From Planctomycetota bacterium (lineage in GTDB: Bacteria; Planctomycetota; Phycisphaerae; UBA1845; Fen-1342), in the NCBI GenBank assembly GCA_018814045.1, contig JAHJAR010000293.1:1-64000 (forward strand): a DNA stretch of 64,000 bases, written 5' to 3'. The position numbers and the translations under genes were made by a program. Every line of letters starts with the position of its first letter. Position 1 is the stretch's first letter. This document shows positions 1 to 64,000 of the stretch, one piece after another. The notes under the pieces were generated by a model. That model was not told where the DNA came from. It did no database searches and saw nothing but the letters and a program-made list of their open reading frames with translations.

Positions 1-2
1 CC

Positions 3-800
3 GACGCCGCCACCCCGATCGGACTCGAAGTGTCTCTGCCAGAGAACGCCGCCATGAGCGATTCGGCCGTAATGCTCGGCAACCGCGCCATCGTCGCTCT
101 GCCCAAAGGCGTCCAACCGCTGCGGCGCGAACGAAGTTGGGGTTGTGCCAGCGGCGGCGAGCCGCTGCCCGGCTGGGCGCGCCCGAAGAGCCCCTGTGAT
201 CCCGCCTTCGGGAACATTCGGGCCGGCATGGGCGGCGTACCGCTCATCTACCGGTTCGCAGTGCCCGCCGGCGAGGAGCGTACCGTCGTGCTCGGCTTCT
301 GCGAAAGCCACTGGACCAGCGCCGGCCAGCGCCCGCTCGAAATCTACGTGGAAGGGGCCGCCAAGTCCGACATCGACCCGATCGCCCGCTGGGGCCGGCA
401 CGGACCGGGCTGTTTGCGCTTCGCGGCGCGCGATGCCAACAGCGACGGCCGCCTTCAGGTCGTCATCGCCCCGCACCCGAACGCCGCGGACAAGAACACG
501 ATTCTCAATGTGCTGTGGGTTTTTATGCCGGACATATACGTCGATCCGGATGAGGTCCAGATCGGCAAGGCGCCCGAGGCCGAGTACCACGTTGACGTCG
601 GCGGCGAGACGGATCAACTGCTGTATGATGGCAGCAAGCTTAGCTACGAATTCCAGCTCGAGGCGGGCGGTCGACGCGAGTTGCTGTTTCTACTGGCCAG
701 TCCGGGGGCGCGCTCGGTTCCCGATCCCCAGACGATGGCCTGGACTTCGGACTCACTGCGCCAGGCGGCCGAAGAGGTGTGGGCCGGTCAGCGCGAGTAG
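3..800 (+). CDS. C-terminal part of a malectin-like beta-sandwich protein (5' truncated)
   Basis: The frame is open from the first bases of the window, so the true start lies upstream; the GTG at 30 is only the first possible start inside. The visible 265 residues hold one domain with short beta-rich stretches (RFAVPAGEERTVVLGFCESH, then PLEIYVEG, then a hydrophobic strand near the NVLWVFMPD segment). This resembles the malectin/galactose-binding fold often attached to planctomycete carbohydrate-active or peptidase proteins. No catalytic motif is visible. The stop is TAG, and a separate gene starts 108 bases later. The function is unknown; the fold is inferred from pattern only. Confidence 0.6.
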   Translation, partial: DAATPIGLEVSLPENAAMSDSAVMLGNRAIVALPKGVQPLRRERSWGCASGGEPLPGWARPKSPCDPAFGNIRAGMGGVPLIYRFAVPAGEERTVVLGFCESHWTSAGQRPLEIYVEGAAKSDIDPIARWGRHGPGCLRFAARDANSDGRLQVVIAPHPNAADKNTILNVLWVFMPDIYVDPDEVQIGKAPEAEYHVDVGGETDQLLYDGSKLSYEFQLEAGGRRELLFLLASPGARSVPDPQTMAWTSDSLRQAAEEVWAGQRE

Positions 801-908
801 GCAGCCGCACCGCCGGCTGGCAACACTCGCGTATACTGTGCGGTCCTGGTTCACCGGGTTCGCGCCGCCGAACGTGTGGATCCCGACTGCAACGGAAAGG
901 GACGATTC

Positions 909-3900
909 ATGAAGATCCTGGCGCTGCTATCGCTGGCCGTCTTGTTGCTACCCACCGCCTGTGCCGCGCAGCTCACCCAGTCCCAGGACGCGCCCGCGCG
1001 CGCCATCGCGACACCCCCCGACACAGCGACTCAGCCTGCTCAGACCACCACCACTCAGGCTGCTAGCCAGCCCACGGACGAAGAAGAAGACAAGGGCCCG
1101 ATGTCGGCGGGCACGTTCGCTGGTCTCAAGCTGCGCTCAATCGGCCCGGCGTTGATGTCCGGGCGCGTCGCGGACTTTGCCGTCGACCCCCAGAATCGCC
1201 GGCACTACTTCGTCGCCGTCGCGTCGGGCGGCGTGTGGAAGACCACCAACGCCGGCACGACCTGGAAACCCGTCTTCGACGGCCAGGGTTCCTACTCGAT
1301 TGGCTGCGTAACCATGGACCCGCAGAATCCGTCCGTCGTTTGGGTGGGCACCGGCGAGAACAACAGCCAGCGCAGCGTCGGCTTCGGCGATGGCGTCTAC
1401 CGCAGCCGTGATGGCGGCAACACCTGGGAAAACGTCGGACTCAAGGAATCCGAGCACATCGGCATGATCACCATCGATCCGCGCGACTCGAACAGCGTCT
1501 ACGTCGCCGCCCAGGGACCGCTGTGGCGCGCCGGAGGCGAGCGCGGGCTCTACAAAACCAGCGACGGCGGCGCAAGCTGGCAGCGCATCCTGCACATCAG
1601 CGACGACACCGGCGTCAACGAGATCCACCTCGATCCGCGCAACCCGGATGTCCTCTACGCTTCCGCGTATCAGCGCCGCCGGCACACGTGGACCTTGATC
1701 GATGGCGGGCCCGAGTCGGCCATCTACAAGTCCACCGACGCCGGACAAACCTGGCGCAAGATCAACCGCGGGCTGCCCGAGGTCGAATTGGGACGGATCG
1801 GTTTGGCCGTCTCGCCGGCCAAGCCGGACGTCGTCTACGCCATCGTCGAGGCGGCCGACGGCCAGGACGGCTTCTTCCGCTCCACCGATCGCGGTGAGAC
1901 CTGGGAGAAACGCAGCGGATACAAGACCACCAGCGCGCAGTACTACAACGAAATCGTATGTGACCCGCTGGAAGCCGAACGCGTCTATGTCCTGGACACT
2001 GTCCTCCACGTGACCAACGACGGGGGGGCAACGTTTCGGCCCGTGCCGCGGCAGTTCCGTCACGTGGACGATCACGCCCTTTGGATCGATCCAGGCGACA
2101 ACGACTATCTCCTGGTCGGCTGCGACGGCGGTGTCTACGAGAGCCTCGACCGCGGGGAAAGCTGGAACTACAAGCCCAACCTCCCGGTCACACAGTTCTA
2201 TCGCGTCAGTGTCGACAACTCCACGCCTTTCTACTTCGTCTACGGCGGAACGCAGGACAACAACTCCGTCGGCGGCCCCTCGCGCACAACCGACCGCATC
2301 GGCATCGCCAACGAACACTGGTTCGTCACCGTCGGCGGCGACGGCTACGAGACCCAGGTTGATCCCGAAGATCCCAATACCGTCTACAGCCAATGGCAAT
2401 ACGGGGGCCTGGTGCGCTACGACCGGCGCAGCGGCGAAATACTCGACATCAAGCCGCGTGAACTGCCCGGCGAAGAGGGTTACCGCTGGAACTGGGATTC
2501 GCCCCTGCTCCTGAGCCCGCATGACCACAAGCGCCTTTACTTCGCCGCCAATATCCTGTTTCGCTCCGACGATCGCGGCGTGAGTTGGACCGCGATCAGC
2601 GGCGACCTGACCCGCCAGATCGACCGCAACCAGCTCGAAGTGATGGGCCGCATTCAACCCCCCGACGCCGTCGACAAGCACAACCACACGTCCTTCTACG
2701 GCAATTGCGTCGCGCTGAGCGAGTCACCGCTCGTCGAAGACCTGCTCTATGTCGGCACCGACGACGGCCTGGTCCAGGTGACCGAGAATGGCGGGCAGAC
2801 GTGGCGCCGCATCGAGAGCTTCCCCGGCGTGCCCGACATGAGCTACGTCAGTTGCCTCACCGCCTCTCGGCACGACGCGAACACCGTCTACGCCGCCTTC
2901 GACAATCACAAGCAAGGCGATTTCAAACCGTACCTGCTCGTCAGCAATGATCGCGGCCACACTTGGACATCGATCGCGGGCGATCTGCCCGAGCGCGACT
3001 GCGTCTATTCGATCGCGCAGGATCATGTCAAGCCTGAAATCCTGTTCGCCGGCACCGAGTTCGGCGCGTACTTCACGGTCGACGGCGGTCAAAAGTGGAT
3101 CAGGCTCACGGGCGGCGTGCCGACCATCGCGGTGCGCGATATCGCGATCCAACGCCGCGAGAACGACCTTGTCCTCGGCACGTTCGGACGCGGGTTCTAC
3201 ATTCTCGACGACTACACGCCGCTACGACACGTCAGCGAAGAAACGCTCGAGCGTGACGTGCTCGTCTTTCCGGTCAAGGACGCGCTACGCTACATCGAAT
3301 CCAACCGTCTCGGTGGTGGATCCGGGCGCGGCTCGCAAGGGGCAGCGTTTTTCGCCGCCGAAAACCCGCCTTACGGCGCGGTGTTCACCTACTACCGGAA
3401 GGAGAAACTCACGACGCGCAAGGAGCGCCGCCACGAAGCCGAGAAAGAGGCTGTCAAGGCCGGCCGGACGCAGCCCTATCCGACACTCGACGAGCTCCGC
3501 GCCGAGGACGAGGAGAAGGAGCCCACCATTCTACTGACCGTCCGCGACGAGGATGGCGAGGTCGTGCGGCGTCTGAGCGGACCGCGTGAGAAGGGCATTC
3601 ACCGCGTCGCCTGGGATCTGCGCTACCCGGCTTCCACGCCCATCAGCCTGAGCGTCCCCCAGGACCGCCCGCCCTGGTGGCGTCCCCCGTCCGGGCCGCT
3701 CACGCTGCCGGGGGCGTACACGGTCACTCTGGCAAAACGTGTTGATGGCGTCATCACGCCATTGGCCGATCCACAGCCGTTCCAGGTCATTCCGCTCGAG
3801 TTGGCGACTTTCGCCGCGACCGAGCGCCCGGCCGTGCTGGCGTTTCAGAAGAGGGTCGCCCGTCTGCAACGCGCCGTACAGGGCGCGCTGCGCGCCGCCG

Positions 3901-4295
3901 ACGACGCACAGAACCGGCTGGCACATATTCGTGGGGCGATAACCGAAACCCCCGAGGCTGATCTCGCGCTGTTGGCGGAGACCAAGGCGCTCGAGCAGAG
4001 GCTGAGAGACCTGCTCATCCGACTGCGGGGTGACAGCACGCGACAGAAACGTATGGAACCCACGCCGCCTTCAATCAACGAGCGTGTCCAGCAGATCGTC
4101 GGCCAATGGAACACGACGACCGTGCCAACGCAGACTCATCACGATGCCTACCGCTACGCCGGCGCGGAGTTTGCCGAGATGCTCCCGGCCCTGCGGACGT
4201 TGATCGAGACGGATTTGAAGGCCCTGGAAGCCCGACTAGAAGCCGCCGGCGCGCCGTGGACGCCCGGCCGTATCCCGGTCTGGGAGATGGAATAG
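909..4295 (+). CDS. Secreted VPS10/sortilin-like Asp-box beta-propeller protein
   Basis: A protein of 1128 residues. I chose the ATG at 909 over the in-frame GTG at 876 because it follows GGAAAGG at a good distance and starts a classic signal peptide (MKILALLSLAVLLLPTACAA), which may be a lipoprotein signal ending at the Cys. The body carries about ten Asp-box motifs of the S-x-D-x-G-x-T-W type (for example SRDGGNTW, STDAGQTW, SNDRGHTW, TENGGQTW). This is the repeat of sialidase/BNR and sortilin propellers, and there is enough here for two propellers. The last 350 residues are different: a charged linker, a beta-sandwich segment around GIHRVAWDLRYP, then helices. Proteins of this layout are annotated as glycosyl hydrolases, but no catalytic residues can be assigned. 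A role in extracellular binding is equally possible. Confidence 0.85.
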   Translation: MKILALLSLAVLLLPTACAAQLTQSQDAPARAIATPPDTATQPAQTTTTQAASQPTDEEEDKGPMSAGTFAGLKLRSIGPALMSGRVADFAVDPQNRRHYFVAVASGGVWKTTNAGTTWKPVFDGQGSYSIGCVTMDPQNPSVVWVGTGENNSQRSVGFGDGVYRSRDGGNTWENVGLKESEHIGMITIDPRDSNSVYVAAQGPLWRAGGERGLYKTSDGGASWQRILHISDDTGVNEIHLDPRNPDVLYASAYQRRRHTWTLIDGGPESAIYKSTDAGQTWRKINRGLPEVELGRIGLAVSPAKPDVVYAIVEAADGQDGFFRSTDRGETWEKRSGYKTTSAQYYNEIVCDPLEAERVYVLDTVLHVTNDGGATFRPVPRQFRHVDDHALWIDPGDNDYLLVGCDGGVYESLDRGESWNYKPNLPVTQFYRVSVDNSTPFYFVYGGTQDNNSVGGPSRTTDRIGIANEHWFVTVGGDGYETQVDPEDPNTVYSQWQYGGLVRYDRRSGEILDIKPRELPGEEGYRWNWDSPLLLSPHDHKRLYFAANILFRSDDRGVSWTAISGDLTRQIDRNQLEVMGRIQPPDAVDKHNHTSFYGNCVALSESPLVEDLLYVGTDDGLVQVTENGGQTWRRIESFPGVPDMSYVSCLTASRHDANTVYAAFDNHKQGDFKPYLLVSNDRGHTWTSIAGDLPERDCVYSIAQDHVKPEILFAGTEFGAYFTVDGGQKWIRLTGGVPTIAVRDIAIQRRENDLVLGTFGRGFYILDDYTPLRHVSEETLERDVLVFPVKDALRYIESNRLGGGSGRGSQGAAFFAAENPPYGAVFTYYRKEKLTTRKERRHEAEKEAVKAGRTQPYPTLDELRAEDEEKEPTILLTVRDEDGEVVRRLSGPREKGIHRVAWDLRYPASTPISLSVPQDRPPWWRPPSGPLTLPGAYTVTLAKRVDGVITPLADPQPFQVIPLELATFAATERPAVLAFQKRVARLQRAVQGALRAADDAQNRLAHIRGAITETPEADLALLAETKALEQRLRDLLIRLRGDSTRQKRMEPTPPSINERVQQIVGQWNTTTVPTQTHHDAYRYAGAEFAEMLPALRTLIETDLKALEARLEAAGAPWTPGRIPVWEME

Positions 4296-4326
4296 AATCG
4301 CCAGTCCGCTGCAATAGACCAGTATC

Positions 4327-5469
4327 TCAACGCCGGTGCAGCACTGCGATCATGCCAAAGACGAGCAACACAAAGGTGCCCGGCTCGGGAATGTGCGCAA
4401 TCCAGGCCTCGTTGTCGGAACAGCCGACGATCGTACGACCGTCGGCGGAGATGCCCTTGGCAAAACTGAGATGCCAACCGGTTAGGTCGAGGTCGTAGTC
4501 CTGTTCCAGGACCTCCTTGAGGTCGCGCATGCCCTGCTGCTCGTCCCAGATGAAGGCGAAGGGATCGCCGGTTCTGGCCGTTGAACCGACCACAACGGAG
4601 CCGTCGCCAGAAACCGCCCAGGCCCCGCTCTTGAACGAGCGTCCGGGGATGAATCCGAGGTTGACCATGCCGGTTGCTTCGGTCCAGCGAAACGCGCCGC
4701 CGCCGGCGTCGCCCGGATCACCGTGGCCGACGATGACGGAGCCATCGTCCGAAACGTCGATCGCGTCGCTACTAAACCGACCGCCCGGGAAGTCTCCCAG
4801 CCCGACCATTTGGCCGTCTTCCCAGCGGAAGGCCTCGCCGAAGTCGGACTGTGCAGATGTACTGGTCCCGACAATCACGGCGCCGTCGGCTGATGCGGCG
4901 CGCGCGCAGCTGCCGCTACCACCCGGCAGCACGCCGAGTCCCTTCATGCCGCCAGTTTCTGTCCAGCGAAACGCCCGGTTTCCCGTGGCCCCGGCGCCGA
5001 CGCCAACGATGGCGAGACCGTCCGCCGAGATGCCGTGTGCGAGGCTGTAAAACGAGCCGCCATTCAGGTCTCCCAGCCCGGTCATGCCTTCCGACGGCGT
5101 CCACCGAAACGCCTCTAGGTCGTCGCCGACATTCTCACTCGCGCCCACAATCACCGACCCGTCTGCTGAGACGCCGTACGCTTCGCTGCGACGGTTCCAG
5201 CCGCCCAGGCCGCCGAGGCCTACCATCCCCTCGTCGCGCGTCCAGCGAAACGCCTCCATTTCCCACTGCGAAGACCACGCGGAGTCACTGATGCCCACCA
5301 CGGTCGACCCGTCAGCCGACACATCGTATGCTTGGCTGTAGTACCCGCCGCCGGGCAAATCGCCGAGGCCCATGAAGAACGGCTCATCGGCCAACGCGGC
5401 TTCCGCGAATAGCCAGCACAAGGCTAGGAGGGCAGCTTCAACCACGGCATGTCTCAGAGTGTGCCTCAT
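4327..5469 (-). CDS. HAF-repeat propeller protein with PEP-CTERM anchor
   Basis: A protein of 380 residues starting with a signal peptide. The body is six to seven repeats of about 50 residues, each with the pattern AFRWT-x-GM-x-GLG followed by VSADGSVIVG, the extracellular HAF repeat. The C-terminus reads IPEPGTFVLLVFGMIAVLHR, a textbook PEP-CTERM signal (PEP, hydrophobic helix, basic end) recognised by exosortase. The ATG at 5469 overlaps the TGA of the upstream frameshifted gene as ATGA, so the two are probably translationally coupled; a GTG two codons earlier is the alternative. It is likely a surface or extracellular-matrix protein. No exosortase is encoded in the window. Confidence 0.85.
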   Translation of the reverse strand: MRHTLRHAVVEAALLALCWLFAEAALADEPFFMGLGDLPGGGYYSQAYDVSADGSTVVGISDSAWSSQWEMEAFRWTRDEGMVGLGGLGGWNRRSEAYGVSADGSVIVGASENVGDDLEAFRWTPSEGMTGLGDLNGGSFYSLAHGISADGLAIVGVGAGATGNRAFRWTETGGMKGLGVLPGGSGSCARAASADGAVIVGTSTSAQSDFGEAFRWEDGQMVGLGDFPGGRFSSDAIDVSDDGSVIVGHGDPGDAGGGAFRWTEATGMVNLGFIPGRSFKSGAWAVSGDGSVVVGSTARTGDPFAFIWDEQQGMRDLKEVLEQDYDLDLTGWHLSFAKGISADGRTIVGCSDNEAWIAHIPEPGTFVLLVFGMIAVLHRR

Positions 5470-6894
5470 GGCCACAGAATCCGATTTGACAAGATCGCCT
5501 CGTCGCGCGGCTTACCGCCGCGCATCCCATCGCCAGGCAGTGGTTCAAGGGCAGGGGCCGTGCCCATGTAGACGGGTACCACGAGATCGCCGCAGTGTGT
5601 CAGCCCGCTGTAATCGCCGATGAACTCTCGCGACTTCAGATCCGCGGTGTCGATTGCTACGCCGAGCGAGTGCTCAGTGAACACCAGCGAAGCGCTGTCG
5701 TCCGCCCAGGCGTAGAGAACTTCGAGCTCGAAATCGAATGGGTACTGAGCACCGTGAGGGTCATTTCGGGTGTCGTACCAGATGACATGCACGCGGTCAT
5801 TCGCATCGATGGTGACGCATGGCATGAACTGATCGTACAAGAGCGGCTCGTTCCAGGGTCCATCCTGGTTTACGCGCACGCGGCCTTCCCACGAGGCGCC
5901 GCCGTCCGTCGAGCGCATGATGTAGATGTCCATGTCCCCGTCATGGGTGAAGGGGTCTTCAGGGCCCGTACGGTCATTGAACACCAGGAACAACCTCTGT
6001 GGGTCGTTTGGATTGACCGCCATGTGAGCGATGCTTGGGATGCGGAACGAGCCCGGGCACATATCCGTTGAAGTAGATCTCGTTGGAGGGATGGAACGGC
6101 TCGTTGAGCGCAGCGAGCTGTTCGAACGTGAACCCGCCGTTCTCGTAACCCCGCACCAACCGGTAATGCGGCTCCGCAGCACCGGGCGGCTCGATGTAAA
6201 GCACGAGCAGATCGCCATTTGCGCCCGCCACCGGATTGGCGACGAAGCCGGTCACGGGCGTTTCGCCGACCTTGATGGTCTTGAATCCGTGGTTGGGGGA
6301 TTCCGCCCATTCCGTCCCGTCCAACGAGCGTGCGTAGTACATCTTGCTGTTACCGCCGTCGTGGACTGTGACGTAGAAGTACGGATCGACCCAGGCCACC
6401 ACGGGAAAATCGAGCGAGCTGGGGACCGCCTCGCCCCACTCGATACCTACCGGCGCATTGAACACAGCGGAGCCGTTCGGCATTCGAATGGCAAAGACCT
6501 CCGCCTGGTAGAATACAGTGGACGCCACGTACGTTGCGAGAAACGTCCCGTCATCGGCGACGGTGACCCGGGGGTCCATGCCTCCCTGGAAGCCTGTGGG
6601 CAGTGGTGCAAGAGCCTCTACCCACGTTTGCCCCGAGTCTGTGCTCACACCGTACCAAAACTTCTCCAGCGATTCTGCCATCCAAATGGCCACGAGCTTG
6701 GTGTCGCCACCGCCGAGCGGGTGTGCCGCCACGTCGACCTCGTGTACAGCGGTCCTGGCTGGACCTATCCCCACAATTGCCCTGGGCTCGATCGTGGGCT
6801 GCGCGAACGTGTGCAGCCCGCCCGCCAGAATCACCAACAGGGTTGCAAGTGCCCGCTCGACATGAGAACCTCTCTGAATTGACGCCGTGTCCAT
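5466..6894 (-). pseudogene. Secreted sialidase/BNR-like protein, interrupted by a one-base frameshift
   Basis: Two overlapping frames form one protein. The first (from ATG 6894) has a signal peptide (ERALATLLVILAGGLHTFAQ) and propeller-like repeats, including STDSGQTW and RSLDGTEW, and runs up to YFNGYVPG. The second picks up at once with SFRIPSIAHMAVNPNDPQR and continues through RSTDGGASW to the stop at 5466. Both frames read well only on their own side of GCCCGGGC at 6051-6058. Removing one base there gives an uninterrupted reading of 475 codons, and 1429 bases is one more than a multiple of three. A GAGG Shine-Dalgarno sits 6 bases before ATG 6894. Either the gene is freshly inactivated or the base is a sequencing error in a C/G run. 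It is followed by the HAF/PEP-CTERM gene with an ATGA overlap. Confidence 0.8.
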
Positions 6895-7057
6895 GGCTGA
6901 CCTCGAGAGCAAGGACGTGCCCCGCACCAGCCCCCAGGTACACCTTCCCCTGAAGAACACGCTTCGCGGGGTTCAATAATGCTATGGTCTGAAATCGCAT
7001 CGGGTCAAATGAAGAATCCGCAGCGACCCAGTGTGGGGTGCCCGCGCATTACAACCA

Positions 7058-7187
7058 AGCATGGGTGCCCCACCCGTTCCAAGGGCGGGGGACCGGCTCG
7101 ATCGTCAGATGGTCTTCGTCATTCAGGTCCGTCCCCCATTCCGGTCGTCCGCCCGTGAAACGAACGAGACTGGATGGGCACCCACGC
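7058..7187. repeat. Imperfect inverted repeat in a gene-free stretch
   Basis: The 304-base gap between the sialidase-like gene and msrA (6895-7198) contains no gene. It holds two arms, CATGGGTGCCC at 7060-7070 and GGATGGGCACCCACG at 7172-7186, that are complementary over about 13 of 15 bases, with a related TGGGGTGCCC at 7034-7043. The role is unknown; it may be a dispersed-repeat remnant. Confidence 0.4.
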
Positions 7188-7198
7188 CGAGTAGCCCC

Positions 7199-7903
7199 CT
7201 ACGGCTTCTCCGATTCCGGCTCCCGCGAGCGGCCGGGCTTCAGGAGTTCGCGCGGGCCATAGCTCACGCCGCCGCACGAGCCGCGTGCGCATTTCGTCAG
7301 GTACTGCTGGTGGTACTCCTCCGCCCGGTAGAACGGGCCGGCGGCGGTAATTTCGGTCACGATCGGGCGGGGGAAGCGGCCCGACAGCGTCAGCCGCTCG
7401 CGCGACGCTTCCGCAGCGGCCTTCTGCACGGGCGAGTGATAGAAGATCGCCGAGCGATATTGCGTTCCGACGTCCGGTCCCTGTCGGTTCGGCGTCGTCG
7501 GATCGTGGCGGTCCCAGAACACGTTTAACAGCTGCTCATACGAAACCACCGTGGGGTCGTACTCGACACGCACCACCTCGGCATGCCCGGTCTGCTTGCC
7601 GCAAACGTCCTCGTAGCTCGGGTTGGCCAGGGTTCCGCCTGAATAGCCGACATCCGTGCTGATCACGCCGTTCACGTGCCGGAACGTCTCCTCCACGCCC
7701 CAGAAACACCCGGCGGCGAAAGTGGCGATCTCCGTGTTCTCACCGGTCACTTGGGCAACCTCCACTGACTTGGGATCCGCGTTCCCAAGTCTTGAACCGC
7801 TATCGGACGATGATGTAGGCGGACCTGCGGGGCAACACGGCTGCCCCGAACATGCGATGCCGCTCATGATCAAAGTCACTCCCGCCACAGCGGCCGCCAG
7901 CAT
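7199..7903 (-). CDS. msrA: Peptide-methionine (S)-S-oxide reductase MsrA, exported form
   Basis: Repairs oxidised methionine by reducing the S-sulfoxide. The MsrA domain starts with the hallmark [11 protein letters not shown], whose Cys (residue 66) is the catalytic nucleophile. It is followed by [35 protein letters not shown] and YHQQYL, all conserved in the family; Cys pairs in KCARGSC near the end may resolve the disulfide. The ATG at 7903 gives 234 residues and a hydrophobic leader ending in SGIACSG, so the enzyme probably acts in the periplasm, perhaps as a lipoprotein. The frame is open further upstream to 8062, and an ATG at 8014 has a GGAG site, but that extension runs through a dispersed repeat, so I prefer the shorter protein. 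No msrB is adjacent. Confidence 0.93.
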
Positions 7904-7940
7904 GCGCCAGTCGCTAAGAGCGCCTGACAAGACTAGTTTG

Positions 7941-8012
7941 GCACGGGCTAATAGCCCGCGCAGCCCCGGTCGTTGGCCAGTGCCACAAGCAGAGGTGATC
8001 GACGCTCTAAGC
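7941..8012 (+). repeat. Dispersed repeat R2, copy A
   Basis: Begins with the hairpin GCACGGGCTAATAGCCCGCG and continues through CACAAGC, GTGAT and CGCTCT at the same spacing (within one base) as a second copy at 9211-9280. It lies in the gap upstream of msrA. Confidence 0.6.
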
Positions 8013-8076
8013 ATCCCATTATCTCCAGCCGACACCAGGCGCCACCTGCCCTGGGCCGCCAATCCTGGCTACGTGC

Positions 8077-8101
8077 AGCCGGCCCGCGTAACGGGCCGGC
8101 T
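8077..8101. repeat. Perfect 10-bp hairpin between msrA and the flagellin gene
   Basis: AGCCGGCCCG and CGGGCCGGCT form a perfect stem around a CGTAA loop. There is no T-tract on either side, so it is not a standard terminator. The surrounding 490 bases between the two divergent genes hold no other gene, only repeat R2 copy A and two CCGATAA boxes. Confidence 0.55.
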
Positions 8102-8323
8102 CGGTCTCAAGCACGCTGAGGCCAATCGCATCTCGCATCACTGAATGTAACCGATAAGGCCGCCGCTCAATTCCCACGCGCGCCGCGCAGCCCCTGCCCT
8201 GGGTTCAGCCGCAGCCACTCCGCCCAACGTGCCCGCCGGCCACGCGCGGCGCGCGCTGCGGCTGAGCAGACCCACAAGGTGCATTATGGCACGTTGTGCG
8301 GCGCCCCGGCACGCGCCCCCCTA

Positions 8324-8330
8324 CCGATAA
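8324..8330 (+). promoter_or_regulatory. Possible sigma-28-type -10 box (CCGATAA) upstream of the flagellin gene
   Basis: CCGATAA matches the -10 part of flagellar sigma-28 (FliA) promoters and lies 67 bases before the flagellin start; a second CCGATAA is at 8151-8157. I see no good TAAA -35 box at the expected spacing in either case, so this is only a suggestion. Confidence 0.2.
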
Positions 8331-8397
8331 CCACACCACGCGCAAACATCGCGCGCTTTCTTTTGCACCCGCTCCGAAACCATGCAAGACTGCCTGT

Positions 8398-9195
8398 ATG
8401 ATCGGTGCGGTTTCCAACAACACGTTCCCCTTCCAGGTGCAGTACAAGAACAACCTCAAACAGCAGAACGAGGTGCTCACGCGCCTGGCAACCGGGTGGC
8501 GCATCAACTCCGGCAAGGATGATCCCGCCGGCCTGATCGCGGCCACACAACTCGAGACAGAGATAGCGGCCCTCGACGCGGAGAGCCGCGCAATCCAGCG
8601 CACACAAGCCAACGCGAACATCACGGAAGGACACGCGCGCCAGATCTCGGGCATGATGAGCGACCTTCGCCGGCTGACTGTCGCCAGCGCGAACACCGGC
8701 GGCATGAGCGACGCCGAAATCCAGGCCAACCAGCTCGAGATCGATGCCTTGGCGGCGAACGTCCAGCGCTTCGCGCAGGACACCATCTCCAGCCTGGACG
8801 GCATCAGTCTGCCCGACAACGGCAACGCGGAGGTTGCCGAGCAGTTGCGCGCGGCGGCGCAGTCCGCGGCCACACTGGCCAGCGGCGGGGAAAACGATCT
8901 GCGCAGCGGCAATTTCGAGGCGGCGGAGACCGCTATTCGCGAGGCGACAACAGCCGTCGCTGAAGCCCGCGGCCGCATCGGCGCGTACCAGAAGCACACG
9001 CTCGAATCGCGGCAGAATTCACTGGCGGTGGAGCGTGAGAACCTGGCGGCCGCACACAGCCGCATCCGCGACGCCGACTTTGCCGAAGAAACGAGCAATC
9101 TGGCCCGCTCTCAGGTGCTGACAGCCAGCAGCCTGCGAGTCCTGAAGGTTGCGAATAACACCGCCGGTTCGGTGCTCAGCCTGTTGTCGCAGTAG
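8398..9195 (+). CDS. fliC: Short flagellin
   Basis: The structural subunit of the flagellar filament, 265 residues. The N-terminal D0/D1 helices show the family pattern (LATGWRINSGKDDPAGLIAA, then RTQANANITEGHARQISGMM). The C-terminal half repeats it in mirror image (RIGAYQKHTLESR, SRIRDADFAEETSNLAR, QVLTASSLRVLKVAN). The variable central region is almost absent, so this is a minimal flagellin made mostly of the coiled-coil core. The ATG at 8398 was chosen because the flagellin homology starts there. No Shine-Dalgarno is obvious. No other flagellar genes are nearby. Confidence 0.93.
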   Translation: MIGAVSNNTFPFQVQYKNNLKQQNEVLTRLATGWRINSGKDDPAGLIAATQLETEIAALDAESRAIQRTQANANITEGHARQISGMMSDLRRLTVASANTGGMSDAEIQANQLEIDALAANVQRFAQDTISSLDGISLPDNGNAEVAEQLRAAAQSAATLASGGENDLRSGNFEAAETAIREATTAVAEARGRIGAYQKHTLESRQNSLAVERENLAAAHSRIRDADFAEETSNLARSQVLTASSLRVLKVANNTAGSVLSLLSQ

Positions 9196-9210
9196 GTGCC
9201 CGCGTCTGTT

Positions 9211-9280
9211 GCACGGGCTAATGGCCTGTGCAGCAGCGCCGTGGGACGGAGCTACAAGCGGATGTGATAGTCGCTCTTGG
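9211..9280 (+). repeat. Dispersed repeat R2, copy B
   Basis: Starts 15 bases after the flagellin stop with the hairpin GCACGGGCTAATGGCCTGTG and matches the copy at 7941 through CTACAAGC, GTGAT and CGCTCT. The hairpin could help end flagellin transcription, although it has no T-tract. Confidence 0.6.
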
Positions 9281-9339
9281 GGCAGCTCAAAAACCCTGCT
9301 CTTAGCAAGACCGCGCGCGCGCGCGGACAAGCCGGTTCT

Positions 9340-9390
9340 GTCAACCGCTCCCTCACGGTCGCGGCTCGGTCTTCAAGGTCGCGGCTCGGT
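9340..9390 (+). repeat. Dispersed hairpin repeat R1, right-arm fragment
   Basis: CAACCGCTCCCTCACGGTCG continuing to CGGCTC is the right arm of the R1 repeat that is complete at 30235-30312 and 56061-56138. A second short piece (GGTCGCGGCTCGG) follows at once. The left arm is missing. Confidence 0.6.
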
Positions 9391-9404
9391 TCTGCTTGAC
9401 GGCC

Positions 9405-10520
9405 TCAGTACTTCCACGGAAAGCGGGTCCGGAAGTGACGGAAGATCAGGCCCAGAATGCGAAACAGGACATAGCCGAAGTACAGATTGACGAAAGTGAC
9501 GACAACCACGTAGAGCAGTTCGCCGGCCACCGGCACTACGCTCACGAACGCCGGCTCCGGCATCATCAGGAACAACACCCAGGCCCCCAGTGTGATCAGG
9601 ACTGCGATCCAGGCCACGATGTAGACCGGCCCGACGCCCACCACACACCGAATCAGCCAGTCCGGGCGAATGAACAAGATCGAGTTGCCCAGGGCCACTG
9701 ACATGACTGCCACCGGCCAGAAGAACCAGCCCGTCACGAGCACCCCCCAAAACAGCGCCGTTTTGCCTGGATCCGTGTCCGGCATGTACCAGTGCACCCA
9801 TAGACCCGGGAGCGAACAGATGAACGAGATCCAACCCACCCAAAGCAGCGGTTTCAGCCCGCTGTGCCACCAACTCCAATCCGCATCAAACCACGGTAGC
9901 TCATCCTCGCCCGCCGCCGTCACCGTCAGGACCGTCCAGTAGAATTGCACCACGTACAGCACGGTCAGCGCGTACGGAAACACCACTATCAGGATAAACG
10001 GCCCGACCATGAAGTGACCGATCATGAAGATCAAGGAGTATGCCGCTGCGGTCAGCGCGATGTTCGCAGCGTTGCCGGGGTTACCCGCGAAATAAAAGCA
10101 GGCCAGCAGGTCGTTCAGAAAGGTCCGTGTGCGAACCGGTTCGTCCGCCGACGTATCGCCGGCCCCGGGTGTCGCCAGAACGCCAACCTTGAAGCGCCGG
10201 CCGTCGATTGCGTCAGCCAGGGCGGCCTCTTCGTGCTCGTACAGCACCCCCGCGGTCAGCCCAGGCCGAGCTCCCTTCGTCGCCGGCCTGAGCGTGCTGC
10301 CCTCCAGCAGGGTGGCTTCCTTCGGCTCTCCCGCAGCCTCTTCATGGAACTGGATCGATCCGTCGGCGGCGAATGTCGTCTCAAAATCGGCCGCGGTGAT
10401 CTCGAGCAGGCTGCCGCACTCCGGGCAGGTCGTCCGCACCCCTGGTTGCGCGTTGCGCACGCGATAGCGTTTGCCGCACACGCAACGTACCACCATGTCA
10501 GAACCCGACGCTCGCCCCAT
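9405..10520 (-). CDS. Membrane protein with N-terminal zinc ribbon
   Basis: A protein of 371 residues that I cannot assign to a named family. Near the start it has two Cys pairs, CVCG and CPECG, about 20 residues apart, as in a zinc ribbon. An acidic cytoplasmic stretch of about 100 residues follows, then about six hydrophobic helices up to the C-terminus. The start at 10520 has GGGAG five bases upstream; a later ATG at 10496, directly before the zinc ribbon, is less well supported. Zinc-ribbon plus multi-pass proteins are common in planctomycetes and mostly uncharacterised. Confidence 0.75.
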   Translation of the reverse strand: MGRASGSDMVVRCVCGKRYRVRNAQPGVRTTCPECGSLLEITAADFETTFAADGSIQFHEEAAGEPKEATLLEGSTLRPATKGARPGLTAGVLYEHEEAALADAIDGRRFKVGVLATPGAGDTSADEPVRTRTFLNDLLACFYFAGNPGNAANIALTAAAYSLIFMIGHFMVGPFILIVVFPYALTVLYVVQFYWTVLTVTAAGEDELPWFDADWSWWHSGLKPLLWVGWISFICSLPGLWVHWYMPDTDPGKTALFWGVLVTGWFFWPVAVMSVALGNSILFIRPDWLIRCVVGVGPVYIVAWIAVLITLGAWVLFLMMPEPAFVSVVPVAGELLYVVVVTFVNLYFGYVLFRILGLIFRHFRTRFPWKY

Positions 10521-10621
10521 GCTTACTCCCAGGCAACCGCGGCAACGATGCCCCACTATCTTTCATACGCAGTCCGTCCGCCGCCGCCGCATCCCAACTG
10601 CGATCGCGCCAGCGCGGCAGC

Positions 10622-10861
10622 CTACTCTTCCTCGGAGTGCTCCCCTTCGAGCTCGCGCAGGATCTCCCTGGCCCGCGCGGCGTCGGCCTGGTGAATCAGG
10701 ATCTGCACCTCGCCGGGCGCTTCGGCGCGATATCCGGTGGTCATCTCGCCGATGGCCCGGGCTTCGATGCCCTCGTCTTCCAGGGCCGCCACGATCAGAG
10801 CCGCCTGTACCTCGGTAGGCACCGTCGTCAACGCGATCGGTCGCTTGGGATCGTCCGCCAT
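10622..10861 (-). CDS. DUF2007-like small protein
   Basis: A small cytoplasmic protein of 79 residues. The start is firm: AGGAGG at 10868-10873 lies six bases before the ATG. It has the layout of the DUF2007 (putative signal-transducing) family: an initial beta-strand with a T-x-P-x-EAALI-x-ALE-x-EGI pattern, a central acidic beta-hairpin (GEVQILIHQAD), and a final helix (ARAREILRELEGE). The biochemical role of the family is not established. The acidic tail and lack of a signal peptide argue for a soluble protein. It is divergent from selB. Confidence 0.8.
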   Translation of the reverse strand: MADDPKRPIALTTVPTEVQAALIVAALEDEGIEARAIGEMTTGYRAEAPGEVQILIHQADAARAREILRELEGEHSEEE

Positions 10862-11062
10862 ATGTCGCCTCCTGTCGAGTTGTGCCGGTTCTGCCCGAAC
10901 AACCAGCGCACACCAGCACAGCACCCGGGTCCGCACCACTGCGCGCCGGGGCCGCGCCGGTTGCTGCGCGGGCGGTCCATCCCCATTGTACCGCAACGGC
11001 GACCACTCCGTCGCGAAGCCAGCTTCAGGACTTCCCCGGCGAAGCCGCTAGAATAATATCCC

Positions 11063-13000
11063 ATGAGCGACACGCCCCAACTCGTCGTCGGGACGGCCGG
11101 GCACATCGACCACGGCAAGAGCCGGTTGGTGCTGGCCCTGACCGGTACCGATCCGGACCGTCTCCCCGAGGAGAAGAACCGCGGCATGACCATCGACCTG
11201 GGTTTCGCCCACGCCAACATCGCTGATTGCGATATCTGGTTCGTCGACGTGCCCGGCCACGAACGCTTCATCCGACACATGGTTGCCGGTGCCACGGGCG
11301 TCGACCTGGCCCTGCTCGTCGTAGCCGCCGACGACTCGGTCATGCCCCAGACGCGCGAGCACGCCGAGTTACTCAGTCTGCTGGGCATCGAGCGCTGCGT
11401 CGTCGCCCTGAGCAAGATGGACCTGGTCGACGACGAATGGGCCGAGCAAGTCGAGGAAGAAGTCGCAGAACTGCTCGAAGCTCAGAAGATCAAGCCCCTG
11501 CGCATGGTGCGCACCTCCACGGAAACCGGGCGCGGCTTGGACGAATTGCGCACGGCACTGGCTGAACTGGCCCGCAGCGGCGAAGCGCAGCGCCAGCCAT
11601 ACAACTGGTTCCGCCTGCCCATTGACCGTGCGTTCAACATCCCCGGCCGCGGCACCGTCGTCACCGGCTCCGTCGCACACGGGACCATCCAGCCTGACGA
11701 TGAACTCGACCTGTGCCCAGCCGGCCGCCGCGTACGAGCGCGCGACCTCCAGACGCACCACGACCACACAACCGTGGCCGCCGGGCGGATGCGGCTGGCC
11801 GTCAACCTCGCCGGGGTGCCACTCGACCAGGTGCAGCGTGGTTGTCAACTCGCCACGCCGGGCTATCTGACCGCGGCCCGCTGTCTGGACGTCTGGCTGG
11901 CGTCTTTGCGGATGCCCGGCAAGATCCGCCGCAAGAAGATCCGCTTGCGCTTGCATATCGCGACCAGCGAAGTGCTCGCCGAATTGCGTCTGCTGAGCGC
12001 CCCCACCAGCGACCGACTCAGCGCGGAATTCGCCCAACTGCTCGTCGCCGAACCAGTCGTGGCCACCTGGGGAGAGCATTTCATAGTGCGTGACGAAAGC
12101 GGGAACCGGACGCTGGGCGGCGGGCGGGTGCTTCGGCCAGTCTCCCGACCGTGGCGCGCCAAGCGCCCGGCGCACCCGGACGGTCTGCGAGCCCTCCTTG
12201 AAGGCAACGCCACCGAGCGCCTCGAAGAAGTCGTGCGGGCCAACGAGTGGCACTCGTGCGGCGACGATTGCCTGGCCGCGCGCGCCGGCCTGGCCGATGC
12301 ATCGCAGGCGGTCAGTGTCCGCGAACCACTCGAAAAGAGCGGCCGCATCACGCGCTTCGATGCCGGTGGCAGCCCCACCTGGGCGCACGTCTGCCATCTG
12401 GACGAGCTCGTCAAGCTGATCCCGGCGCGGCTGTCCGAGCATCTCGACGCCAACCCGCGCTTGCCCGGTCTGCCACGCAGCGAGTGGCCCGGCTGGATGC
12501 CACAGGCCTGCCCACCACGTCTGCGCGCGGCGCTCGCCGATTGGATGGTGCAGAAGGGCCACGTTTCGCTGGTCGACGGCTTCATCGTGCCGCGTGGCCA
12601 GCGCGGCGGCATGTCGGAAAAGGACGAGACCTTGTTCAAGGCGATCTTGCAGGAGTACGCGGATGCCGCCTTCCAACCTCCGGCCCTCTCTGCCCTCCAC
12701 TGCCGCACGCCCCGCAACGAGAAGCGGTTGCGCGAACTGATCGACTTCGGCGCCGCCCGCGGCCAACTGGTGCGCATCGCCGACGGCCTTTGGCTGCACG
12801 GCGAGCATCACGCCCAGATGATCTCGCTGGTGACACAGGCGCTGCGTGAGCGCGGCCAACTCGCTGTAGCCGACATTCGCACCCTGCTGAACTCCAGCCG
12901 CAAATACGTTGTGCCCATCGCCGAGCATCTGGACGCCACCGGAATCACGCGGCGCGACGGAGACCACCGCAAACTCGGCCCCAAGGCCCCCAGCGCATAG
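11063..13000 (+). CDS. selB: Selenocysteine-specific elongation factor SelB
   Basis: A GTPase that brings Sec-tRNA(Sec) to UGA codons marked by a SECIS hairpin. The 645 residues start with the GTPase motifs GHIDHGKS (13-20), DVPGHE (62-67) and SKMD (117-120). These are followed by EF-Tu-like domains II/III and a long C-terminal part with the winged-helix pattern that binds SECIS RNA (ALRERGQLAVADIRTLLNSS and the closing segment ITRRDGDHRKLG). The length is normal for bacterial SelB. There is no strong Shine-Dalgarno before ATG 11063. selA, selD and the tRNA-Sec gene are not in the window, and I found no protein here that needs a Sec codon. Confidence 0.95.
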   Translation: MSDTPQLVVGTAGHIDHGKSRLVLALTGTDPDRLPEEKNRGMTIDLGFAHANIADCDIWFVDVPGHERFIRHMVAGATGVDLALLVVAADDSVMPQTREHAELLSLLGIERCVVALSKMDLVDDEWAEQVEEEVAELLEAQKIKPLRMVRTSTETGRGLDELRTALAELARSGEAQRQPYNWFRLPIDRAFNIPGRGTVVTGSVAHGTIQPDDELDLCPAGRRVRARDLQTHHDHTTVAAGRMRLAVNLAGVPLDQVQRGCQLATPGYLTAARCLDVWLASLRMPGKIRRKKIRLRLHIATSEVLAELRLLSAPTSDRLSAEFAQLLVAEPVVATWGEHFIVRDESGNRTLGGGRVLRPVSRPWRAKRPAHPDGLRALLEGNATERLEEVVRANEWHSCGDDCLAARAGLADASQAVSVREPLEKSGRITRFDAGGSPTWAHVCHLDELVKLIPARLSEHLDANPRLPGLPRSEWPGWMPQACPPRLRAALADWMVQKGHVSLVDGFIVPRGQRGGMSEKDETLFKAILQEYADAAFQPPALSALHCRTPRNEKRLRELIDFGAARGQLVRIADGLWLHGEHHAQMISLVTQALRERGQLAVADIRTLLNSSRKYVVPIAEHLDATGITRRDGDHRKLGPKAPSA

Positions 13001-13010
13001 GCCCCTTTCC

Positions 13011-14417
13011 ATGCCACGACTCGCCGTCGCCCAAACACCCGGAACGGAACTCGCGGAGTGGCGTGCGACGCTGGAACTGCTGGAGGACTTCGTCCACCGG
13101 GCCGCGGCCGAACGCGCTAACGTGGTCCTGCTGCCGGAGTGCGCCTGGCCGGCATACTTCATCGGTACGCGCGCGGCGTACTTCGCGGCCCGCTCCACCG
13201 GCCTGCCCGGACCGGACGAGTTTCTGCAACGAGTCTGCGCCTGGGCGCGCGCGACGCGCATCTCCATCTGCATCGGCTTCGTCGCCGAGCACGATCGCCG
13301 TCTCTACAACGCTGCCGCCCTGATCAGCGCCGCCGGCGAGTTGCTGGGCGTGCAGCACAAGTGTTTCTTGTGGGATTTTGACCACGATTGGTTCGAGCCC
13401 GGCCAAAGCCTGCATCCCACCGACACACCCTTTGGACGCGCCGGGATGATGATCTGCGCCGACGCGCGCCTGCCCGAGATCCCGGCCACGCTCGCGGCGC
13501 GCGGCGCGGAGCTGCTGCTCCAGCCCACCGCCTGGGTCCAGGTCGGAACGCCGGGCAAGCTCTGGAATCCGCAGCCGGATTTCCTCATCCGTGCTCGGGC
13601 GCTGGAGTTCGGCGTGCCCATCGCGTCCGCCAGCAAATGCGGCGCGGAAGGTGACACGACCTTTGTCGGCTCCAGCCTGATCTGCGACTCGGACGGCGAC
13701 GTGCTGACCCAATGCGGCCAGCGCGAGCCCGGCGTGATTGCCGCCGATGTCGAGTTCTCTTCGCCGCGCAGTCACGGGATGACCCAGGAACAGAGCGCGG
13801 CCCTGCTGGCCGAGCAACCACCGCGCATCCCCGCTGCGAACGTACCGCCCCTGAAGGTCATTCTCGCGCCACAACACCCGGCAGCCTCCCCGGGCTCCGC
13901 CCCTCCCCCGTCCACAACGTGCGGTCCCTGTCTGATTCTCTCGCCGCCCGCAACACAAACCGCAACAACCTCACGATCCGCGAGCACCAACGCCGAGCTC
14001 GTGGGCGCGAGTTGCATTCGTCTGCATGGCCCCACGACGAACACCTTCCAACTCGGCGAGATCCGACTCGCCGCCGTTTCCGCCGATCAGACGCGCGGCT
14101 TCGCTCCCCTGCGCGCCCTGGCCCTCGACGGGGTTCACGCGGTGGTGGCGTTCGGCGCCCCGGAACACGCGGCGCTGTTGCAGACCCGTGCCTCCGAAAA
14201 CCGCTTCTATGTCCTGGCGGCAAGCGACCGGGCCTGCGTTGTGTACGACCCGACCGGCAAACGCACCACGCAGCGCGCCTGGCCACGTGGCGCGGCGAGC
14301 ACGTCCGGCCAGGCTGATTCGACATTCACGCTGGAGCCCGGGCAATCGGCTGATAAGCAGGTCGCGCCGCGTACTGACATGCTTCGGGGCCGAGCGCCGC
14401 GGTCGTATGAGTGGTAG
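13011..14417 (+). CDS. Carbon-nitrogen hydrolase (nitrilase superfamily) with degenerate C-terminal copy
   Basis: Starts 10 bases after selB and is probably co-transcribed. The N-terminal 265 residues form a nitrilase-superfamily amidohydrolase. The Glu-Lys-Cys triad is visible as LLPEC (E43), HKCFLWDF (K117) and MMICADARLPE (C149), as is the family pattern RARALEFGVPIASASKCG. Such enzymes cleave non-peptide amide bonds; the substrate cannot be told. After a Pro/Ala/Thr-rich linker (about 270-330), the last 120 residues look like the end of a second nitrilase domain (LLQTRASENRFYVLAASD and VVYDPTGK) but without Glu, Lys or Cys. With 468 residues it is much longer than a single-domain nitrilase. 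Confidence 0.85.
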   Translation: MPRLAVAQTPGTELAEWRATLELLEDFVHRAAAERANVVLLPECAWPAYFIGTRAAYFAARSTGLPGPDEFLQRVCAWARATRISICIGFVAEHDRRLYNAAALISAAGELLGVQHKCFLWDFDHDWFEPGQSLHPTDTPFGRAGMMICADARLPEIPATLAARGAELLLQPTAWVQVGTPGKLWNPQPDFLIRARALEFGVPIASASKCGAEGDTTFVGSSLICDSDGDVLTQCGQREPGVIAADVEFSSPRSHGMTQEQSAALLAEQPPRIPAANVPPLKVILAPQHPAASPGSAPPPSTTCGPCLILSPPATQTATTSRSASTNAELVGASCIRLHGPTTNTFQLGEIRLAAVSADQTRGFAPLRALALDGVHAVVAFGAPEHAALLQTRASENRFYVLAASDRACVVYDPTGKRTTQRAWPRGAASTSGQADSTFTLEPGQSADKQVAPRTDMLRGRAPRSYEW

Positions 14418-14509
14418 GCCGGCTCCATCTCCTCGCTACGCCAGACCAAGCAACGAATGCACATCGCTGGTGCGCCCGTTGCGAACGCGCCGCGCGGTTG
14501 CAGCCCGCA

Positions 14510-15217
14510 TCATTTGCGTTTGCCGATTTCCGACAGCAGCTCCAGTTGCACTTCCTGAATCTCCACCAGGCGTTCCCACTGATGCGAGAGCAGGTGATCG
14601 ACCTTCTCGTGCAGTTGGCGGATCTCCAGCTCGGCCTTCAGGTTGACCTGATAGTCGTGCTCGGCGCGCAGACGGTCTTTGGCCTCCTGCCGATTCTGAC
14701 TCATCATGATGATGGGCGCCTGAATGGCGGCGAGACAGGAAAGGACGAGATTGAGGAGAATGAAAGGATAGGGATCAGCGGGTCGCCAAAGGAAAACGAA
14801 CGAGTTCATCAAGATCCACAGCGAGAGCAAGATCCCAAAGACGATCAAAAACGACCAACTGCCGCCGAACGTGGCGATTCGGTCGGCGAGGCACTGGCCG
14901 AACGTCCACGACTGCTCTTGTTCCGCATCTACATTGCTCGAAAGCAGCTCGTGTTCGCGCAGACTGCGGAGAACGTCTTGTTCCAAAGACGTGAGCGCGC
15001 CCTTCTCGGACTCCAACAACGAATGAACATATTTCCCCCGGAACGTCGCGAGGTCTGCGCGGCAGATGAACTGCTCGGGGGACCAATCGGGGTGGGCTCG
15101 GCGTATTTCGTCCGCCACCGCCGGGCGTACGACCGCGCCGGCCATCAGATCCCGGGCCGGGAACGGCTTTCCGCAGATGGCGCAAGTTTGCCTGTGGTTG
15201 CGATTGTCCTTGCTCAT
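14510..15217 (-). CDS. DUF1003 membrane protein
   Basis: A protein of 235 residues. The N-terminus has a CAICGKPF Cys pair and a soluble region of about 110 residues. Two closely spaced membrane helices follow (WSFLIVFGILLSLWILMN and PFILLNLVLSCLAAIQAP), then the signature IIMMSQNRQ-x-DRLRAEHDY and a helical tail. The two helices and the signature define DUF1003, a family of unknown function, sometimes linked to Mg or cyclic-nucleotide transport by annotation only. The start has AAGGTGA five bases upstream. Confidence 0.88.
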   Translation of the reverse strand: MSKDNRNHRQTCAICGKPFPARDLMAGAVVRPAVADEIRRAHPDWSPEQFICRADLATFRGKYVHSLLESEKGALTSLEQDVLRSLREHELLSSNVDAEQEQSWTFGQCLADRIATFGGSWSFLIVFGILLSLWILMNSFVFLWRPADPYPFILLNLVLSCLAAIQAPIIMMSQNRQEAKDRLRAEHDYQVNLKAELEIRQLHEKVDHLLSHQWERLVEIQEVQLELLSEIGKRK

Positions 15218-15250
15218 CGCTCACCTTCATCGCTTCGCATCCGCTGCCGG

Positions 15251-15397
15251 CTAAGCTCCAATCCCTGAATGTCGCTGCTCGACCAGCGGTACCGCGAACG
15301 TGATTCCCAGCACCGCGCCGGCGTACCTCCCCCGATGGCCGACGAGCCTCTTGAATGCGATCCAGAACACCGAAAGAGCCCTCAGAGCAGTAACCGC
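15251..15397 (-). pseudogene. Possible 5' remnant of an ABC-transporter permease
   Basis: The reverse strand encodes a segment with the look of the first membrane helix of MacB/DevC-type permeases (VFWIAFKRLVGHRGRYAG, then AVLGITFAVPLVEQ), after which it stops. Nothing of the remaining permease is present. The similarity is by eye only and the piece is short. Confidence 0.3.
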
Positions 15398-15659
15398 GCC
15401 AGGGGCAACACCACGCGGGGGCCACGCTCCGCCGCCGTTGCTGCACGGGAATCGTACCACTGAACGCCCATCTCGCGAAAGCTCGGCCTTCGTTGGCCGA
15501 CGCTGCGGCCGGAGCCGCGGAATCCACGAAGGGTGCCTGAGCGCGTGGCGTCTCCAGCTTGGGTTCGCCAACATCCAACCTGATTCTGCAGGCACGTTGC
15601 CATGCAGCGGCGATCGTGGCCAAATCGGGAAACCAGATCACGGTGGCCACCCTGGATAG

Positions 15660-15914
15660 CTCCCCGTAGGCGTACCGACGTCGTTTACCGGCAGCGCGTT
15701 CGCAAGCGACCATCTGGACATCTGGTCCTACAACAGCCGCAATGAACTGGCCGGCGCCGAGCGGTACGACAGCACCGACCCGGAGAGTCCAACGAACCCC
15801 ATCCCCGCCGCCGATCACGCGTATGCATACGACAACATCGGCATCTGGGAGCAGCACGTCCGAGGCGGACCCGACGGCCGGAAACGAGGCGCGGATTTCA
15901 TCTGTCGCAAGTGA
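15660..15914 (+). pseudogene. RHS/YD-repeat protein fragment
   Basis: One reading frame, open between a TAG at 15657 and a TGA at 15912, encodes the sequence pattern of RHS-repeat proteins: HLDIWSYNSRNELAGAERYD, then a proline-rich spacer, then HAYAYDNIG. In intact RHS proteins the same elements (W-x-YN-x-RNEL, then Y-x-YD-x-IGNR) recur many times. Here there is only one unit, with no start signal. It is a leftover of a much larger surface or toxin-delivery gene. The remainder of the 811-base gap between the DUF1003 gene and the beta-helix gene holds only the possible permease fragment. Confidence 0.5.
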
Positions 15915-16028
15915 GCGTCACGGTACTCCCGGTGATCGTGCGTTTCGATGACGGGTGCATTCTGACTCTCAACCGCCTGTTACAGTGACGGACGAATGGG
16001 GAACAAACGAGCCCCGCATCTCACCCGG

Positions 16029-19000
16029 CTACTCGGATTTCGCCTTCGCGACCCAGCCCGGACTGCCGTACACGCCGGCCTGGGTGAAGTCGAACGGCTC
16101 GAAACCGATGTCCCGCGCTGGCGACTTCTCAGAGAGCTTGAAGTCACGCTGGCCCGGATCTGAGAATCCCGGGTCTTCAATGACGGAATGCGCGTCACGA
16201 CCCGCCTCCCGCCACTGCTCCCAGCTCGATCCGGTAAAGTCGAAGTCCGCGCCGCCGGTGTGCCGGTAGCAGTTGTGGTCCATCAGGACGTTGATCTTCG
16301 TCCAGGGACCAGCGAGCAATGCGCCGCTGTCCCAATAGACGATGTTGTTCTCGAAGGTGAAGGAGCGGTGATCCTCCACGCGCGTGCACTGGAGCTGATA
16401 CAGCCTGCTGAAGGCGAAGATGTTGTTGCGGATGACGTTGTCGCGCCCGTAATGCTGGTGGAAGCCACCTGTCTTGGTGTTGTAGACCAGGTTGCTCTCC
16501 ATGAGGATCCCGGTGCTGCCCTCGTCCGTGTACAGGCCCCAGCCACCATAAGCGTAACTGTCCACATCGTGGATCACGTTGTGGCTGACGCTCGTGCCCT
16601 GTGACGGACCAAGGGTGTACACGCCGCCCATGTCGCTGAGCACGCCCTGGCCGATGTCGTGAATGTGGTTGAACGCGATCACGTTACGTTTGGCCAGGCT
16701 CTCTGCGTAGCCCCAACGCCAGCCGACTGACACGCCGGTGTAGTACAGGTCGCCGATGTCATTATGCGTGATGCGGTTGTCGCCACTGTGGCCGATCCAG
16801 ACGCCGACCGCACATGGAAAAATGCGCCCGCCGGCGCGGATGATGTTGTTGTCCACGACGATCCTGCCGGTCTGCTCCGCGTCGCCCTTGCGCGTCGCGG
16901 TCTCGCCGATGCGGACGCCACCCGCCCCAGTGTCGTGGATGCGCGTACGCTGCACGACGCAATCCTGACAGCCGCGCCTGAACCAGATGCCATAGCGCCC
17001 GATATGCTCGATCTCACAGTCGCTGATTTCGACGTGACGCGCCCCGTCAAGCATCACGACCGCGTCGATGGTCGCGGCGGCCTGGGCTGGCTCAAAGCCC
17101 TCGGGGGGCGTGTGGTATGCCGCGTGGCGGAACGTAAGCCCCTCGAAGCGAACGTGCTCGACGAACTCGCCGGTCTCGGGGCGTCCCTGCACGACGATGA
17201 ACTGCTCGGTTACGGGGGCGATGACGCGGGCGGTCTTGATGTCCTCAGTCTCCCGCGGGAGGTATGACAGGCGGTCGGCACGGTCGAGAAACCACTCGCC
17301 CGGGACGGTCAACGCCGCAGCGCAGTTCTCCAGGTGGTAGCGCGTCTCTTTCGTCCAGGGATTCCACGGCTTCATGCCCTGTCCGTGGGTCACGATTGCA
17401 TTCCGGCCCTCATCCAGGTGCTCGATGAACCGCCGGGTTATATCCCACTTGTGGTAAGCGATCAGTTGAACGTCTGCGAGCTGCAGCGGATCCAGTGTTG
17501 CGAGCACGCTCACGTCTTTCGGCTTAGCCAGCACGATCAGGCGAGCCTTTTGCGGCACGCGTTCGCCCGGCGTGAACACCGTCTCTTCCACACCTTGCAT
17601 GAAGAAGTAGCTCTCATCCGGCGTTCGCGCACGAATAGCCCGGCGACCGTTGACAAAGAGCTGCTCAAAATACCACTCGCCAGCGGCCACTTCCGGGACG
17701 TGGGCAGTCCAAACGCCCGGCGAACTCTCCACAAAGCCGCTGATCGTCCGGCCGCCGTCGAACACCGGCCGCTCGCCGGCGCGGGCGCGGTAGGTGATCG
17801 GCGCATTTGCCGAGCCGCTGTCGGAAGGCGTAAGTACCAGTGGCTCGCGCATCGTGTACTGGCCGGCGGCGATTTCGACCGTGATCGCCCCAGTTCTGCG
17901 CTCCTCTGGCCCAAGACGCCGAATTGCATCCCGGGCTCCCGCCAGCGTAGCCAGTGGGCCATCGCTGCGGTCGTCGCTGGCCGGCGGAAGCCGGCCCGAC
18001 CAGGCGTCGTTTCCGTCCGGAGCAACGTACAGCGTCTCGCCCGCAGGGGCAGATGGCTGTCGCTGCCAGACACGGACGTAGTCAACCGCCATCGCGTCCG
18101 GCAGCTTCGCGTCCGCGATGTCATCGGCCCACTCGCCAACCTCCGCACTGAGGATGAGAAACTCGCCGCGCTGCGATACGGCCTCCCGCATCCGGCCGGT
18201 CTCCTGTCCGTCGACGTAGAAGATGTACTCCTGCGGCGTCCATTCCAGCCCAAACGTGTGAAAGCCCTCTCCGAGCCGTGGTACGGGCTTGTTGATGTGC
18301 CGGCTCTTGTGGTCCTCGCCGTAGCCGTCCCAGTGGATCGTGTGCAGGGCTCTGTCGCGATACTTGGGTGTGGCCAGGTACTCGATCACGTCGATCTCGA
18401 CGCCGGCGCTTGCCGGGTTACCTACCGGACTGCCCATGGTGGGCGACTGCAACCAGAAAGCGGACCAATGCCCTGGCTGCGTTTGCGTCTTGTACCGGCA
18501 TTCGAAATAACCGAAAGTCGGCTCGAACTTGCCGGCGGTGCTGATCATTCCCGTGTGGTACTCGGATGTGGCGAACAGAGTGGCCGCGGGTCGCGTGGCT
18601 GTCGGCTCGTGACACGTTGTCGTGATCAACAAATGGCCTTGGCCATCGAGCCGGGCGGCCTCCGCGACGTTGATGGCATCGCGTCGTGGTCCCAGGTGCC
18701 GTGGCGCCCATCTTGCTGAATCAGGCGGCGTGCCGATTGGTCCCTCAAACTCGTCCTGCCAAACGAGCGCGTAGTCGTCGTGCTGAAGGAAGCCCGGCAT
18801 CTCGGGCATGCCGTGCGCATGCTCGACGCTGGGTTCCGGGCGGTACTCGTCGCGTTGCAGGCCGATCTGCCCGAAGGGGATCGGCTTGAAGCCGGGAAGC
18901 TTCTCCTTCAGCGGTGCGTTGGGCCGCAGCGCAAAGTCGAGGTGCTCTGGATCGGCGAACCCGGGGTTCTCGTCGGTCTCCACATTGTCTGTGAGCATCG

Positions 19001-20876
19001 CGTTCTGCTTCGCGACCGGCGCCATGTCGGCGTCGATCTTGCCCGACCTGTAGAGCACGTTGTTGCGCAGCACGTTTCGCTTCGGCGCCATGGGTTCGTC
19101 ATCCAGGATGTTGATCAGCTCCGCATGACGATCTGCCCATGGACTCTTCGTGTACGGCATCGCCGCCAGCCGCTCGCGCAGGATCGGCCCGAGCTGCTCC
19201 TTGCCCCAGCCCAGCCCGCGGGCATCGAGATGTAGCGCCCGCCCGCACGACGAGAAGACGTTGTTCTCGATCGCGTTGTCCCGGCCGCCACCGATGAGCA
19301 TGCCCCAGTGGCAGTTGTGGAAGATGTTGCCGTAGATCTTCATGCCGCCGGCCTGGTCATCAATGTAGACCGCGTTTTCCCAGAGCTGGACACCCTGAAG
19401 GTCATGAAAGAAGTTGTGGCGGATCACGTTCCCTCGGAACGTCCAGTCCCGGCCCGTGTACACGGCCCCGCCGTCGCCGGTGCGGCTGAGCACGTGGTGA
19501 ACCTCGTTGTACTCGATGACGTGGTCGTTGCCCCAGAAGAGGATCGCGGCGTGGGGGGCGTCGTGGATCAGGTTGTGGGCGACGCGGCAGCCGACGCCGT
19601 TCAAACTGAGCGCCGGCCGATACGTGAGCCCGCGGCAACTGAAATGGTGGATGTGGTTGTTGTCGGCTATGTGCCCGGCGGCGGTGAGCGTCAACCGCTC
19701 ACCGCCGGTGAGGCTGATGCCGCCCTCGCCCGTCTGATAGATGTCGCAGCCGATGACGGCGTGATCTGTGCCTCCTTCAACAACAACCGCTCGGTCACCC
19801 AGGTTGCGCAGCGTGCATCCGGCGATGCGGACACCTGTGCCTCCCTTCACGAGAATGGCATCGCCGCGGCTGGCCTCGAGCATCAGGCCCTGGAAGGCAA
19901 CGTACGAGGCACCGTCCAACATGAGCAGTGGCGCCGCGAGCGTGCTGAGCTGGATGAGCGTTTCGTCGTCGGTACCGGTCGGCGGCCACCAATAGAGCAC
20001 CCCACTGCCGCGATCCACATAGTATTCACCCGGCTCGTCGATCTCCTCCAACAGATTCTCGGCGTAGTACGGCTTGTCCGCGGCCACACCATAAACGTGC
20101 GGCGTTGCGAGAGTGAGGTGACATTGCTCGGTGTCGATACCGGCGACCTTGATCGCCTCTTCGGCCCAGTCGTAGCGCCAGTAACCGACCAGCCAGATGT
20201 CGTCCGCGCTCAGCCATCGGCTCGGGCGGTCGTCGCGGTAAGCGAAGATGGGCTGGCCGACATCCTTGCCAGCGCCGGCCGGCCGTGTGCCGGGGCCAAA
20301 CGTCGGTCCGGTCTCAACAAACCCATCGTTTGGCCAACGAGCAAGCGTCATGGGCTTGCCGTCGCAGAACAACTCCAGCGGTGCGGGTCGGATCGGATGT
20401 GGGAAGCCGCGTGGCAGGATCGGGTCGATCCCTGCCAGGCCGAAGGTGTGAAGATCGACCTGCCGCACGTGTTGTCGGGCGTCCGCGCTGATGACGCGCG
20501 CCAGAATCGCCGGGTCTGTCACTGGTTCGAATGCCGTCCATGGCAGGCGATTTCCGCCGACGAGTGTGGCGGTCTCGCCGGGCTGCGAGCGGTACGTGGC
20601 GGGCGCCTCCTGCGCACCGGAGTCCCGTGCATCGAGCACGAAGGACTCGGTAAGCGTGTATGTACCGCCGCGCAGCCAGACCGTGATGGCGACGGCAGGT
20701 CGGTCACCGCGAGAGCGCAGCGCCCGCACCGCATCGCGAGCTGCCGTGAGCGTAGCCAACGGCCGCTCGAGGGTTCCTGGGTTTATGTCGGCACCATTTG
20801 GTGCGACGTAGAGTTCCTCAGCGTCCGCCCCGCTGATGGCCACAAGCAGCACAAGGCCCGGAATAATGAACCTCAT
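16029..20876 (-). CDS. Secreted beta-helix / GH16 / beta-helix polysaccharide-degrading protein
   Basis: A protein of 1615 residues in three parts. After a signal peptide ([20 protein letters not shown]), residues 20-680 form a right-handed beta-helix domain starting [10 protein letters not shown], with many N-x-I/V-x-x-N rungs ([28 protein letters not shown]). Residues about 702-941 are a glycoside hydrolase family 16 domain ([35 protein letters not shown]). The catalytic ExDxxE is E827-D829-E832. Residues 948-1615 are a second beta-helix domain beginning again with [10 protein letters not shown]. The start at 20876 follows GGGAG with a 6-base spacer; a TTG 18 bases earlier is less likely. 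GH16 enzymes cut beta-1,3/1,4-glucans, agarose, carrageenan and the like. The beta-helix parts may be lyases, hydrolases or binding modules, so the protein probably attacks an algal or exopolysaccharide. Confidence 0.9.
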
Positions 20877-21022
20877 TTTGAACTCCCAAGACAAAAAGGC
20901 TGCGCCGAACGGGACCGGCCGACGGGCAGCCGGTATTCTGAACCACCGCAGACCGGCTGACGAGGTCTATTGCCGCCATCTGCGCGGCATTATGCGCGTG
21001 ACAAACAGGTTCGCACACGGAG

Positions 21023-21319
21023 ATGAGCGTGCCCGCATTGACTCGGACGGCCTTGTTCGTGGTGCTGTTGAGTTGCTTGACGCCGGATACCGGGGCACAA
21101 GAGACGGTGACGCTCAGGCCCGCGGCGATCCTGCGGAAGAGTAGCCAGTCGAACCGCTCGGACCGGGGCGCGGCGACACAGGCCGTGCTCATGAGCGTCT
21201 ACCGTGTGCCGCGCCTGCGTGCCCACGACCCGCTGCAAACGATTACCGACGCCTTGCGAACCTACATCCAAACTGGCGAGCTCCCGCCGCTACCCGCGCC
21301 CACCATTGCAGACGGGTGA
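21023..21319 (+). CDS. Possible small secreted protein
   Basis: An open frame of 98 codons whose first 25 residues look like a signal peptide (MSVPALTRTALFVVLLSCLT, then PDTGAQ). A GGAG lies directly before the ATG and five bases before an in-frame GTG at 29. The mature part (about 70 residues, rich in R and S) matches nothing I recognise. It sits in a 746-base gap (20877-21622) where I see no other gene, so it could be real, a decayed gene or chance. Confidence 0.3.
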   Translation: MSVPALTRTALFVVLLSCLTPDTGAQETVTLRPAAILRKSSQSNRSDRGAATQAVLMSVYRVPRLRAHDPLQTITDALRTYIQTGELPPLPAPTIADG

Positions 21320-21622
21320 ACTGTTACTGTTACTCTTGAACAGGCTATTCCGGAAGCAAAGAGAAACCAGTACGGCCGATGGTGGTGCGACGGGGATGGA
21401 GCCGGCGGCATCGCCGCCCTGCTCGGCGTCGCAGACAACAGCGGCACGCAGCTTGGCGGAGGCGGCCCGGGCGGCCAAACGAGCCCTGGCAGATGACCGT
21501 GACGCACATTCGCAGGGGTCGCGCGCGCGGGCCACGCAGCCGAGGATGAACCCGGGCACCGGAGGCATGGTCGTCACACAGCCCGCACGCCCCGTTCTCC
21601 AGCGCAGGACGTCGGCGTCGGG

Positions 21623-22060
21623 TCAGCCGCCGATCAGCAGCTCCACGAATGCGTCGATGTCAAAGCCGTTGACCTCGCCATCACGGTTGATGTCGGCCAG
21701 CATGTGGTCGCAGTCGGGGTACTGGGCGTAGTAGTAGTCCGGACCCAGTAGCGCCAGCACGAAGGGATCGATGTCAAAGCCGTTGATGACGCCGTCGCAA
21801 TTCATGTCACCGATCTCGAAAGCCGGGCCCACACCGGACCAGAAGCCGCCGACGAGCTCGAAGTCGCCGCCGCTCATGGGGGTTGTCGACGCATCGGGCT
21901 GGCCGATCGTGCCGGACAGTTCGAAATCGCCGCCGGTGGTCCACATCTCGCCGCCGTCGTCGATGGTCCACCAATCGAGGGTGAAGTCGTCCGCCGCGAC
22001 GGTAGTAGCAGCGAGCAGGGCGATCGTGCCAAGTGTGAGGCTAATGACTATCTTTCGCAT
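21623..22060 (-). CDS. Small secreted protein with two dockerin-like calcium repeats
   Basis: A protein of 145 residues. GGAG lies eight bases before ATG 22060, and the start is followed by a signal peptide (RKIVISLTLGTIALL...AADD). The middle has two copies of a GGDFEL motif (TTGGDFELSGTIGQPD and MSGGDFELVGGFW), typical of a planctomycete secreted-protein domain. The C-terminus has two EF-hand-like loops: IGDMNCDGVINGFDIDPFV and ADINRDGEVNGFDIDAFV. Paired D-x-N-x-DG loops are dockerin type I-like and bind calcium; whether a cohesin partner exists is unknown. Similar tails occur on many planctomycete exoproteins. It precedes the C10 protease gene's end by only 63 bases on the same strand. Confidence 0.85.
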   Translation of the reverse strand: MRKIVISLTLGTIALLAATTVAADDFTLDWWTIDDGGEMWTTGGDFELSGTIGQPDASTTPMSGGDFELVGGFWSGVGPAFEIGDMNCDGVINGFDIDPFVLALLGPDYYYAQYPDCDHMLADINRDGEVNGFDIDAFVELLIGG

Positions 22061-22123
22061 CGATGCTTCTCCGGTGCTGTGCTGTCCACAACGGGGCACG
22101 CACAAGCCCCAAGTACCTTGATT

Positions 22124-23647
22124 CTATCGAATGACCATTTCGCCGCCACCGTTGATCTTCATTCCACCGCCTTGGATTCGAATGCGCGTTTTGCCGGGAA
22201 TGTTGCCTTCCAGAAAGAAGCGAATAGTGGCGCCGGGCTCGCCGTTGAACTGAATGGCGTCGCTCGGGTTGCCGCTGTTGACCAGGAGGAATCCGGACCG
22301 CAGTATTTGCAGGTCTTGCCCGATACTGAACCAGGCGTTGGTGCCCGCGGTGTCGCGATCGAAGTATCGACGCACGCCGCCGGGATAGTACGAGCCCATC
22401 GTGCTCCCAATCGCGACGTCCGGGACGACAATGGCGATGGCGTACTCATCCGGCGGGTTTCCCAGGTGCAACTCGTCCACCACCCACCACGCGTCATAGG
22501 AGTCATTGGGCCAACCGTAGTTCATGTGGAGCAAGTAGAGGACGTCGAAATCCACCCTCCAACCGTCGTTAACGATGGCGTGGTCTTCGACCCGGTACGG
22601 CAGGGGGCGGTTGACGTTGAGCTGGTTTCTCAGGGCGTTGAACCAGTCGAGCTGCGAATCGTAGTCCGAGCGGTAAATGACACAGCCGTTTTCGTCATAG
22701 CGGAAGTAATCCTCGAAAGCGTCCTCCAGGTAGGCCGTGGGTGTCCCCGATGAATCGCAGCCGTAGTCCATATCCGTCGCCAGACCAACCTCACTACAGA
22801 GTTCGGCCACCGCATTGATCTGCTCCCAAGTGACGGACTCCTCATTCTCGTTATAGAACCAGCCGCCGCCATCGTAGATATACTCGTTGCACATGTTGGG
22901 CCAGTCATAGGCATCAGTGAACGGTTCCGAGCCCGCGGGCGGCCAGCGCCAGTGGTACATGACTTGCGCCCCCACAACGGCGACACAGCCCGCACGGGCG
23001 CAGTAGTTGAAGCGATCGTACTGTGACCAGTCGCAGCTCATGCCGGGGCACTGGTCGTTGTAGGGTGGCTGCTGGTGCCAGTTGCAGGTGAGCATGGTCT
23101 CGCCTTCCTGGTAGTTCATCCCGCCGCCGCGACGGACTGGCCGCGGTTTCCGGTGCTCCTGGGGATCGAAGGTCTCCGATAGCAGAGCATCCGAGATGGC
23201 GCGGTAGTTGATCTCCAGCAGGTCGCCGATCTTGTCGTCGGGCTGGAGCGGCCGGCCGAGCTGCTGCTCGATCCCGGCGAGGATGTTCTCCATCTTGCCC
23301 TTGATCAGGTCGGTCAGACCCTCGTCACTGTCGGGGTCCAGGTTGCAGCGGGTGGAATAGGCCCGCACCGGGGCCAGTTCCTTGTGCAGCGAGAGCACCA
23401 GGTAGCCCTGGGGCCGGACCTGACAGAAGTACCCCAGCGTACGGTCGCCGCGTTTGAATTCCTGAACCGACACGACCTCGGCGGTCTCGGCGCCGTTCCA
23501 ACTGCCCTCGTCAACGAGGATGAAGTTGACGTAATTGCGGGCGATGGTCAGGGCTTCCTGCGCGCTGGCCAGCTCTGCCTGTGCGCACCGCGTGCCGGCC
23601 AGCAAGACGACCAAAGCGGCCAGGAGAGTGTTTGTTGTTGATCTCAT
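22124..23647 (-). CDS. Secreted C10-family (streptopain-like) cysteine protease
   Basis: A protein of 507 residues with signal peptide (RSTTNTLLAALVVLLAGTRC). An N-terminal inhibitory prodomain of about 150 residues is followed by a papain-fold domain. The catalytic Cys is in ARAGCVAVVGAQVMYHWRWP (C221), the family signature GCVA-x-AQ-x-M-x-YH. The catalytic His is in EDHAIVNDGWR (H356), followed by LLHMNYGWPND, which corresponds to the FHLNWGW block of the family. The C-terminal 80 residues are a beta-rich tail ending in GGGMKINGGGEMVI. The start has GGAGG eight bases upstream. The gene lies 18 bases after the tail-fibre-like gene and is probably co-transcribed with it. SpeB-type enzymes are self-activating; the target here is unknown. 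Confidence 0.85.
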   Translation of the reverse strand: MRSTTNTLLAALVVLLAGTRCAQAELASAQEALTIARNYVNFILVDEGSWNGAETAEVVSVQEFKRGDRTLGYFCQVRPQGYLVLSLHKELAPVRAYSTRCNLDPDSDEGLTDLIKGKMENILAGIEQQLGRPLQPDDKIGDLLEINYRAISDALLSETFDPQEHRKPRPVRRGGGMNYQEGETMLTCNWHQQPPYNDQCPGMSCDWSQYDRFNYCARAGCVAVVGAQVMYHWRWPPAGSEPFTDAYDWPNMCNEYIYDGGGWFYNENEESVTWEQINAVAELCSEVGLATDMDYGCDSSGTPTAYLEDAFEDYFRYDENGCVIYRSDYDSQLDWFNALRNQLNVNRPLPYRVEDHAIVNDGWRVDFDVLYLLHMNYGWPNDSYDAWWVVDELHLGNPPDEYAIAIVVPDVAIGSTMGSYYPGGVRRYFDRDTAGTNAWFSIGQDLQILRSGFLLVNSGNPSDAIQFNGEPGATIRFFLEGNIPGKTRIRIQGGGMKINGGGEMVIR

Positions 23648-23665
23648 GGTGACCACCTCCCCTCC

Positions 23666-25405
23666 CTACTGAAGCGTGACCAGGACCAGGATTTGACCCT
23701 TTTCGCCCTGCTTCAGCGGCTGCATGGCCTTGCCGAGGATGGCGCCCTGGGCCTTCTCGTGGTCGGTTACCTTCATCGCGTAGCCGGGCGTCGGTGACGT
23801 TGTGAGCAGGTCGCCGGGCTGGATCGTCCCGTACGTGGCGTCCACGTTGCAGTACACGCGGCCGGCCAGGGCAACGTCGAGGTCGTACTGCCCCGCGCCG
23901 AGGCGCACCGCCGAGCCCAGACCATTAGCGCCGGCGACAATGCCCGCCACCTTGCGATCGTAGGGTGCCATGCCTATGGCGAGTTGGCCGACATGCTCGG
24001 CGTCGATGACGAGCACCGTGCCCGGCGTGATCTCGTTCTCGCCCGAGACGTCGAAGCCCTCGGCGTAGTCCAGCCCTTCGCCGAGCTCGATGAGAATCTG
24101 TCCGCTTGACGGACTTACGATCTCGACGTTGCCCACAAAGCGGCCGGCCACTCCCGCGGCGGTGGATTCGGCGTAAATGCCGAACCCGCTCGTGGTTTTC
24201 GCGTAGACTCCCGTGCCGCCGACGGATTCTCCATATACGCCTGTGCCGTAGCCGGCGTGGGTTCCGGTCACGCCTGTGCCGTTCCACGAGTCATCGTTGT
24301 GTCCGTAGACGCCCACGCCGCCGGTGGAAAGACCGTAGACGCCGCGTCCGCTCGGCGTGTAGCCATAGACACCCCAGCCACTGCCGTCCTGACTACCATA
24401 GACGCCGATACCGTTGCCTCCGGTACTGTTGTTGTGACCGCGTACGCCGGCGGAGTATCCGCCCGGTGTGGTGCTGTTGACGAAGCCGCGGACGCCCGAC
24501 GCGCCGTTCGCGATCGAATCGGTCGCGCCCCAGACGCCCGGAAGTGACCCAGTGCTCTGGTTGTGCAAGCCATAGACGCCGGTTCCGGAAGAGGCACCTT
24601 TCACCGCCGGATAGCCGTCCCAGTTGAGCGCGTCCAGCGATGCCTGCGGGTCTTGCACCTGGATGCCAACGTAACCCTGGAAGCAGCCTCGGCCGTTGAA
24701 GTACCCGGCGTAACCGCCCTCGCCGAGACTTACGCCAAACACACCAGTGGAGTCTGCGCCCAAGGCGAAGCCGTATACCCCTATGCCGCCGGCACCACCG
24801 CTGGCTCCAAAGACACCATATCCGTCATCGCTGCTGCCTTTGACGCCGTAGCCGTTGGCGTGGTATCCGCTGATGGCGGCAGCGATGGACAGGTCGGTCT
24901 CCCGCACGTCGAGCGTGGAGGACGGGCTGCTCGTCCCGATGCCGACATAACCGACGTTGTTGTTGTAGATATGGTCGCCGTTCAGCGTCCAATAACCGCC
25001 ACTGCCGGGGCCATTGAGGGCATACAACGCGACCGGCGCCGCGGTCACCGGCTGGCGCGGCGAAAGCACAGTGTGCGGCCCACCGCCCCCACTGGCCCGT
25101 ACGGCCACTTCCAGCCAGCGGGCGTTCCCGTTGAACGCACCAACACCGAAGTCCAGTTGCGCCGTGAATAGACCGTTGCTGACGGGCCAGTCGTCTACCG
25201 GGAAGTCGCTGCCGACCTGTAACCCGCCTTGGGCAGCGTCGTACAGGCGAAAGACGAAGTCATAGTCGCCGTCGGCGGGCAGGCCGGATTCCTTGAGCTC
25301 GCCCTGGTACGTGAACTCGGTGCCCAGGGAAATCGCGCGGGCGGTCTCGTAGCCGCTGCCCCACGCGAGAACGACAGCAAACACAATAAGTCGTGGGCAT
25401 CTCAT
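23666..25405 (-). CDS. Secreted tail-fibre-like GVYG-repeat protein
   Basis: A protein of 579 residues; GGAG lies seven bases before ATG 25405, and the protein begins with a signal peptide. After a beta-sandwich of about 120 residues (TEFTYQGELKESGLPADGDY, FRLYDAAQGG) comes a hinge with VGIGTSSPSSTLDVRE, the element that begins many phage tail-fibre and adhesin shafts. About fifteen G-x-GVYG-x repeats follow (GVYGFALGADSTGVFG, GTGVYGLHN and so on), which should form a trimeric beta-helix. The last 140 residues start with GLDYAEGFDVSGENEITPG, which resembles the self-cleaving C-terminal chaperone domain of such fibres. No phage gene is near, so it is more likely a cell-surface fibre. The C10 protease gene follows after 18 bases. 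Confidence 0.82.
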   Translation of the reverse strand: MRCPRLIVFAVVLAWGSGYETARAISLGTEFTYQGELKESGLPADGDYDFVFRLYDAAQGGLQVGSDFPVDDWPVSNGLFTAQLDFGVGAFNGNARWLEVAVRASGGGGPHTVLSPRQPVTAAPVALYALNGPGSGGYWTLNGDHIYNNNVGYVGIGTSSPSSTLDVRETDLSIAAAISGYHANGYGVKGSSDDGYGVFGASGGAGGIGVYGFALGADSTGVFGVSLGEGGYAGYFNGRGCFQGYVGIQVQDPQASLDALNWDGYPAVKGASSGTGVYGLHNQSTGSLPGVWGATDSIANGASGVRGFVNSTTPGGYSAGVRGHNNSTGGNGIGVYGSQDGSGWGVYGYTPSGRGVYGLSTGGVGVYGHNDDSWNGTGVTGTHAGYGTGVYGESVGGTGVYAKTTSGFGIYAESTAAGVAGRFVGNVEIVSPSSGQILIELGEGLDYAEGFDVSGENEITPGTVLVIDAEHVGQLAIGMAPYDRKVAGIVAGANGLGSAVRLGAGQYDLDVALAGRVYCNVDATYGTIQPGDLLTTSPTPGYAMKVTDHEKAQGAILGKAMQPLKQGEKGQILVLVTLQ

Positions 25406-25630
25406 CGGTCTTCTCCTTCTCATCGCCCCGCCGTCCATACTCCGATCGGGTGGACGACTGTCTTCTGGTCGGAATGCCGGCGGTCAGGCGCGACGAATGG
25501 GCTCTCCAAACTGGTACAATGGCACATGGCGGGTCCCGACCCCGGGCCGGTCTGTGGCAGACCACGCGACCCGCTATAGGTACCTCCGCCGTTGGACGGC
25601 GTGAGCCATCAGATTGCGCAGGTTTTTTTG

Positions 25631-26224
25631 ATGGGTAGCCGGCAGGAAGGAGACGTGACCCGTATTCTGCGAGCGGCCGAGGCCGGGGATGCGCAGGCAG
25701 CCGCCGAGCTGCTGCCATTGGTCTATTCTGAGCTGCGCCGGTCGGCGCGGGCGCGGATGGCCAAGACCCCGCCGGGAAACACACTCCAGCCGACGGCTCT
25801 GGTTCATGAAGCGTACCTGCGCCTGATCGGGAAGGACGACGCGAAGCTGGGCAAGAGCCGCGGGCACTTCTTCGCGGCCGCCGCTCAAGCGATGCGCGAC
25901 ATCCTGGTGGAACAGGCTCGCCGCAAGAAGCGCCAGAAACGCGGTGGCGGTCGCAAACGGATTGACATAGACGGTGCCGACCTCGCGGAAGTGCCGCTCG
26001 AACCACCGGCGGAAGACATTCTGGCCTTGGATGAAGCGCTTCAGAGGCTGGAGCAGGAACAGCCCCGTCTTGTGGAAGTCGTCAAGCTGCGTTTCTTCGC
26101 AGGGTTGACGACGAGGGAGACGGCTGCCGCGCTGGGGATCTCCGTGCCGACGGTCGAGCGGGACTGGCGTTTCGCGCGTACGTTGCTATACACGCATCTG
26201 GCGGGCTCGCAAGCGCGCCGCTGA
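25631..26224 (+). CDS. ECF-type RNA polymerase sigma factor
   Basis: A protein of 197 residues. Region 2 is recognisable in LVYSELRRSARARMAK-x-TPPGNTLQPTALVHEAYLRL, and the region 2.3/2.4 part in SRGHFFAAAAQAMRDILVEQ. Region 4 ends with the helix-turn-helix LTTRETAAALGISVPTVERD. This is the TIGR02999 (Sig-70 X6) type of sigma factor common in planctomycetes and acidobacteria, which typically lacks a classic anti-sigma gene. The ATG at 25631 was chosen because the conserved part begins just after it. The following gene, 13 bases downstream, is a Ser/Thr kinase, a common partner that probably regulates the sigma factor by phosphorylation. Confidence 0.9.
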   Translation: MGSRQEGDVTRILRAAEAGDAQAAAELLPLVYSELRRSARARMAKTPPGNTLQPTALVHEAYLRLIGKDDAKLGKSRGHFFAAAAQAMRDILVEQARRKKRQKRGGGRKRIDIDGADLAEVPLEPPAEDILALDEALQRLEQEQPRLVEVVKLRFFAGLTTRETAAALGISVPTVERDWRFARTLLYTHLAGSQARR

Positions 26225-26237
26225 CGGTCCGACAATC

Positions 26238-29200
26238 ATGACGGGAAGACGACTGCAAAGGGCCAGGGAAGTCTTCGAGAAGCTGGTTGACGTGCCCCCG
26301 GGGCAGCGCGAACCCCTCCTCGCCAGCGCGTGCGACGGCGACGAGCAACTGCAGACCTTTGTCAAAGAGCTGCTGGCCAACCACGACGGTGGCATGGGGG
26401 AATTCATGGTGTCTCCCGCCTTCGTCTCAGATTCTGATCCGCCTTTTACGGATGCCACTCGGCCGCCGCAGCGCATCGGACGCTATGAGATCATCCGCGT
26501 AATCGGCGAGGGCGGGATGGGCACGGTCTATGAGGCCCAGCAGGAGAATCCCCGGCGGTGCGTCGCGCTGAAAGTCGTCCGTCCCGGTCTGATGGCAAGT
26601 CACGTCCTCCGTCGCTTCCAGCAAGAGGCCAACCTGCTTGGACAGCTTCAGCACTCCGGCATCGCGCAAATCTACGAAGCGGGCGTGGCCGAGGTCACCT
26701 CCGGGGTGGGTCCGAGCGCGCGCCAGCCCTTCTTCGCGATGGAGCTGATCCGTGGCGGGACCCTGACTGAGTACGCGCAGAGCGCTCGACTCCGGACGCG
26801 TGAGCGCCTGGAGCTCCTGGCCCGCGTGTGCGACGCGGTGCAGCACGCCCACCAGAACGGCGTGATTCACCGTGATCTCAAGCCCGCCAACGTCCTCGTG
26901 GACGAAAACGGGCAGCCGAAGATTCTGGATTTCGGCGTGGCGCGACTTACCGACGCCGACGTTCAGACCGTGACCACGCAAACCGGGGTCGGGCAGTTGA
27001 TCGGCACCGTCCCCTACATGAGCCCAGAGCAGGTGAGTGGCGACTCCCGCCAATTGGATACTCGCTCCGACGTGTACTCGCTGGGCGTCATCCTCTTCGA
27101 GCTTCTCAGTGGCAAACTGCCTCACGACGTGCGCACCACGTCGATTCCCGAGGCCGTTCGGAAGATACGCGATGATCTCCCGGTTCGACTTGCATCGCTC
27201 GACCGGTCGTTTCGTGGAGAGATCGAGATCATCGTCAGCAAGGCCTTGGAGAAGGAGAAGCCGCGGCGATATCAGACCGCGTCCGATCTCGCGGCAGACA
27301 TCCGCCGCTACTTGCGCGGCGACGCGATCGAGGCCCGCCGTGACTCGGCGTTGTATGTGCTCCGAAAGGCGGTGCGGCGCTATCGTGGAATCGCGCTGGC
27401 GGGGGCGCTCCTGCTCGTCCTCTTGACCACGTTTGGAGTGGTTTCGTTCGTTCAGGCTGAGAAGAACCGCCGCCTAGCCGCCGATGAGCGCCAGGCACGC
27501 GAAAACGCCGTTGCGGCCCTCAAGCTGGCTCGGCACGAACAGAAGCGCGCCGACGCCGCTTCGACGCGGTTGCAAGCTGAACTCACAACCAGCAGCATCG
27601 AGCGCGGGCGCCTGCTCGGCCGGACGGGAAACCTGACGGCGGCGGAGGAGCTGATTTGGCGCGAGCATCTCGTGAATCCCGCTTCGAATCACTCCTTCTG
27701 GGCCCTCTGGGAGCTTTACTCTCATAACCCCTGTCTCGCCACACTGGGGATGCATGACAGGACGATGCGCGCCGTAGCGTACGCCCCGGACGGCAGACTA
27801 TTTGCTTCAGCCGGCGACGACGCCGTCGTCAAGCTATGGGACACCTCCACGTTCGAATGTGCGGCGATCCTCACCCAACACACCGGCCCGGTGCGCGGCC
27901 TTGATTTTGGACCCGATGGACGGCACCTCGCCTCTGCAAGTCTCGACGGCACAATCGTGATTTGGGACGTTGCGTCACACACGCCTGTACAGGTGTTGCG
28001 CGGTCACGCCGGTGCTTTCCACTCAGTCTGCTACTCGCGCGACGGAACACAACTTGTTTGTGGGGCAGACGACGGGACCGTGCGTGTCCTGGATGCCGCG
28101 CAGGGCAAGACGATCGGAACACTCCCCGGGCACCAGGCTGCGGTTGTGTTCTTGCGCTTCAGCCCCGACGCTGCGCTCCTCGCCACCGCCTCGACAGACC
28201 GCATGATCAAACTCTGGCGGGATCTAAGCGGCCCTGCGATCGCGACACTAACGGGCCATCGAGGTGGCGTTGCATCGTTGGCATTCTCACCGGACGGCCA
28301 CACACTAGCCTCGGGAGGCAGTGACAAGGCCTTCAAGCTGTGGGATCTCGCAACGTACGAATGCACCGATACGATCGATGCCAACAACGGAACCGTGAGG
28401 TTCCTGAAGTTCTCGTCGGACGGACAGTCGTTGATAGTCTGCGGGTGGTGGCGCATCGATGTCTGGGATTTGAGTACCCGCACGCGCCGACCATTGGCGG
28501 CTCACGGCGTCGAGGCGGCCGACGTCAGCCCCAATGGTCGGTTCCTCGCCCACGCCGGTGGATATGCCCGCGTGTGGCCCAGCTCCGTCGTTCGCCTCGA
28601 GGACATCGCCACCGACGCCGGAGTGCTCCGGCTCAGCGGGAGCTCCGGCCGCCGCCCGGCTGCGGTCGGCCCCGGCGGTCGCCTTATCGCCGCCAGCGAC
28701 GCCGCCGGGCGCGTGTGTCTCTGGGAAACGGCAACCGGTCGCCTGCTCGCGTCGCTGGAGGGTCATCCCAATCGCTGGTCTTCCTGCCACTTCCATCCCG
28801 CCGGCAGGATCCTGGCAACATGCACTTCGGGCGAGATGAAGTTCTGGGATCTCGCCACCGGCGGCATGCTCTGTGCATTGAGCGGGCACCATGCGGCGAC
28901 CACGCACTCCATGACCTTCAGTCCTGATGGAAACACGTTCGCCGCCACGTGGCAAGACGGGACAATCCAGATCCGCGCCATGTCGAGCAATGAGATCATC
29001 ACGACGATTCCCGCTCGACAACATGAGACGCTCAGCGTGCGCTTTAGCCCTGACGGAAACACACTCGCCGCCACGTACCGCTGGGGGATGATTCGGTGGT
29101 ACTCCGCCCGGGGGGACCTGCTGGCGGAATTCAACACAGTCCTCACGCCCTGGACCGCCACGTTCAGTCCCGACGGAAAGAAACTCGCCGCCGCCTGTTG

Positions 29201-29762
29201 GAGTCGCGAGATTCAAATCTGGGACCTGGCCACACAAACGCTCGAACAGCGCCTGGAGGCGTCGGCGGCCGTGATCTGGGAGGTGGCGTACATGCCGGGG
29301 CATCCCCATCTCCTGGCCGCGTGCAGCGACGACGGGTACGTACAGCTATGGGACCTGCGTCAGGGCCGCAACGTCCTCACGTTCGGTTGCTTTGACGGCG
29401 CCGCCGTCTCCGTTTCGTTCACCCCGGACGGTAAGACGCTCGTCGCCGCCGGAGATAGCACGGGCCAGGTTCATGCCTGGGACCTCGAGTACTACGAGCG
29501 CCACATGGCGGGCAATATGCGCTTCTACGTTGAACTCCTGGGCCCGGAACTGGGCGATGCGATCCAAACCCACGCGCTTACGGCCTGGGCTGATGAAGTT
29601 CTGCGCCGCCCATGGCCCCGAATCGGCCCGCACGCTGAACGTCTCGCGGATCAGCCGCCAGCCACAACCGGCGGCATTGACGTCGATCCCGATGTCATCG
29701 CCGCCTGGGGCCGCGCCGCTTCCGGGGAAACCACTCGCTCATCTCGGCAAATCGCGCCGTAG
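26238..29762 (+). CDS. Transmembrane Ser/Thr protein kinase with WD40 propeller
   Basis: A protein of 1174 residues. A short N-terminal helical region resembles the one in other sigma-factor-linked kinases. The kinase domain is about residues 82-360 with a complete catalytic set: glycine loop IGEGGMGTVYEA, K112, E130, HRDLKPAN (D213) and DFG (231-233). One membrane helix lies at about 384-405, then a coiled coil. From about 500 to the end are some 14 WD40 repeats (for example GHRGGVASLAFSPDGHTLAS with KLWD), which would face the periplasm as a ligand sensor. The layout suggests a receptor kinase controlling the neighbouring sigma factor. The extracellular signal is unknown. Confidence 0.93.
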   Translation: MTGRRLQRAREVFEKLVDVPPGQREPLLASACDGDEQLQTFVKELLANHDGGMGEFMVSPAFVSDSDPPFTDATRPPQRIGRYEIIRVIGEGGMGTVYEAQQENPRRCVALKVVRPGLMASHVLRRFQQEANLLGQLQHSGIAQIYEAGVAEVTSGVGPSARQPFFAMELIRGGTLTEYAQSARLRTRERLELLARVCDAVQHAHQNGVIHRDLKPANVLVDENGQPKILDFGVARLTDADVQTVTTQTGVGQLIGTVPYMSPEQVSGDSRQLDTRSDVYSLGVILFELLSGKLPHDVRTTSIPEAVRKIRDDLPVRLASLDRSFRGEIEIIVSKALEKEKPRRYQTASDLAADIRRYLRGDAIEARRDSALYVLRKAVRRYRGIALAGALLLVLLTTFGVVSFVQAEKNRRLAADERQARENAVAALKLARHEQKRADAASTRLQAELTTSSIERGRLLGRTGNLTAAEELIWREHLVNPASNHSFWALWELYSHNPCLATLGMHDRTMRAVAYAPDGRLFASAGDDAVVKLWDTSTFECAAILTQHTGPVRGLDFGPDGRHLASASLDGTIVIWDVASHTPVQVLRGHAGAFHSVCYSRDGTQLVCGADDGTVRVLDAAQGKTIGTLPGHQAAVVFLRFSPDAALLATASTDRMIKLWRDLSGPAIATLTGHRGGVASLAFSPDGHTLASGGSDKAFKLWDLATYECTDTIDANNGTVRFLKFSSDGQSLIVCGWWRIDVWDLSTRTRRPLAAHGVEAADVSPNGRFLAHAGGYARVWPSSVVRLEDIATDAGVLRLSGSSGRRPAAVGPGGRLIAASDAAGRVCLWETATGRLLASLEGHPNRWSSCHFHPAGRILATCTSGEMKFWDLATGGMLCALSGHHAATTHSMTFSPDGNTFAATWQDGTIQIRAMSSNEIITTIPARQHETLSVRFSPDGNTLAATYRWGMIRWYSARGDLLAEFNTVLTPWTATFSPDGKKLAAACWSREIQIWDLATQTLEQRLEASAAVIWEVAYMPGHPHLLAACSDDGYVQLWDLRQGRNVLTFGCFDGAAVSVSFTPDGKTLVAAGDSTGQVHAWDLEYYERHMAGNMRFYVELLGPELGDAIQTHALTAWADEVLRRPWPRIGPHAERLADQPPATTGGIDVDPDVIAAWGRAASGETTRSSRQIAP

Positions 29763-29903
29763 TGCAGAGCCCTGTGCGTGTCCAGGTGTGCCGTTGTGCC
29801 TACTGAGTATTCCGTCTTCATTGATAGCAAACGACTTACGCGCTTCGCCTTCTCCGGGCTGACTCACTACGATACCACCTCACAGACCTCGAACTGGGGG
29901 ACC

Positions 29904-30068
29904 ATGATGGGCGTCGGGCGCGTCATCGCCGTTCTGCTCCGCGCGTTTTTTCGCCCGCGTGCAGCGCTCGCCGCCGAAATCCTGGCTCTTTACCACCAAC
30001 CCGGCGTCCTCCAACACTCGGTGAAACGGCCGCGGCTTCGGCAGCGCGACCGGATCTTCAGGGCCTGA
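29904..30068 (+). pseudogene. Integrase/transposase N-terminal remnant
   Basis: 54 residues that match the start of rve-type integrases found in planctomycete insertion elements (LRAFFRPRAALAAEILAL and GVLQHSVKRPRLRQRDRIF, where intact copies read AAENLALRHQLGVLQ). It ends in TGA after the RDR segment; the catalytic core is missing. Two tandem hairpin repeats start 50 bases downstream. It is probably a decayed insertion sequence. Confidence 0.55.
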
Positions 30069-30117
30069 CTGTTGCAGCTCTGCGCGGACTGCCCGTTGGA
30101 CAGCCCAGCAGGTCGCC

Positions 30118-30335
30118 GAGGGAGCGGTTGTGTCGAGGACCGGTCGGCGCCGCCGGCAACCGCTCCCTGACAGTCGCGGCTCGGGTTTGAACACGATGCC
30201 GTAGTGTAGTGTCTCACGATTACGACATCTTTCCGAGCCGCGACCGTCAGGGAGCGGTTGTGTCGAGAACCGGTCGGCGTCGCCGACAACCGCTCCCTGA
30301 CGGCCGCGGCTCTGGTTTGAATACGATGCCGTAAT
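30118..30335. repeat. Two tandem copies of hairpin repeat R1
   Basis: Unit 1 (30118-30205) and unit 2 (30248-30335) are copies 130 bases apart. Each has AGGGAGCGGTTG, a GTCGA-x-GACCGGTCGG-like core, CAACCGCTCCCTGAC and then GGTTTGAAYACGATGCCGTA. Unit 2 has the full left arm GAGCCGCGACCGTCAGGGAG from 30235. The arms are inverted repeats of about 26 bases. The element is the same as at 56061-56138, and parts of it are found at 9340 and 35291. Apart from this and the integrase remnant, the stretch 29763-30492 contains no gene. Confidence 0.75.
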
Positions 30336-30492
30336 CGGGAGACGCTACAGTAGTCTGTTCTCGGTGAGTTTGGGCATTGTGCGACCTCCGGATCCGCAAA
30401 AGCAGTACGTGCTGTTCCTTTCGGATCCCTGAGCCGCACCGCCCGACACAGGCAGGTACGCTAAATCCAGCGTTCGGCAATATTTACGTCAC

Positions 30493-30565
30493 TGGAGCCG
30501 ATGAGACTCGAACTCACGACCTCCTGCATGCCATGCAGGCGCTCTCCCAACTGAGCTACGGCCCC
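30493..30565 (-). tRNA. tRNA-Ala (anticodon GGC)
   Basis: A complete cloverleaf of 73 bases. The acceptor GGGGCCG pairs with CGGCTCC and includes the G3-U70 pair that marks alanine tRNAs, with an A discriminator. The D-arm is GCTC...GAGC, the anticodon stem-loop CCTGC-ATGGCAT-GCAGG, and the T-arm GTGAG-TTCGAGT-CTCAT. CCA is not encoded. Confidence 0.97.
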
Positions 30566-30592
30566 GGGGGTGTTGCGCTCAGGATGTCGAAG

Positions 30593-30665
30593 TGGTCAGG
30601 GGCGGACTTGAACCGCCGACACACGGATTTTCAATCCGTTGCTCTACCAACTGAGCTACCTGACC
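30593..30665 (-). tRNA. tRNA-Phe (anticodon GAA)
   Basis: A complete cloverleaf of 73 bases: acceptor GGTCAGG/CCTGACC, D-arm GCTC...GAGC, anticodon stem-loop ACGGA-TTGAAAA-TCCGT, T-arm GGCGG-TTCAAGT-CCGCC, discriminator A, no encoded CCA. It is 27 bases upstream of tRNA-Ala on the same strand and probably transcribed with it. Confidence 0.97.
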
Positions 30666-30885
30666 GGAACCGCCGCATTAACTAGCGGCCGCTGCCTCGG
30701 TGTCCCGTCGCCGGCTGCCTGGGCCGCCCGCGACCAACCGCTGCCAGATTAGGCCGCGGAATTAGCCTCGTCAAGCCCACCTTCTTATCGGCCAAATGCG
30801 CGGCCCGCGGGTGAATGCGTTGGCCTCAGCCTGGTCGCCGAACCTGAGGCAAACACGCGCCGCGGGAAAGTCCTGGGACACGCTC

Positions 30886-31905
30886 TCAAGCCGCGGCCCG
30901 CACCTTCTGCTTTCGAGCTGCCAGGAAGAGGCCCAACTCGAACAACAGGATCATCGGGCCGGATAGCAGCAGGTGGCTGACCAGGTCGGGGGGTGCCAGC
31001 ATTCCGGCGATGAAGATGATCACCAGGATGACCACCTTGCGGTAGCTGCGAAACACCTGCACGGGCACGATCCCGGACCGCGCCAGGAAATACACCACCA
31101 GCGGCATCTGGAACGCCAACCCGAACGCGATCGTCATGATCAGTACAAACGTCAGGTATTCGCCGATGCGAAAATGCGGATCGATCAGCCCGCGGCGATC
31201 GTCCCGGCGCAACTGGACCGAGAAGGTCTGGTCGGTCCCCCGTAGCTTCAGCTTGTTCTCGAACAGATTGAACCAGAGCTCTCCGGCGGCAGGTTCGAGT
31301 GGGTCGGTCTCCATGAATAGGACGGGGGGCAGTGCGGAAACGCCGGGCTGGGTGGCGGGAGCGTGCGCTTTGCCCATGCCGATCAGGCTGCGCTCCAGGA
31401 CGTTGGGCTCGGCTGTGGGGAGTGGAATCCAGTTGGCGAACCCCACCAGGAAATTCAGGCTGACGAGCAGCACCAACGTATACATGAAGAGCACGCCGGC
31501 CAGGAACAGCCCCACGCTCAGCGGAACCAACTGGTAAGCCCACTTCTTCTCGTGCTTGTAGAGCCCGACGGCGACGAAGGCCCAAAGCTGACAGATGATG
31601 TATGGCGCGGACAGAATCAGGGCGGAGATGACCACCACCTTGATGTAGATCAGGATGGCTTCGACCGGGCTGGTGGCCAGAAAGCTGTCGGCCATGCCGT
31701 GTCGGCGCAGGACGATCACCACCGGCCGGGCGATCAGGGCCAGCAGGAACTTGGCCGGCCAGATGCACAACAGGCAGGCCGCCACGAGCGCGATCAAGCT
31801 GCGAACCAGGCGCGTGCGCAGTTCCTCGAGATGCTCGCCGATGGTCATGCGCGTGCTGTTGGAGGAAGGGGAGTCGCCTTCGGACGTCGCGTCTGAATCT
31901 GCCAT
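30886..31905 (-). CDS. tatC: Twin-arginine translocase subunit TatC with enlarged periplasmic loop
   Basis: The membrane receptor of the Tat system, which exports folded proteins with twin-arginine signals. The protein has the TatC start (MTIGEHLEELRTRLVRSL) and six membrane helices, with the conserved block FGLAFQMPLVVYFLA in helix 4. It is 339 residues, about 90 longer than E. coli TatC. The extra length is in the loop between helices 3 and 4 (about 158-246), which normally has about 25-30 residues; here it contains a soluble, charged insert. No tatA/B is adjacent. Tat-type signals occur on the first HtrA-like protein in this window (44268). Confidence 0.95.
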   Translation of the reverse strand: MADSDATSEGDSPSSNSTRMTIGEHLEELRTRLVRSLIALVAACLLCIWPAKFLLALIARPVVIVLRRHGMADSFLATSPVEAILIYIKVVVISALILSAPYIICQLWAFVAVGLYKHEKKWAYQLVPLSVGLFLAGVLFMYTLVLLVSLNFLVGFANWIPLPTAEPNVLERSLIGMGKAHAPATQPGVSALPPVLFMETDPLEPAAGELWFNLFENKLKLRGTDQTFSVQLRRDDRRGLIDPHFRIGEYLTFVLIMTIAFGLAFQMPLVVYFLARSGIVPVQVFRSYRKVVILVIIFIAGMLAPPDLVSHLLLSGPMILLFELGLFLAARKQKVRAAA

Positions 31906-31984
31906 GTCGCGATAATAACCGGTGGTCAGCAGGCGTCCATGTTCCCCGGCGCGCGGGCGGGCGTAGGCTGGAAACGACCGGACC

Positions 31985-32185
31985 TCACTCGCCGGGCCCG
32001 CGATAGGTGACCAGAACGCTCATGAGGTAGCGCCCGATGTTTTTGGTGTCGGTCATGGCCGTCACCTGCACACACACATCCACGATGTCGGGGTCCTCAG
32101 CCGCCGCCCACTCGTTGAGCTGGGTTTGGATCGCCTCGAAGTCGTCACGATGATCGCCAGGTGCACAGAAGATCTTGAACCGCAT
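31985..32185 (-). CDS. Small protein of unknown function
   Basis: 66 residues from ATG 32185, which has GAGG eight bases upstream. It begins MRFKIFCAPGDHRDDFEAIQ and ends in VLVTYRG. It has a beta-alpha-beta layout (strands IFCAPG, VDVCVQVTAM, RYLMSVLVTY) with no signal peptide or membrane segment. I do not recognise a family. It lies upstream of tatC on the same strand (80 bases) and could share its transcript. Confidence 0.6.
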   Translation of the reverse strand: MRFKIFCAPGDHRDDFEAIQTQLNEWAAAEDPDIVDVCVQVTAMTDTKNIGRYLMSVLVTYRGPGE

Positions 32186-32531
32186 CGGGTCTGCCTCGTT
32201 CGGGGACCATTTCAACGCCTACAAGCGGGCAGGCGGCCGGGCCGAACGCTGGGCGGCCGGCATCACGCCGCTCGATGATACTGCTGACGGCGCGGGCGTA
32301 CAGCACGGCTGGCCAGAAGATTGCCCGGCCGGAAGGGGCACTTCGGTGGCCATTGACCTGCCCGGGGCGGGTTCCTATGCTGCAAGATTCTACGGTGTTC
32401 CGCCGACCGCGGACCGAGTGGCGGTTCGTGCTGCTGTGCGCTCGCCAAACCGGGCGAGCGCGTCGGCTGCCGGTGGAATCCGCCGGCGAGACGCGAACCT
32501 GGTGCCATGTGCTGAGAGGGCCAGATCCCGA
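32186..32531. other. Gene-free divergent region upstream of the lysine-degradation genes
   Basis: 346 bases between two divergent genes. The frame of the following gene is open through it, but homology of that protein starts only at ATG 32532. I see no recognisable promoter, operator or RNA element in it. Confidence 0.4.
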
Positions 32532-33821
32532 ATGCTAGGAATACGCCACGAGGATAAGAGCACTTGGGAGGCCCGCGTTCCGTTGACGCCGCCGGACGTG
32601 CAGCGGCTGATCTCGACGCACGGCGTGGAGTTCTGCGTGCAGTCCTCGCCGGCGCGGGTCTTCCCCGACGAGCAGTACGCGGCCGCCGGAGCCGTCGTGG
32701 CCGCCGACCTCGCTGGTTGCCCGATCATTCTCGGCGTGAAGGAAATTCCGCCGGAGCGGCTGGAGCCCGAGAAGACCTACATCTACTTCGCGCACGTGAT
32801 CAAGGGACAGGCGGCGAATATGCCGGCCCTACGGCGGCTGCTGGACCTGAAGTGCCAGCTCATCGACTACGAACGCATTGTCGATGAGCAGGGCCGCCGG
32901 CTGGTGTTCTTCGGCCGGTTCGCGGGGTTGGCAGGGATGATCGATACGCTCTGGGCGTTCGGGCAGCGGTTGCAGACGGAGGGCATCGACAGCCCCTTCA
33001 GCCGCATCCAGCCGGCGCACCGGTACACCGACCTGGCCCACGCCCAGCGCGAGATTGCCAGCGTCGGCGAGACTATTCAGCGAAACGGCCTGCCGGGCGC
33101 GCTCCAGCCGCTGGTGTGCGGTTTCGCCGGCTACGGCAAGGTCGCGCTCGGTGCACAGGAGATCTACGATCTGCTGCCGGTCGAGGAGGTTGCGCCGGAG
33201 AACCTGGCCGATGTGCCGGCGGCGAATATGTGCTACAAGGTGATCTTCCGCGAGGAGCACCTGGCCGAACGGCGCGATCCGTCGGCACCTTTCGAGTTGC
33301 AGGAGTACTACGATCACCCCGAGCTCTATCAGGCTGCCTTTTACCCGCATGCGCGTTATCTGACGCTGCTGGTGAACTGCATCTACTGGGAGCCGAAGTA
33401 CCCGCGGCTGCTGACGCAGGAGCAGTTCCGCGATCTGTTCGCCCAGGCCGGCGGCGCCCGGTTGCGCGTGGTAGGTGACATCACGTGTGACGTCGATGGT
33501 TCATTGGCGTGCACGACCCGAGCAACGACGCCCGACAGCCCGCTCTACGTCTATGACCCGGTCACGGGCCGAACGCGCGACGGTGTTTCGGGGCCCGGCC
33601 CTGTGGTGCAGGCCGTTGATTTTCTGCCCTGCGAACTGCCGGTGGACGCCTCCGGCTACTTCTCCAACACACTTAGCCCGTTCGTGCCAGCGCTGGCCCG
33701 GGCGGATTTCACGCGACCGCTGAGCGAGTGCGGCCTGCCGCTGGAGTTGCAGCGCGCGACGATTGTGTATCACGGTCAACTCACTGAGGCGTACCGCTAC
33801 CTGGAGGAACACGTCCGGTAA
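32532..33821 (+). CDS. Lysine-ketoglutarate reductase (saccharopine-forming), separate enzyme
   Basis: Condenses lysine and 2-oxoglutarate to saccharopine in the degradation of lysine. The 429 residues match the N-terminal half of the eukaryotic bifunctional AASS enzyme. The protein starts LGIRHEDKSTWEARVPLTP, as AASS does (RREDxxxWERRAPL), and has the alanine-dehydrogenase/PNT-type blocks GVKEIPPE, YIYFAHVIKGQ and VCGFAGYGKVALGAQEI (nucleotide-binding glycine motif). It is closely followed by saccharopine dehydrogenase (gap 103 bases, no terminator), so the two form a pathway operon. Catalytic assignment is by family. No clear Shine-Dalgarno lies before ATG 32532. Confidence 0.85.
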   Translation: MLGIRHEDKSTWEARVPLTPPDVQRLISTHGVEFCVQSSPARVFPDEQYAAAGAVVAADLAGCPIILGVKEIPPERLEPEKTYIYFAHVIKGQAANMPALRRLLDLKCQLIDYERIVDEQGRRLVFFGRFAGLAGMIDTLWAFGQRLQTEGIDSPFSRIQPAHRYTDLAHAQREIASVGETIQRNGLPGALQPLVCGFAGYGKVALGAQEIYDLLPVEEVAPENLADVPAANMCYKVIFREEHLAERRDPSAPFELQEYYDHPELYQAAFYPHARYLTLLVNCIYWEPKYPRLLTQEQFRDLFAQAGGARLRVVGDITCDVDGSLACTTRATTPDSPLYVYDPVTGRTRDGVSGPGPVVQAVDFLPCELPVDASGYFSNTLSPFVPALARADFTRPLSECGLPLELQRATIVYHGQLTEAYRYLEEHVR

Positions 33822-33910
33822 GGTCGCTGGACGAGTCGCCGATGAGTTGGCACGAGACGTGCATGGCACATTCCGGATTGTTGGTGCTCGCGGCGATGCG
33901 GGCTCATCCG

Positions 33911-33924
33911 TAGGAGGTGATTCG
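33911..33924 (+). promoter_or_regulatory. Very strong ribosome-binding site of the saccharopine dehydrogenase gene
   Basis: TAGGAGGTGATTCG directly before ATG 33925 is complementary to nearly the whole anti-Shine-Dalgarno end of 16S rRNA. It fixes the start of the gene, although the reading frame is open upstream to 33763. Confidence 0.85.
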
Positions 33925-35259
33925 ATGGCGAAGGTACTTCTGCTGGGCGCCGGCCTGGTCACACGTCCGCTGGTGCGTTACCTGCTTGGCCAACCCGAGC
34001 TTGCTCTCACGATTGCCACGCGCACGGTCAGCAAGGCCGACGCGCTGGTGGCCGGCCACCCGCAAGGGCAGACCACGACGCTGCTGGCCAAAGACACGGC
34101 CAAGCTGGAGAAGCTGATCTCCGAACATGATCTGGCCATCAGCCTGCTGCCAGCCCCGCTGCACCCGGTCGTGGCCGAATTGTGCATCAAGTACCGCAAG
34201 CAGATGGTCACGACCTCCTACGTCAGTCCCAAGATGAAGTCCTTCGACGGACCGGCCAAGGACGCCGGCGTCATGATCCTGAACGAGATCGGCGTCGACC
34301 CCGGTATCGACCACATGTCCGCCATGCGCATCATCGACGATGTGCACAAACGCGGCGGCAAGGTGGTCAGCTTCAAGTCCTACTGCGGTGGGCTGCCAGC
34401 CCCCGAGGCAAATGACAATCCTTATGGCTACAAATTCTCCTGGAGCCCGCGCGCGGTGTGTACGGCCGGCAAGAACACCGGGCGCTACCGCGCGGATGGC
34501 AAGATCGTGGACATCCCCGGACCGGAGCTGTTCGCCCACCATCATCCCCTCCAGGTCGAGGGAATTGGCGAGTTGGAGGCGTATACCAACCGCGACTCGC
34601 TGGGCTACATCGATATCTACGGCCTCGCGGGCATCGAGACCATGTTCCGCGGGACGCTGCGCTATCCCGGCTGGTGCGAAACGCTCAAGCGAATCGTCGA
34701 GCTGGGGCTGCTGGAAGAAACGCCCGTCACCTATGCCAGCGGGACCACGCTGGCCCAATTCACGGCGACGTTCCTGAAGGTCAAGCCGACCGGGGATCTG
34801 CGGTGCGACCTGGCTCGGCAGCTAGGCCTGAACGCTTCGTCGCCGGTATTGGGGCGACTGGCCTGGCTGGGACTGTTCAGCGACGAGCCCGTGGCGATCA
34901 CCGAGAAGGAAACGACCCCGCTGGACGTACTCGCGGCCCGCATGGAACAAACGATGAAATACGCCCCGGGTGAGCGCGACATGATCGCCCTGGTGCACCA
35001 CTTCATCGCGCGCTTCCCCGGTAAGCCGGACGAGAAGATCAGCTCGACGCTGATCGACTACGGCCAGCCGGGTGGCGATTCGTCGATGGCGCGCACGGTG
35101 AGCCTGCCGGCCGCCATTGCCACGCGATTGATTCTGACCGGGCAGATTCATGTTCCGGGCGTACACATCCCGGTCATTCCAGAGATCTACAATCCGGTGC
35201 TGGACGAGCTGGCCACACTGAAGATCAAGTGCGTGGAGAAGACGGAGCCGCTAGCGTAG
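33925..35259 (+). CDS. Saccharopine dehydrogenase (glutamate-forming)
   Basis: Oxidises saccharopine to aminoadipate semialdehyde and glutamate, the second step of the pathway. 444 residues. The N-terminal Rossmann fold carries KVLLLGAGLVTRPLVRYLL (GxGxxxxP), followed by an NAD-binding region with SLLPAPLHPVVAELCIKYRK and TTSYVSPKMKSF. A signature for this class is LNEIGVDPGIDHMSAM, and the substrate domain has YRGTLRYPGW-type sequence (FRGTLRYPGWCETL) as in AASS and yeast Lys9. It lies in the same orientation as the lysine-ketoglutarate reductase and presumably forms an operon with it. Direction (degradation) is inferred from the pairing with that enzyme. Confidence 0.9.
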   Translation: MAKVLLLGAGLVTRPLVRYLLGQPELALTIATRTVSKADALVAGHPQGQTTTLLAKDTAKLEKLISEHDLAISLLPAPLHPVVAELCIKYRKQMVTTSYVSPKMKSFDGPAKDAGVMILNEIGVDPGIDHMSAMRIIDDVHKRGGKVVSFKSYCGGLPAPEANDNPYGYKFSWSPRAVCTAGKNTGRYRADGKIVDIPGPELFAHHHPLQVEGIGELEAYTNRDSLGYIDIYGLAGIETMFRGTLRYPGWCETLKRIVELGLLEETPVTYASGTTLAQFTATFLKVKPTGDLRCDLARQLGLNASSPVLGRLAWLGLFSDEPVAITEKETTPLDVLAARMEQTMKYAPGERDMIALVHHFIARFPGKPDEKISSTLIDYGQPGGDSSMARTVSLPAAIATRLILTGQIHVPGVHIPVIPEIYNPVLDELATLKIKCVEKTEPLA

Positions 35260-35290
35260 TTGGTCATGAGTGGAGCATCAGCTCTGGCCC

Positions 35291-35350
35291 GAGCCGCGCC
35301 CGCAAGGAAGCAGTCCTTGCGCACGAAGGGCACCGCTCACGGTCGCGGCT
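35291..35350. repeat. Degenerate hairpin element between convergent genes
   Basis: CGCAAGGA and TCCTTGCG (35301-35321) form a perfect 8-bp stem; outer arms AGCCGCG (35292) and CGCGGCT (35344) enclose it. The 3' part CCGCTCACGGTCGCGGCT resembles the right arm of repeat R1. It sits 30 bases after the saccharopine dehydrogenase stop and may end transcription, but there is no T-tract. Confidence 0.5.
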
Positions 35351-35430
35351 GCTCCGTAAACTCGGATTTTCATCCCCCGTGGGTACGGCGCAAGCCCCAT
35401 GAGAACTCGAAAGGAATTTTGGGATAAGTT

Positions 35431-36159
35431 CTAGCGGGTCAGCAGGCCCCCCGACGCACCGACGAGGACGATGTGCACGTGCCCCGGTCCGTGCACGCCC
35501 GTCACCAGGATCCCCTCGATATCGGCGGTCTTGCTCGGACCGCTGAGCAGGTTGACGTTCGCCGGCTGGATCTCACGCTGTTCCAGCGCAACGAAGAAGT
35601 CGTAAAGATCCGCAACCAGGTGCGCGACGTCCACCACCACCACGTGGATCGGCGGGATCAGCGACGAACCGCGCGCCCGCCCGGCCCCCGACTCGCAGAC
35701 GACCGTACCTGTCTCGGCAATACCGGCTACAGACCCCGTCACAGCCGCGTCCACCGCAAACAGCGTCGCGTCGTTGGGCACGGTGTGCACGATGATCCCG
35801 TCGGCGTCCAGCGCGCGCGTCAGTTCCGAGGCGCGCGGGCCTGGCAGGCTGCCCTCAGCCGTCACCTCGATGAAGCATGAGCGCGTATCGTGCATACGCA
35901 GGACGCGGCGCACGACGTCGGTCCAGTCCGCCGACGTGGCAGCATGCACCTGACAGCCGGCTTCGGTCGCCGCATGCGTGAAACGCCCCGGCAGATCCGC
36001 CGCCGCAGCGACCTGTCGAATGGATGCGCCGAGCTCCTCCGGCAGCTCCGTGCTCCGCTGGAGCCCAGCCACGCGCTGCCGCAGCGCGGCGATGAAATCG
36101 TCCACCGCTGTGTTGGCGGGCTCCACGGGCACTGGCGTCTTCCGCGGGCTAGCGCTCAT
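35431..36159 (-). CDS. lutC: Lactate utilization protein LutC (LUD domain)
   Basis: 242 residues, the smallest subunit of the LutABC complex that oxidises L-lactate to pyruvate. The LUD domain ends with the family blocks GIAETGTVVCESG, RGSSLIPPIHVVVVD and SGPSKTADIEGILVTGVHGP. The start at 36159 has GGAG seven bases upstream and overlaps the lutB stop by 11 bases. The residues between 45 and 95 are poorly conserved in the family. It completes the lutABC operon. Confidence 0.9.
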   Translation of the reverse strand: MSASPRKTPVPVEPANTAVDDFIAALRQRVAGLQRSTELPEELGASIRQVAAAADLPGRFTHAATEAGCQVHAATSADWTDVVRRVLRMHDTRSCFIEVTAEGSLPGPRASELTRALDADGIIVHTVPNDATLFAVDAAVTGSVAGIAETGTVVCESGAGRARGSSLIPPIHVVVVDVAHLVADLYDFFVALEQREIQPANVNLLSGPSKTADIEGILVTGVHGPGHVHIVLVGASGGLLTR

Positions 36160-37549
36160 CGCGCAGCTCCTGGTGCCAAAGTCGGCGGAAGCTCCGCTCG
36201 GCCGGCAGTGGCAAATCCCGGCAAGCGGTCCAGGCCCCCAACGGGCCGAGGCGACTCCGCGCCCAACCGCCGCCGGTATCCCACAGAAAGCCGCGCAGGA
36301 AGCGTTGACCAAACCCATAGACCGCCGCGGATTCCATGGCCCAGCGCCAGAGCCGCAGGCCCGCGCGCTTGCTCAAGGGCTGCGTGTCGCGCGCCGCCGC
36401 GCGCAAGGACTGGAGCAAGGCGGGAATGTCGATCTTGACTGGGCACGCCTTCTCACAGAGTCCGCACAGGGTTGAGGCGCGCGGCAAATCCGTGTGCTCC
36501 ACCAGACCTTCCAGTAGCGGCGTGACCAGGCTGCCGATCGGTCCCGGATAGACGCTCGCGTAGGCGTGGCCGCCGATGTTGCGATACACCGGGCAGACGT
36601 TCAGGCACGCGCCGCAGCGCACACAGCGCAGGACCTCGGCAAACGGCCCGGCGAGAATGTCCGAACGCCCGTTGTCCATCAGAACGACGTGGAGTTCCTC
36701 CGGGCCGTCCACATCCGCCGCGCGTTTTGGACCGGTGACCAGCGTCGTATAAGACCCCATCGGCTGACCGGTGCTCGAGCGGGCCAGCAGCTTGAGGTAC
36801 ACGGCCATGTCCCGCAGGCGCGGGATGACCTTCTCGATGCCCATCAGGGCTATGTGGACGCGCGGCCGCGTCACCGTCATGCGACCGTTGCCCTCGTTGG
36901 TCACCAGGCAGATCGTGCCGGTCTCCGCGATGCCAAAATTGACCCCGCTGATGCCCAGGTCACAACGCCGAAAAATCTCGCGCAGATGTTCGCGCGCCAG
37001 CCTGGTCAGCTCGTTCGCGTCCTCGGTGTATGGGCAACCCAGCTCGCGCTGCATCGCGCGGGCGATCTGTCGCCGATTCTTATGGATGATCGGTGTGACG
37101 ATGTGACTGGGGCGATCATGGTCAATCTGCACGATGTACTCGCCCAGGTCGGTCTCGACTACGCGTACGCCGGCCGCCTCCAGGGCCCGGTTGAGATCGA
37201 CCTCTTCGGTGGTCATGCTCTTGGACTTGACGGCCAGCTTCAGCCCGCGTGCGGCCGCGATGGCACAGATCGTCGCGCGCGCCGCGGCCGCGTCGGCGGC
37301 GAAGTGCACGACACCTCCGCGCTGCCGCACTTGCGTCACAAACTGCGCCAGATACGCCGGCAGGTTCTCCAAGGTGTGCTGCTTGATTTGCCCAGCCAGC
37401 GTTCGAATTGCCTCCGGGTCATGCAAACTCCCGATCGCCGCGCTGCGCGCCTCCACCTTCCGCCAAGTCGCATCATGCACCGCCTGCACGACGCGCTCAT
37501 CGGCGACGGCCTCGGCGATACGCCGGCGGAATGCCTCAGAAACGCTCAC
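36149..37549 (-). CDS. lutB: Lactate utilization iron-sulfur protein LutB
   Basis: 466 residues. The N-terminal LUD domain has SKSMTTEEVDLNRALEAAG, VTPIIHKNRRQIA and GVNFGIAETGTICLVTNEGN. Two cubane 4Fe-4S motifs follow: CVRCGACLNVCP (C309, C312, C315, C319) and CGLCEKACP (C362, C365, C369). These pass electrons from lactate oxidation to the respiratory chain. The GTG start at 37549 overlaps the lutA stop as GTGA, so the two are translationally coupled. The C-terminal helical tail (residues 390-466) is usual for the family. Confidence 0.93.
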   Translation of the reverse strand: MSVSEAFRRRIAEAVADERVVQAVHDATWRKVEARSAAIGSLHDPEAIRTLAGQIKQHTLENLPAYLAQFVTQVRQRGGVVHFAADAAAARATICAIAAARGLKLAVKSKSMTTEEVDLNRALEAAGVRVVETDLGEYIVQIDHDRPSHIVTPIIHKNRRQIARAMQRELGCPYTEDANELTRLAREHLREIFRRCDLGISGVNFGIAETGTICLVTNEGNGRMTVTRPRVHIALMGIEKVIPRLRDMAVYLKLLARSSTGQPMGSYTTLVTGPKRAADVDGPEELHVVLMDNGRSDILAGPFAEVLRCVRCGACLNVCPVYRNIGGHAYASVYPGPIGSLVTPLLEGLVEHTDLPRASTLCGLCEKACPVKIDIPALLQSLRAAARDTQPLSKRAGLRLWRWAMESAAVYGFGQRFLRGFLWDTGGGWARSRLGPLGAWTACRDLPLPAERSFRRLWHQELRDER

Positions 37550-38307
37550 TCCTGCGGCTCCATCAGCCCCAGCGACTCAGCCAGACACTCGGCCATGTGC
37601 TTGAAACGCAGCGGAATCCCCCGCCGCTGGGCGCCGCCGGACAGATTCAACGCACATCCGGCTTCGTTGCAGATAACGAGGCGGGCCTTGGTCGCCGCCA
37701 ATTCGTTCAGCTTTGTGAGCATCATGGGCGCGCTGATCTCGGGCAGATCCACGGCAAACACGCCGCCGAAGCCACAGCACAGGTCGGGGTGCTCGGGATC
37801 ACGGACGTCGCGGGCACCATGCTCGTCGCCGCTCGAATCGCCGGCGAGCCAGCCGTGCAGGTCATCGACTTCGTAAACGTGGCGGGCGTGGCACGGATAG
37901 TGATAGGTGGTCGGCTCCGGCAGCTTCAGATGTGCGGCGATGTCCACGTGCAATTCGTCGCGCAGAAACGTCGCAAACTCGTGCGTCTTGCGACCCAGTT
38001 GCTCAGCGCGCTGCCGCCACTGCTCGTCGGCGGCGAACAGCTCAGGGTAGTGGCGTTTGACCATGGTGGTGCATGAGGCCGAGGGCGAGACGACGCACTG
38101 GTAAGGTCCGAAGACACGGATCATCCGCCGGGCCAGCGCTGCCGCCTCGTCGTTGAAGCCGCTGTTGAAAGCCGGCTGCCCGCAGCAGGTCTGTTCGTCC
38201 GGGAACACGACGCGGCAGCCGAAATGTCGGAGCACGCGCACGACCGCTTCTCCGACGCGCGGGAAGAACGTGTCCGTCAGACAGGTAACAAAAAGCGCGA
38301 CTTCCAC
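37546..38307 (-). CDS. lutA: Lactate utilization protein LutA (CCG-domain Fe-S oxidoreductase)
   Basis: 253 residues with two cysteine-rich CCG domains, which bind the iron-sulfur cofactor. The first has FPDEQTCCGQPAFNSG with SPSASCTTM, the second YHYPCHARH with PDLCCGFGGVFAVD and NEAGCALNL. It is the family's normal length. The start is GTG at 38307, with GGAG nine bases upstream and no ATG available before it. It is the first gene of lutABC. A plus-strand gene begins 162 bases upstream, so the promoter lies in 38308-38469. Confidence 0.92.
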   Translation of the reverse strand: MEVALFVTCLTDTFFPRVGEAVVRVLRHFGCRVVFPDEQTCCGQPAFNSGFNDEAAALARRMIRVFGPYQCVVSPSASCTTMVKRHYPELFAADEQWRQRAEQLGRKTHEFATFLRDELHVDIAAHLKLPEPTTYHYPCHARHVYEVDDLHGWLAGDSSGDEHGARDVRDPEHPDLCCGFGGVFAVDLPEISAPMMLTKLNELAATKARLVICNEAGCALNLSGGAQRRGIPLRFKHMAECLAESLGLMEPQE

Positions 38308-38469
38308 GCTGCCCTGCTCCGGCGTGCAGCGCCTGCAAAACGCTAAAAGAAAACCGCGCTGGCGGCGGCTTTACCTGCTATTCTACTATAGAAAAGAGTT
38401 CGTGACACCTCCAACCGCGCCGGGCTGCTGGCGGCCCCAAGGTTGGCTCGATTCCGCAGGAGGAAGAAG

Positions 38470-40278
38470 ATGCGCGCGCCGTCCATCGGGACCATTCTGA
38501 CCGCGATCTTGTTGGGGGGACTGCTGTGTCCCGCCGCGCACGCCGGCCTGGGGCCGCAAAACGTCCTGGTTGTCATCGACGAGGCCGTGCCCGAGTCGGT
38601 CGCGATTGGAGAGTATTACGTAGCGCAACGCGGCATCCCGGCCTGCTGCGTCTATCGCGTCAACGACCCGCCCCTGGACACGTTTGAGCAGGTCATCGAC
38701 AACCTCGCCACGCCGATCAAGCAGTACCTCGCCGATGAGGGGTTGACCGACCAGGTAGACGTGCTCGTCCTGACGCGCGGCATTCCCTATCGCGTCGGGA
38801 CCAACTCGATGGCCTCGGTTCTGCATAGCGAGCGCGATGACGTCTGGCCCGGGTACTGCTATTTCGGCAAAAATGGGGTTCGCAACCCCTACTTCGGCAA
38901 GGCCGAGCATTTCGACTACAACCGCCGCTACGAGCGCGACGCGATCCCGATCGAGAACCGCCGCATCGTCATGATGCTCAGCGGCTTCAGCGTCGAAGAA
39001 GCGATGATCAACATCGACTCCGGCGTGCTGGGCGACGAAACGTACCCGGCCGGAACCGTGTACATGATCAGCGCAAAAACGAGCACCGGGCAACCGCGGC
39101 TGTACCCGCGGCACGACCAGATCCCGCCCGTCCGCTCGCAACTGACCAGTCTGGGCATCGCCAGCGAGCACATCGTCGTCACCTCGGAGTCCGCGGCCCA
39201 GATTTTCGACCAGCCGGACGTCTTCGGCTACCTCACCGGCCGCTCGACGCTCACCAGTCTCGACACGCTTACGTTCCTGCCCGGATCGTGGGCCGACCAT
39301 TTGACCAGCTTCGGCGGCGACCTGCTCAACCAAGGCGGACAAACCAGCATCCTCGAGCTGACCGGGCGCGGCGTGGCCGGCTCGGCGGGCACCGTAACCG
39401 AGCCCTGCAACTACTGGGAGAAATTCCCGCACGCGCTGCTCTACTCACGCTATTCCATGGGCTTTGCCCTGAGCGAGGCCGCCTGGATGAGCGTGGATCA
39501 GCCCTGGCAGACGATCTTCGTCGGCGATCCGCTCAGCGCTCCGTTCGCTGTCAGACCGGTCGTGGAAGTCAACAGCCCGCGCGACGGGGCCCGCGTGGGC
39601 GATACGGTCGAGCTGGACCTGCACGTGTACCACCCGGCCGGCGACGCCATCTCCCTGGTCGAGCTTTACGTGGACGGCAAATTCGCCCAGACAATCGCCA
39701 CCTATGGTCCGGCCTTTGGCAACCTGGTCACGCTCGCGGTCGACGACGCCGACTACACCTACTTCGTCAGCGGCAGCGAAACGTCTTCATTCCTGCTGAA
39801 GCAGTTGGAGCTACACCTCGCCGGTCAACCCACGCGGGCCGAAGCGGTCCGGCCGGCCGATCCCGGTGAGATCGCCTTTCTGCGCGTGGAATCAAACGTT
39901 GCTGGAACGAGCGGCAACGGCATCCCGTACTCAATCTCGGCCCAGCAGTACATCGGCGGCTACCTGGGCGTGGTTGTCCGCGCGGATGGGCCGGAAACGG
40001 TTGGCGGCATGGACGCTGTCCCTGATGACGACCTCGACGCCGTCCCCGGTGTGGGACACGTTTATCTGTCCGTCGGGTTGCCGGACGTTGACATCCAGCA
40101 CACCTTCGATGCCTCCGGTCTGAGCCCCGGCGAACACGAGCTGATGATCGTCGCGTACCAGGGCGATGAGTTCGCGACACAGGGGCTGGCCCGCCTGCGC
40201 ATCAACCGCCGGCCACCGGGACCGAGCGGCGTTTTCGGCGCGGTCGAGGCCCTGACAGTCGAGCCTTGGCCCTTGTAG
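38470..40278 (+). CDS. TIGR03790-family exported protein
   Basis: 602 residues. CAGGAGGA six to seven bases before ATG 38470 and the signal peptide (GTILTAILLGGLLCPAAHAG) fix the start. The conserved part runs PQNVLVVIDEAVPESVAIGE, YYVAQRGIPA, DVLVLTRGIPYRV and later LPGSWADHLTSFGG with TSILELTGRGVAGSAGTVTEP, the pattern of TIGR03790, found in planctomycetes and myxobacteria. The region 340-430 contains an Ig-like domain. Function of the family is unknown; the catalytic-looking GRGVAGSAG segment suggests a caspase-like fold (inference). It is convergent with the third HtrA-like gene. Confidence 0.85.
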   Translation: MRAPSIGTILTAILLGGLLCPAAHAGLGPQNVLVVIDEAVPESVAIGEYYVAQRGIPACCVYRVNDPPLDTFEQVIDNLATPIKQYLADEGLTDQVDVLVLTRGIPYRVGTNSMASVLHSERDDVWPGYCYFGKNGVRNPYFGKAEHFDYNRRYERDAIPIENRRIVMMLSGFSVEEAMINIDSGVLGDETYPAGTVYMISAKTSTGQPRLYPRHDQIPPVRSQLTSLGIASEHIVVTSESAAQIFDQPDVFGYLTGRSTLTSLDTLTFLPGSWADHLTSFGGDLLNQGGQTSILELTGRGVAGSAGTVTEPCNYWEKFPHALLYSRYSMGFALSEAAWMSVDQPWQTIFVGDPLSAPFAVRPVVEVNSPRDGARVGDTVELDLHVYHPAGDAISLVELYVDGKFAQTIATYGPAFGNLVTLAVDDADYTYFVSGSETSSFLLKQLELHLAGQPTRAEAVRPADPGEIAFLRVESNVAGTSGNGIPYSISAQQYIGGYLGVVVRADGPETVGGMDAVPDDDLDAVPGVGHVYLSVGLPDVDIQHTFDASGLSPGEHELMIVAYQGDEFATQGLARLRINRRPPGPSGVFGAVEALTVEPWPL

Positions 40279-40298
40279 CCGCGTTCGATCTGCTGGCT

Positions 40299-41420
40299 TT
40301 ACGGGTTGACCGGTTGCGACGTCGGGCTCCGAAACGCGTCCAGTGGTGCCATCTCGAACTCGACCGTTGCGGCCTCTCCGGCGCGCACGTAGGTAACCTT
40401 GATGGTGTCGCCCGCCGCCTTGGTCGCCAGCCGCCGTTTGAAAGGGAGCAGGCTGCGTGTGGGCACGCCGTCCAGGTGCGTGATGATGTCGCCTTCGCGC
40501 AGGCCGGCTTCGGCCCCCGGGCCGCGCGGTTGACCGGCGATGCGCAGGCCGCTCGGCTGGTCCGTCTCCGACAGTCCAACCACCGGCTCGCGTATCTCGA
40601 CGCCAATCCCCAACAAACCGCGGTGCAGGTCTTCGCCGCGCTGCAACCGTGCCAGCCGCTCTCGTAACAGTTCTATGGGCACGGCGAAGCCGATGCCGGC
40701 ATCGTACCACTCCACACCGGCGATCTGGTCGTCCGGGTTGGCCCCCAACGGTACGCACACGCCAGACACGCGTCCCTCGACGTCAAACAGCGGACCGCCA
40801 TAGTTGGCCGGCGAGATCTTCGCGTCGGTCTGCACCGCCGTCGCCGCCATGCGGCGCAGGCCACTGACGATGCCAACCGAAAGCGCCGGCGTCGAACTGC
40901 CCTGTCCGTAGCCCGCGACTAACGCCCACTGCCCCAGACGCAAATCGCTGGACGAGAGCCAGCGCGGCTCCGGCAGCCCGCTCGCTTCGATCTTCAACAA
41001 CGCCAGGCGAATCTGATAATCACGGGCCACGAGTTGGCCGACAAAACGGCGGCCATCATGCAGCGTGACTGTAATGATCGACGGCTCACGGATGAAGTTG
41101 AAGCTACTGGTGACAATGTGCCCGTCCGCGGACCAGATCAGCCCGGTGGTCGGGCCGTCCGCCTGCCGGAACTGCGCTCCACGCCGGCGACCACCCTCGT
41201 CCGCCGGGGGTGGCTGCGCTCCGCCTATCGTCTCGATCTTCACAACCGATGGCGTCACGGTGTCGAGCGCGGTCCGAAAGACCTCCTGCTGGGCGGCGAT
41301 CAGGCGCGCGGCGGGGGTAGCCACGTCCCCGACCTCTTGCGCACAGACCCGGCCGGGCCGCCACAACGCCGCCGCAACAAGTGCCAACTCCAATGCCAAC
41401 AGCGCAGATCCTCTTGTCAC
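40299..41420 (-). CDS. HtrA-like pseudoprotease with PDZ domain (all three catalytic residues lost)
   Basis: 373 residues: signal peptide, trypsin-like barrel (60-240) and a PDZ domain (265-360, GLRIAGQPRGPGAEAGLREG, then DIITHLDGVPT). Aligned with the active paralog at 42436, the His position (LTNYHV) reads VTSSFN, giving Phe107. The Asp position (GGDIAVFKL) reads IRLALLKI, giving Arg138. The Ser position (NPGNSGGPL) reads SPANYGGPL, giving Tyr207. The fold is kept while proteolysis is excluded, so it probably binds or presents clients. The GTG start at 41420 overlaps the stop of the previous gene as GTGA. It is the last gene of the long minus-strand run. Confidence 0.9.
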   Translation of the reverse strand: MTRGSALLALELALVAAALWRPGRVCAQEVGDVATPAARLIAAQQEVFRTALDTVTPSVVKIETIGGAQPPPADEGGRRRGAQFRQADGPTTGLIWSADGHIVTSSFNFIREPSIITVTLHDGRRFVGQLVARDYQIRLALLKIEASGLPEPRWLSSSDLRLGQWALVAGYGQGSSTPALSVGIVSGLRRMAATAVQTDAKISPANYGGPLFDVEGRVSGVCVPLGANPDDQIAGVEWYDAGIGFAVPIELLRERLARLQRGEDLHRGLLGIGVEIREPVVGLSETDQPSGLRIAGQPRGPGAEAGLREGDIITHLDGVPTRSLLPFKRRLATKAAGDTIKVTYVRAGEAATVEFEMAPLDAFRSPTSQPVNP

Positions 41421-42439
41421 CGCGGTTGCTCTCCCACCACCAACTCCAAGGTCTTCAGCACGTTGCCGCGTTTCACCACCAGTTCAACGCGCTGTCCCGG
41501 CTGTAACTGTTGCAGAACGGCGCGATACTCGTCGCACGTTCCGACGGTTTGTCCGGCGAAGCTGACGACCAGGTCGTCCGGGCACACGCCGGCTTGCCGC
41601 GCCGGCGAGTCACGCCGCACGCGCTCGACATAGGCCGGCCGCAGTTGGCCCCCAATGTCGAAGAGCTGAATCCCCAGGTATGGTTCGGCTGACGGGTGTG
41701 TCGTCGCCGCGGCCGCTGGCGCCGCGGCGGGTGCCGGACGCGGCCGGCCCGCGACGAAGGCGGCAATTTCCTCGACTGGCAGGGCGTAGTTGACCCAGGT
41801 GTTGGTGCGTTGGCTGATGACGCGCTTCCCGATGATGCCAACCAGATCGCCCCGCACATCCACCAGGGCCCCACCGGCACAGCCCTGCGCCGTGACGATC
41901 ACATCGGTCAGCAACACGGGGCCGTCGTACGAGAAATCTTGCGTGCGCCGCCGGGCATCCAGATCGACGCGCCCCGAAAACACACCCAAAGCCACGGAGA
42001 CCGGCTCGGACCCGGCGGCCACATGAAACGGGTTCGCCGCGGACAACACCCAGTCGCCCGGCCGCAGGTGCGCGCTGCCGCCCAGCTCGAAGAACGGCAG
42101 ATCCGTGGCATCGACCCGCAGCAGCGCCAGTTGACGCTGCTCGTCACGGCGGATGATTTCCGCGGGCAACCGCCGGCCATCCGCCAACACGGTCCGCAAC
42201 GAGCGGGCCTCCAGGAGAAGCGAAAGCGTCGTGACAATCGTCCCGTCCGGTCCAATCACCACGCCCGAACCACAGCCCGGCTCTTGCCCGACCTGTGCCC
42301 CGTAGAGCTTGACGACACGCGCGCGCGCCGTTTCCGCCGCGCGCGAAAAGGGGGCGTCAGAATCGTCCGGTGCCGCGCCGGCACAGATTCCGGCAGCACC
42401 GCACACGGCCAGACACAACCGCCGTAGAACGCTGCTCAT
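41417..42439 (-). CDS. Second HtrA-like pseudoprotease with PDZ domain
   Basis: 340 residues with signal peptide, a trypsin-like barrel and a C-terminal PDZ domain (PYLGIQLFDIGGQLRPAYVE, then RRDSPARQAGVCPDDLVVS). The barrel is recognisable (CGSGVVIGPDGTIVT, LALLRVDA, GIIGKRVISQ), but the triad is gone. The His position is Ser73 (VTTLSLLL), the Asp position Gln103 (EQRQLALL), and the Ser position Ala188 (QGCAGGALVD). Between barrel and PDZ lies an Ala/Pro-rich linker of about 30 residues. The ATG overlaps the previous stop as ATGA. It is probably a folded binding partner of the active protease. Confidence 0.9.
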   Translation of the reverse strand: MSSVLRRLCLAVCGAAGICAGAAPDDSDAPFSRAAETARARVVKLYGAQVGQEPGCGSGVVIGPDGTIVTTLSLLLEARSLRTVLADGRRLPAEIIRRDEQRQLALLRVDATDLPFFELGGSAHLRPGDWVLSAANPFHVAAGSEPVSVALGVFSGRVDLDARRRTQDFSYDGPVLLTDVIVTAQGCAGGALVDVRGDLVGIIGKRVISQRTNTWVNYALPVEEIAAFVAGRPRPAPAAAPAAAATTHPSAEPYLGIQLFDIGGQLRPAYVERVRRDSPARQAGVCPDDLVVSFAGQTVGTCDEYRAVLQQLQPGQRVELVVKRGNVLKTLELVVGEQPR

Positions 42440-44268
42440 CCGTCCCCCTCCGTGGGTCCGGTCGACCAGGTGGCCGGTTCATCCACGCCCAACATCTCAA
42501 CAACGGTCTCATCACCGTTTGTGGCCAGCCGTCGCCAGCGCTGCGGCCATTGCAGGCCCAGCAGGCCAATGCGTCCCTCCACCAGCCACAACGCGGCCGC
42601 CGGGCCAGCGCTTTCCGGCGCCCCCGTGATCCGGTCGCACTCCGTGTTCAGCACTGCGCCACTGGGCAGAGAAACCAGGAACGGATCACACGTCTCTGCG
42701 CCGTACGTCACGGTGGCAACGCGGAGCCGACCGCTGGCGGGCGCATACTTCCAGCGAACCCGCGCCCCGCCGGCCAGACTCCGCCGTAACACGACCACCA
42801 ACTCGTCCTGAAACTCGTCTGCACCGAGTGCCTCCCAACCCGCGGCCGATTGCGGCGGCATCAGCAACGGCCTGCTGAGGTGAAACCACTCGTACCACAG
42901 GCGGTCATTCTCAAGCGCGCCCGGCTGTGCGGCCTGCGGCCGGGCAGGCGGCGTATCGCCGACTTCGAACTCCTGCGGCGTCGCACCGGCTGGCTCCAAC
43001 GGTTCGACGCGCAGGCGTCCAGCCGCGTCCTGCGTCAGCAACAACACAGCGCTGCCGGCGTCAGTTTCACCGCGCCACGTCACACGGCATCGCCACGTCA
43101 CGCGTTCGATCCGGCGGCCTTGGCCAAGGCGGTCACCTTGTTCGTACTGCTGCCAGATGTGGAGGACTTCGGCCTCGTTCTGGGACAGTTCGGGAATCAC
43201 GGCCCGCGGCAGACGCACGGGCAGGCGTTCCAAACGGGTTGCCACGGTCAGCGCCTGTCCAGTTCGGCGTACCGTCAGCACGACGGGCCACTCGCTCGGC
43301 AGGATTGCCAGCGCGTTGTTGAAATCGTTGGACGTGCGTACCGGTTTTCCACACACACTGAGTAGTTCATCGCCAGCCCGCACACCGGCCCGGGCCGCCG
43401 GCGAGAGTTCCTGCACCTGATCGAAAACCAGGCCGTCCGTACCGGTCCGCACGGCGGCCCCCAACGTCCCGTGCTCACAGAGGCGTCCGGCGCGCAGGGC
43501 CGGCAGAAAACGCTTGATCTGGTTCACACTGACGGCGTAACCCAGGCCAACGTTGACCCGCCCGCGCTCTTCAAACGACGCGCGGCCGTTGATGCCGAGC
43601 ACCCGTCCGGCCATGTCAATCAGCGGGCCACCCGAGTTGCCCGGGTTGATCGAGGTCGAGACCTGGATGCAATCCGCGTATTCCAGCAGGCTGCGGGCCT
43701 CACCCTGTCCGTACTGGTACCGATGCAAACCACTGATCACACCCAGCGTGATCGTCGGCGTATAATCCTCGGCCAGCACAAACGGGTTGCCCATCGCCGC
43801 CACCCACTGCCCGGCCCGCAATGCATCCGAATCACCCAACGGGGCGAAATCGAAACGCGCTTTGCCATCCAGCTTGAACACGGCAATGTCGCCGCCCGGA
43901 TCCACACCCCAGACCGTCAGCGGATAGAGTTGGCCGTCGGACAAGCCCCCATACCCCTGGCGAGTTCCGACCATGCCACTGATAACGTGATAATTGGTGA
44001 GCCCAAGCCCGTTTTCGTCGATGATTACGCCGGCCCCGCCGCCGCTGGCCGCCCGATCACTGAAGATGCACACGATGGCGCGGGCCGCCTTCGTCAGAAC
44101 CTCCGCACGCTGTGCCTCATGTTCCCGTACAAGCCGCAGCGCTTCCTCGTCTTCCGCGGCTGGCGCGAAGCGCCCGGCCAGCAGCAGTCCCAGCAGGGCG
44201 GTCGCCTTCAGAACGCAGCGGCGCGAGTTTCGTGACGGCCCTCTGTGCATCGGCACCCGGCACCTCAT
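42436..44268 (-). CDS. Active HtrA/DegP-like serine protease with Tat-type signal
   Basis: 610 residues with an intact triad: His94 in LTNYHVI, Asp127 in PGGDIAVFKL and Ser212 in INPGNSGGPLID. A PDZ domain follows (about 265-350), then about 260 residues without clear homology. The N-terminus has SRRCVLKATALLGLLLAG, which fits the twin-arginine S-R-R-x-F-L-K pattern with Val in place of Phe, so the protein may go through the TatC system encoded at 30886. The start at 44268 makes an ATGA overlap with the preceding gene; an ATG at 44250 would still keep the twin arginine. It is the only catalytic member of the triplet. Confidence 0.9.
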   Translation of the reverse strand: MRCRVPMHRGPSRNSRRCVLKATALLGLLLAGRFAPAAEDEEALRLVREHEAQRAEVLTKAARAIVCIFSDRAASGGGAGVIIDENGLGLTNYHVISGMVGTRQGYGGLSDGQLYPLTVWGVDPGGDIAVFKLDGKARFDFAPLGDSDALRAGQWVAAMGNPFVLAEDYTPTITLGVISGLHRYQYGQGEARSLLEYADCIQVSTSINPGNSGGPLIDMAGRVLGINGRASFEERGRVNVGLGYAVSVNQIKRFLPALRAGRLCEHGTLGAAVRTGTDGLVFDQVQELSPAARAGVRAGDELLSVCGKPVRTSNDFNNALAILPSEWPVVLTVRRTGQALTVATRLERLPVRLPRAVIPELSQNEAEVLHIWQQYEQGDRLGQGRRIERVTWRCRVTWRGETDAGSAVLLLTQDAAGRLRVEPLEPAGATPQEFEVGDTPPARPQAAQPGALENDRLWYEWFHLSRPLLMPPQSAAGWEALGADEFQDELVVVLRRSLAGGARVRWKYAPASGRLRVATVTYGAETCDPFLVSLPSGAVLNTECDRITGAPESAGPAAALWLVEGRIGLLGLQWPQRWRRLATNGDETVVEMLGVDEPATWSTGPTEGDG

Positions 44269-45560
44269 CGTATCAAGCGGGCGAAGGCCCAACAGGCATG
44301 ATCGCCCAGGTCGAGGTCCTCGTCATAGTCGATCTCGAGGCTCAGTTCGCTCGCCCCGGCGACATCGATTGCGATCTCCTGCGGCGGACCGCCACCCCGC
44401 AGGCCGCGGGCCTCCCAGACCGGCTGTTGATCGCAGAGGACGCGGGCCATCACGCAGCCACGAGCGCCGACTTCGTCCGCGATGCCCACCACTGCCGCGA
44501 ACTGCCGAAAACCGCCGTCTAGCGCGTAGACGAGCGTGGCCCGGCTGTGCATGGTCACGCCGCTTGCATACTCACGGCCGGCCAGACGGATCGGCTGACC
44601 AGTGAGCGTGCGATCAACCGCGTACTCCCAACGCTTATCGAAGAACGGCACGAACTCGTAGCGCACCGGCCGCAAAGCCGACAGCAGCACGATGCGCTCG
44701 CTCCGGCAGGCGAGTTCGACGATCTCCCCCCAACCCAGCTCGAGCCGGTCGAATACACTCGATTGCAGCACCGCGCCGGTCGCGGAGCCCCCGATGATAC
44801 GGCCGGCGAAGGCGCTGCCGTCGCGAAGTCTGGCGGTGCAGGCCGCCGCGCTGGGGGCCGGGCGGGCCAGGACGATTCCCGCCACGCGCGACCAAGGCAA
44901 GCGCACATCGCGGCCGTTCCACTCGAAGAGCGCCCGGCCCGGCTCCAGAGCGCGGACCGTCCCACGCAGCACGAGCACTTCGTCTGCCCCGGAGACAACC
45001 GCCACATCATTGAACTGGCCGCCACGGTCGCGTTCGTCGCGTCCGGCCGCGCTCCCGCTCGGTGCCGCGTTGGCCTGTTGCTGGATCTCGGATAGCTTTG
45101 CCAGCGCCTCGGCACCGGCTGCGCTGGAAACGACACCGGCCAGGTCGATCAGATTGACCTGTCCAGTCTGACCCGTCGGCAGCGTGATTTCACAGCCGGC
45201 TGCGTTCGCGGCGCTGATCCGACCGCAAAAGCGTGAACCATCCCCGAGCTGAAACCGTAGCGGAGCTTCCGGGGCCGCGGGCTGGGTGTCAGCCGCGTGC
45301 CCGCCGACGGGACGCACACTGAGCACATCGGGCCAGCTCAGCGAAACGCGGTCGCCGCCTGTGTGCAGCACGATCATCGGCACGAGTTGCGTGATCTCGC
45401 CCCGCACACGCTGCCCGTCAAGCCGGGTGATCTCCACTTCGACGCCGGCGTGCGACGCCGCGGCGGCGGTGGCGAGCAACAGGCAGCCAATCGCGAGCCG
45501 CATCGGGTTCGCCGGTCGGCCTGCGCGTCGCCCGATTGTCTGGTCGCCAGTGCGCGTCAT
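44265..45560 (-). CDS. Secreted protein with C-terminal NPCBM domain
   Basis: 431 residues. ATG 45560 follows GGAGGAGAA and overlaps the preceding stop as ATGA. The N-terminus is exported, the likely signal core being MRLAIGCLLLATAAAASHAG from residue 20. The middle is beta-rich with repeated short strands (R-L-D-G-x-R-V-R-G-E, LGDGSRFCGRI, LRDGSAFAGRI). The last 150 residues fit the NPCBM domain, a putative carbohydrate-binding module (YASGVTMHSRATLVYALDGG, FRQFAAVVGIADEVG, EIAIDVAGASELSLEIDY). It may bind cell-surface polysaccharide next to the protease complex. The function is inferred only from the domain. Confidence 0.82.
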   Translation of the reverse strand: MTRTGDQTIGRRAGRPANPMRLAIGCLLLATAAAASHAGVEVEITRLDGQRVRGEITQLVPMIVLHTGGDRVSLSWPDVLSVRPVGGHAADTQPAAPEAPLRFQLGDGSRFCGRISAANAAGCEITLPTGQTGQVNLIDLAGVVSSAAGAEALAKLSEIQQQANAAPSGSAAGRDERDRGGQFNDVAVVSGADEVLVLRGTVRALEPGRALFEWNGRDVRLPWSRVAGIVLARPAPSAAACTARLRDGSAFAGRIIGGSATGAVLQSSVFDRLELGWGEIVELACRSERIVLLSALRPVRYEFVPFFDKRWEYAVDRTLTGQPIRLAGREYASGVTMHSRATLVYALDGGFRQFAAVVGIADEVGARGCVMARVLCDQQPVWEARGLRGGGPPQEIAIDVAGASELSLEIDYDEDLDLGDHACWAFARLIR

Positions 45561-46612
45561 TTCTCCTCCGCCAGGGAGCGGTAGTACTGCTCGACCAATT
45601 GTCGATAGCGTGACGGGTAGCGCTCGCGCAGCGATTGCAGCACTTTCTCGCGCTCGGCGGGCGGCAGCTTGCCCCACATCTCGCCCGGATCGGCCTGCTC
45701 AACGCCATGCAGGTCGCCTATTCGCCCCGCCCCATCGGGTGCTTCAGACTTCTCGGCTCCCCGGCGTGGCGCCTGTTCGGGTGCGCGCCCGCGCTGCTGG
45801 CCCCCGCCGCACTGCTTGTTCTCTTTGCGCTCCTCCTCCTCGATCAACTTGTCCAGCAAAGCGACCGCCCGGCGTTGACGCTCCTGCACCTTCTCCGCCC
45901 CGTCACTGGCCTTCAGCCGCTCCGCCGCGTATTTCAGCAGCCGCGCGATCTCGTCCAGTTCTTCCGTGCCGCGGCGGCGAAGCTCGAGCAGCAACTGCTG
46001 TGCCCCGACGCGCACGCGTTCGGGGGCCTCGGGAAACGCATCCAGCATGTGTTGCAGCGTGAGCGCGGCTTGATCGAGGCGTAGATTGCTGGCCTGGCAG
46101 AAGCCCAGAAAGAACCAGATGTGCGGGGCGTATGGCGTATAGCGCTCCGGTTCCGCCCCCGCCGCCGTCGCCAGGTTCAACTGCTGCTCGGCGCGTTCGA
46201 GCAGACCTTGCTCGATCAAGGCGCGTGCGTGGTAGTAGGCCGCGTTGGCCACCACGTACGGATCGCCATGCTCGCCCAGCGGCGTGGCCAGGCGCACGAC
46301 ATTTTCGTAGTGTTCCTCGTCGAACGCGTCCAGAACAGCGCGAAACGCCGGGTACAGGACGGCGAGCGCATCCGGCACAAAGCTCTCCGGCGCCTGCGTG
46401 CGGTACTCCTGCTGCCAGCTCTGCCGAATGTGTGCCACCGCCTGGGCCTGCTCCGGCGCGAGACCTTCCAGGTGTGTCAGGAAGCCGGCGTTCAGACGCT
46501 CGATTCGCTCCGTGTCCTGCGCCGCCGCGCTGCCAACGAGCAGAGCGCCCGCGAGCAGCGCCGCCGTCACACACGCCGCGCTGAGCCGCTCATTCCGTGC
46601 AGTGCTCGGCAT
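45557..46612 (-). CDS. Exported alpha-helical repeat (TPR-like) protein
   Basis: 351 residues, starting with a signal peptide (ACVTAALLAGALLVGSAAAQ). Much of the protein is helical, with TPR-like pairs such as HYENVVRLATPLGEHGDPYV with NAAYYHARALIEQGLLERA, then ERYTPYAPHIWFFLGFCQAS. A Lys/Glu-rich linker and a C-terminal helix (EREKVLQSLRERYPSRYRQL) follow. ATG 46612 has AAAGGG seven bases upstream; a TTG two codons earlier overlaps the preceding stop. It is probably a scaffold or partner-binding protein of the cluster. Confidence 0.8.
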   Translation of the reverse strand: MPSTARNERLSAACVTAALLAGALLVGSAAAQDTERIERLNAGFLTHLEGLAPEQAQAVAHIRQSWQQEYRTQAPESFVPDALAVLYPAFRAVLDAFDEEHYENVVRLATPLGEHGDPYVVANAAYYHARALIEQGLLERAEQQLNLATAAGAEPERYTPYAPHIWFFLGFCQASNLRLDQAALTLQHMLDAFPEAPERVRVGAQQLLLELRRRGTEELDEIARLLKYAAERLKASDGAEKVQERQRRAVALLDKLIEEEERKENKQCGGGQQRGRAPEQAPRRGAEKSEAPDGAGRIGDLHGVEQADPGEMWGKLPPAEREKVLQSLRERYPSRYRQLVEQYYRSLAEEK

Positions 46613-46614
46613 GC

Positions 46615-48111
46615 TCAATCCCTTTCGCTCATCCGCCGCGCCAACTCGGCCAACTCGGCCTGCTGCTCGGACAGCCGCTGGAAACGCGCTTCGTTCTCCG
46701 GATTCGTGGCGGTTTCGGCGGTCTGCGCCAGGTCGGCGGTCCGTTCATTTACGCGTAACTGGACCGACCGCAGCAGTTTCAGCTCCGCCGACGTACGCAA
46801 CAGCGGCGGCCGTCCCTGGGGCTGCTCGCCGCCCTCACCACCCTGGGCTGCCTGGCGATCCTGGTCGCGTTTCTCTTCCACGGCGCTGACGATGTCACTC
46901 AACACGCGGATGATCGCATCCAACGTCGCCCGTGTATTCAGCCCGATGTCCTCTTGCGACAGTGCCTGGGCGACCGCGGTCATCTCCTCGGCCAGTTGCC
47001 GTACCAGCGCGGGTACAATCACCGTGCTACCCTCGTCCACGAGGATGCGCAGCGCAATGCGGCAGTCCGCGGCGACCTCCTGCTGCACCTCCGCCACATC
47101 GGCCAAAGCCAACCGCGCGCTGTGTCCCCACGCCTGCGGGTCGTCGTTTTCGCCCTCCCCGGATGCATCATTGGTCGCCACCCTGACCAGGCTCTGCACA
47201 ACCTCGCGCACCTGCTGCTCGCGCGTCAGCATGCTCTTGAAACGGATTTCGAGGGCCGTCAGCGTCTCTTCGATCTCCTCGCGGCGAACCTGGCGCAGAG
47301 CGTCGTCGAGCTCCTCCAACGCGCGTTGCAGGCGCTCCAGGGCGGCCTCCTGGCGCGGGATAGCCGCATCCGGGGCGCGCTCGCCCAACCGGTCGGCGGC
47401 ATGCTGCATGGCCATCCGCGCTTCGCCGACTTCACGGGCACCGGGGTCCCCTTGCTCACGGCCGGGCGGCGGCTGCAATTCCTGCTCCAGCCCCGATGCT
47501 TCACGTTCTAGTTCCCGCTGGCGGAGCTCCAGCGCACGCATCTGAGCAGGGGTAGGCGCTTCCGTCTCGCTGAGCGCGCGAGTTTCGCGTAGGCGCTCGA
47601 GTTGCTGCTGCATCAGGGCCCGAACCGTGCGGCGGTACTCCTGCAACCGCTGGCGTTCGGAGCGGCGCTGTTCCAACTCGTTCAGCGGATCGGTCAGCAG
47701 CTTCAGAAGCGCCTCCAGATCCGCGAGCAGCAGTTCCTGCTCACGTTCGGCGTCGCTGAACCGCTCGGATCGCAGCAGTTGCACCAAGTGCTCCAAACGC
47801 CGCTTGATCTGCCGCGTACCAGCCTGGTCGGTTGCCTCGCGCAGACGTTCCGCCTTGGCCGGTTCGCTCTCGGCGAGCAACCGCGCGAGCTTCAGCATGC
47901 GACCTTCCAGTTGCTGTACGCGCGCCCGCACCGCATCCTGTCGGCCGGTCAGTTCGTCCTCCGCCGGCGCCGGGACATCCGTGGCTGGCTGATCATCGGG
48001 CTGCTGCCCGGGGACCGCTGTCGCCGGCCACGCTCCTCCGACGAGCAGCCAGACGACTACCGCGCTCCGCAAACCACTGTGTACTCGAAGTCGGCTCGTC
48101 ATGTTGAGCAT
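46615..48111 (-). CDS. Exported coiled-coil protein of the MoxR cluster
   Basis: 498 residues (ATG 48111, one base after the stop of the preceding gene; ATG 48102 is equally possible). After a signal peptide (SAVVVWLLVGGAWPATAV) nearly the whole protein is predicted helix with heptad patterns, for example LRETRALSETEAPTPAQMRA, LERLQRALEELDDALRQVRR and the end QRLSEQQAELAELARR. Large coiled-coil proteins like this commonly stand next to the DUF4175-like membrane gene in planctomycetes. No enzymatic motif is visible. It probably lies in the periplasm and binds neighbouring products. Confidence 0.75.
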   Translation of the reverse strand: MLNMTSRLRVHSGLRSAVVVWLLVGGAWPATAVPGQQPDDQPATDVPAPAEDELTGRQDAVRARVQQLEGRMLKLARLLAESEPAKAERLREATDQAGTRQIKRRLEHLVQLLRSERFSDAEREQELLLADLEALLKLLTDPLNELEQRRSERQRLQEYRRTVRALMQQQLERLRETRALSETEAPTPAQMRALELRQRELEREASGLEQELQPPPGREQGDPGAREVGEARMAMQHAADRLGERAPDAAIPRQEAALERLQRALEELDDALRQVRREEIEETLTALEIRFKSMLTREQQVREVVQSLVRVATNDASGEGENDDPQAWGHSARLALADVAEVQQEVAADCRIALRILVDEGSTVIVPALVRQLAEEMTAVAQALSQEDIGLNTRATLDAIIRVLSDIVSAVEEKRDQDRQAAQGGEGGEQPQGRPPLLRTSAELKLLRSVQLRVNERTADLAQTAETATNPENEARFQRLSEQQAELAELARRMSERD

Positions 48112-48112
48112 T

Positions 48113-50272
48113 CTACGGCTTCGGCTCGTCGGGCGGGGCTGGTTCTTCCGGTTCCTCGAGTTCCAGAAGCGCCTTGAGCCGTCGCTCCAGGGCCTCCAAT
48201 GTTGCAGCACGTACATCGTGCTGCTCGGTCACAATCTCGCGCAATAATGCGATCGTCTCGCGATAGCCCTCCCATTCCAGCATGTTCGCCAGGATCGCGC
48301 GCAGCGCGCGGATTATCGTGGCCTGCTGTTGCGACCACGACTCACGTCGAGCGCGACTCGCGTCCACCCGCAGTTCCGTCAGCGTTGTCGCCGCGGCCGG
48401 CATCAACTCCTGGCCCAGGGTGTCCAGCGGAAGCACGATCAGGTTTCGAATGCGCCGCTCATCCGCCTGAACCGCGACGCGGTTCGTCGTCATCTCCGCC
48501 AGGATCTGCTCGAACTCGCGACTCATCCCCAGGCAGCGGCCGGCCTGCGCGTTTTGCCGGCGGGCGAGGCCGGCCAGTCGCCGAGCTACGGCCTGCTCGG
48601 GCCCCGCGTCCTCGGCCAGGCTCGACAAAAGCGTCTGCGTGGCTTCCTGCAAAGCTCGTTGGGCGCTGATGAGGCGCTCAAATTCGCGGCGCAATTCGAG
48701 TTCGCGGCGGGCCATGTCGGTGAGAAAGTCGTCGCGGGAGACGACCTCCAGCTCGAGCGCCACCGACCGTCCCACATTTGGACCACGTGGATCCTGATCC
48801 GCAGCCTCCACCCACAATCGCAAACGGTCACCCGCCGCCAAGCCCGCCGAACTGGGCGAGAACGATGCCGACGTCTGAAACTCGCGCCGCCCCGCGACAA
48901 AACCCGGCAACTCGATCAAACGCGGCGTCTCATCACGCGGCTGCACCATCAAGCCGCCCGAACCGAGCCCGTATGTATCGGTAAGCTGGCAAACCAGCGG
49001 AAGCTCAGCCAGAACGGTCACGAGCTCGCCCACGCCCGCAGCGTCCAAGCGCACTGCCGGCGGGCGATCAGCCGCGACCTTGAGCGTGAATTGCACCGGG
49101 TGGTCGTTCCCCCAACCGTCGTCGTCCAGCAGTCCGAAGTGAAACACGCCGGACACGGGCTCCGGCCACGACACGCGCACGTGGTCGGCCGCGACGCTCC
49201 CACACGCCGCTGCCTCGTCGCCGGCAGCAGTCAGAAAACGCGCCTGCCTCACGGGCTTGTTCAGCCACGCGTCCAACTCGACTCGCCCACCCGCCAGCAC
49301 TTCCAACACGGTTTGCTGCTCGACGGAGTATGGTTCGAGGCCGGTATACTCCGGCGGCCACACGCGAACGTTCGTGCGCAGGACGCGCGGTCGCTCGACT
49401 ACCACGACGATGTACTCATTGGTGCGCTCGTCACCGCCGACGATACGGAAACGCACCTGCTCCCGCAGGCGGCCAAGCGCGACGTGGAGACTGGTACGGC
49501 CGACCTGCGTCATGCTCTCGGCCGCGTAATGTCCCGCTGGTGTCGACCATTCGAGTTGCACCACGGTCGGCACGACACCCTCTACGCGGGCGACGATTTC
49601 GAGTTCGTCCCCCAACGGAACGCGCCGCCGCCGCTGCTCGTCAAAGCCCACCGGGTGTATATATGTCCGCTGCGGCCAGGGCACGTCACGCAGCAGCCAG
49701 TTGCGCTTGAACCACGTCCCCATTAAGCCGGGCAACAGCACAAATGCCAGCACTATCACGAGTAGCCACCCGCTCAACAGGCAAGCCCGGCGAGCGGCGC
49801 GGCGGTGATCGAGCACTTCGAGAAACGGCACCTCCGCCACGGTGTCACACGCGTCCGCGAGCACGGCTCGAATCAGTTGCGGACTGTGGGAGTCCGCGGC
49901 GCCGACGCGTCCCCCCGCAAACTGCACCGCCGTTGCCAGGCAGTCATGCAACTGTGGACAGGCCCGGTCGACCGTCGCCGCCAGTGTGCGGTCATCAAGT
50001 GTGTACGACAGCCGCGTCAGCAGTGAACGCCGCAGCACCCACAGCCAGAACACCGTGAGCGCGACATTCAGCGCGGCGCGTTGATCAGCGCTCAGCCGCA
50101 ACCAGCGATCGAGCAGCAGTTGCCCCAAACCAGCGGCCACCAGGGCGATGCACACGTGAAAGGCGCCTTCCAGCGCGAGGTAACAGCGCCAGCGCCGCCG
50201 GAGTGAGGCCAAAGGTGCGAAGACCCGTTCACTGAGGCGTGCGTCGAGGTTGTCCGCGGACCTAGTGCTCAC
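48113..50272 (-). CDS. DUF4175-like membrane protein with large periplasmic part
   Basis: 719 residues from the GTG at 50272, which overlaps the stop of the VWA gene as GTGA (an internal reading begins possibly at ATG 50302). Three membrane helices come first (ALEGAFHVCIALVAAGLGQL, LNVALTVFWLWVL, ACLLSGWLLVIVLAFVLLPG). A beta-sandwich-rich region follows (THYIHPVGFDE-like start, RVWPPEYTGLEPYSVEQQ, VSGVFHFGLLDDDGWGN), then a long helical coiled-coil tail. This fits the DUF4175 type found with MoxR-linked clusters. Its role is not established. Start choice is uncertain by about 30 bases. Confidence 0.75.
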   Translation of the reverse strand: MSTRSADNLDARLSERVFAPLASLRRRWRCYLALEGAFHVCIALVAAGLGQLLLDRWLRLSADQRAALNVALTVFWLWVLRRSLLTRLSYTLDDRTLAATVDRACPQLHDCLATAVQFAGGRVGAADSHSPQLIRAVLADACDTVAEVPFLEVLDHRRAARRACLLSGWLLVIVLAFVLLPGLMGTWFKRNWLLRDVPWPQRTYIHPVGFDEQRRRRVPLGDELEIVARVEGVVPTVVQLEWSTPAGHYAAESMTQVGRTSLHVALGRLREQVRFRIVGGDERTNEYIVVVVERPRVLRTNVRVWPPEYTGLEPYSVEQQTVLEVLAGGRVELDAWLNKPVRQARFLTAAGDEAAACGSVAADHVRVSWPEPVSGVFHFGLLDDDGWGNDHPVQFTLKVAADRPPAVRLDAAGVGELVTVLAELPLVCQLTDTYGLGSGGLMVQPRDETPRLIELPGFVAGRREFQTSASFSPSSAGLAAGDRLRLWVEAADQDPRGPNVGRSVALELEVVSRDDFLTDMARRELELRREFERLISAQRALQEATQTLLSSLAEDAGPEQAVARRLAGLARRQNAQAGRCLGMSREFEQILAEMTTNRVAVQADERRIRNLIVLPLDTLGQELMPAAATTLTELRVDASRARRESWSQQQATIIRALRAILANMLEWEGYRETIALLREIVTEQHDVRAATLEALERRLKALLELEEPEEPAPPDEPKP

Positions 50273-52719
50273 AGGAGGTGACTCCGTCGACGCAGGGTCC
50301 ATTCGACGGTCAACGCCGCGGCTAATACGAGCAGAACCCACGTGCGATCCCAGAGGTTTTCGTTGGGACCACGCGCGGAACTGATTCGATCGGCGTTTTC
50401 GATACGCTCCGGCAAGGCGTCGGCTTCGCTCACCGGCAGATACGTCCCGCCCGTGTGCTCCGCCAGTTCCCGCAGCGTTTCCACCTGTAGGCGCACGGTA
50501 CGAGCTTCGGCATCCGCCCGGTTGACGCGCAGGTAGCGAACCGGCGCCTGGGCCAACGAGCGGGCGTCGTCGCCGAGCGCGTCGGGCAAGGGTACACGGA
50601 TGGCGACCGACCCGGCCTGTTCGATTGTCACGCGCCCGCCAAACCACCCGTCACGCCCGGTGATGGCCTTGAGCGTTAGCGCGCGCTGGCTGCCATCCTC
50701 GAATTCGAGCCGCGCCTCGAGCTCGGGCGCGCTCCAGGGCGCGAAGCTCTCGTCCAGCAAACGCGCCTCGATCTTAACGTGGTCGCCGACGTCGATCGTC
50801 TCGCGCTCGAGCACGATCGTGCCGCGCCGGGTGCCGCCCTGACGCCGACTCTGAGCCAGGTAGCGCACGAGCTGAATCCAGAAACGGTTGAAGTAGCGCT
50901 CACCGGTGGCACGCCAGCGCCAGGTGTCATCAAAGCCCAAAAAGACGGTGCGGCCCGAACCGACCGGCTGGGTTGCCATCAGGATCGGGCTGCCGAGACG
51001 TTCGGCCGCGGTTCCTTCGCCGCGCTGCAACAACACGGTGGCCAGTGGTTTGGCGCGCGCGACCGGCAGATGCCACCACACGCCGGGCAGCGCCCGCCAG
51101 ATCGCCGCGCTGGTGGCGACGTCCGCATGCAAGGCCAGCAACGGATGGTCGCGTATTTCCTCCGGGATATGCGGCGTTTGCGCCCGCGTGCGAAACGCGC
51201 CCTGTTCGCTCAGCCGAACTTCCGCATCGGCCTCCGGGATGATCGGCAGAATCGCGACGAGTTCCTGCGCATCCGCGTCTTGCAGAAAACGCGTGCTGAA
51301 GTGCGTGCCGGCCTCGAGCAGCAACCCCCCGCCGAATTCCTCTATCCAGCGCCGTACAACGAGCGCCCAACCCGCGTCAAGGCCGCGCGGATTGGGATCC
51401 ATCAGAATGATGGCATCGTAGGCAAAGATGTCGTCCGGACGGCGCGGCATCTCGCGGATGACGGTGTCGCCATCGCGCACGGCGTTGACGTCCGCGGACT
51501 GCAGCCAACAACTGAGCTCCACGCTGTTGTCGCGTTCGAGCAGGCGCGCCAGGTAGCGATAGTCGTACGAGGGCCGCCCCGCCACGATCAGCACTCTGGT
51601 GCGCTCCGCCAGCACCAGCACGGTTGTCGCGGCAGCGTTGTCGGTCTGCACAATCTCCCGCTCCAGCGGACTGATGCGCGCACGATACAGGTGCCGCCCC
51701 GCTCCCGCGGGCGTCACTTGAAACAGCAGCGGCGGCGCAGCCGTGTCAGCGTCCAACACCACCTGTCGGCGAGCCAGGATCTGTTCACCCTGCGTATTCG
51801 CAGCATCGCTACGCACCGCCTCGTCCAGCGGTTCGACCGACAACTCCACTTCCAGCTCCGCCCGTGCAACCCCACTGGCGGCAAGCTCGATCCGCACTTC
51901 GAACGGGTCGTTCTGCGGCACCGTGGCCGGGGCAGCGATGCTCGCGATACGTACGTTCGCCGGCGCCTGGGCCGCACCGACCCCGATGGTGTGAATGGGA
52001 GCCCCGTAGCGCTGCGCAAGCGCCGCGAGGCCGGCGACCGACAGCCCCTGATTCAGGCCACCATCGGAAACCAGCACGATCCCGGCGACCGGACTGTCAC
52101 CCATTCCGTCCAAGGCCGCTGTCACGGCCCTTCCAGCGTCGGTGGCGCGTTGCATCCCAGCCGCAAAGCCGCCCAAGGCAACGCTCGCCGCATTCCCCGC
52201 CGCGGGATCACCGGTGCGTTCCCAGGGCCAGTTGATGAGCTGTGCATCCGCACCGAAGGCGTAGAGCTGTAGCTCATTCCGCGCGGCCAATCGTCGCAGC
52301 CAAGCCGAGTCCGCCGATCCCAACAGCGTCGCGACGCGCTCGCGCCGCGTCGAGGCCAGATCTCCGGAAGGCTGCCCCGGCTCTTGGCTGACCTGCGGTG
52401 CATCGGCGATCGACATGCTACCGGAGACATCCACCAACACTGCCACGCCGGCCCGGCTGGTACGCACTAGATACGTGGCGATCACCGGTTGGGTCCAGAT
52501 GACCGCCAACAACAGGAGCACCAGACATCGTAGTGCCGCCAGCGCGTAGCGCAGACGCGCGCCGGCGCCCACGCGGCTTTCCCGGCGATACATCCAGACC
52601 ACCACGTAGCCCATCGCAACCAACAGCAGCAGCCCCAGCAGGCGCGCCCAACCCGCGGGCGCGCCCGCGAGTTCGAACTCGCGCTGCTGTTGCTCGATGA
52701 CGCTCGCGACCAAGTGCAT
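50269..52719 (-). CDS. VWA-domain membrane protein with class I glutamine-amidotransferase-like domain
   Basis: 816 residues from ATG 52719, which lies in a TGATG overlap with the preceding stop and has GGAG just upstream; an ATG at 52740 is the alternative. Two N-terminal membrane helices (WARLLGLLLLVAMGYVVVWM and CLVLLLLAVIWTQPVIATYL) precede a von Willebrand A domain with the MIDAS motif VAVLVDVSGSMS and later IVLVSDGGLNQG. A GATase-like region follows (FAYDAIILMDPNPRGLDAG, GGGLLLEAG), then a beta domain and a C-terminal membrane helix (TWVLLVLAAALTVEWTLR). Such VWA proteins are the usual partners of MoxR ATPases and are thought to hold metal-dependent assemblies at the membrane. Confidence 0.88.
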   Translation of the reverse strand: MHLVASVIEQQQREFELAGAPAGWARLLGLLLLVAMGYVVVWMYRRESRVGAGARLRYALAALRCLVLLLLAVIWTQPVIATYLVRTSRAGVAVLVDVSGSMSIADAPQVSQEPGQPSGDLASTRRERVATLLGSADSAWLRRLAARNELQLYAFGADAQLINWPWERTGDPAAGNAASVALGGFAAGMQRATDAGRAVTAALDGMGDSPVAGIVLVSDGGLNQGLSVAGLAALAQRYGAPIHTIGVGAAQAPANVRIASIAAPATVPQNDPFEVRIELAASGVARAELEVELSVEPLDEAVRSDAANTQGEQILARRQVVLDADTAAPPLLFQVTPAGAGRHLYRARISPLEREIVQTDNAAATTVLVLAERTRVLIVAGRPSYDYRYLARLLERDNSVELSCWLQSADVNAVRDGDTVIREMPRRPDDIFAYDAIILMDPNPRGLDAGWALVVRRWIEEFGGGLLLEAGTHFSTRFLQDADAQELVAILPIIPEADAEVRLSEQGAFRTRAQTPHIPEEIRDHPLLALHADVATSAAIWRALPGVWWHLPVARAKPLATVLLQRGEGTAAERLGSPILMATQPVGSGRTVFLGFDDTWRWRATGERYFNRFWIQLVRYLAQSRRQGGTRRGTIVLERETIDVGDHVKIEARLLDESFAPWSAPELEARLEFEDGSQRALTLKAITGRDGWFGGRVTIEQAGSVAIRVPLPDALGDDARSLAQAPVRYLRVNRADAEARTVRLQVETLRELAEHTGGTYLPVSEADALPERIENADRISSARGPNENLWDRTWVLLVLAAALTVEWTLRRRSHLL

Positions 52720-55094
52720 CACGCGCTCCGGCTGCTCCATGACAATCCACGTTCAACCGACGCACGCCCGAACCACCACGCCAGTATTTGCTCCGCCATC
52801 AGCACTACTACGACGAACACCACCAGCGCCGGCCACACTTCACGCCGCGACCGCTCGCCGCCGCCGAGAAACCCCTCTCCCGCGGCGATGATCTCGTGCG
52901 GCACGCCGACCAGCGCCGCGTCCAGCTCGCGCGCCCGGGCCACGGCCAGATCAGACTCGCGCGGGGCGAGATTGACGCACAACGGACGGGTCTCGGACGG
53001 ACCAGTCCGCCCAGTCAGCTCAACGGTAAACGTACCCAACTCCCGCGTCCGCGGCCCGCGCAGCAGCGCCAACTCGCCCAGAGCGACACCGGCTGGGTCC
53101 GCGCTGCCCACCACCGGCGGCTCCTCGGGATAGCTGGGCGTCTTGAACACCGCGCTCAACTCGAACCGCTCCGGCGAAATCGGCAGTGTCAGCGGCTCAC
53201 CAGCGAGCAGTTCCGCCGGGTGCGTGCCGCGGCGTGCGATGTACTGCACCAGTTCGAGCATGGTCACCACGTAGCTTCCATCCACGGCCCGCGGCCAGTC
53301 GTTCCAGTCCAGGTCAACCGTGGACGTAAACAGCATCACGCGCCCGCGGCCAAACGACCGCTCGATCAACGCCGGCGATTGGGCATCATCCGCGTAGCGC
53401 GCCAGCACCAGCGCCGGCCGTGCCGGAGCGTTGGCCGGCTGGGACACCTCACCGGGCGCGCCGGCACCCGGCGCTGGTTCGTCACAGCGATAGTAGCCGC
53501 GGAAATGCACGTACTCCGATAGCCCCGCCTCCCCCGCCGGGAACATCGCCGTAATCGGGTGCTCGATCGTCCGCAGCAGTCCCACACCTTCGGGCCGTTC
53601 GGTCGAGCTGGTCGGCTGGGTCAGCGCCAGCGGCAACAACCCCGTGCCGTCGCGGTACAGACCGCGGTTGTATTCGTCCGGAGATCCGACTTCGCTTCCC
53701 AGCGTGATTACGATGCCGCCGCCGCCCCGGGCGTAGGCCTCCAGGGCCTCCAGCGCCTCTTCGCCGGGCGGCGGCACATTACAGAGCATGATGCAATCGT
53801 ACTGGGCAATGTTCAGCCCCACGATCTCATCGGCCTCGCAGACTTCGACCCGTACTCCCGACGCGAACGGTCCGGGGGGCGAGAGCGCATTGCGCAGCAG
53901 GTAGACCTCATCGCGGTGGGGGCTGCTGTTGGGCTGCCCGTTGACCAGCAGCACTGCCAGCGTCTCCTTCACCTCGACCGCCAGCCGCCGCACATCATCG
54001 GCCGAAAACGAATCTGACCGGTTCAGTTGCACGGTCAGTGCACGATAGCCGGGCTCGGCGAAAATGGTTTCGAGCACGACATCTCGACGATCGTTGGCCA
54101 CGATTGCCGGCACCGGCACCGGCGGCAGCGCCGCCCCGTCCACTTCTCCGTGCAAGCTGGTGGCCTCCAGAGTCTGCCCGGTGTGGTTGGCCACGCGGGC
54201 AATGACAACGCAGGGCACCCCCGCGACGATCTGCGGACGCTCGAGGACGAGCGCGTCGATCGCCGTGTTCGCCCGACCCGGCACGCCGGAGGCCACCAGG
54301 ATCACGCGCAGTCCCGCGCCGTCGGCGGTTCTCTCCCGCGCAATCGCGGTCAGAGCTTCGAAGGGCGAGCCACTCGCCGCGCTATCTGCCGGAGCCGGTG
54401 TTTCGATGACCTGCTCGTCGGGCCTTGTCTCGGCAGTCACAGCCAACCAGTCGGTGCGCTGAAAGTCCGATAGCACGTATACGTCCGCCGGCGCGCTCTC
54501 CCCCTCCGCCCGCAGCCGCTCGGCGACGCGCGCCAGCACACGGGCCGGCCGCGCCGACACAGCCACCGGTTCGAGCCGCGCCACCTGCTGTAGCAGTTCG
54601 TCCACCGTCGCCCCACTTAGCGGCGTGTCCTCCGTCAGCGGTGCCTCCGGTTGCGAGGTCAGGTAGAACGTAAGCGGCTCACCACCCGCCTCCTGTGCCA
54701 GCCACTGTACCAGCCGCGTGGCGGCGGTCCGCAGCCGATCGAACTCCGGTGCCGCGCCGACCCGATAGGCCAGACTGGCTGAATCGTCCAGAACGACGAT
54801 GCGCTGCACATGGCCGCGCCTGCCGAGCAATTCCGCCACCAACCCCGGCTGGACGAATGGCCGCGCCACGAGCAACGCCAACAACGCCATCGCCAGACAA
54901 CGCAACGCCAACAGAAGCCACTGCTCGAAGCGAATCCGCCGCCGGTTCTCCGCCATGGCCTCGAGCAGGAAACGCGTCGCCCCCCAGGGTAGGCGGCGGA
55001 ACCGTCGGCGGGACAGCAGGTGGATCACCACCGGCACCGCCGCCAGCGCCAACCCCGCGAGCAAACCCGGGTTGACGAATCCAGCGGCCAGCAT
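52719..55094 (-). CDS. BatA-like protein with N-terminal TIGR02226 domain and VWA/amidotransferase-like regions
   Basis: 791 residues from ATG 55094, with AAGGTG seven bases upstream (a GTG at 55112 overlaps the DUF58 stop as GTGA). It starts with the BatA N-terminal membrane domain (NPGLLAGLALAAVPVVIHLL followed by SRRRFRRLPWGATRFLLEA) and a second helix. A VWA-like region follows (RIVVLDDSASLAYR, then ADVYVLSDFQRTD). The centre resembles a glutamine-amidotransferase fold (LNIAQYDCIMLCNVPPPGEE, GGGGIVITLGSE). A C-terminal membrane helix closes it. BatA was first linked to aerotolerance in Bacteroides. Here the cluster probably serves cell-envelope stress, by inference. Confidence 0.85.
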   Translation of the reverse strand: MLAAGFVNPGLLAGLALAAVPVVIHLLSRRRFRRLPWGATRFLLEAMAENRRRIRFEQWLLLALRCLAMALLALLVARPFVQPGLVAELLGRRGHVQRIVVLDDSASLAYRVGAAPEFDRLRTAATRLVQWLAQEAGGEPLTFYLTSQPEAPLTEDTPLSGATVDELLQQVARLEPVAVSARPARVLARVAERLRAEGESAPADVYVLSDFQRTDWLAVTAETRPDEQVIETPAPADSAASGSPFEALTAIARERTADGAGLRVILVASGVPGRANTAIDALVLERPQIVAGVPCVVIARVANHTGQTLEATSLHGEVDGAALPPVPVPAIVANDRRDVVLETIFAEPGYRALTVQLNRSDSFSADDVRRLAVEVKETLAVLLVNGQPNSSPHRDEVYLLRNALSPPGPFASGVRVEVCEADEIVGLNIAQYDCIMLCNVPPPGEEALEALEAYARGGGGIVITLGSEVGSPDEYNRGLYRDGTGLLPLALTQPTSSTERPEGVGLLRTIEHPITAMFPAGEAGLSEYVHFRGYYRCDEPAPGAGAPGEVSQPANAPARPALVLARYADDAQSPALIERSFGRGRVMLFTSTVDLDWNDWPRAVDGSYVVTMLELVQYIARRGTHPAELLAGEPLTLPISPERFELSAVFKTPSYPEEPPVVGSADPAGVALGELALLRGPRTRELGTFTVELTGRTGPSETRPLCVNLAPRESDLAVARARELDAALVGVPHEIIAAGEGFLGGGERSRREVWPALVVFVVVVLMAEQILAWWFGRASVERGLSWSSRSA

Positions 55095-55108
55095 GGAGGC
55101 ACCTTGGA

Positions 55109-56020
55109 TCACCGGCGTCGTCCGCCTCCCGCGCGCCCCTGACGCCGACTCAGATAGCCGCAGAGGACGACATCCACCGGATCACGCGTATTCACGGGTA
55201 CATAGTCCGCCTGACGCTTGAGGCAGGCCGCCCGCACGCGGCCGCTGAAGCGCTGCACCGCCGCGCGATAGCTGCGCCGCAATGACTGTGGATCGGCCAG
55301 CAGGCGCGCGTCGTCCTCCAACCCCTCGAACAGCACGTTCTCGGCAAAAGGGAGGTTCCATTCGTGATCGTCCAGCACATGCAGAACGATCAGCTCGTGG
55401 CCAACGGAGCAGATGTGCTCGAGCCCGGCGACCACCTCGTTCACATCCGCCAACAGATCCGAAATCACCACCACCAGCGACCGTTCGGGCAGTTCCTCCG
55501 CCAAGCGGTCGAACAGCATCTTGACGAGCGTCTGCCCCGCGGGGTGGGCTGACTCCAACAACGTGAGCACGTTCGCCAACTGCGTGCGCCCGGTGCGGCA
55601 GCCCAGCCTGGCGCGCACATCGCTGTCGAAGGTCAACAGCCCGATCGCGTCCTGCTGCTCGATCACCAGGTAGGCCAGGCTCGCGGCGAGCACGGCGGCA
55701 TAGTCGAACTTGCTCAACGGGCCGCTGCCGTAAGCCATGGATCGGCTGGCGTCCAGCAAGAGGTGGCAACGCAGGTTGGTCTCGGCCTGGTATTGCTTGA
55801 TGTAGAAGCGGTCCTGGCGCCCAAACAGCCGCCAATCGATGTGCCGCGGGTCGTCTCCCGAGACGTACGGGCGGTGCTCGGCGAACTCGACGCTGTGCCC
55901 GCGGTAGGCGCTGCGGTGCATCCCCGCCAGCGTTCCGGCGACCGCGCCGCGCGCGCGCAATTCCAACCCGCGCAGCCGCGCGATTGTCTCCGGCCTCAGG
56001 TACTTCTTTGCTGCCGCCAT
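55109..56020 (-). CDS. DUF58 protein (VWA-like partner of MoxR)
   Basis: 303 residues with the DUF58 pattern: EHRPYVSGDDPRHIDWRLFG, RQDRFYIKQYQAETNLRCHL and LLLDASRSMAYGSGPLSKFD (a MIDAS-like D-x-S-x-S), then LVVVISDLLADV. DUF58 proteins nearly always follow a MoxR gene and are thought to bind metal ions and be activated by the ATPase. The following gene overlaps its stop. The start at 56020 has TTAGGCG upstream. It is separated from the MoxR gene by a 145-base gap that contains a copy of repeat R1. Confidence 0.92.
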   Translation of the reverse strand: MAAAKKYLRPETIARLRGLELRARGAVAGTLAGMHRSAYRGHSVEFAEHRPYVSGDDPRHIDWRLFGRQDRFYIKQYQAETNLRCHLLLDASRSMAYGSGPLSKFDYAAVLAASLAYLVIEQQDAIGLLTFDSDVRARLGCRTGRTQLANVLTLLESAHPAGQTLVKMLFDRLAEELPERSLVVVISDLLADVNEVVAGLEHICSVGHELIVLHVLDDHEWNLPFAENVLFEGLEDDARLLADPQSLRRSYRAAVQRFSGRVRAACLKRQADYVPVNTRDPVDVVLCGYLSRRQGRAGGGRRR

Positions 56021-56060
56021 CGCCTAACCACTCGTCAATCAAGGCGACTGATGGTAATCC

Positions 56061-56138
56061 GAGCCGCGACCGTGAGGGAGCGGTTGCCGGCAATGGCGAG
56101 CGGTTCTCGACCCAACCGCTTCCTCACGGTCGCGGCTC
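56061..56138. repeat. Complete hairpin repeat R1 between moxR and the DUF58 gene
   Basis: Left arm GAGCCGCGACCGTGAGGGAG continuing CGGTTG (56061-56086), right arm CAACCGCTTCCTCACGGTCG continuing CGGCTC (56113-56138). The arms are inverted over about 26 bases with one mismatch and flank a 26-base centre. The same element occurs at 30118-30335, with parts at 9340 and 35291. It occupies the only non-coding gap between moxR and its partner. Confidence 0.8.
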
Positions 56139-56165
56139 GGAAGGACGTCGCGCTTGGGAAACACC

Positions 56166-57293
<1,128 letters not shown>

Positions 57294-57353
57294 CACATAC
57301 TCCGTCAGGAACCTGCTGTGCCACCACGCGGCGGCGCTGCTGTTCGTCTTACA

Positions 57354-58511
57354 TCAACGCTGCATGATCGGCAGATGCTTATAGGGCAGTTGCAGGATCA
57401 CCAGCGCTACAGCCGTGCCGTAAGCCGAGCCCACATAGTCGCCGTCCCACGAGCCGTCGCCGTTCTGTTGCCGCACAAGTGCCTTGTACATTTCCGGGCA
57501 ATAGTCCTGCCACTTTTCCTCCCCCGCCAGGTACATCACCTGCGCCATGTACAGGTGGGCATAGAAGTAATGCCCCGCGGCGTCAATCCCGCCCAACCGC
57601 CCCGGCCGCAGCCGCTGTTCGACATACGCAAGTGCCTTGCGCGCCAACGGGTCGTCGTATCGCCCCGCGTTGAACCAGCACGCCACCGCCGCCGCGGTCA
57701 ACGGTGGCCGACTCCCACGCAAGTCACTGATGCGATAGCGAATGCCGCCATCCTGGTTGGCCGAGCGTTCCAGATAGCCCATGGCGTTGTCGATCGCGCG
57801 CTTCGGAACGGCGATGCCGGCGTTGCGGCAGGCCCGCAGCCCCTGCACCTGCGTGACCGTGACTGAACCCTCGTCGGTGGCCGCATCGGGCGTGTAGAAC
57901 CAGCCGCCCGCCGCACTCTGACTGCGGGCCGTAAGCTCGACCCCGCGCTGTAGGACCTGCCTGATCTCCGCCTGGCGCTGGGCGTTTTCTTCCATGCCGT
58001 AGCATTGGGCTAAGAACAGCAGCGCGAAGCCGTGGCCGTGCATGCAGTGGCCCTCCTCTTCGAGCTGTGCGATCAGCCCATCACGGCGGGCGCTCTTCAG
58101 CAGATAGGTCACCGCCCCACTGACGTTGCGGGCGTATGGTCCTTGCGTCGGCGTGTTCCCCGCGGCCAGCAGGGCCAATCCCGCCAGCGAGGTCATCGCC
58201 ACCGGATACTTGCCCGAAGACCCATCCGTACGCCAACTGCCGTCGCGGTTCTGCGTTGCGGCCAAGAACGCCAGCCCCTTGCGGATGGCCTCGCGCGCGG
58301 CGGGTGTCAGTTCAGGTGGATCACTCCCCGGGACATCGGGCAGGCGGGCGGTCTCGGTATCGTCGGCGGCTGCCTGGGGCAGTGTGGCACTCCAGGCCGC
58401 GGCCGAACCAGGGCCGCCCGGCGGGATGTGGCCGGCAAGGAACACGAGCAGCAGCACGCCGGCTCTGCACTTGTCCACCTGCCGACGTGCCCAGGATCCG
58501 TTTGCTCTCAC
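57354..58511 (-). CDS. Secreted squalene-cyclase-fold (prenyltransferase-like) repeat protein
   Basis: 385 residues beginning with a GTG that overlaps the preceding stop as GTGA; a signal peptide follows (VLLLVFLAGHIPPGG). The body is an alpha/alpha toroid with QW-like repeats: FLAATQNRDGSW, SANQDGGIRY, LVRQQNGDGSWDGDY. Such folds occur in squalene-hopene cyclases, prenyltransferases and in the thioester proteins. The DxDD motif of true cyclases is not visible. It therefore is more likely a binding protein than a cyclase. It is annotated generally as a prenyltransferase/squalene oxidase repeat protein. The substrate is unknown. Confidence 0.85.
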   Translation of the reverse strand: MRANGSWARRQVDKCRAGVLLLVFLAGHIPPGGPGSAAAWSATLPQAAADDTETARLPDVPGSDPPELTPAAREAIRKGLAFLAATQNRDGSWRTDGSSGKYPVAMTSLAGLALLAAGNTPTQGPYARNVSGAVTYLLKSARRDGLIAQLEEEGHCMHGHGFALLFLAQCYGMEENAQRQAEIRQVLQRGVELTARSQSAAGGWFYTPDAATDEGSVTVTQVQGLRACRNAGIAVPKRAIDNAMGYLERSANQDGGIRYRISDLRGSRPPLTAAAVACWFNAGRYDDPLARKALAYVEQRLRPGRLGGIDAAGHYFYAHLYMAQVMYLAGEEKWQDYCPEMYKALVRQQNGDGSWDGDYVGSAYGTAVALVILQLPYKHLPIMQR

Positions 58512-61500
58512 GGGCTGCGACCCAAAGGGGAGTTACCGAACGCGACGACGGTTCCGGCCGCCTGCACGATCATTCTAGTGGGCGTGGCCAGCATGTACAC
58601 GCCGCCGTCGCCGCGGCCGGCAAAGTGCCGTCCGATGGCGATGCGTCCGGCCGAGCGCCCGCTGTCCTTCTCCACCAGTTCGATCGCGAGTGATTGCAGG
58701 TCCAGTTCGCCACCGCGGACCTCGGTGGCACCAAGCAGCAACGCCGGGATGTACGTCGCGTGCGCTGCGAGTTGACTGGAGTTCAACGGCACCAGTGTCG
58801 GCAGCGTGCGTGACCAGAGCCGTCGTCCGCCCTCCAGTTCAAATGCCGTCAGCCCCACGACCTGCCCGGCCTCTTCGGCCTGCTCGCCCCGGTCACGCGT
58901 CGCCACGAGCAACCGGCCCCCGTCCGCTACCAAGGCCGTGATCTCCGGCAGGTCACCCAAACCCGCCGTGAACACGTCACCTCCCTGGCGCGCGTCCAGC
59001 AGATCCCACGCCGTCCCAGCGCGCTGGCGGCAGGCGAACCAGCCGCGCTCCGGCAACGCAAACCAGCCGTTGCAGCCCCGGTATGGCCGGCGCCAGAGTT
59101 CCACAAACGTTCGCGCATCCAGAGCGCTCAACGTCTCGTCCGTGAACACGAGGATCACATCCCCCAGGACACGCATAGCTTCCGGCACACCCGGCGGCGG
59201 CGCGGGCTGGCGCAGGCACTCGCCAAACACCGCATCGAACGCCGCCACCTCGTAGTCACGTCCAACCACCACGAGCACATCGTCAGCCAGCTCGAGCTGT
59301 TCAATCTGCGTACCGGCCAGTTCATGGCGCCACAACACGCTGCCGTCGAGCCAGTCAAGGCAGACCACCTCGCCCCGTTTGGGCGCCAGGTATACGCCCG
59401 CCGGGCCGGCAAGGACCCGTTGGGCGAAATGTGCCGACAGCATCGTCCACTCCGGCACCGCGAATTCCCAAAGACGCTTGCCGCCCTGCCGCTCGGGCCC
59501 CAGCCCAACGCACACCACGCCACCGCGGACAGGAACCACCGCGAGGTGGCCATGGATGACAGCCGGCCAGGGAGTCGGCGGCACCGGCTGCCAGCCGGCC
59601 TGACGCCCATAGAGGTACTCGTCTACTGCGGACTGCGCCGTCTGCGCGCGCGCCACTTCGCCCGTCAGTGAATCGGCACACCGTCGCAAGGGGGTGTTGG
59701 TGATCGTATTGTACAGCCACAGCTCACGCGTGCCATGGTTGTGCAGCAGCACCCACGGACGCATCGCCGCTGTCGGGCGGATTTGGTCTACAACCAGCTC
59801 CGCCGCGGGGATGTGCCAGCGCCGACCGCAGTCCGGTCCAAACGGCACGCGCTGCGCCTGTGTGAGCTTCCTGAGCGCGCCGTCGATACGCCGCACACGG
59901 GTGCTCTCGCGTTCCGCCGCCGCGGGCGACTCCGCCTTGCCCAGCGTCTCCCACACCTCCCGATCAGCGCGGGCCTCGGGCAGCATGCCCAGTGCCACGT
60001 GCGTTTCCCAACGATTCAGGTGCAGTTCCCGGCGCAGCGTTTCCGGTTGCAACGCCGATGTCGTTTCGCCCGCATCGGGCAGCCACGCGACCCCCAACTC
60101 CGGTGGCGGCTGTTGCAGTGTAAGGGCCACATCGACCGCCAACGTCTGCGGTCGCTGTCCCAGGGCCATCCGTACCCGCCGCAGCAGCGCAACCGCCGCC
60201 TTCGTCGCCGCGGCATCCTCGGTGAGCTTTCGCATGAACCCTTCCGCTTGCGTGTCCGCTACACGCGGCAGGCAATCCCGCACGCGCGCCGCGGCCTGCA
60301 CCCACGCCGCGGTGCGACAGCTCTCGTCCGCACTCCTCGGCCAGGGGCTATCGTCGCGCCCTGCGTGTGGTTGTGACACCTGTGCGGCGCCCAGGTCGTG
60401 ACCAAGCAACACACTGCGATACTCGTCCAGAGCCGCATCCCAGCGTCCGGCGTTCTCAAGCAGGTGTCCCGCCAACAAGGCCACGCGGGCCCGGTCCGTC
60501 TCTGACGTGGCCAACCCCGCGGCCGCGCTCAGCCGCGCCATTTGCTCGGCGACGTCTGACCCGGCCTGTGCCAAACCAGTCAGGATGTCCAACCGCAGCC
60601 GATCACGTTCCGTGGCCAACGTCTCGTCGGTCGTCTCCAGAGCCTCCAGCCGGGCCAGCGCTGCCGGGCAGGCCCCCTCCAACGCGTCAATCCACGCCAG
60701 CGCCAATCCGGATCGCGCATCGTCGCCCTGATTGGCCGCGCGTTGCTGGCACTGGTTCCGCGTGGCCGGCGCATCGGGGTACTTGACGATGCGGTTCGGT
60801 GAGACACCGAACAGCGCTGCGGGCGACACCACGAGATTCGCCGCATTGGCCGGCACCCGCCGCCCCGCCTCACTCCACTGATCGGTCACGATCTTCCCGG
60901 TCCGCCCCGCGAGCGCCACGATTCCATCGCGGGTGGGGACGTACACGCGCTGACCGCGAATCACCGGCCGGCCGGTTACATTCAGCGGTGCGCAGCGCCA
61001 GCGCACAGTCTGGCCGTCGCCCAGGTCAACGCAGGTCAGCCGCTCCCCGCAAAGCACCAACCCGGCCTCCACAACGCCCACCATGAAGCGGTCTGACTTC
61101 CGCGGCACACGCCAGCGTTCCCGCCCGTTGAAGCGATCCAGTGCGAGGATCTCTTGCGAGTCGCGCGGGGCAACGATCAGCAGATCCTCCGCAATCACGG
61201 GCCGCCCCACGAAGCCCCCTCCCGCCACCGACTGCGGCATCAGCCAACCCGCCATCACGTGTTGGGCCAGCGAACTTGGATAGACCGACGCCCAACGCCA
61301 GGCGCCTGTGTCCCAGCCGCCTGATCCGGTGCCGTCACCCGACTCTCCGGCTGGCGGCTCACCCCCCGCGGCTGCGGCACGCCTCCGCTCGGCTGACGCG
61401 ACCGCGGCCAGCAAGCGGTTCAAACGCAGCGCCGCCACCACGCCATTCCCCGTGCAGACATACACGCTGGCGTTGTCGGCGGCCAGCAGACAGCAGCCCC

Positions 61501-62980
61501 CGGCCGGCGGGAAATGCGTCGGCGGGCCCACGATCGGAACTTCCAGCACCAGACGACCGTCGGCCGGCGCGAGCACGCCCAGACGCAGATCTTCGCCGCG
61601 CTGTAACGCCGCCATCAGGTACCCGCCGGCTGCAACCGGGCAATCCTGAAACGCCACGCCGCGCAGGTTGCCGGCCACACTCTCGCCCGTTCGCCACGCC
61701 AGACGCCCATTCTGCAGCTCGCGCGCGACCAGCGCGTTCGGCAGCACCGGCGCGGCGGCTTGCCCTGCACGTCGCGCCGCTGGCAGGCGTCCCAACTCGG
61801 GCCGTACCAGCGGTTCAATCGTGTACACCAGCCCGAACGCCGCGGATACGGAATGCGCCGAGACGTCCGCCAGCAACCGGTCAACATCGTCCGGAACGAA
61901 CCAGCCGACTTCGGTCGCGCCGGACTGCTGTGCCTGCTGTGCCAACGCGATGATCTCGTCCATGCTTTGCGCGGCCAGTTCGCGCACGTGCCAGCGCGGA
62001 GTCAGTGTCAGTTCATCGAAGGCCCAGACAGTCCCGCGCAAGCGCACGGCGAGCACGCCATCCGCCACCACTGGCTCGTGCAGGGGCTGGAGGCGCAGTT
62101 GGGTCGCGGCCTCCGCGATCGTCGCGTCATCCGGGACGTGTCCGGCCCGTACCGTCGGTGATATCTGCCGGATCCACGCGTCTCCGCTGCCCAGGAGCGG
62201 GTCGAAACGGGCGGGCGCCGACGCCCCTTCACCCGGGAGGGCGTGTTCCCGGTGACGTCGGGCCTCGAACCACTGCCGCAACAGCGCGACGCGCCCCGTC
62301 CAGTCCCCCTGGCCAGGCTCGGCGCTCTGGCGCTCAAGCTCGCCCAGCACGCGTTCGGCGACCCGCCAAGCCCCGGCCTCGGTCAAGGCCACGAGTTCCT
62401 GTGCACGCCGCTCACGACTGGGAGCAACACCCGCCGCTGACAACTCGTTAATGGCCTCGATTGCTTCGCCGTAGTCGCCACGATCGATCAGGTGCGCGAC
62501 GAGCTCGGCTCCGATCTCCGGCCAGATCGACGCCAGCCTGTAGACACGGAACAGCTCCCCCAAGGCCACGAGGTCACCGCTGCGGGCGGCGCCCCGGAAC
62601 CGCTCCCTAACCTCAGCGTCATACAACTGGCGGTAGAACTCGATTCCGTCGGGCGGGAATTGCCCGAGCAAGCGGGCTGCCTGACGCTGCAGCGGGTAGT
62701 ACGTACGGCTGGCCGGCGCCAACACCAACCCACTTGGCAACTGCGTGATCTGCTCGATCAAACGGATGGCCAGTTGGTAGTCGCCCGACCCCAACGCCTG
62801 TTCCGTACGACCGGCCAGCAGCAGCCCGTCGTTGCTCAACGGCAGCGTCGCAGCAACCGATTCTCGCGCGGCCGCCGCCGGCGCTTGAGCAGTCACCGCT
62901 GGCGTCCCCAACAAGAGAGTCGCCCCAACGAGCCCGTGGACGAAGTACGCGCCCCACCGGTCGATCGTCTTCGCCACCAT
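58508..62980 (-). CDS. Giant exported PQQ-type beta-propeller protein
   Basis: 1490 residues. ATG 62980 starts a plausible signal peptide (FVHGLVGATLLLGTPAVTA), while the frame is open to 63073. After a helical, TPR-like N-terminal part (residues 30-260, for example ALGSGDYQLAIRLIEQITQL), repeated four-stranded blades follow. Typical ones are VWAFDELTLTPRWHV, GRLAWRTGESVAG, YVPTRDGIVALAGRTGK, VVCLDWLDGSVLWRHEL, LSALDARTFVELWRR and GLTAFELEGGRRLWSR. They fit the PQQ/BamB-type propeller, in at least two propellers divided by a helical region (about 760-950). It probably acts outside the cytoplasm as a binding scaffold; no enzyme residues are visible. Confidence 0.82.
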   Translation of the reverse strand: MVAKTIDRWGAYFVHGLVGATLLLGTPAVTAQAPAAAARESVAATLPLSNDGLLLAGRTEQALGSGDYQLAIRLIEQITQLPSGLVLAPASRTYYPLQRQAARLLGQFPPDGIEFYRQLYDAEVRERFRGAARSGDLVALGELFRVYRLASIWPEIGAELVAHLIDRGDYGEAIEAINELSAAGVAPSRERRAQELVALTEAGAWRVAERVLGELERQSAEPGQGDWTGRVALLRQWFEARRHREHALPGEGASAPARFDPLLGSGDAWIRQISPTVRAGHVPDDATIAEAATQLRLQPLHEPVVADGVLAVRLRGTVWAFDELTLTPRWHVRELAAQSMDEIIALAQQAQQSGATEVGWFVPDDVDRLLADVSAHSVSAAFGLVYTIEPLVRPELGRLPAARRAGQAAAPVLPNALVARELQNGRLAWRTGESVAGNLRGVAFQDCPVAAGGYLMAALQRGEDLRLGVLAPADGRLVLEVPIVGPPTHFPPAGGCCLLAADNASVYVCTGNGVVAALRLNRLLAAVASAERRRAAAAGGEPPAGESGDGTGSGGWDTGAWRWASVYPSSLAQHVMAGWLMPQSVAGGGFVGRPVIAEDLLIVAPRDSQEILALDRFNGRERWRVPRKSDRFMVGVVEAGLVLCGERLTCVDLGDGQTVRWRCAPLNVTGRPVIRGQRVYVPTRDGIVALAGRTGKIVTDQWSEAGRRVPANAANLVVSPAALFGVSPNRIVKYPDAPATRNQCQQRAANQGDDARSGLALAWIDALEGACPAALARLEALETTDETLATERDRLRLDILTGLAQAGSDVAEQMARLSAAAGLATSETDRARVALLAGHLLENAGRWDAALDEYRSVLLGHDLGAAQVSQPHAGRDDSPWPRSADESCRTAAWVQAAARVRDCLPRVADTQAEGFMRKLTEDAAATKAAVALLRRVRMALGQRPQTLAVDVALTLQQPPPELGVAWLPDAGETTSALQPETLRRELHLNRWETHVALGMLPEARADREVWETLGKAESPAAAERESTRVRRIDGALRKLTQAQRVPFGPDCGRRWHIPAAELVVDQIRPTAAMRPWVLLHNHGTRELWLYNTITNTPLRRCADSLTGEVARAQTAQSAVDEYLYGRQAGWQPVPPTPWPAVIHGHLAVVPVRGGVVCVGLGPERQGGKRLWEFAVPEWTMLSAHFAQRVLAGPAGVYLAPKRGEVVCLDWLDGSVLWRHELAGTQIEQLELADDVLVVVGRDYEVAAFDAVFGECLRQPAPPPGVPEAMRVLGDVILVFTDETLSALDARTFVELWRRPYRGCNGWFALPERGWFACRQRAGTAWDLLDARQGGDVFTAGLGDLPEITALVADGGRLLVATRDRGEQAEEAGQVVGLTAFELEGGRRLWSRTLPTLVPLNSSQLAAHATYIPALLLGATEVRGGELDLQSLAIELVEKDSGRSAGRIAIGRHFAGRGDGGVYMLATPTRMIVQAAGTVVAFGNSPLGRSP

Positions 62981-63066
62981 GCTGACGCCGCCTTTCGCTG
63001 GCATCTCTGGCCGCTGACCGCTCATGAGCGTCGCAATCCGTGCCCACGCCGGGCGGGAGGCCAGGC

Positions 63067-64000
63067 TCACCAATCGATCTCGAACCCCAGGCCAGGCCGC
63101 TCCGTTGTGCGGAGGTTCCCGTTGCAGACGATGACCGCAGCGCGCGTCGGATCGCCCACCAGGTCGAGATAGCCATCGAGATCTGCGTATACAACGTTCG
63201 GGCGGGCGAGGGCGAAGTGCAAGCCCGCGGCAATCGCCAAGCCGGCTTCATCCATGCAGCTCACCATGGCCTCGAGACCTGCCGCCCGCGCGACTGAGTT
63301 GATGTGCATCGCCTCGGCGATCCCGCCAACCTTCATCAGTTTGATGTTCACCATGTCGACGAACTCGTTACGGGCAAGACGGAATGCGTCGCGAAGCGTC
63401 ATCAGGCTCTCGTCGGCCATCACGGGGATTGACACGGATCGTGTGACCTGCCCCAGTAGCTCGGGCTGTCCCTTGGGAGTGGGCTGCTCGAGCAGTTCGA
63501 GGTTCGCTGTGCGGGTGCTGTCGACAAACCGTCGCGCTTGCTCGACCGTGTAGCCTTGGTTTGCATCAAAACGGAACTCGATCTCTGGGCCAACCGCCTC
63601 GCGAACTTTGAGTACACGTGCGATGTCGCTCTCGACATCGCGGCCGCCCTTGATCTTCAGGCACTTGAAGCCCTCAGCAACCCAACGTTTCGCCGCCTCC
63701 ACCGTCTCGGTCTCCGGTAGGATGCCGATCGTGACGCTCGTGGGGATGCACTCGCGGTAGCCGCCAAGCAGCTTCCATAGCGGCAACCCGGCCACTTTGC
63801 CGACGATATCGAAGAGGGCCATGTCGGCCGCCGCACGAGCCGCGGGCTTCGTGGCGAGATCCCGCTCCAGAACCTCCAGAATCAGGGACCAGCGCAGAGG
63901 ATCGGCCCCGCGCAGCGCCGGCTCAATGATGTTCGCGATGGCTTCCACAACGGTCTCGGGCGTCTCGCCGGTGACAGGCAGGTCCGGCGCCGCGCAGCCA
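63067..64000 (-). CDS. Enolase-superfamily (mandelate racemase/dipeptide epimerase-like) enzyme, 5' end outside the window
   Basis: The frame is open to the right window edge; the visible part lacks only the N-terminal capping domain. It has the superfamily's base Lys motif (KCLKIKGG, K-x-K), the metal ligands in EFRFDANQGY, ELLEQPT and PVMADES, and the second Lys in IKLMKVGGIAEAM. The end runs AMVSCMDEAGLAIAAGLHFA. This layout matches the muconate-lactonizing and dipeptide-epimerase (L-Ala-D/L-Glu) group; the exact substrate cannot be read from this part. It is followed by the PQQ-propeller gene after 86 bases. Confidence 0.85.
   Translation of the reverse strand, partial: GCAAPDLPVTGETPETVVEAIANIIEPALRGADPLRWSLILEVLERDLATKPAARAAADMALFDIVGKVAGLPLWKLLGGYRECIPTSVTIGILPETETVEAAKRWVAEGFKCLKIKGGRDVESDIARVLKVREAVGPEIEFRFDANQGYTVEQARRFVDSTRTANLELLEQPTPKGQPELLGQVTRSVSIPVMADESLMTLRDAFRLARNEFVDMVNIKLMKVGGIAEAMHINSVARAAGLEAMVSCMDEAGLAIAAGLHFALARPNVVYADLDGYLDLVGDPTRAAVIVCNGNLRTTERPGLGFEIDW

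Follow-up and report, generated by a model that had tools for sequence, protein, structure and literature searches.

Why should one operon encode an intact HtrA protease and, directly behind it, two further HtrA proteins that lack the catalytic residues? The question arises from a 64,000-nucleotide stretch of a Planctomycetota bacterium genome (hereafter, the window), in which an earlier note had described three consecutive HtrA/PDZ genes, one active and two inactive, and had attributed the loss of the triad to selection for a joint non-catalytic role, suggesting a mixed complex whose inactive members present clients or block them.

Three overlapping HtrA genes and their catalytic residues

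The coordinates, minus-strand orientation and Pfam domains of the three genes are as described, as are the ATGA and GTGA overlaps between them. HtrA-A (42436..44268, minus strand) encodes 610 amino acids from its ATG, with an N-terminal signal, an active protease domain, a PDZ domain and a C-terminal region. HtrA-B (41417..42439, minus strand, 340 amino acids) and HtrA-C (40299..41420, minus strand, 373 amino acids) each encode a signal peptide, a pseudoprotease domain and a PDZ domain. An ATGA is common to A and B, a GTGA is common to B and C, and a further ATGA overlap joins A to the NPCBM gene 5' of it. Pfam Trypsin_2 matches all three proteins end to end or almost so, at 80-96 bits (cut-off 27.6), and Pfam PDZ is found in each, giving the trypsin-like barrel followed by PDZ that characterizes the HtrA/Deg (S1C) fold. 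None reaches the cut-off of 416.2 bits for the Do/DegP subfamily TIGR02037 (A, 186; C, 150; B, 132 bits), and the C-terminal region of A, about 250 residues, is without a Pfam match.

The signal peptides suggest that A, B and C are exported to the periplasm. The Tat-type signal attributed to A is present in the window protein as a twin-arginine motif, SRRCVLK, and is echoed at one other locus (L041). Most A orthologs, judged by eye, carry ordinary Sec-like signal peptides, and Tat export was therefore rejected as a family trait.

A retains His94, Asp127 and Ser212, together with the GNSGGP motif expected of an active HtrA/Deg protease. At the same columns B has Ser73, Gln103 and Ala188; an independent alignment to solved HtrA structures places Ser73 opposite the catalytic His, and the best match of B among the solved HtrAs is the S193A mutant of DegQ. 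The corresponding residues of C are Phe107 or Asn108, Arg138 and Tyr207. For C, the missing His, Arg138 and Tyr207 stand as originally read, and only the assignment of Phe107 to the His column does not: C has one extra residue beside that column, and Asn108 is the residue opposite His both in HMMER alignment to solved HtrAs and in a wider alignment. Neither B nor C has the His-Asp-Ser triad of an active HtrA/Deg protease, and no alternative alignment placing the triad elsewhere restores it, so both have lost the triad and kept barrel and PDZ. An AlphaFold model of C (pLDDT 79.7) has the HtrA fold and matches DegP, DegQ, DegS and Deg1 (VIA Z 25-27); the model of A, with a pLDDT of 45, is too poor to interpret.

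Conservation and co-inheritance of the trio

Triad loss is typical of decay, and B and C might be taken for decaying duplicates or an assembly artefact. The orthologs make this scarcely credible. The H-D-S triad of A is found in 87/87 orthologs in which the triad was resolved. Among B orthologs the catalytic Ser occurs in none and the His in one; among C orthologs neither occurs in any, F-[RKM]-Y is the rule, and the Tyr207 column holds Tyr, Phe or Trp in 87 of 92 rows. In close pairs the dN/dS of B and C is 0.04-0.19, similar to that of A; by this measure of sequence divergence, purifying selection acts on B and C as it does on A. Because B and C are conserved across the phylum, are inherited strictly together with A, have intact reading frames and show a dN/dS well below 1, decay or artefact was ruled out, chiefly by the conservation and dN/dS, and the comparison of orthologs supports a triad loss in B and C that is both selected and ancient.

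The A-B-C order on one strand recurs in 78 planctomycete loci, with the midpoints of A and C no more than 3.4 kb apart. With its residues conserved and its gene order found again across the phylum, the trio is far beyond chance. Homologs with intact triads or scattered at random, either of which would have spoken against the proposal, were looked for and neither was seen. Presence was scored in 244 genomes of the phylum at thresholds of at least 246 bits for C, 307 for A and 241 for B. A and C occupy an identical set of 46 genomes, 45 of which also have B; in the remaining one (G178), where B was not detected, the contig ends just upstream of C. In the family to which the window belongs, the trio is complete in 14 relatives and wholly absent from 12. 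C is unlinked yet retained in three genomes (G011, G037 and G294), and all three genes are dispersed yet retained in two more (G137 and G152).

In 13 loci, spread over six families, A and B are fused in a single ORF that has no internal signal peptide. We also found a sister trio, in the order B'-C'-A', sited outside the MoxR-DUF58-BatA operon at whose end the trio usually lies. B' and C' are a single ORF in two loci (L145 and L152), where B is without its PDZ, and at two others (L160 and L161) an active HtrA is followed by a B/C-like double. In the phylogenetic tree A, B and C each form one clade, A' is sister to A (support 99) and C' is sister to C (95-98), and the trio clades are separate from E. 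coli DegP/Q/S and from other planctomycete HtrAs. A grouping of B with B' had a support of 83 in one tree and was absent from a larger one; it was not retained. Four C' proteins retain the Asp and Ser, and the C' profile search gave no clean score gap.

That the trio is kept and lost together, and is sometimes fused, suggests that the dead copies do a job within a single machine. The earlier proposal of selection for a joint non-catalytic role is backed by co-inheritance, by the fusions and by the persistence of unlinked copies, although co-inheritance and fusions also fit enzymes acting sequentially in one compartment. B and C could instead form their own homotrimers, serving as PDZ adaptors or holding chaperones that pass clients to A, with clients or peptidoglycan/glycan as ligands and no mixed barrel trimer. 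The signal peptide and PDZ domain of each protein, the complete HtrA fold predicted for C and the chaperone roles of DegP-type HtrAs are in keeping with such adaptors, and co-inheritance fits them equally. We consider them rather unlikely: the barrels are tied covalently in the A+B and B'+C' fusions, and the loss of the PDZ by B in the latter fits a structural role rather than that of a PDZ adaptor. More improbable still is a repurposing of B and C for an unrelated task, their link to A being operon membership only. MamO, repurposed for metal binding, offers a precedent (PMC4794232), and the substituted residues are indeed conserved, as at the Tyr207 column of C. However, B and C accompany A from one genome to the next and stay with it when unlinked, and the sister trio lies outside the operon.

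A candidate heteromeric HtrA and its precedents

HtrA proteases are treated as homotrimers. We regard it as somewhat probable that A, B and C assemble in the envelope as one HtrA hetero-complex, with A doing the cutting and B and C, themselves non-catalytic, serving regulation and binding. The three would be exported as subunits of this complex, most simply a mixed trimer, with A as the sole catalytic subunit. B and C, retaining barrel and PDZ folds without the triad, would assemble with A and either maintain its activation loops in the correct conformation or silence A until a signal arrives; their PDZ domains may also supply two further surfaces, to which substrates or envelope proteins encoded in the MoxR-DUF58-BatA operon could bind. 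Physical assembly, trimer stoichiometry and allosteric control are inferred here from the sequences. In the window proteins the equivalents of HTRA1 Arg274 and Phe278 in the trimer core, the latter at a position that we take to correspond, are Arg and Trp throughout the trio; among orthologs they vary, most of all in B, and no conserved trimer core emerged.

The same complex may work with the opposite sign, B and C being inhibitory and A held inactive until released by a signal. This is possible, if on the unlikely side, and its probability overlaps with that of the complex as first described: activation and inhibition are not separated by any computed result, and an aromatic residue replaces the catalytic Ser of C almost throughout. 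A zymogen-like inhibitor, however, need not be two different paralogs, and sequence is silent either way. ClpP/ClpR and proteasome subunits are parallels for control by pseudo-subunits. Among HtrAs, in mixed trimers of HTRA1 an inactive protomer (D174R-S328A) restores the activity of the assembly-defective R274Q; activation of a live HtrA protomer by a dead one thus has a precedent (PMC11252331). Those trimers are engineered mutants of one human protein, whereas the trio consists of natural paralogs. Arabidopsis Deg5/Deg8 was considered as a mixed HtrA and set aside; the paper describes separate structures only.

The statement in the earlier note that no system of this kind had been described does not hold, since MamE/MamO of magnetotactic bacteria is a published active/inactive HtrA pair. 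MamO, acting non-catalytically, activates MamE and is needed for its proteolysis, with no detectable physical contact between the two (PMC4794232), and such pairing (MamE/MamO, MamE1/MamE2) arose repeatedly in these bacteria. Like the trio, MamE/MamO combines an active HtrA and an HtrA pseudoprotease in one gene cluster. It differs in belonging to another phylum and another operon and in having one pseudoprotease per active enzyme, as studied in AMB-1, rather than two; MamO carries a TauE-like membrane domain and a metal-binding di-histidine, and barrel fusions are not reported in the sections consulted. No trio protein reaches the cut-off of 800 for MamO (NF040961: B, 38; A, 37.5; C, 18 bits) or for MamE (NF040960: A, 105; B, 60; C, 55 bits). 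DegP, DegQ and DegS (MEROPS S1C) resemble the trio in combining a barrel with PDZ and in being exported, and share the triad with A, but the known members are homo-oligomers of active subunits, whereas B and C are without the triad, and they lack the extra C-terminal region of A.

In a search of mainly open-access literature on HtrA pseudoproteases, the magnetosome work was the only bacterial precedent found. A 2019 PDZ survey describes PDZ proteins as expanded in planctomycetes, and its text gave no matches to "inactive" or "catalytic". An obligate HtrA trio with two pseudoproteases appears to be new. One live and two dead paralogs have been retained through reordering, dispersal and fusion, suggesting natural heteromeric HtrAs under pseudo-subunit control. 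If the heteromeric reading is true, this would be, to our knowledge, the first HtrA hetero-oligomer that is obligate and includes two dead subunits. The trio offers a ready test of inactive-subunit control over trimer allostery, and for structural studies the naturally fused A+B proteins are convenient.

The MoxR-DUF58-BatA operon

The trio usually lies at the end of a conserved MoxR-DUF58-BatA operon. In the window, all on the minus strand, the operon is headed by genes for a MoxR-type AAA+ ATPase (56166..57296; PF07726, 209.8 bits), a DUF58/VWA protein (55109..56020; PF01882, 161 bits) and a BatA N-terminal-domain protein (52719..55112; PF07584, 68.6 bits), the combination that marks a Bat operon. 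Five genes assigned by synteny follow: an uncharacterised conserved neighbour without a Pfam or other family match (50269..52740); a membrane/coiled-coil-like protein (48113..50647), whose start is the mechanical first start of the ORF and overlaps the next gene, and a coiled-coil-rich protein (46615..48216), both described by eye and without a family match; a TPR/YbgF-like protein (45557..46618; NCBIfam tol_pal_ybgF, 22.7 bits, below the cut-off of 90.1); and, as the conserved gene directly before A, an NPCBM/NEW2-domain protein (44265..45677; PF08305, 98.6 bits). As for BatB, BatD and BatE, the TPR-like gene is present, and the genes at 48113-50647 and 50269-52740 are without a family match.

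MoxR, DUF58 and BatA thus head the operon as in Bat (aerotolerance) operons with MoxR, and the accessible part of the report on these (PMC3557215) does not describe an HtrA trio or an NPCBM protein as Bat components; it records no growth or oxidative-stress phenotype for Leptospira bat deletions. No paper combining MoxR, BatA and planctomycetes was found in a search of mainly open-access literature. We put forward tentatively, at slightly less than an even chance, a natural, phylum-wide heteromeric HtrA with one catalytic and two dedicated pseudoprotease subunits in fixed, non-interchangeable roles, coupled to the cell interior through MoxR-DUF58-BatA. The trio would also open a way into the MoxR-BatA system of planctomycetes, so far uncharacterised. 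DUF58 and BatA are found upstream of the trio in relatives with enough flanking sequence as well.

Triad residues in the three HtrA proteins

In this planctomycete draft genome, the trio comprises three consecutive minus-strand genes, A (44268-42436), B (42439-41417) and C (41420-40299), joined by ATGA and GTGA overlaps, and each product has a Trypsin_2 and PDZ match. A retains the catalytic triad (His94, Asp127, Ser212) and B has Ser73, Gln103 and Ala188 in its place; gene coordinates, overlaps and residues agree with the earlier note. Its claim of triad loss in C, at Phe107, Arg138 and Tyr207, stands for the last two residues and for the absence of His, but the His-column residue may be Asn108, which aligns as well as or better than Phe107 because C has one additional residue at that point. 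Elsewhere in this genome there are five Trypsin_2 places. The C-terminal region of A, about 250 residues (approximately 43188-42436, minus strand), is without a Pfam match, and Phycisphaerae-type and Planctomycetia-type A proteins diverge there.

Relatives were drawn from the window's family and order, named planctomycete contigs and phylum-wide genomes. The same three-gene order, which the earlier note proposed as a check, was found at 78 loci among those sampled, on one strand and within a few kilobases. The His-Asp-Ser triad is present in 87 of 88 aligned A rows, the remaining row being cut at the His column. No B ortholog (0/88 rows) has the nucleophile Ser, its position being occupied by Ala (44), Pro (19), Gln (9), Gly (7) or others, and His appears in the His column only in L113, a long-branch locus whose remaining triad positions hold Gly and Gln. 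Planctomycetia-type B genes retain Asp (S/N-D-A/G), and triad loss was therefore stepwise. Neither His nor Ser occurs at the triad places of C in 92 rows, five of them from the C' sister group; of the 92, 80 have Phe and 81 have Tyr. In close pairs, B and C have dN/dS (NG86) values of 0.04-0.19, and those of A are similar. Most Planctomycetia-type C proteins (loci L034, L036-L038, L080-L102) are about 650-770 aa, roughly twice the length of window C, and have an additional C-terminal part.

Co-inheritance and the sister trio

Profiles of A, B and C were each run against the same 244 phylum genomes. C orthologs occur in 46 (at least 246 bits; next best 230, a C' gene), A orthologs in the same 46 (at least 307 bits; next best 297, a gap narrowed by A' genes) and B orthologs in 45 of these (at least 241 bits; next best 166). 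In G178, the one genome of these 46 without B, the contig ends just upstream of C. The phylum figure is inflated by kinship among the 244 genomes; less dependent on kinship is the all-or-none patchiness within the window's own family, where 14 relatives have all three genes and 12 have none, nearly complete genomes among these. C lies away from A-B in three genomes (G011, G037, G294) and all three genes are apart in two (G137, G152). Since all five retain the complete trio, joint retention is independent of operon linkage.

A related trio, arranged B'-C'-A', occurs in other planctomycete families (loci L123-L126, L129, L144-L148, L150, L152-L155, L157-L159, L162, L163). The A' triad is intact in 21 of 21 rows, and the 20 B' rows have neither His nor Ser at matching places, some having Ser in the His column. 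In C' the Asp is retained and His is absent throughout, and four of the proteins still have Ser; this tally excludes two ordinary HtrAs (L146, L147) that scored best against C'. The C' proteins with Asp, and sometimes Ser, provide a naturally occurring series in which the triad is lost step by step. In trees, A groups with A' and C with C', separate from DegP/Q/S and other planctomycete HtrAs; the grouping of B with B' is less certain. The trees and two arrangements indicate that the trio predates either gene order, and loss of His probably preceded the C/C' split.

A putative mixed HtrA complex

At 13 loci, spread over six families, A and B share a single reading frame, in which the PDZ or C-terminal region of A passes directly into the B barrel; by eye, no internal signal peptide was seen in the nine sequences read through. 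In L145 and L152, B' and C' are joined in a single two-barrel protein that has one PDZ, and L160 and L161 have a B/C-like double downstream of an active HtrA. The C model (mean pLDDT 79.7, above 90 across much of the barrel and PDZ; nine sequences in modelling) matches DegQ, DegP, DegS, AlgW and Deg1; the predicted structure of A was poor, and the fold match is that of the C model. At the positions matching two HTRA1 trimer residues, window A, B and C have Arg and Trp, but these positions vary among orthologs.

HtrA activation relies on contacts between adjacent protomers. In mixed trimers, an engineered dead HTRA1 protomer can rescue a live, assembly-defective one (PMC11252331), and magnetosome MamE is activated by MamO without MamO catalysis (PMC4794232). 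Taken with these precedents, the fusions (A+B, B'+C') and the strict co-inheritance are most simply read as signs that the trio products would form a mixed complex. A would be its only enzyme, and B and C would be subunits for control and binding; on sequence, they may either activate or restrain A. Inhibition of A by B and C, which we consider rather unlikely, would involve the same complex with the sign reversed, and its probability therefore overlaps that of the best explanation. The trio shares with MamE/MamO the principle of a live HtrA paired with a dead one, already published (PMC4794232), so the earlier suggestion that no such system had been described does not hold. Unlike the published pairing, the trio has two dead members per live one, phylum-wide age, all-or-none inheritance, barrel fusions and a MoxR-BatA setting. 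A literature search, with most subscription papers outside its reach, found no description of such a trio.

Operon surroundings and other genes

In the window and most loci with enough flank, the genes ahead of A encode NPCBM, TPR-like, coiled-coil-rich, two uncharacterised, BatA and DUF58 proteins, with MoxR as the first gene of the series in the window. The operon looks like a Bat-type system reaching from cytoplasm to envelope; Bat functions are still unsettled (PMC3557215). The NPCBM-to-DUF58/MoxR neighbours are absent around sister trio loci, and thus the trio occurs both within and outside the operon.

A squalene-hopene-cyclase-like repeat protein is encoded at the operon head (57354-58511, minus strand); relatives follow C in L105-L107, L110, L120 and L121, precede the trio operon in L108, L113 and L116, and lie near the B'-C'-A' trio in L125. 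LutA/LutB/LutC-like lactate-utilisation genes (35431-38307, minus strand) also adjoin the trio in L040 and L041. Convergent with C is a TIGR03790 family gene (38443-40278, plus strand; 138.7 bits, cut-off 67). A SelB-like selenocysteine elongation factor (11063-13000, plus strand) and an MsrA-like gene (7199-8062) may indicate a selenoprotein system. A Peptidase C10 family gene (22124-23656, minus strand; 110 bits) adjoins a 590-aa ORF without a family match. On the plus strand, a Ser/Thr protein kinase is fused to WD40 repeats (26238-29762), and an AlaDH/PNT N-terminal-domain gene followed by a saccharopine dehydrogenase gene (32175-35259) is possibly a split lysine-degradation pair.
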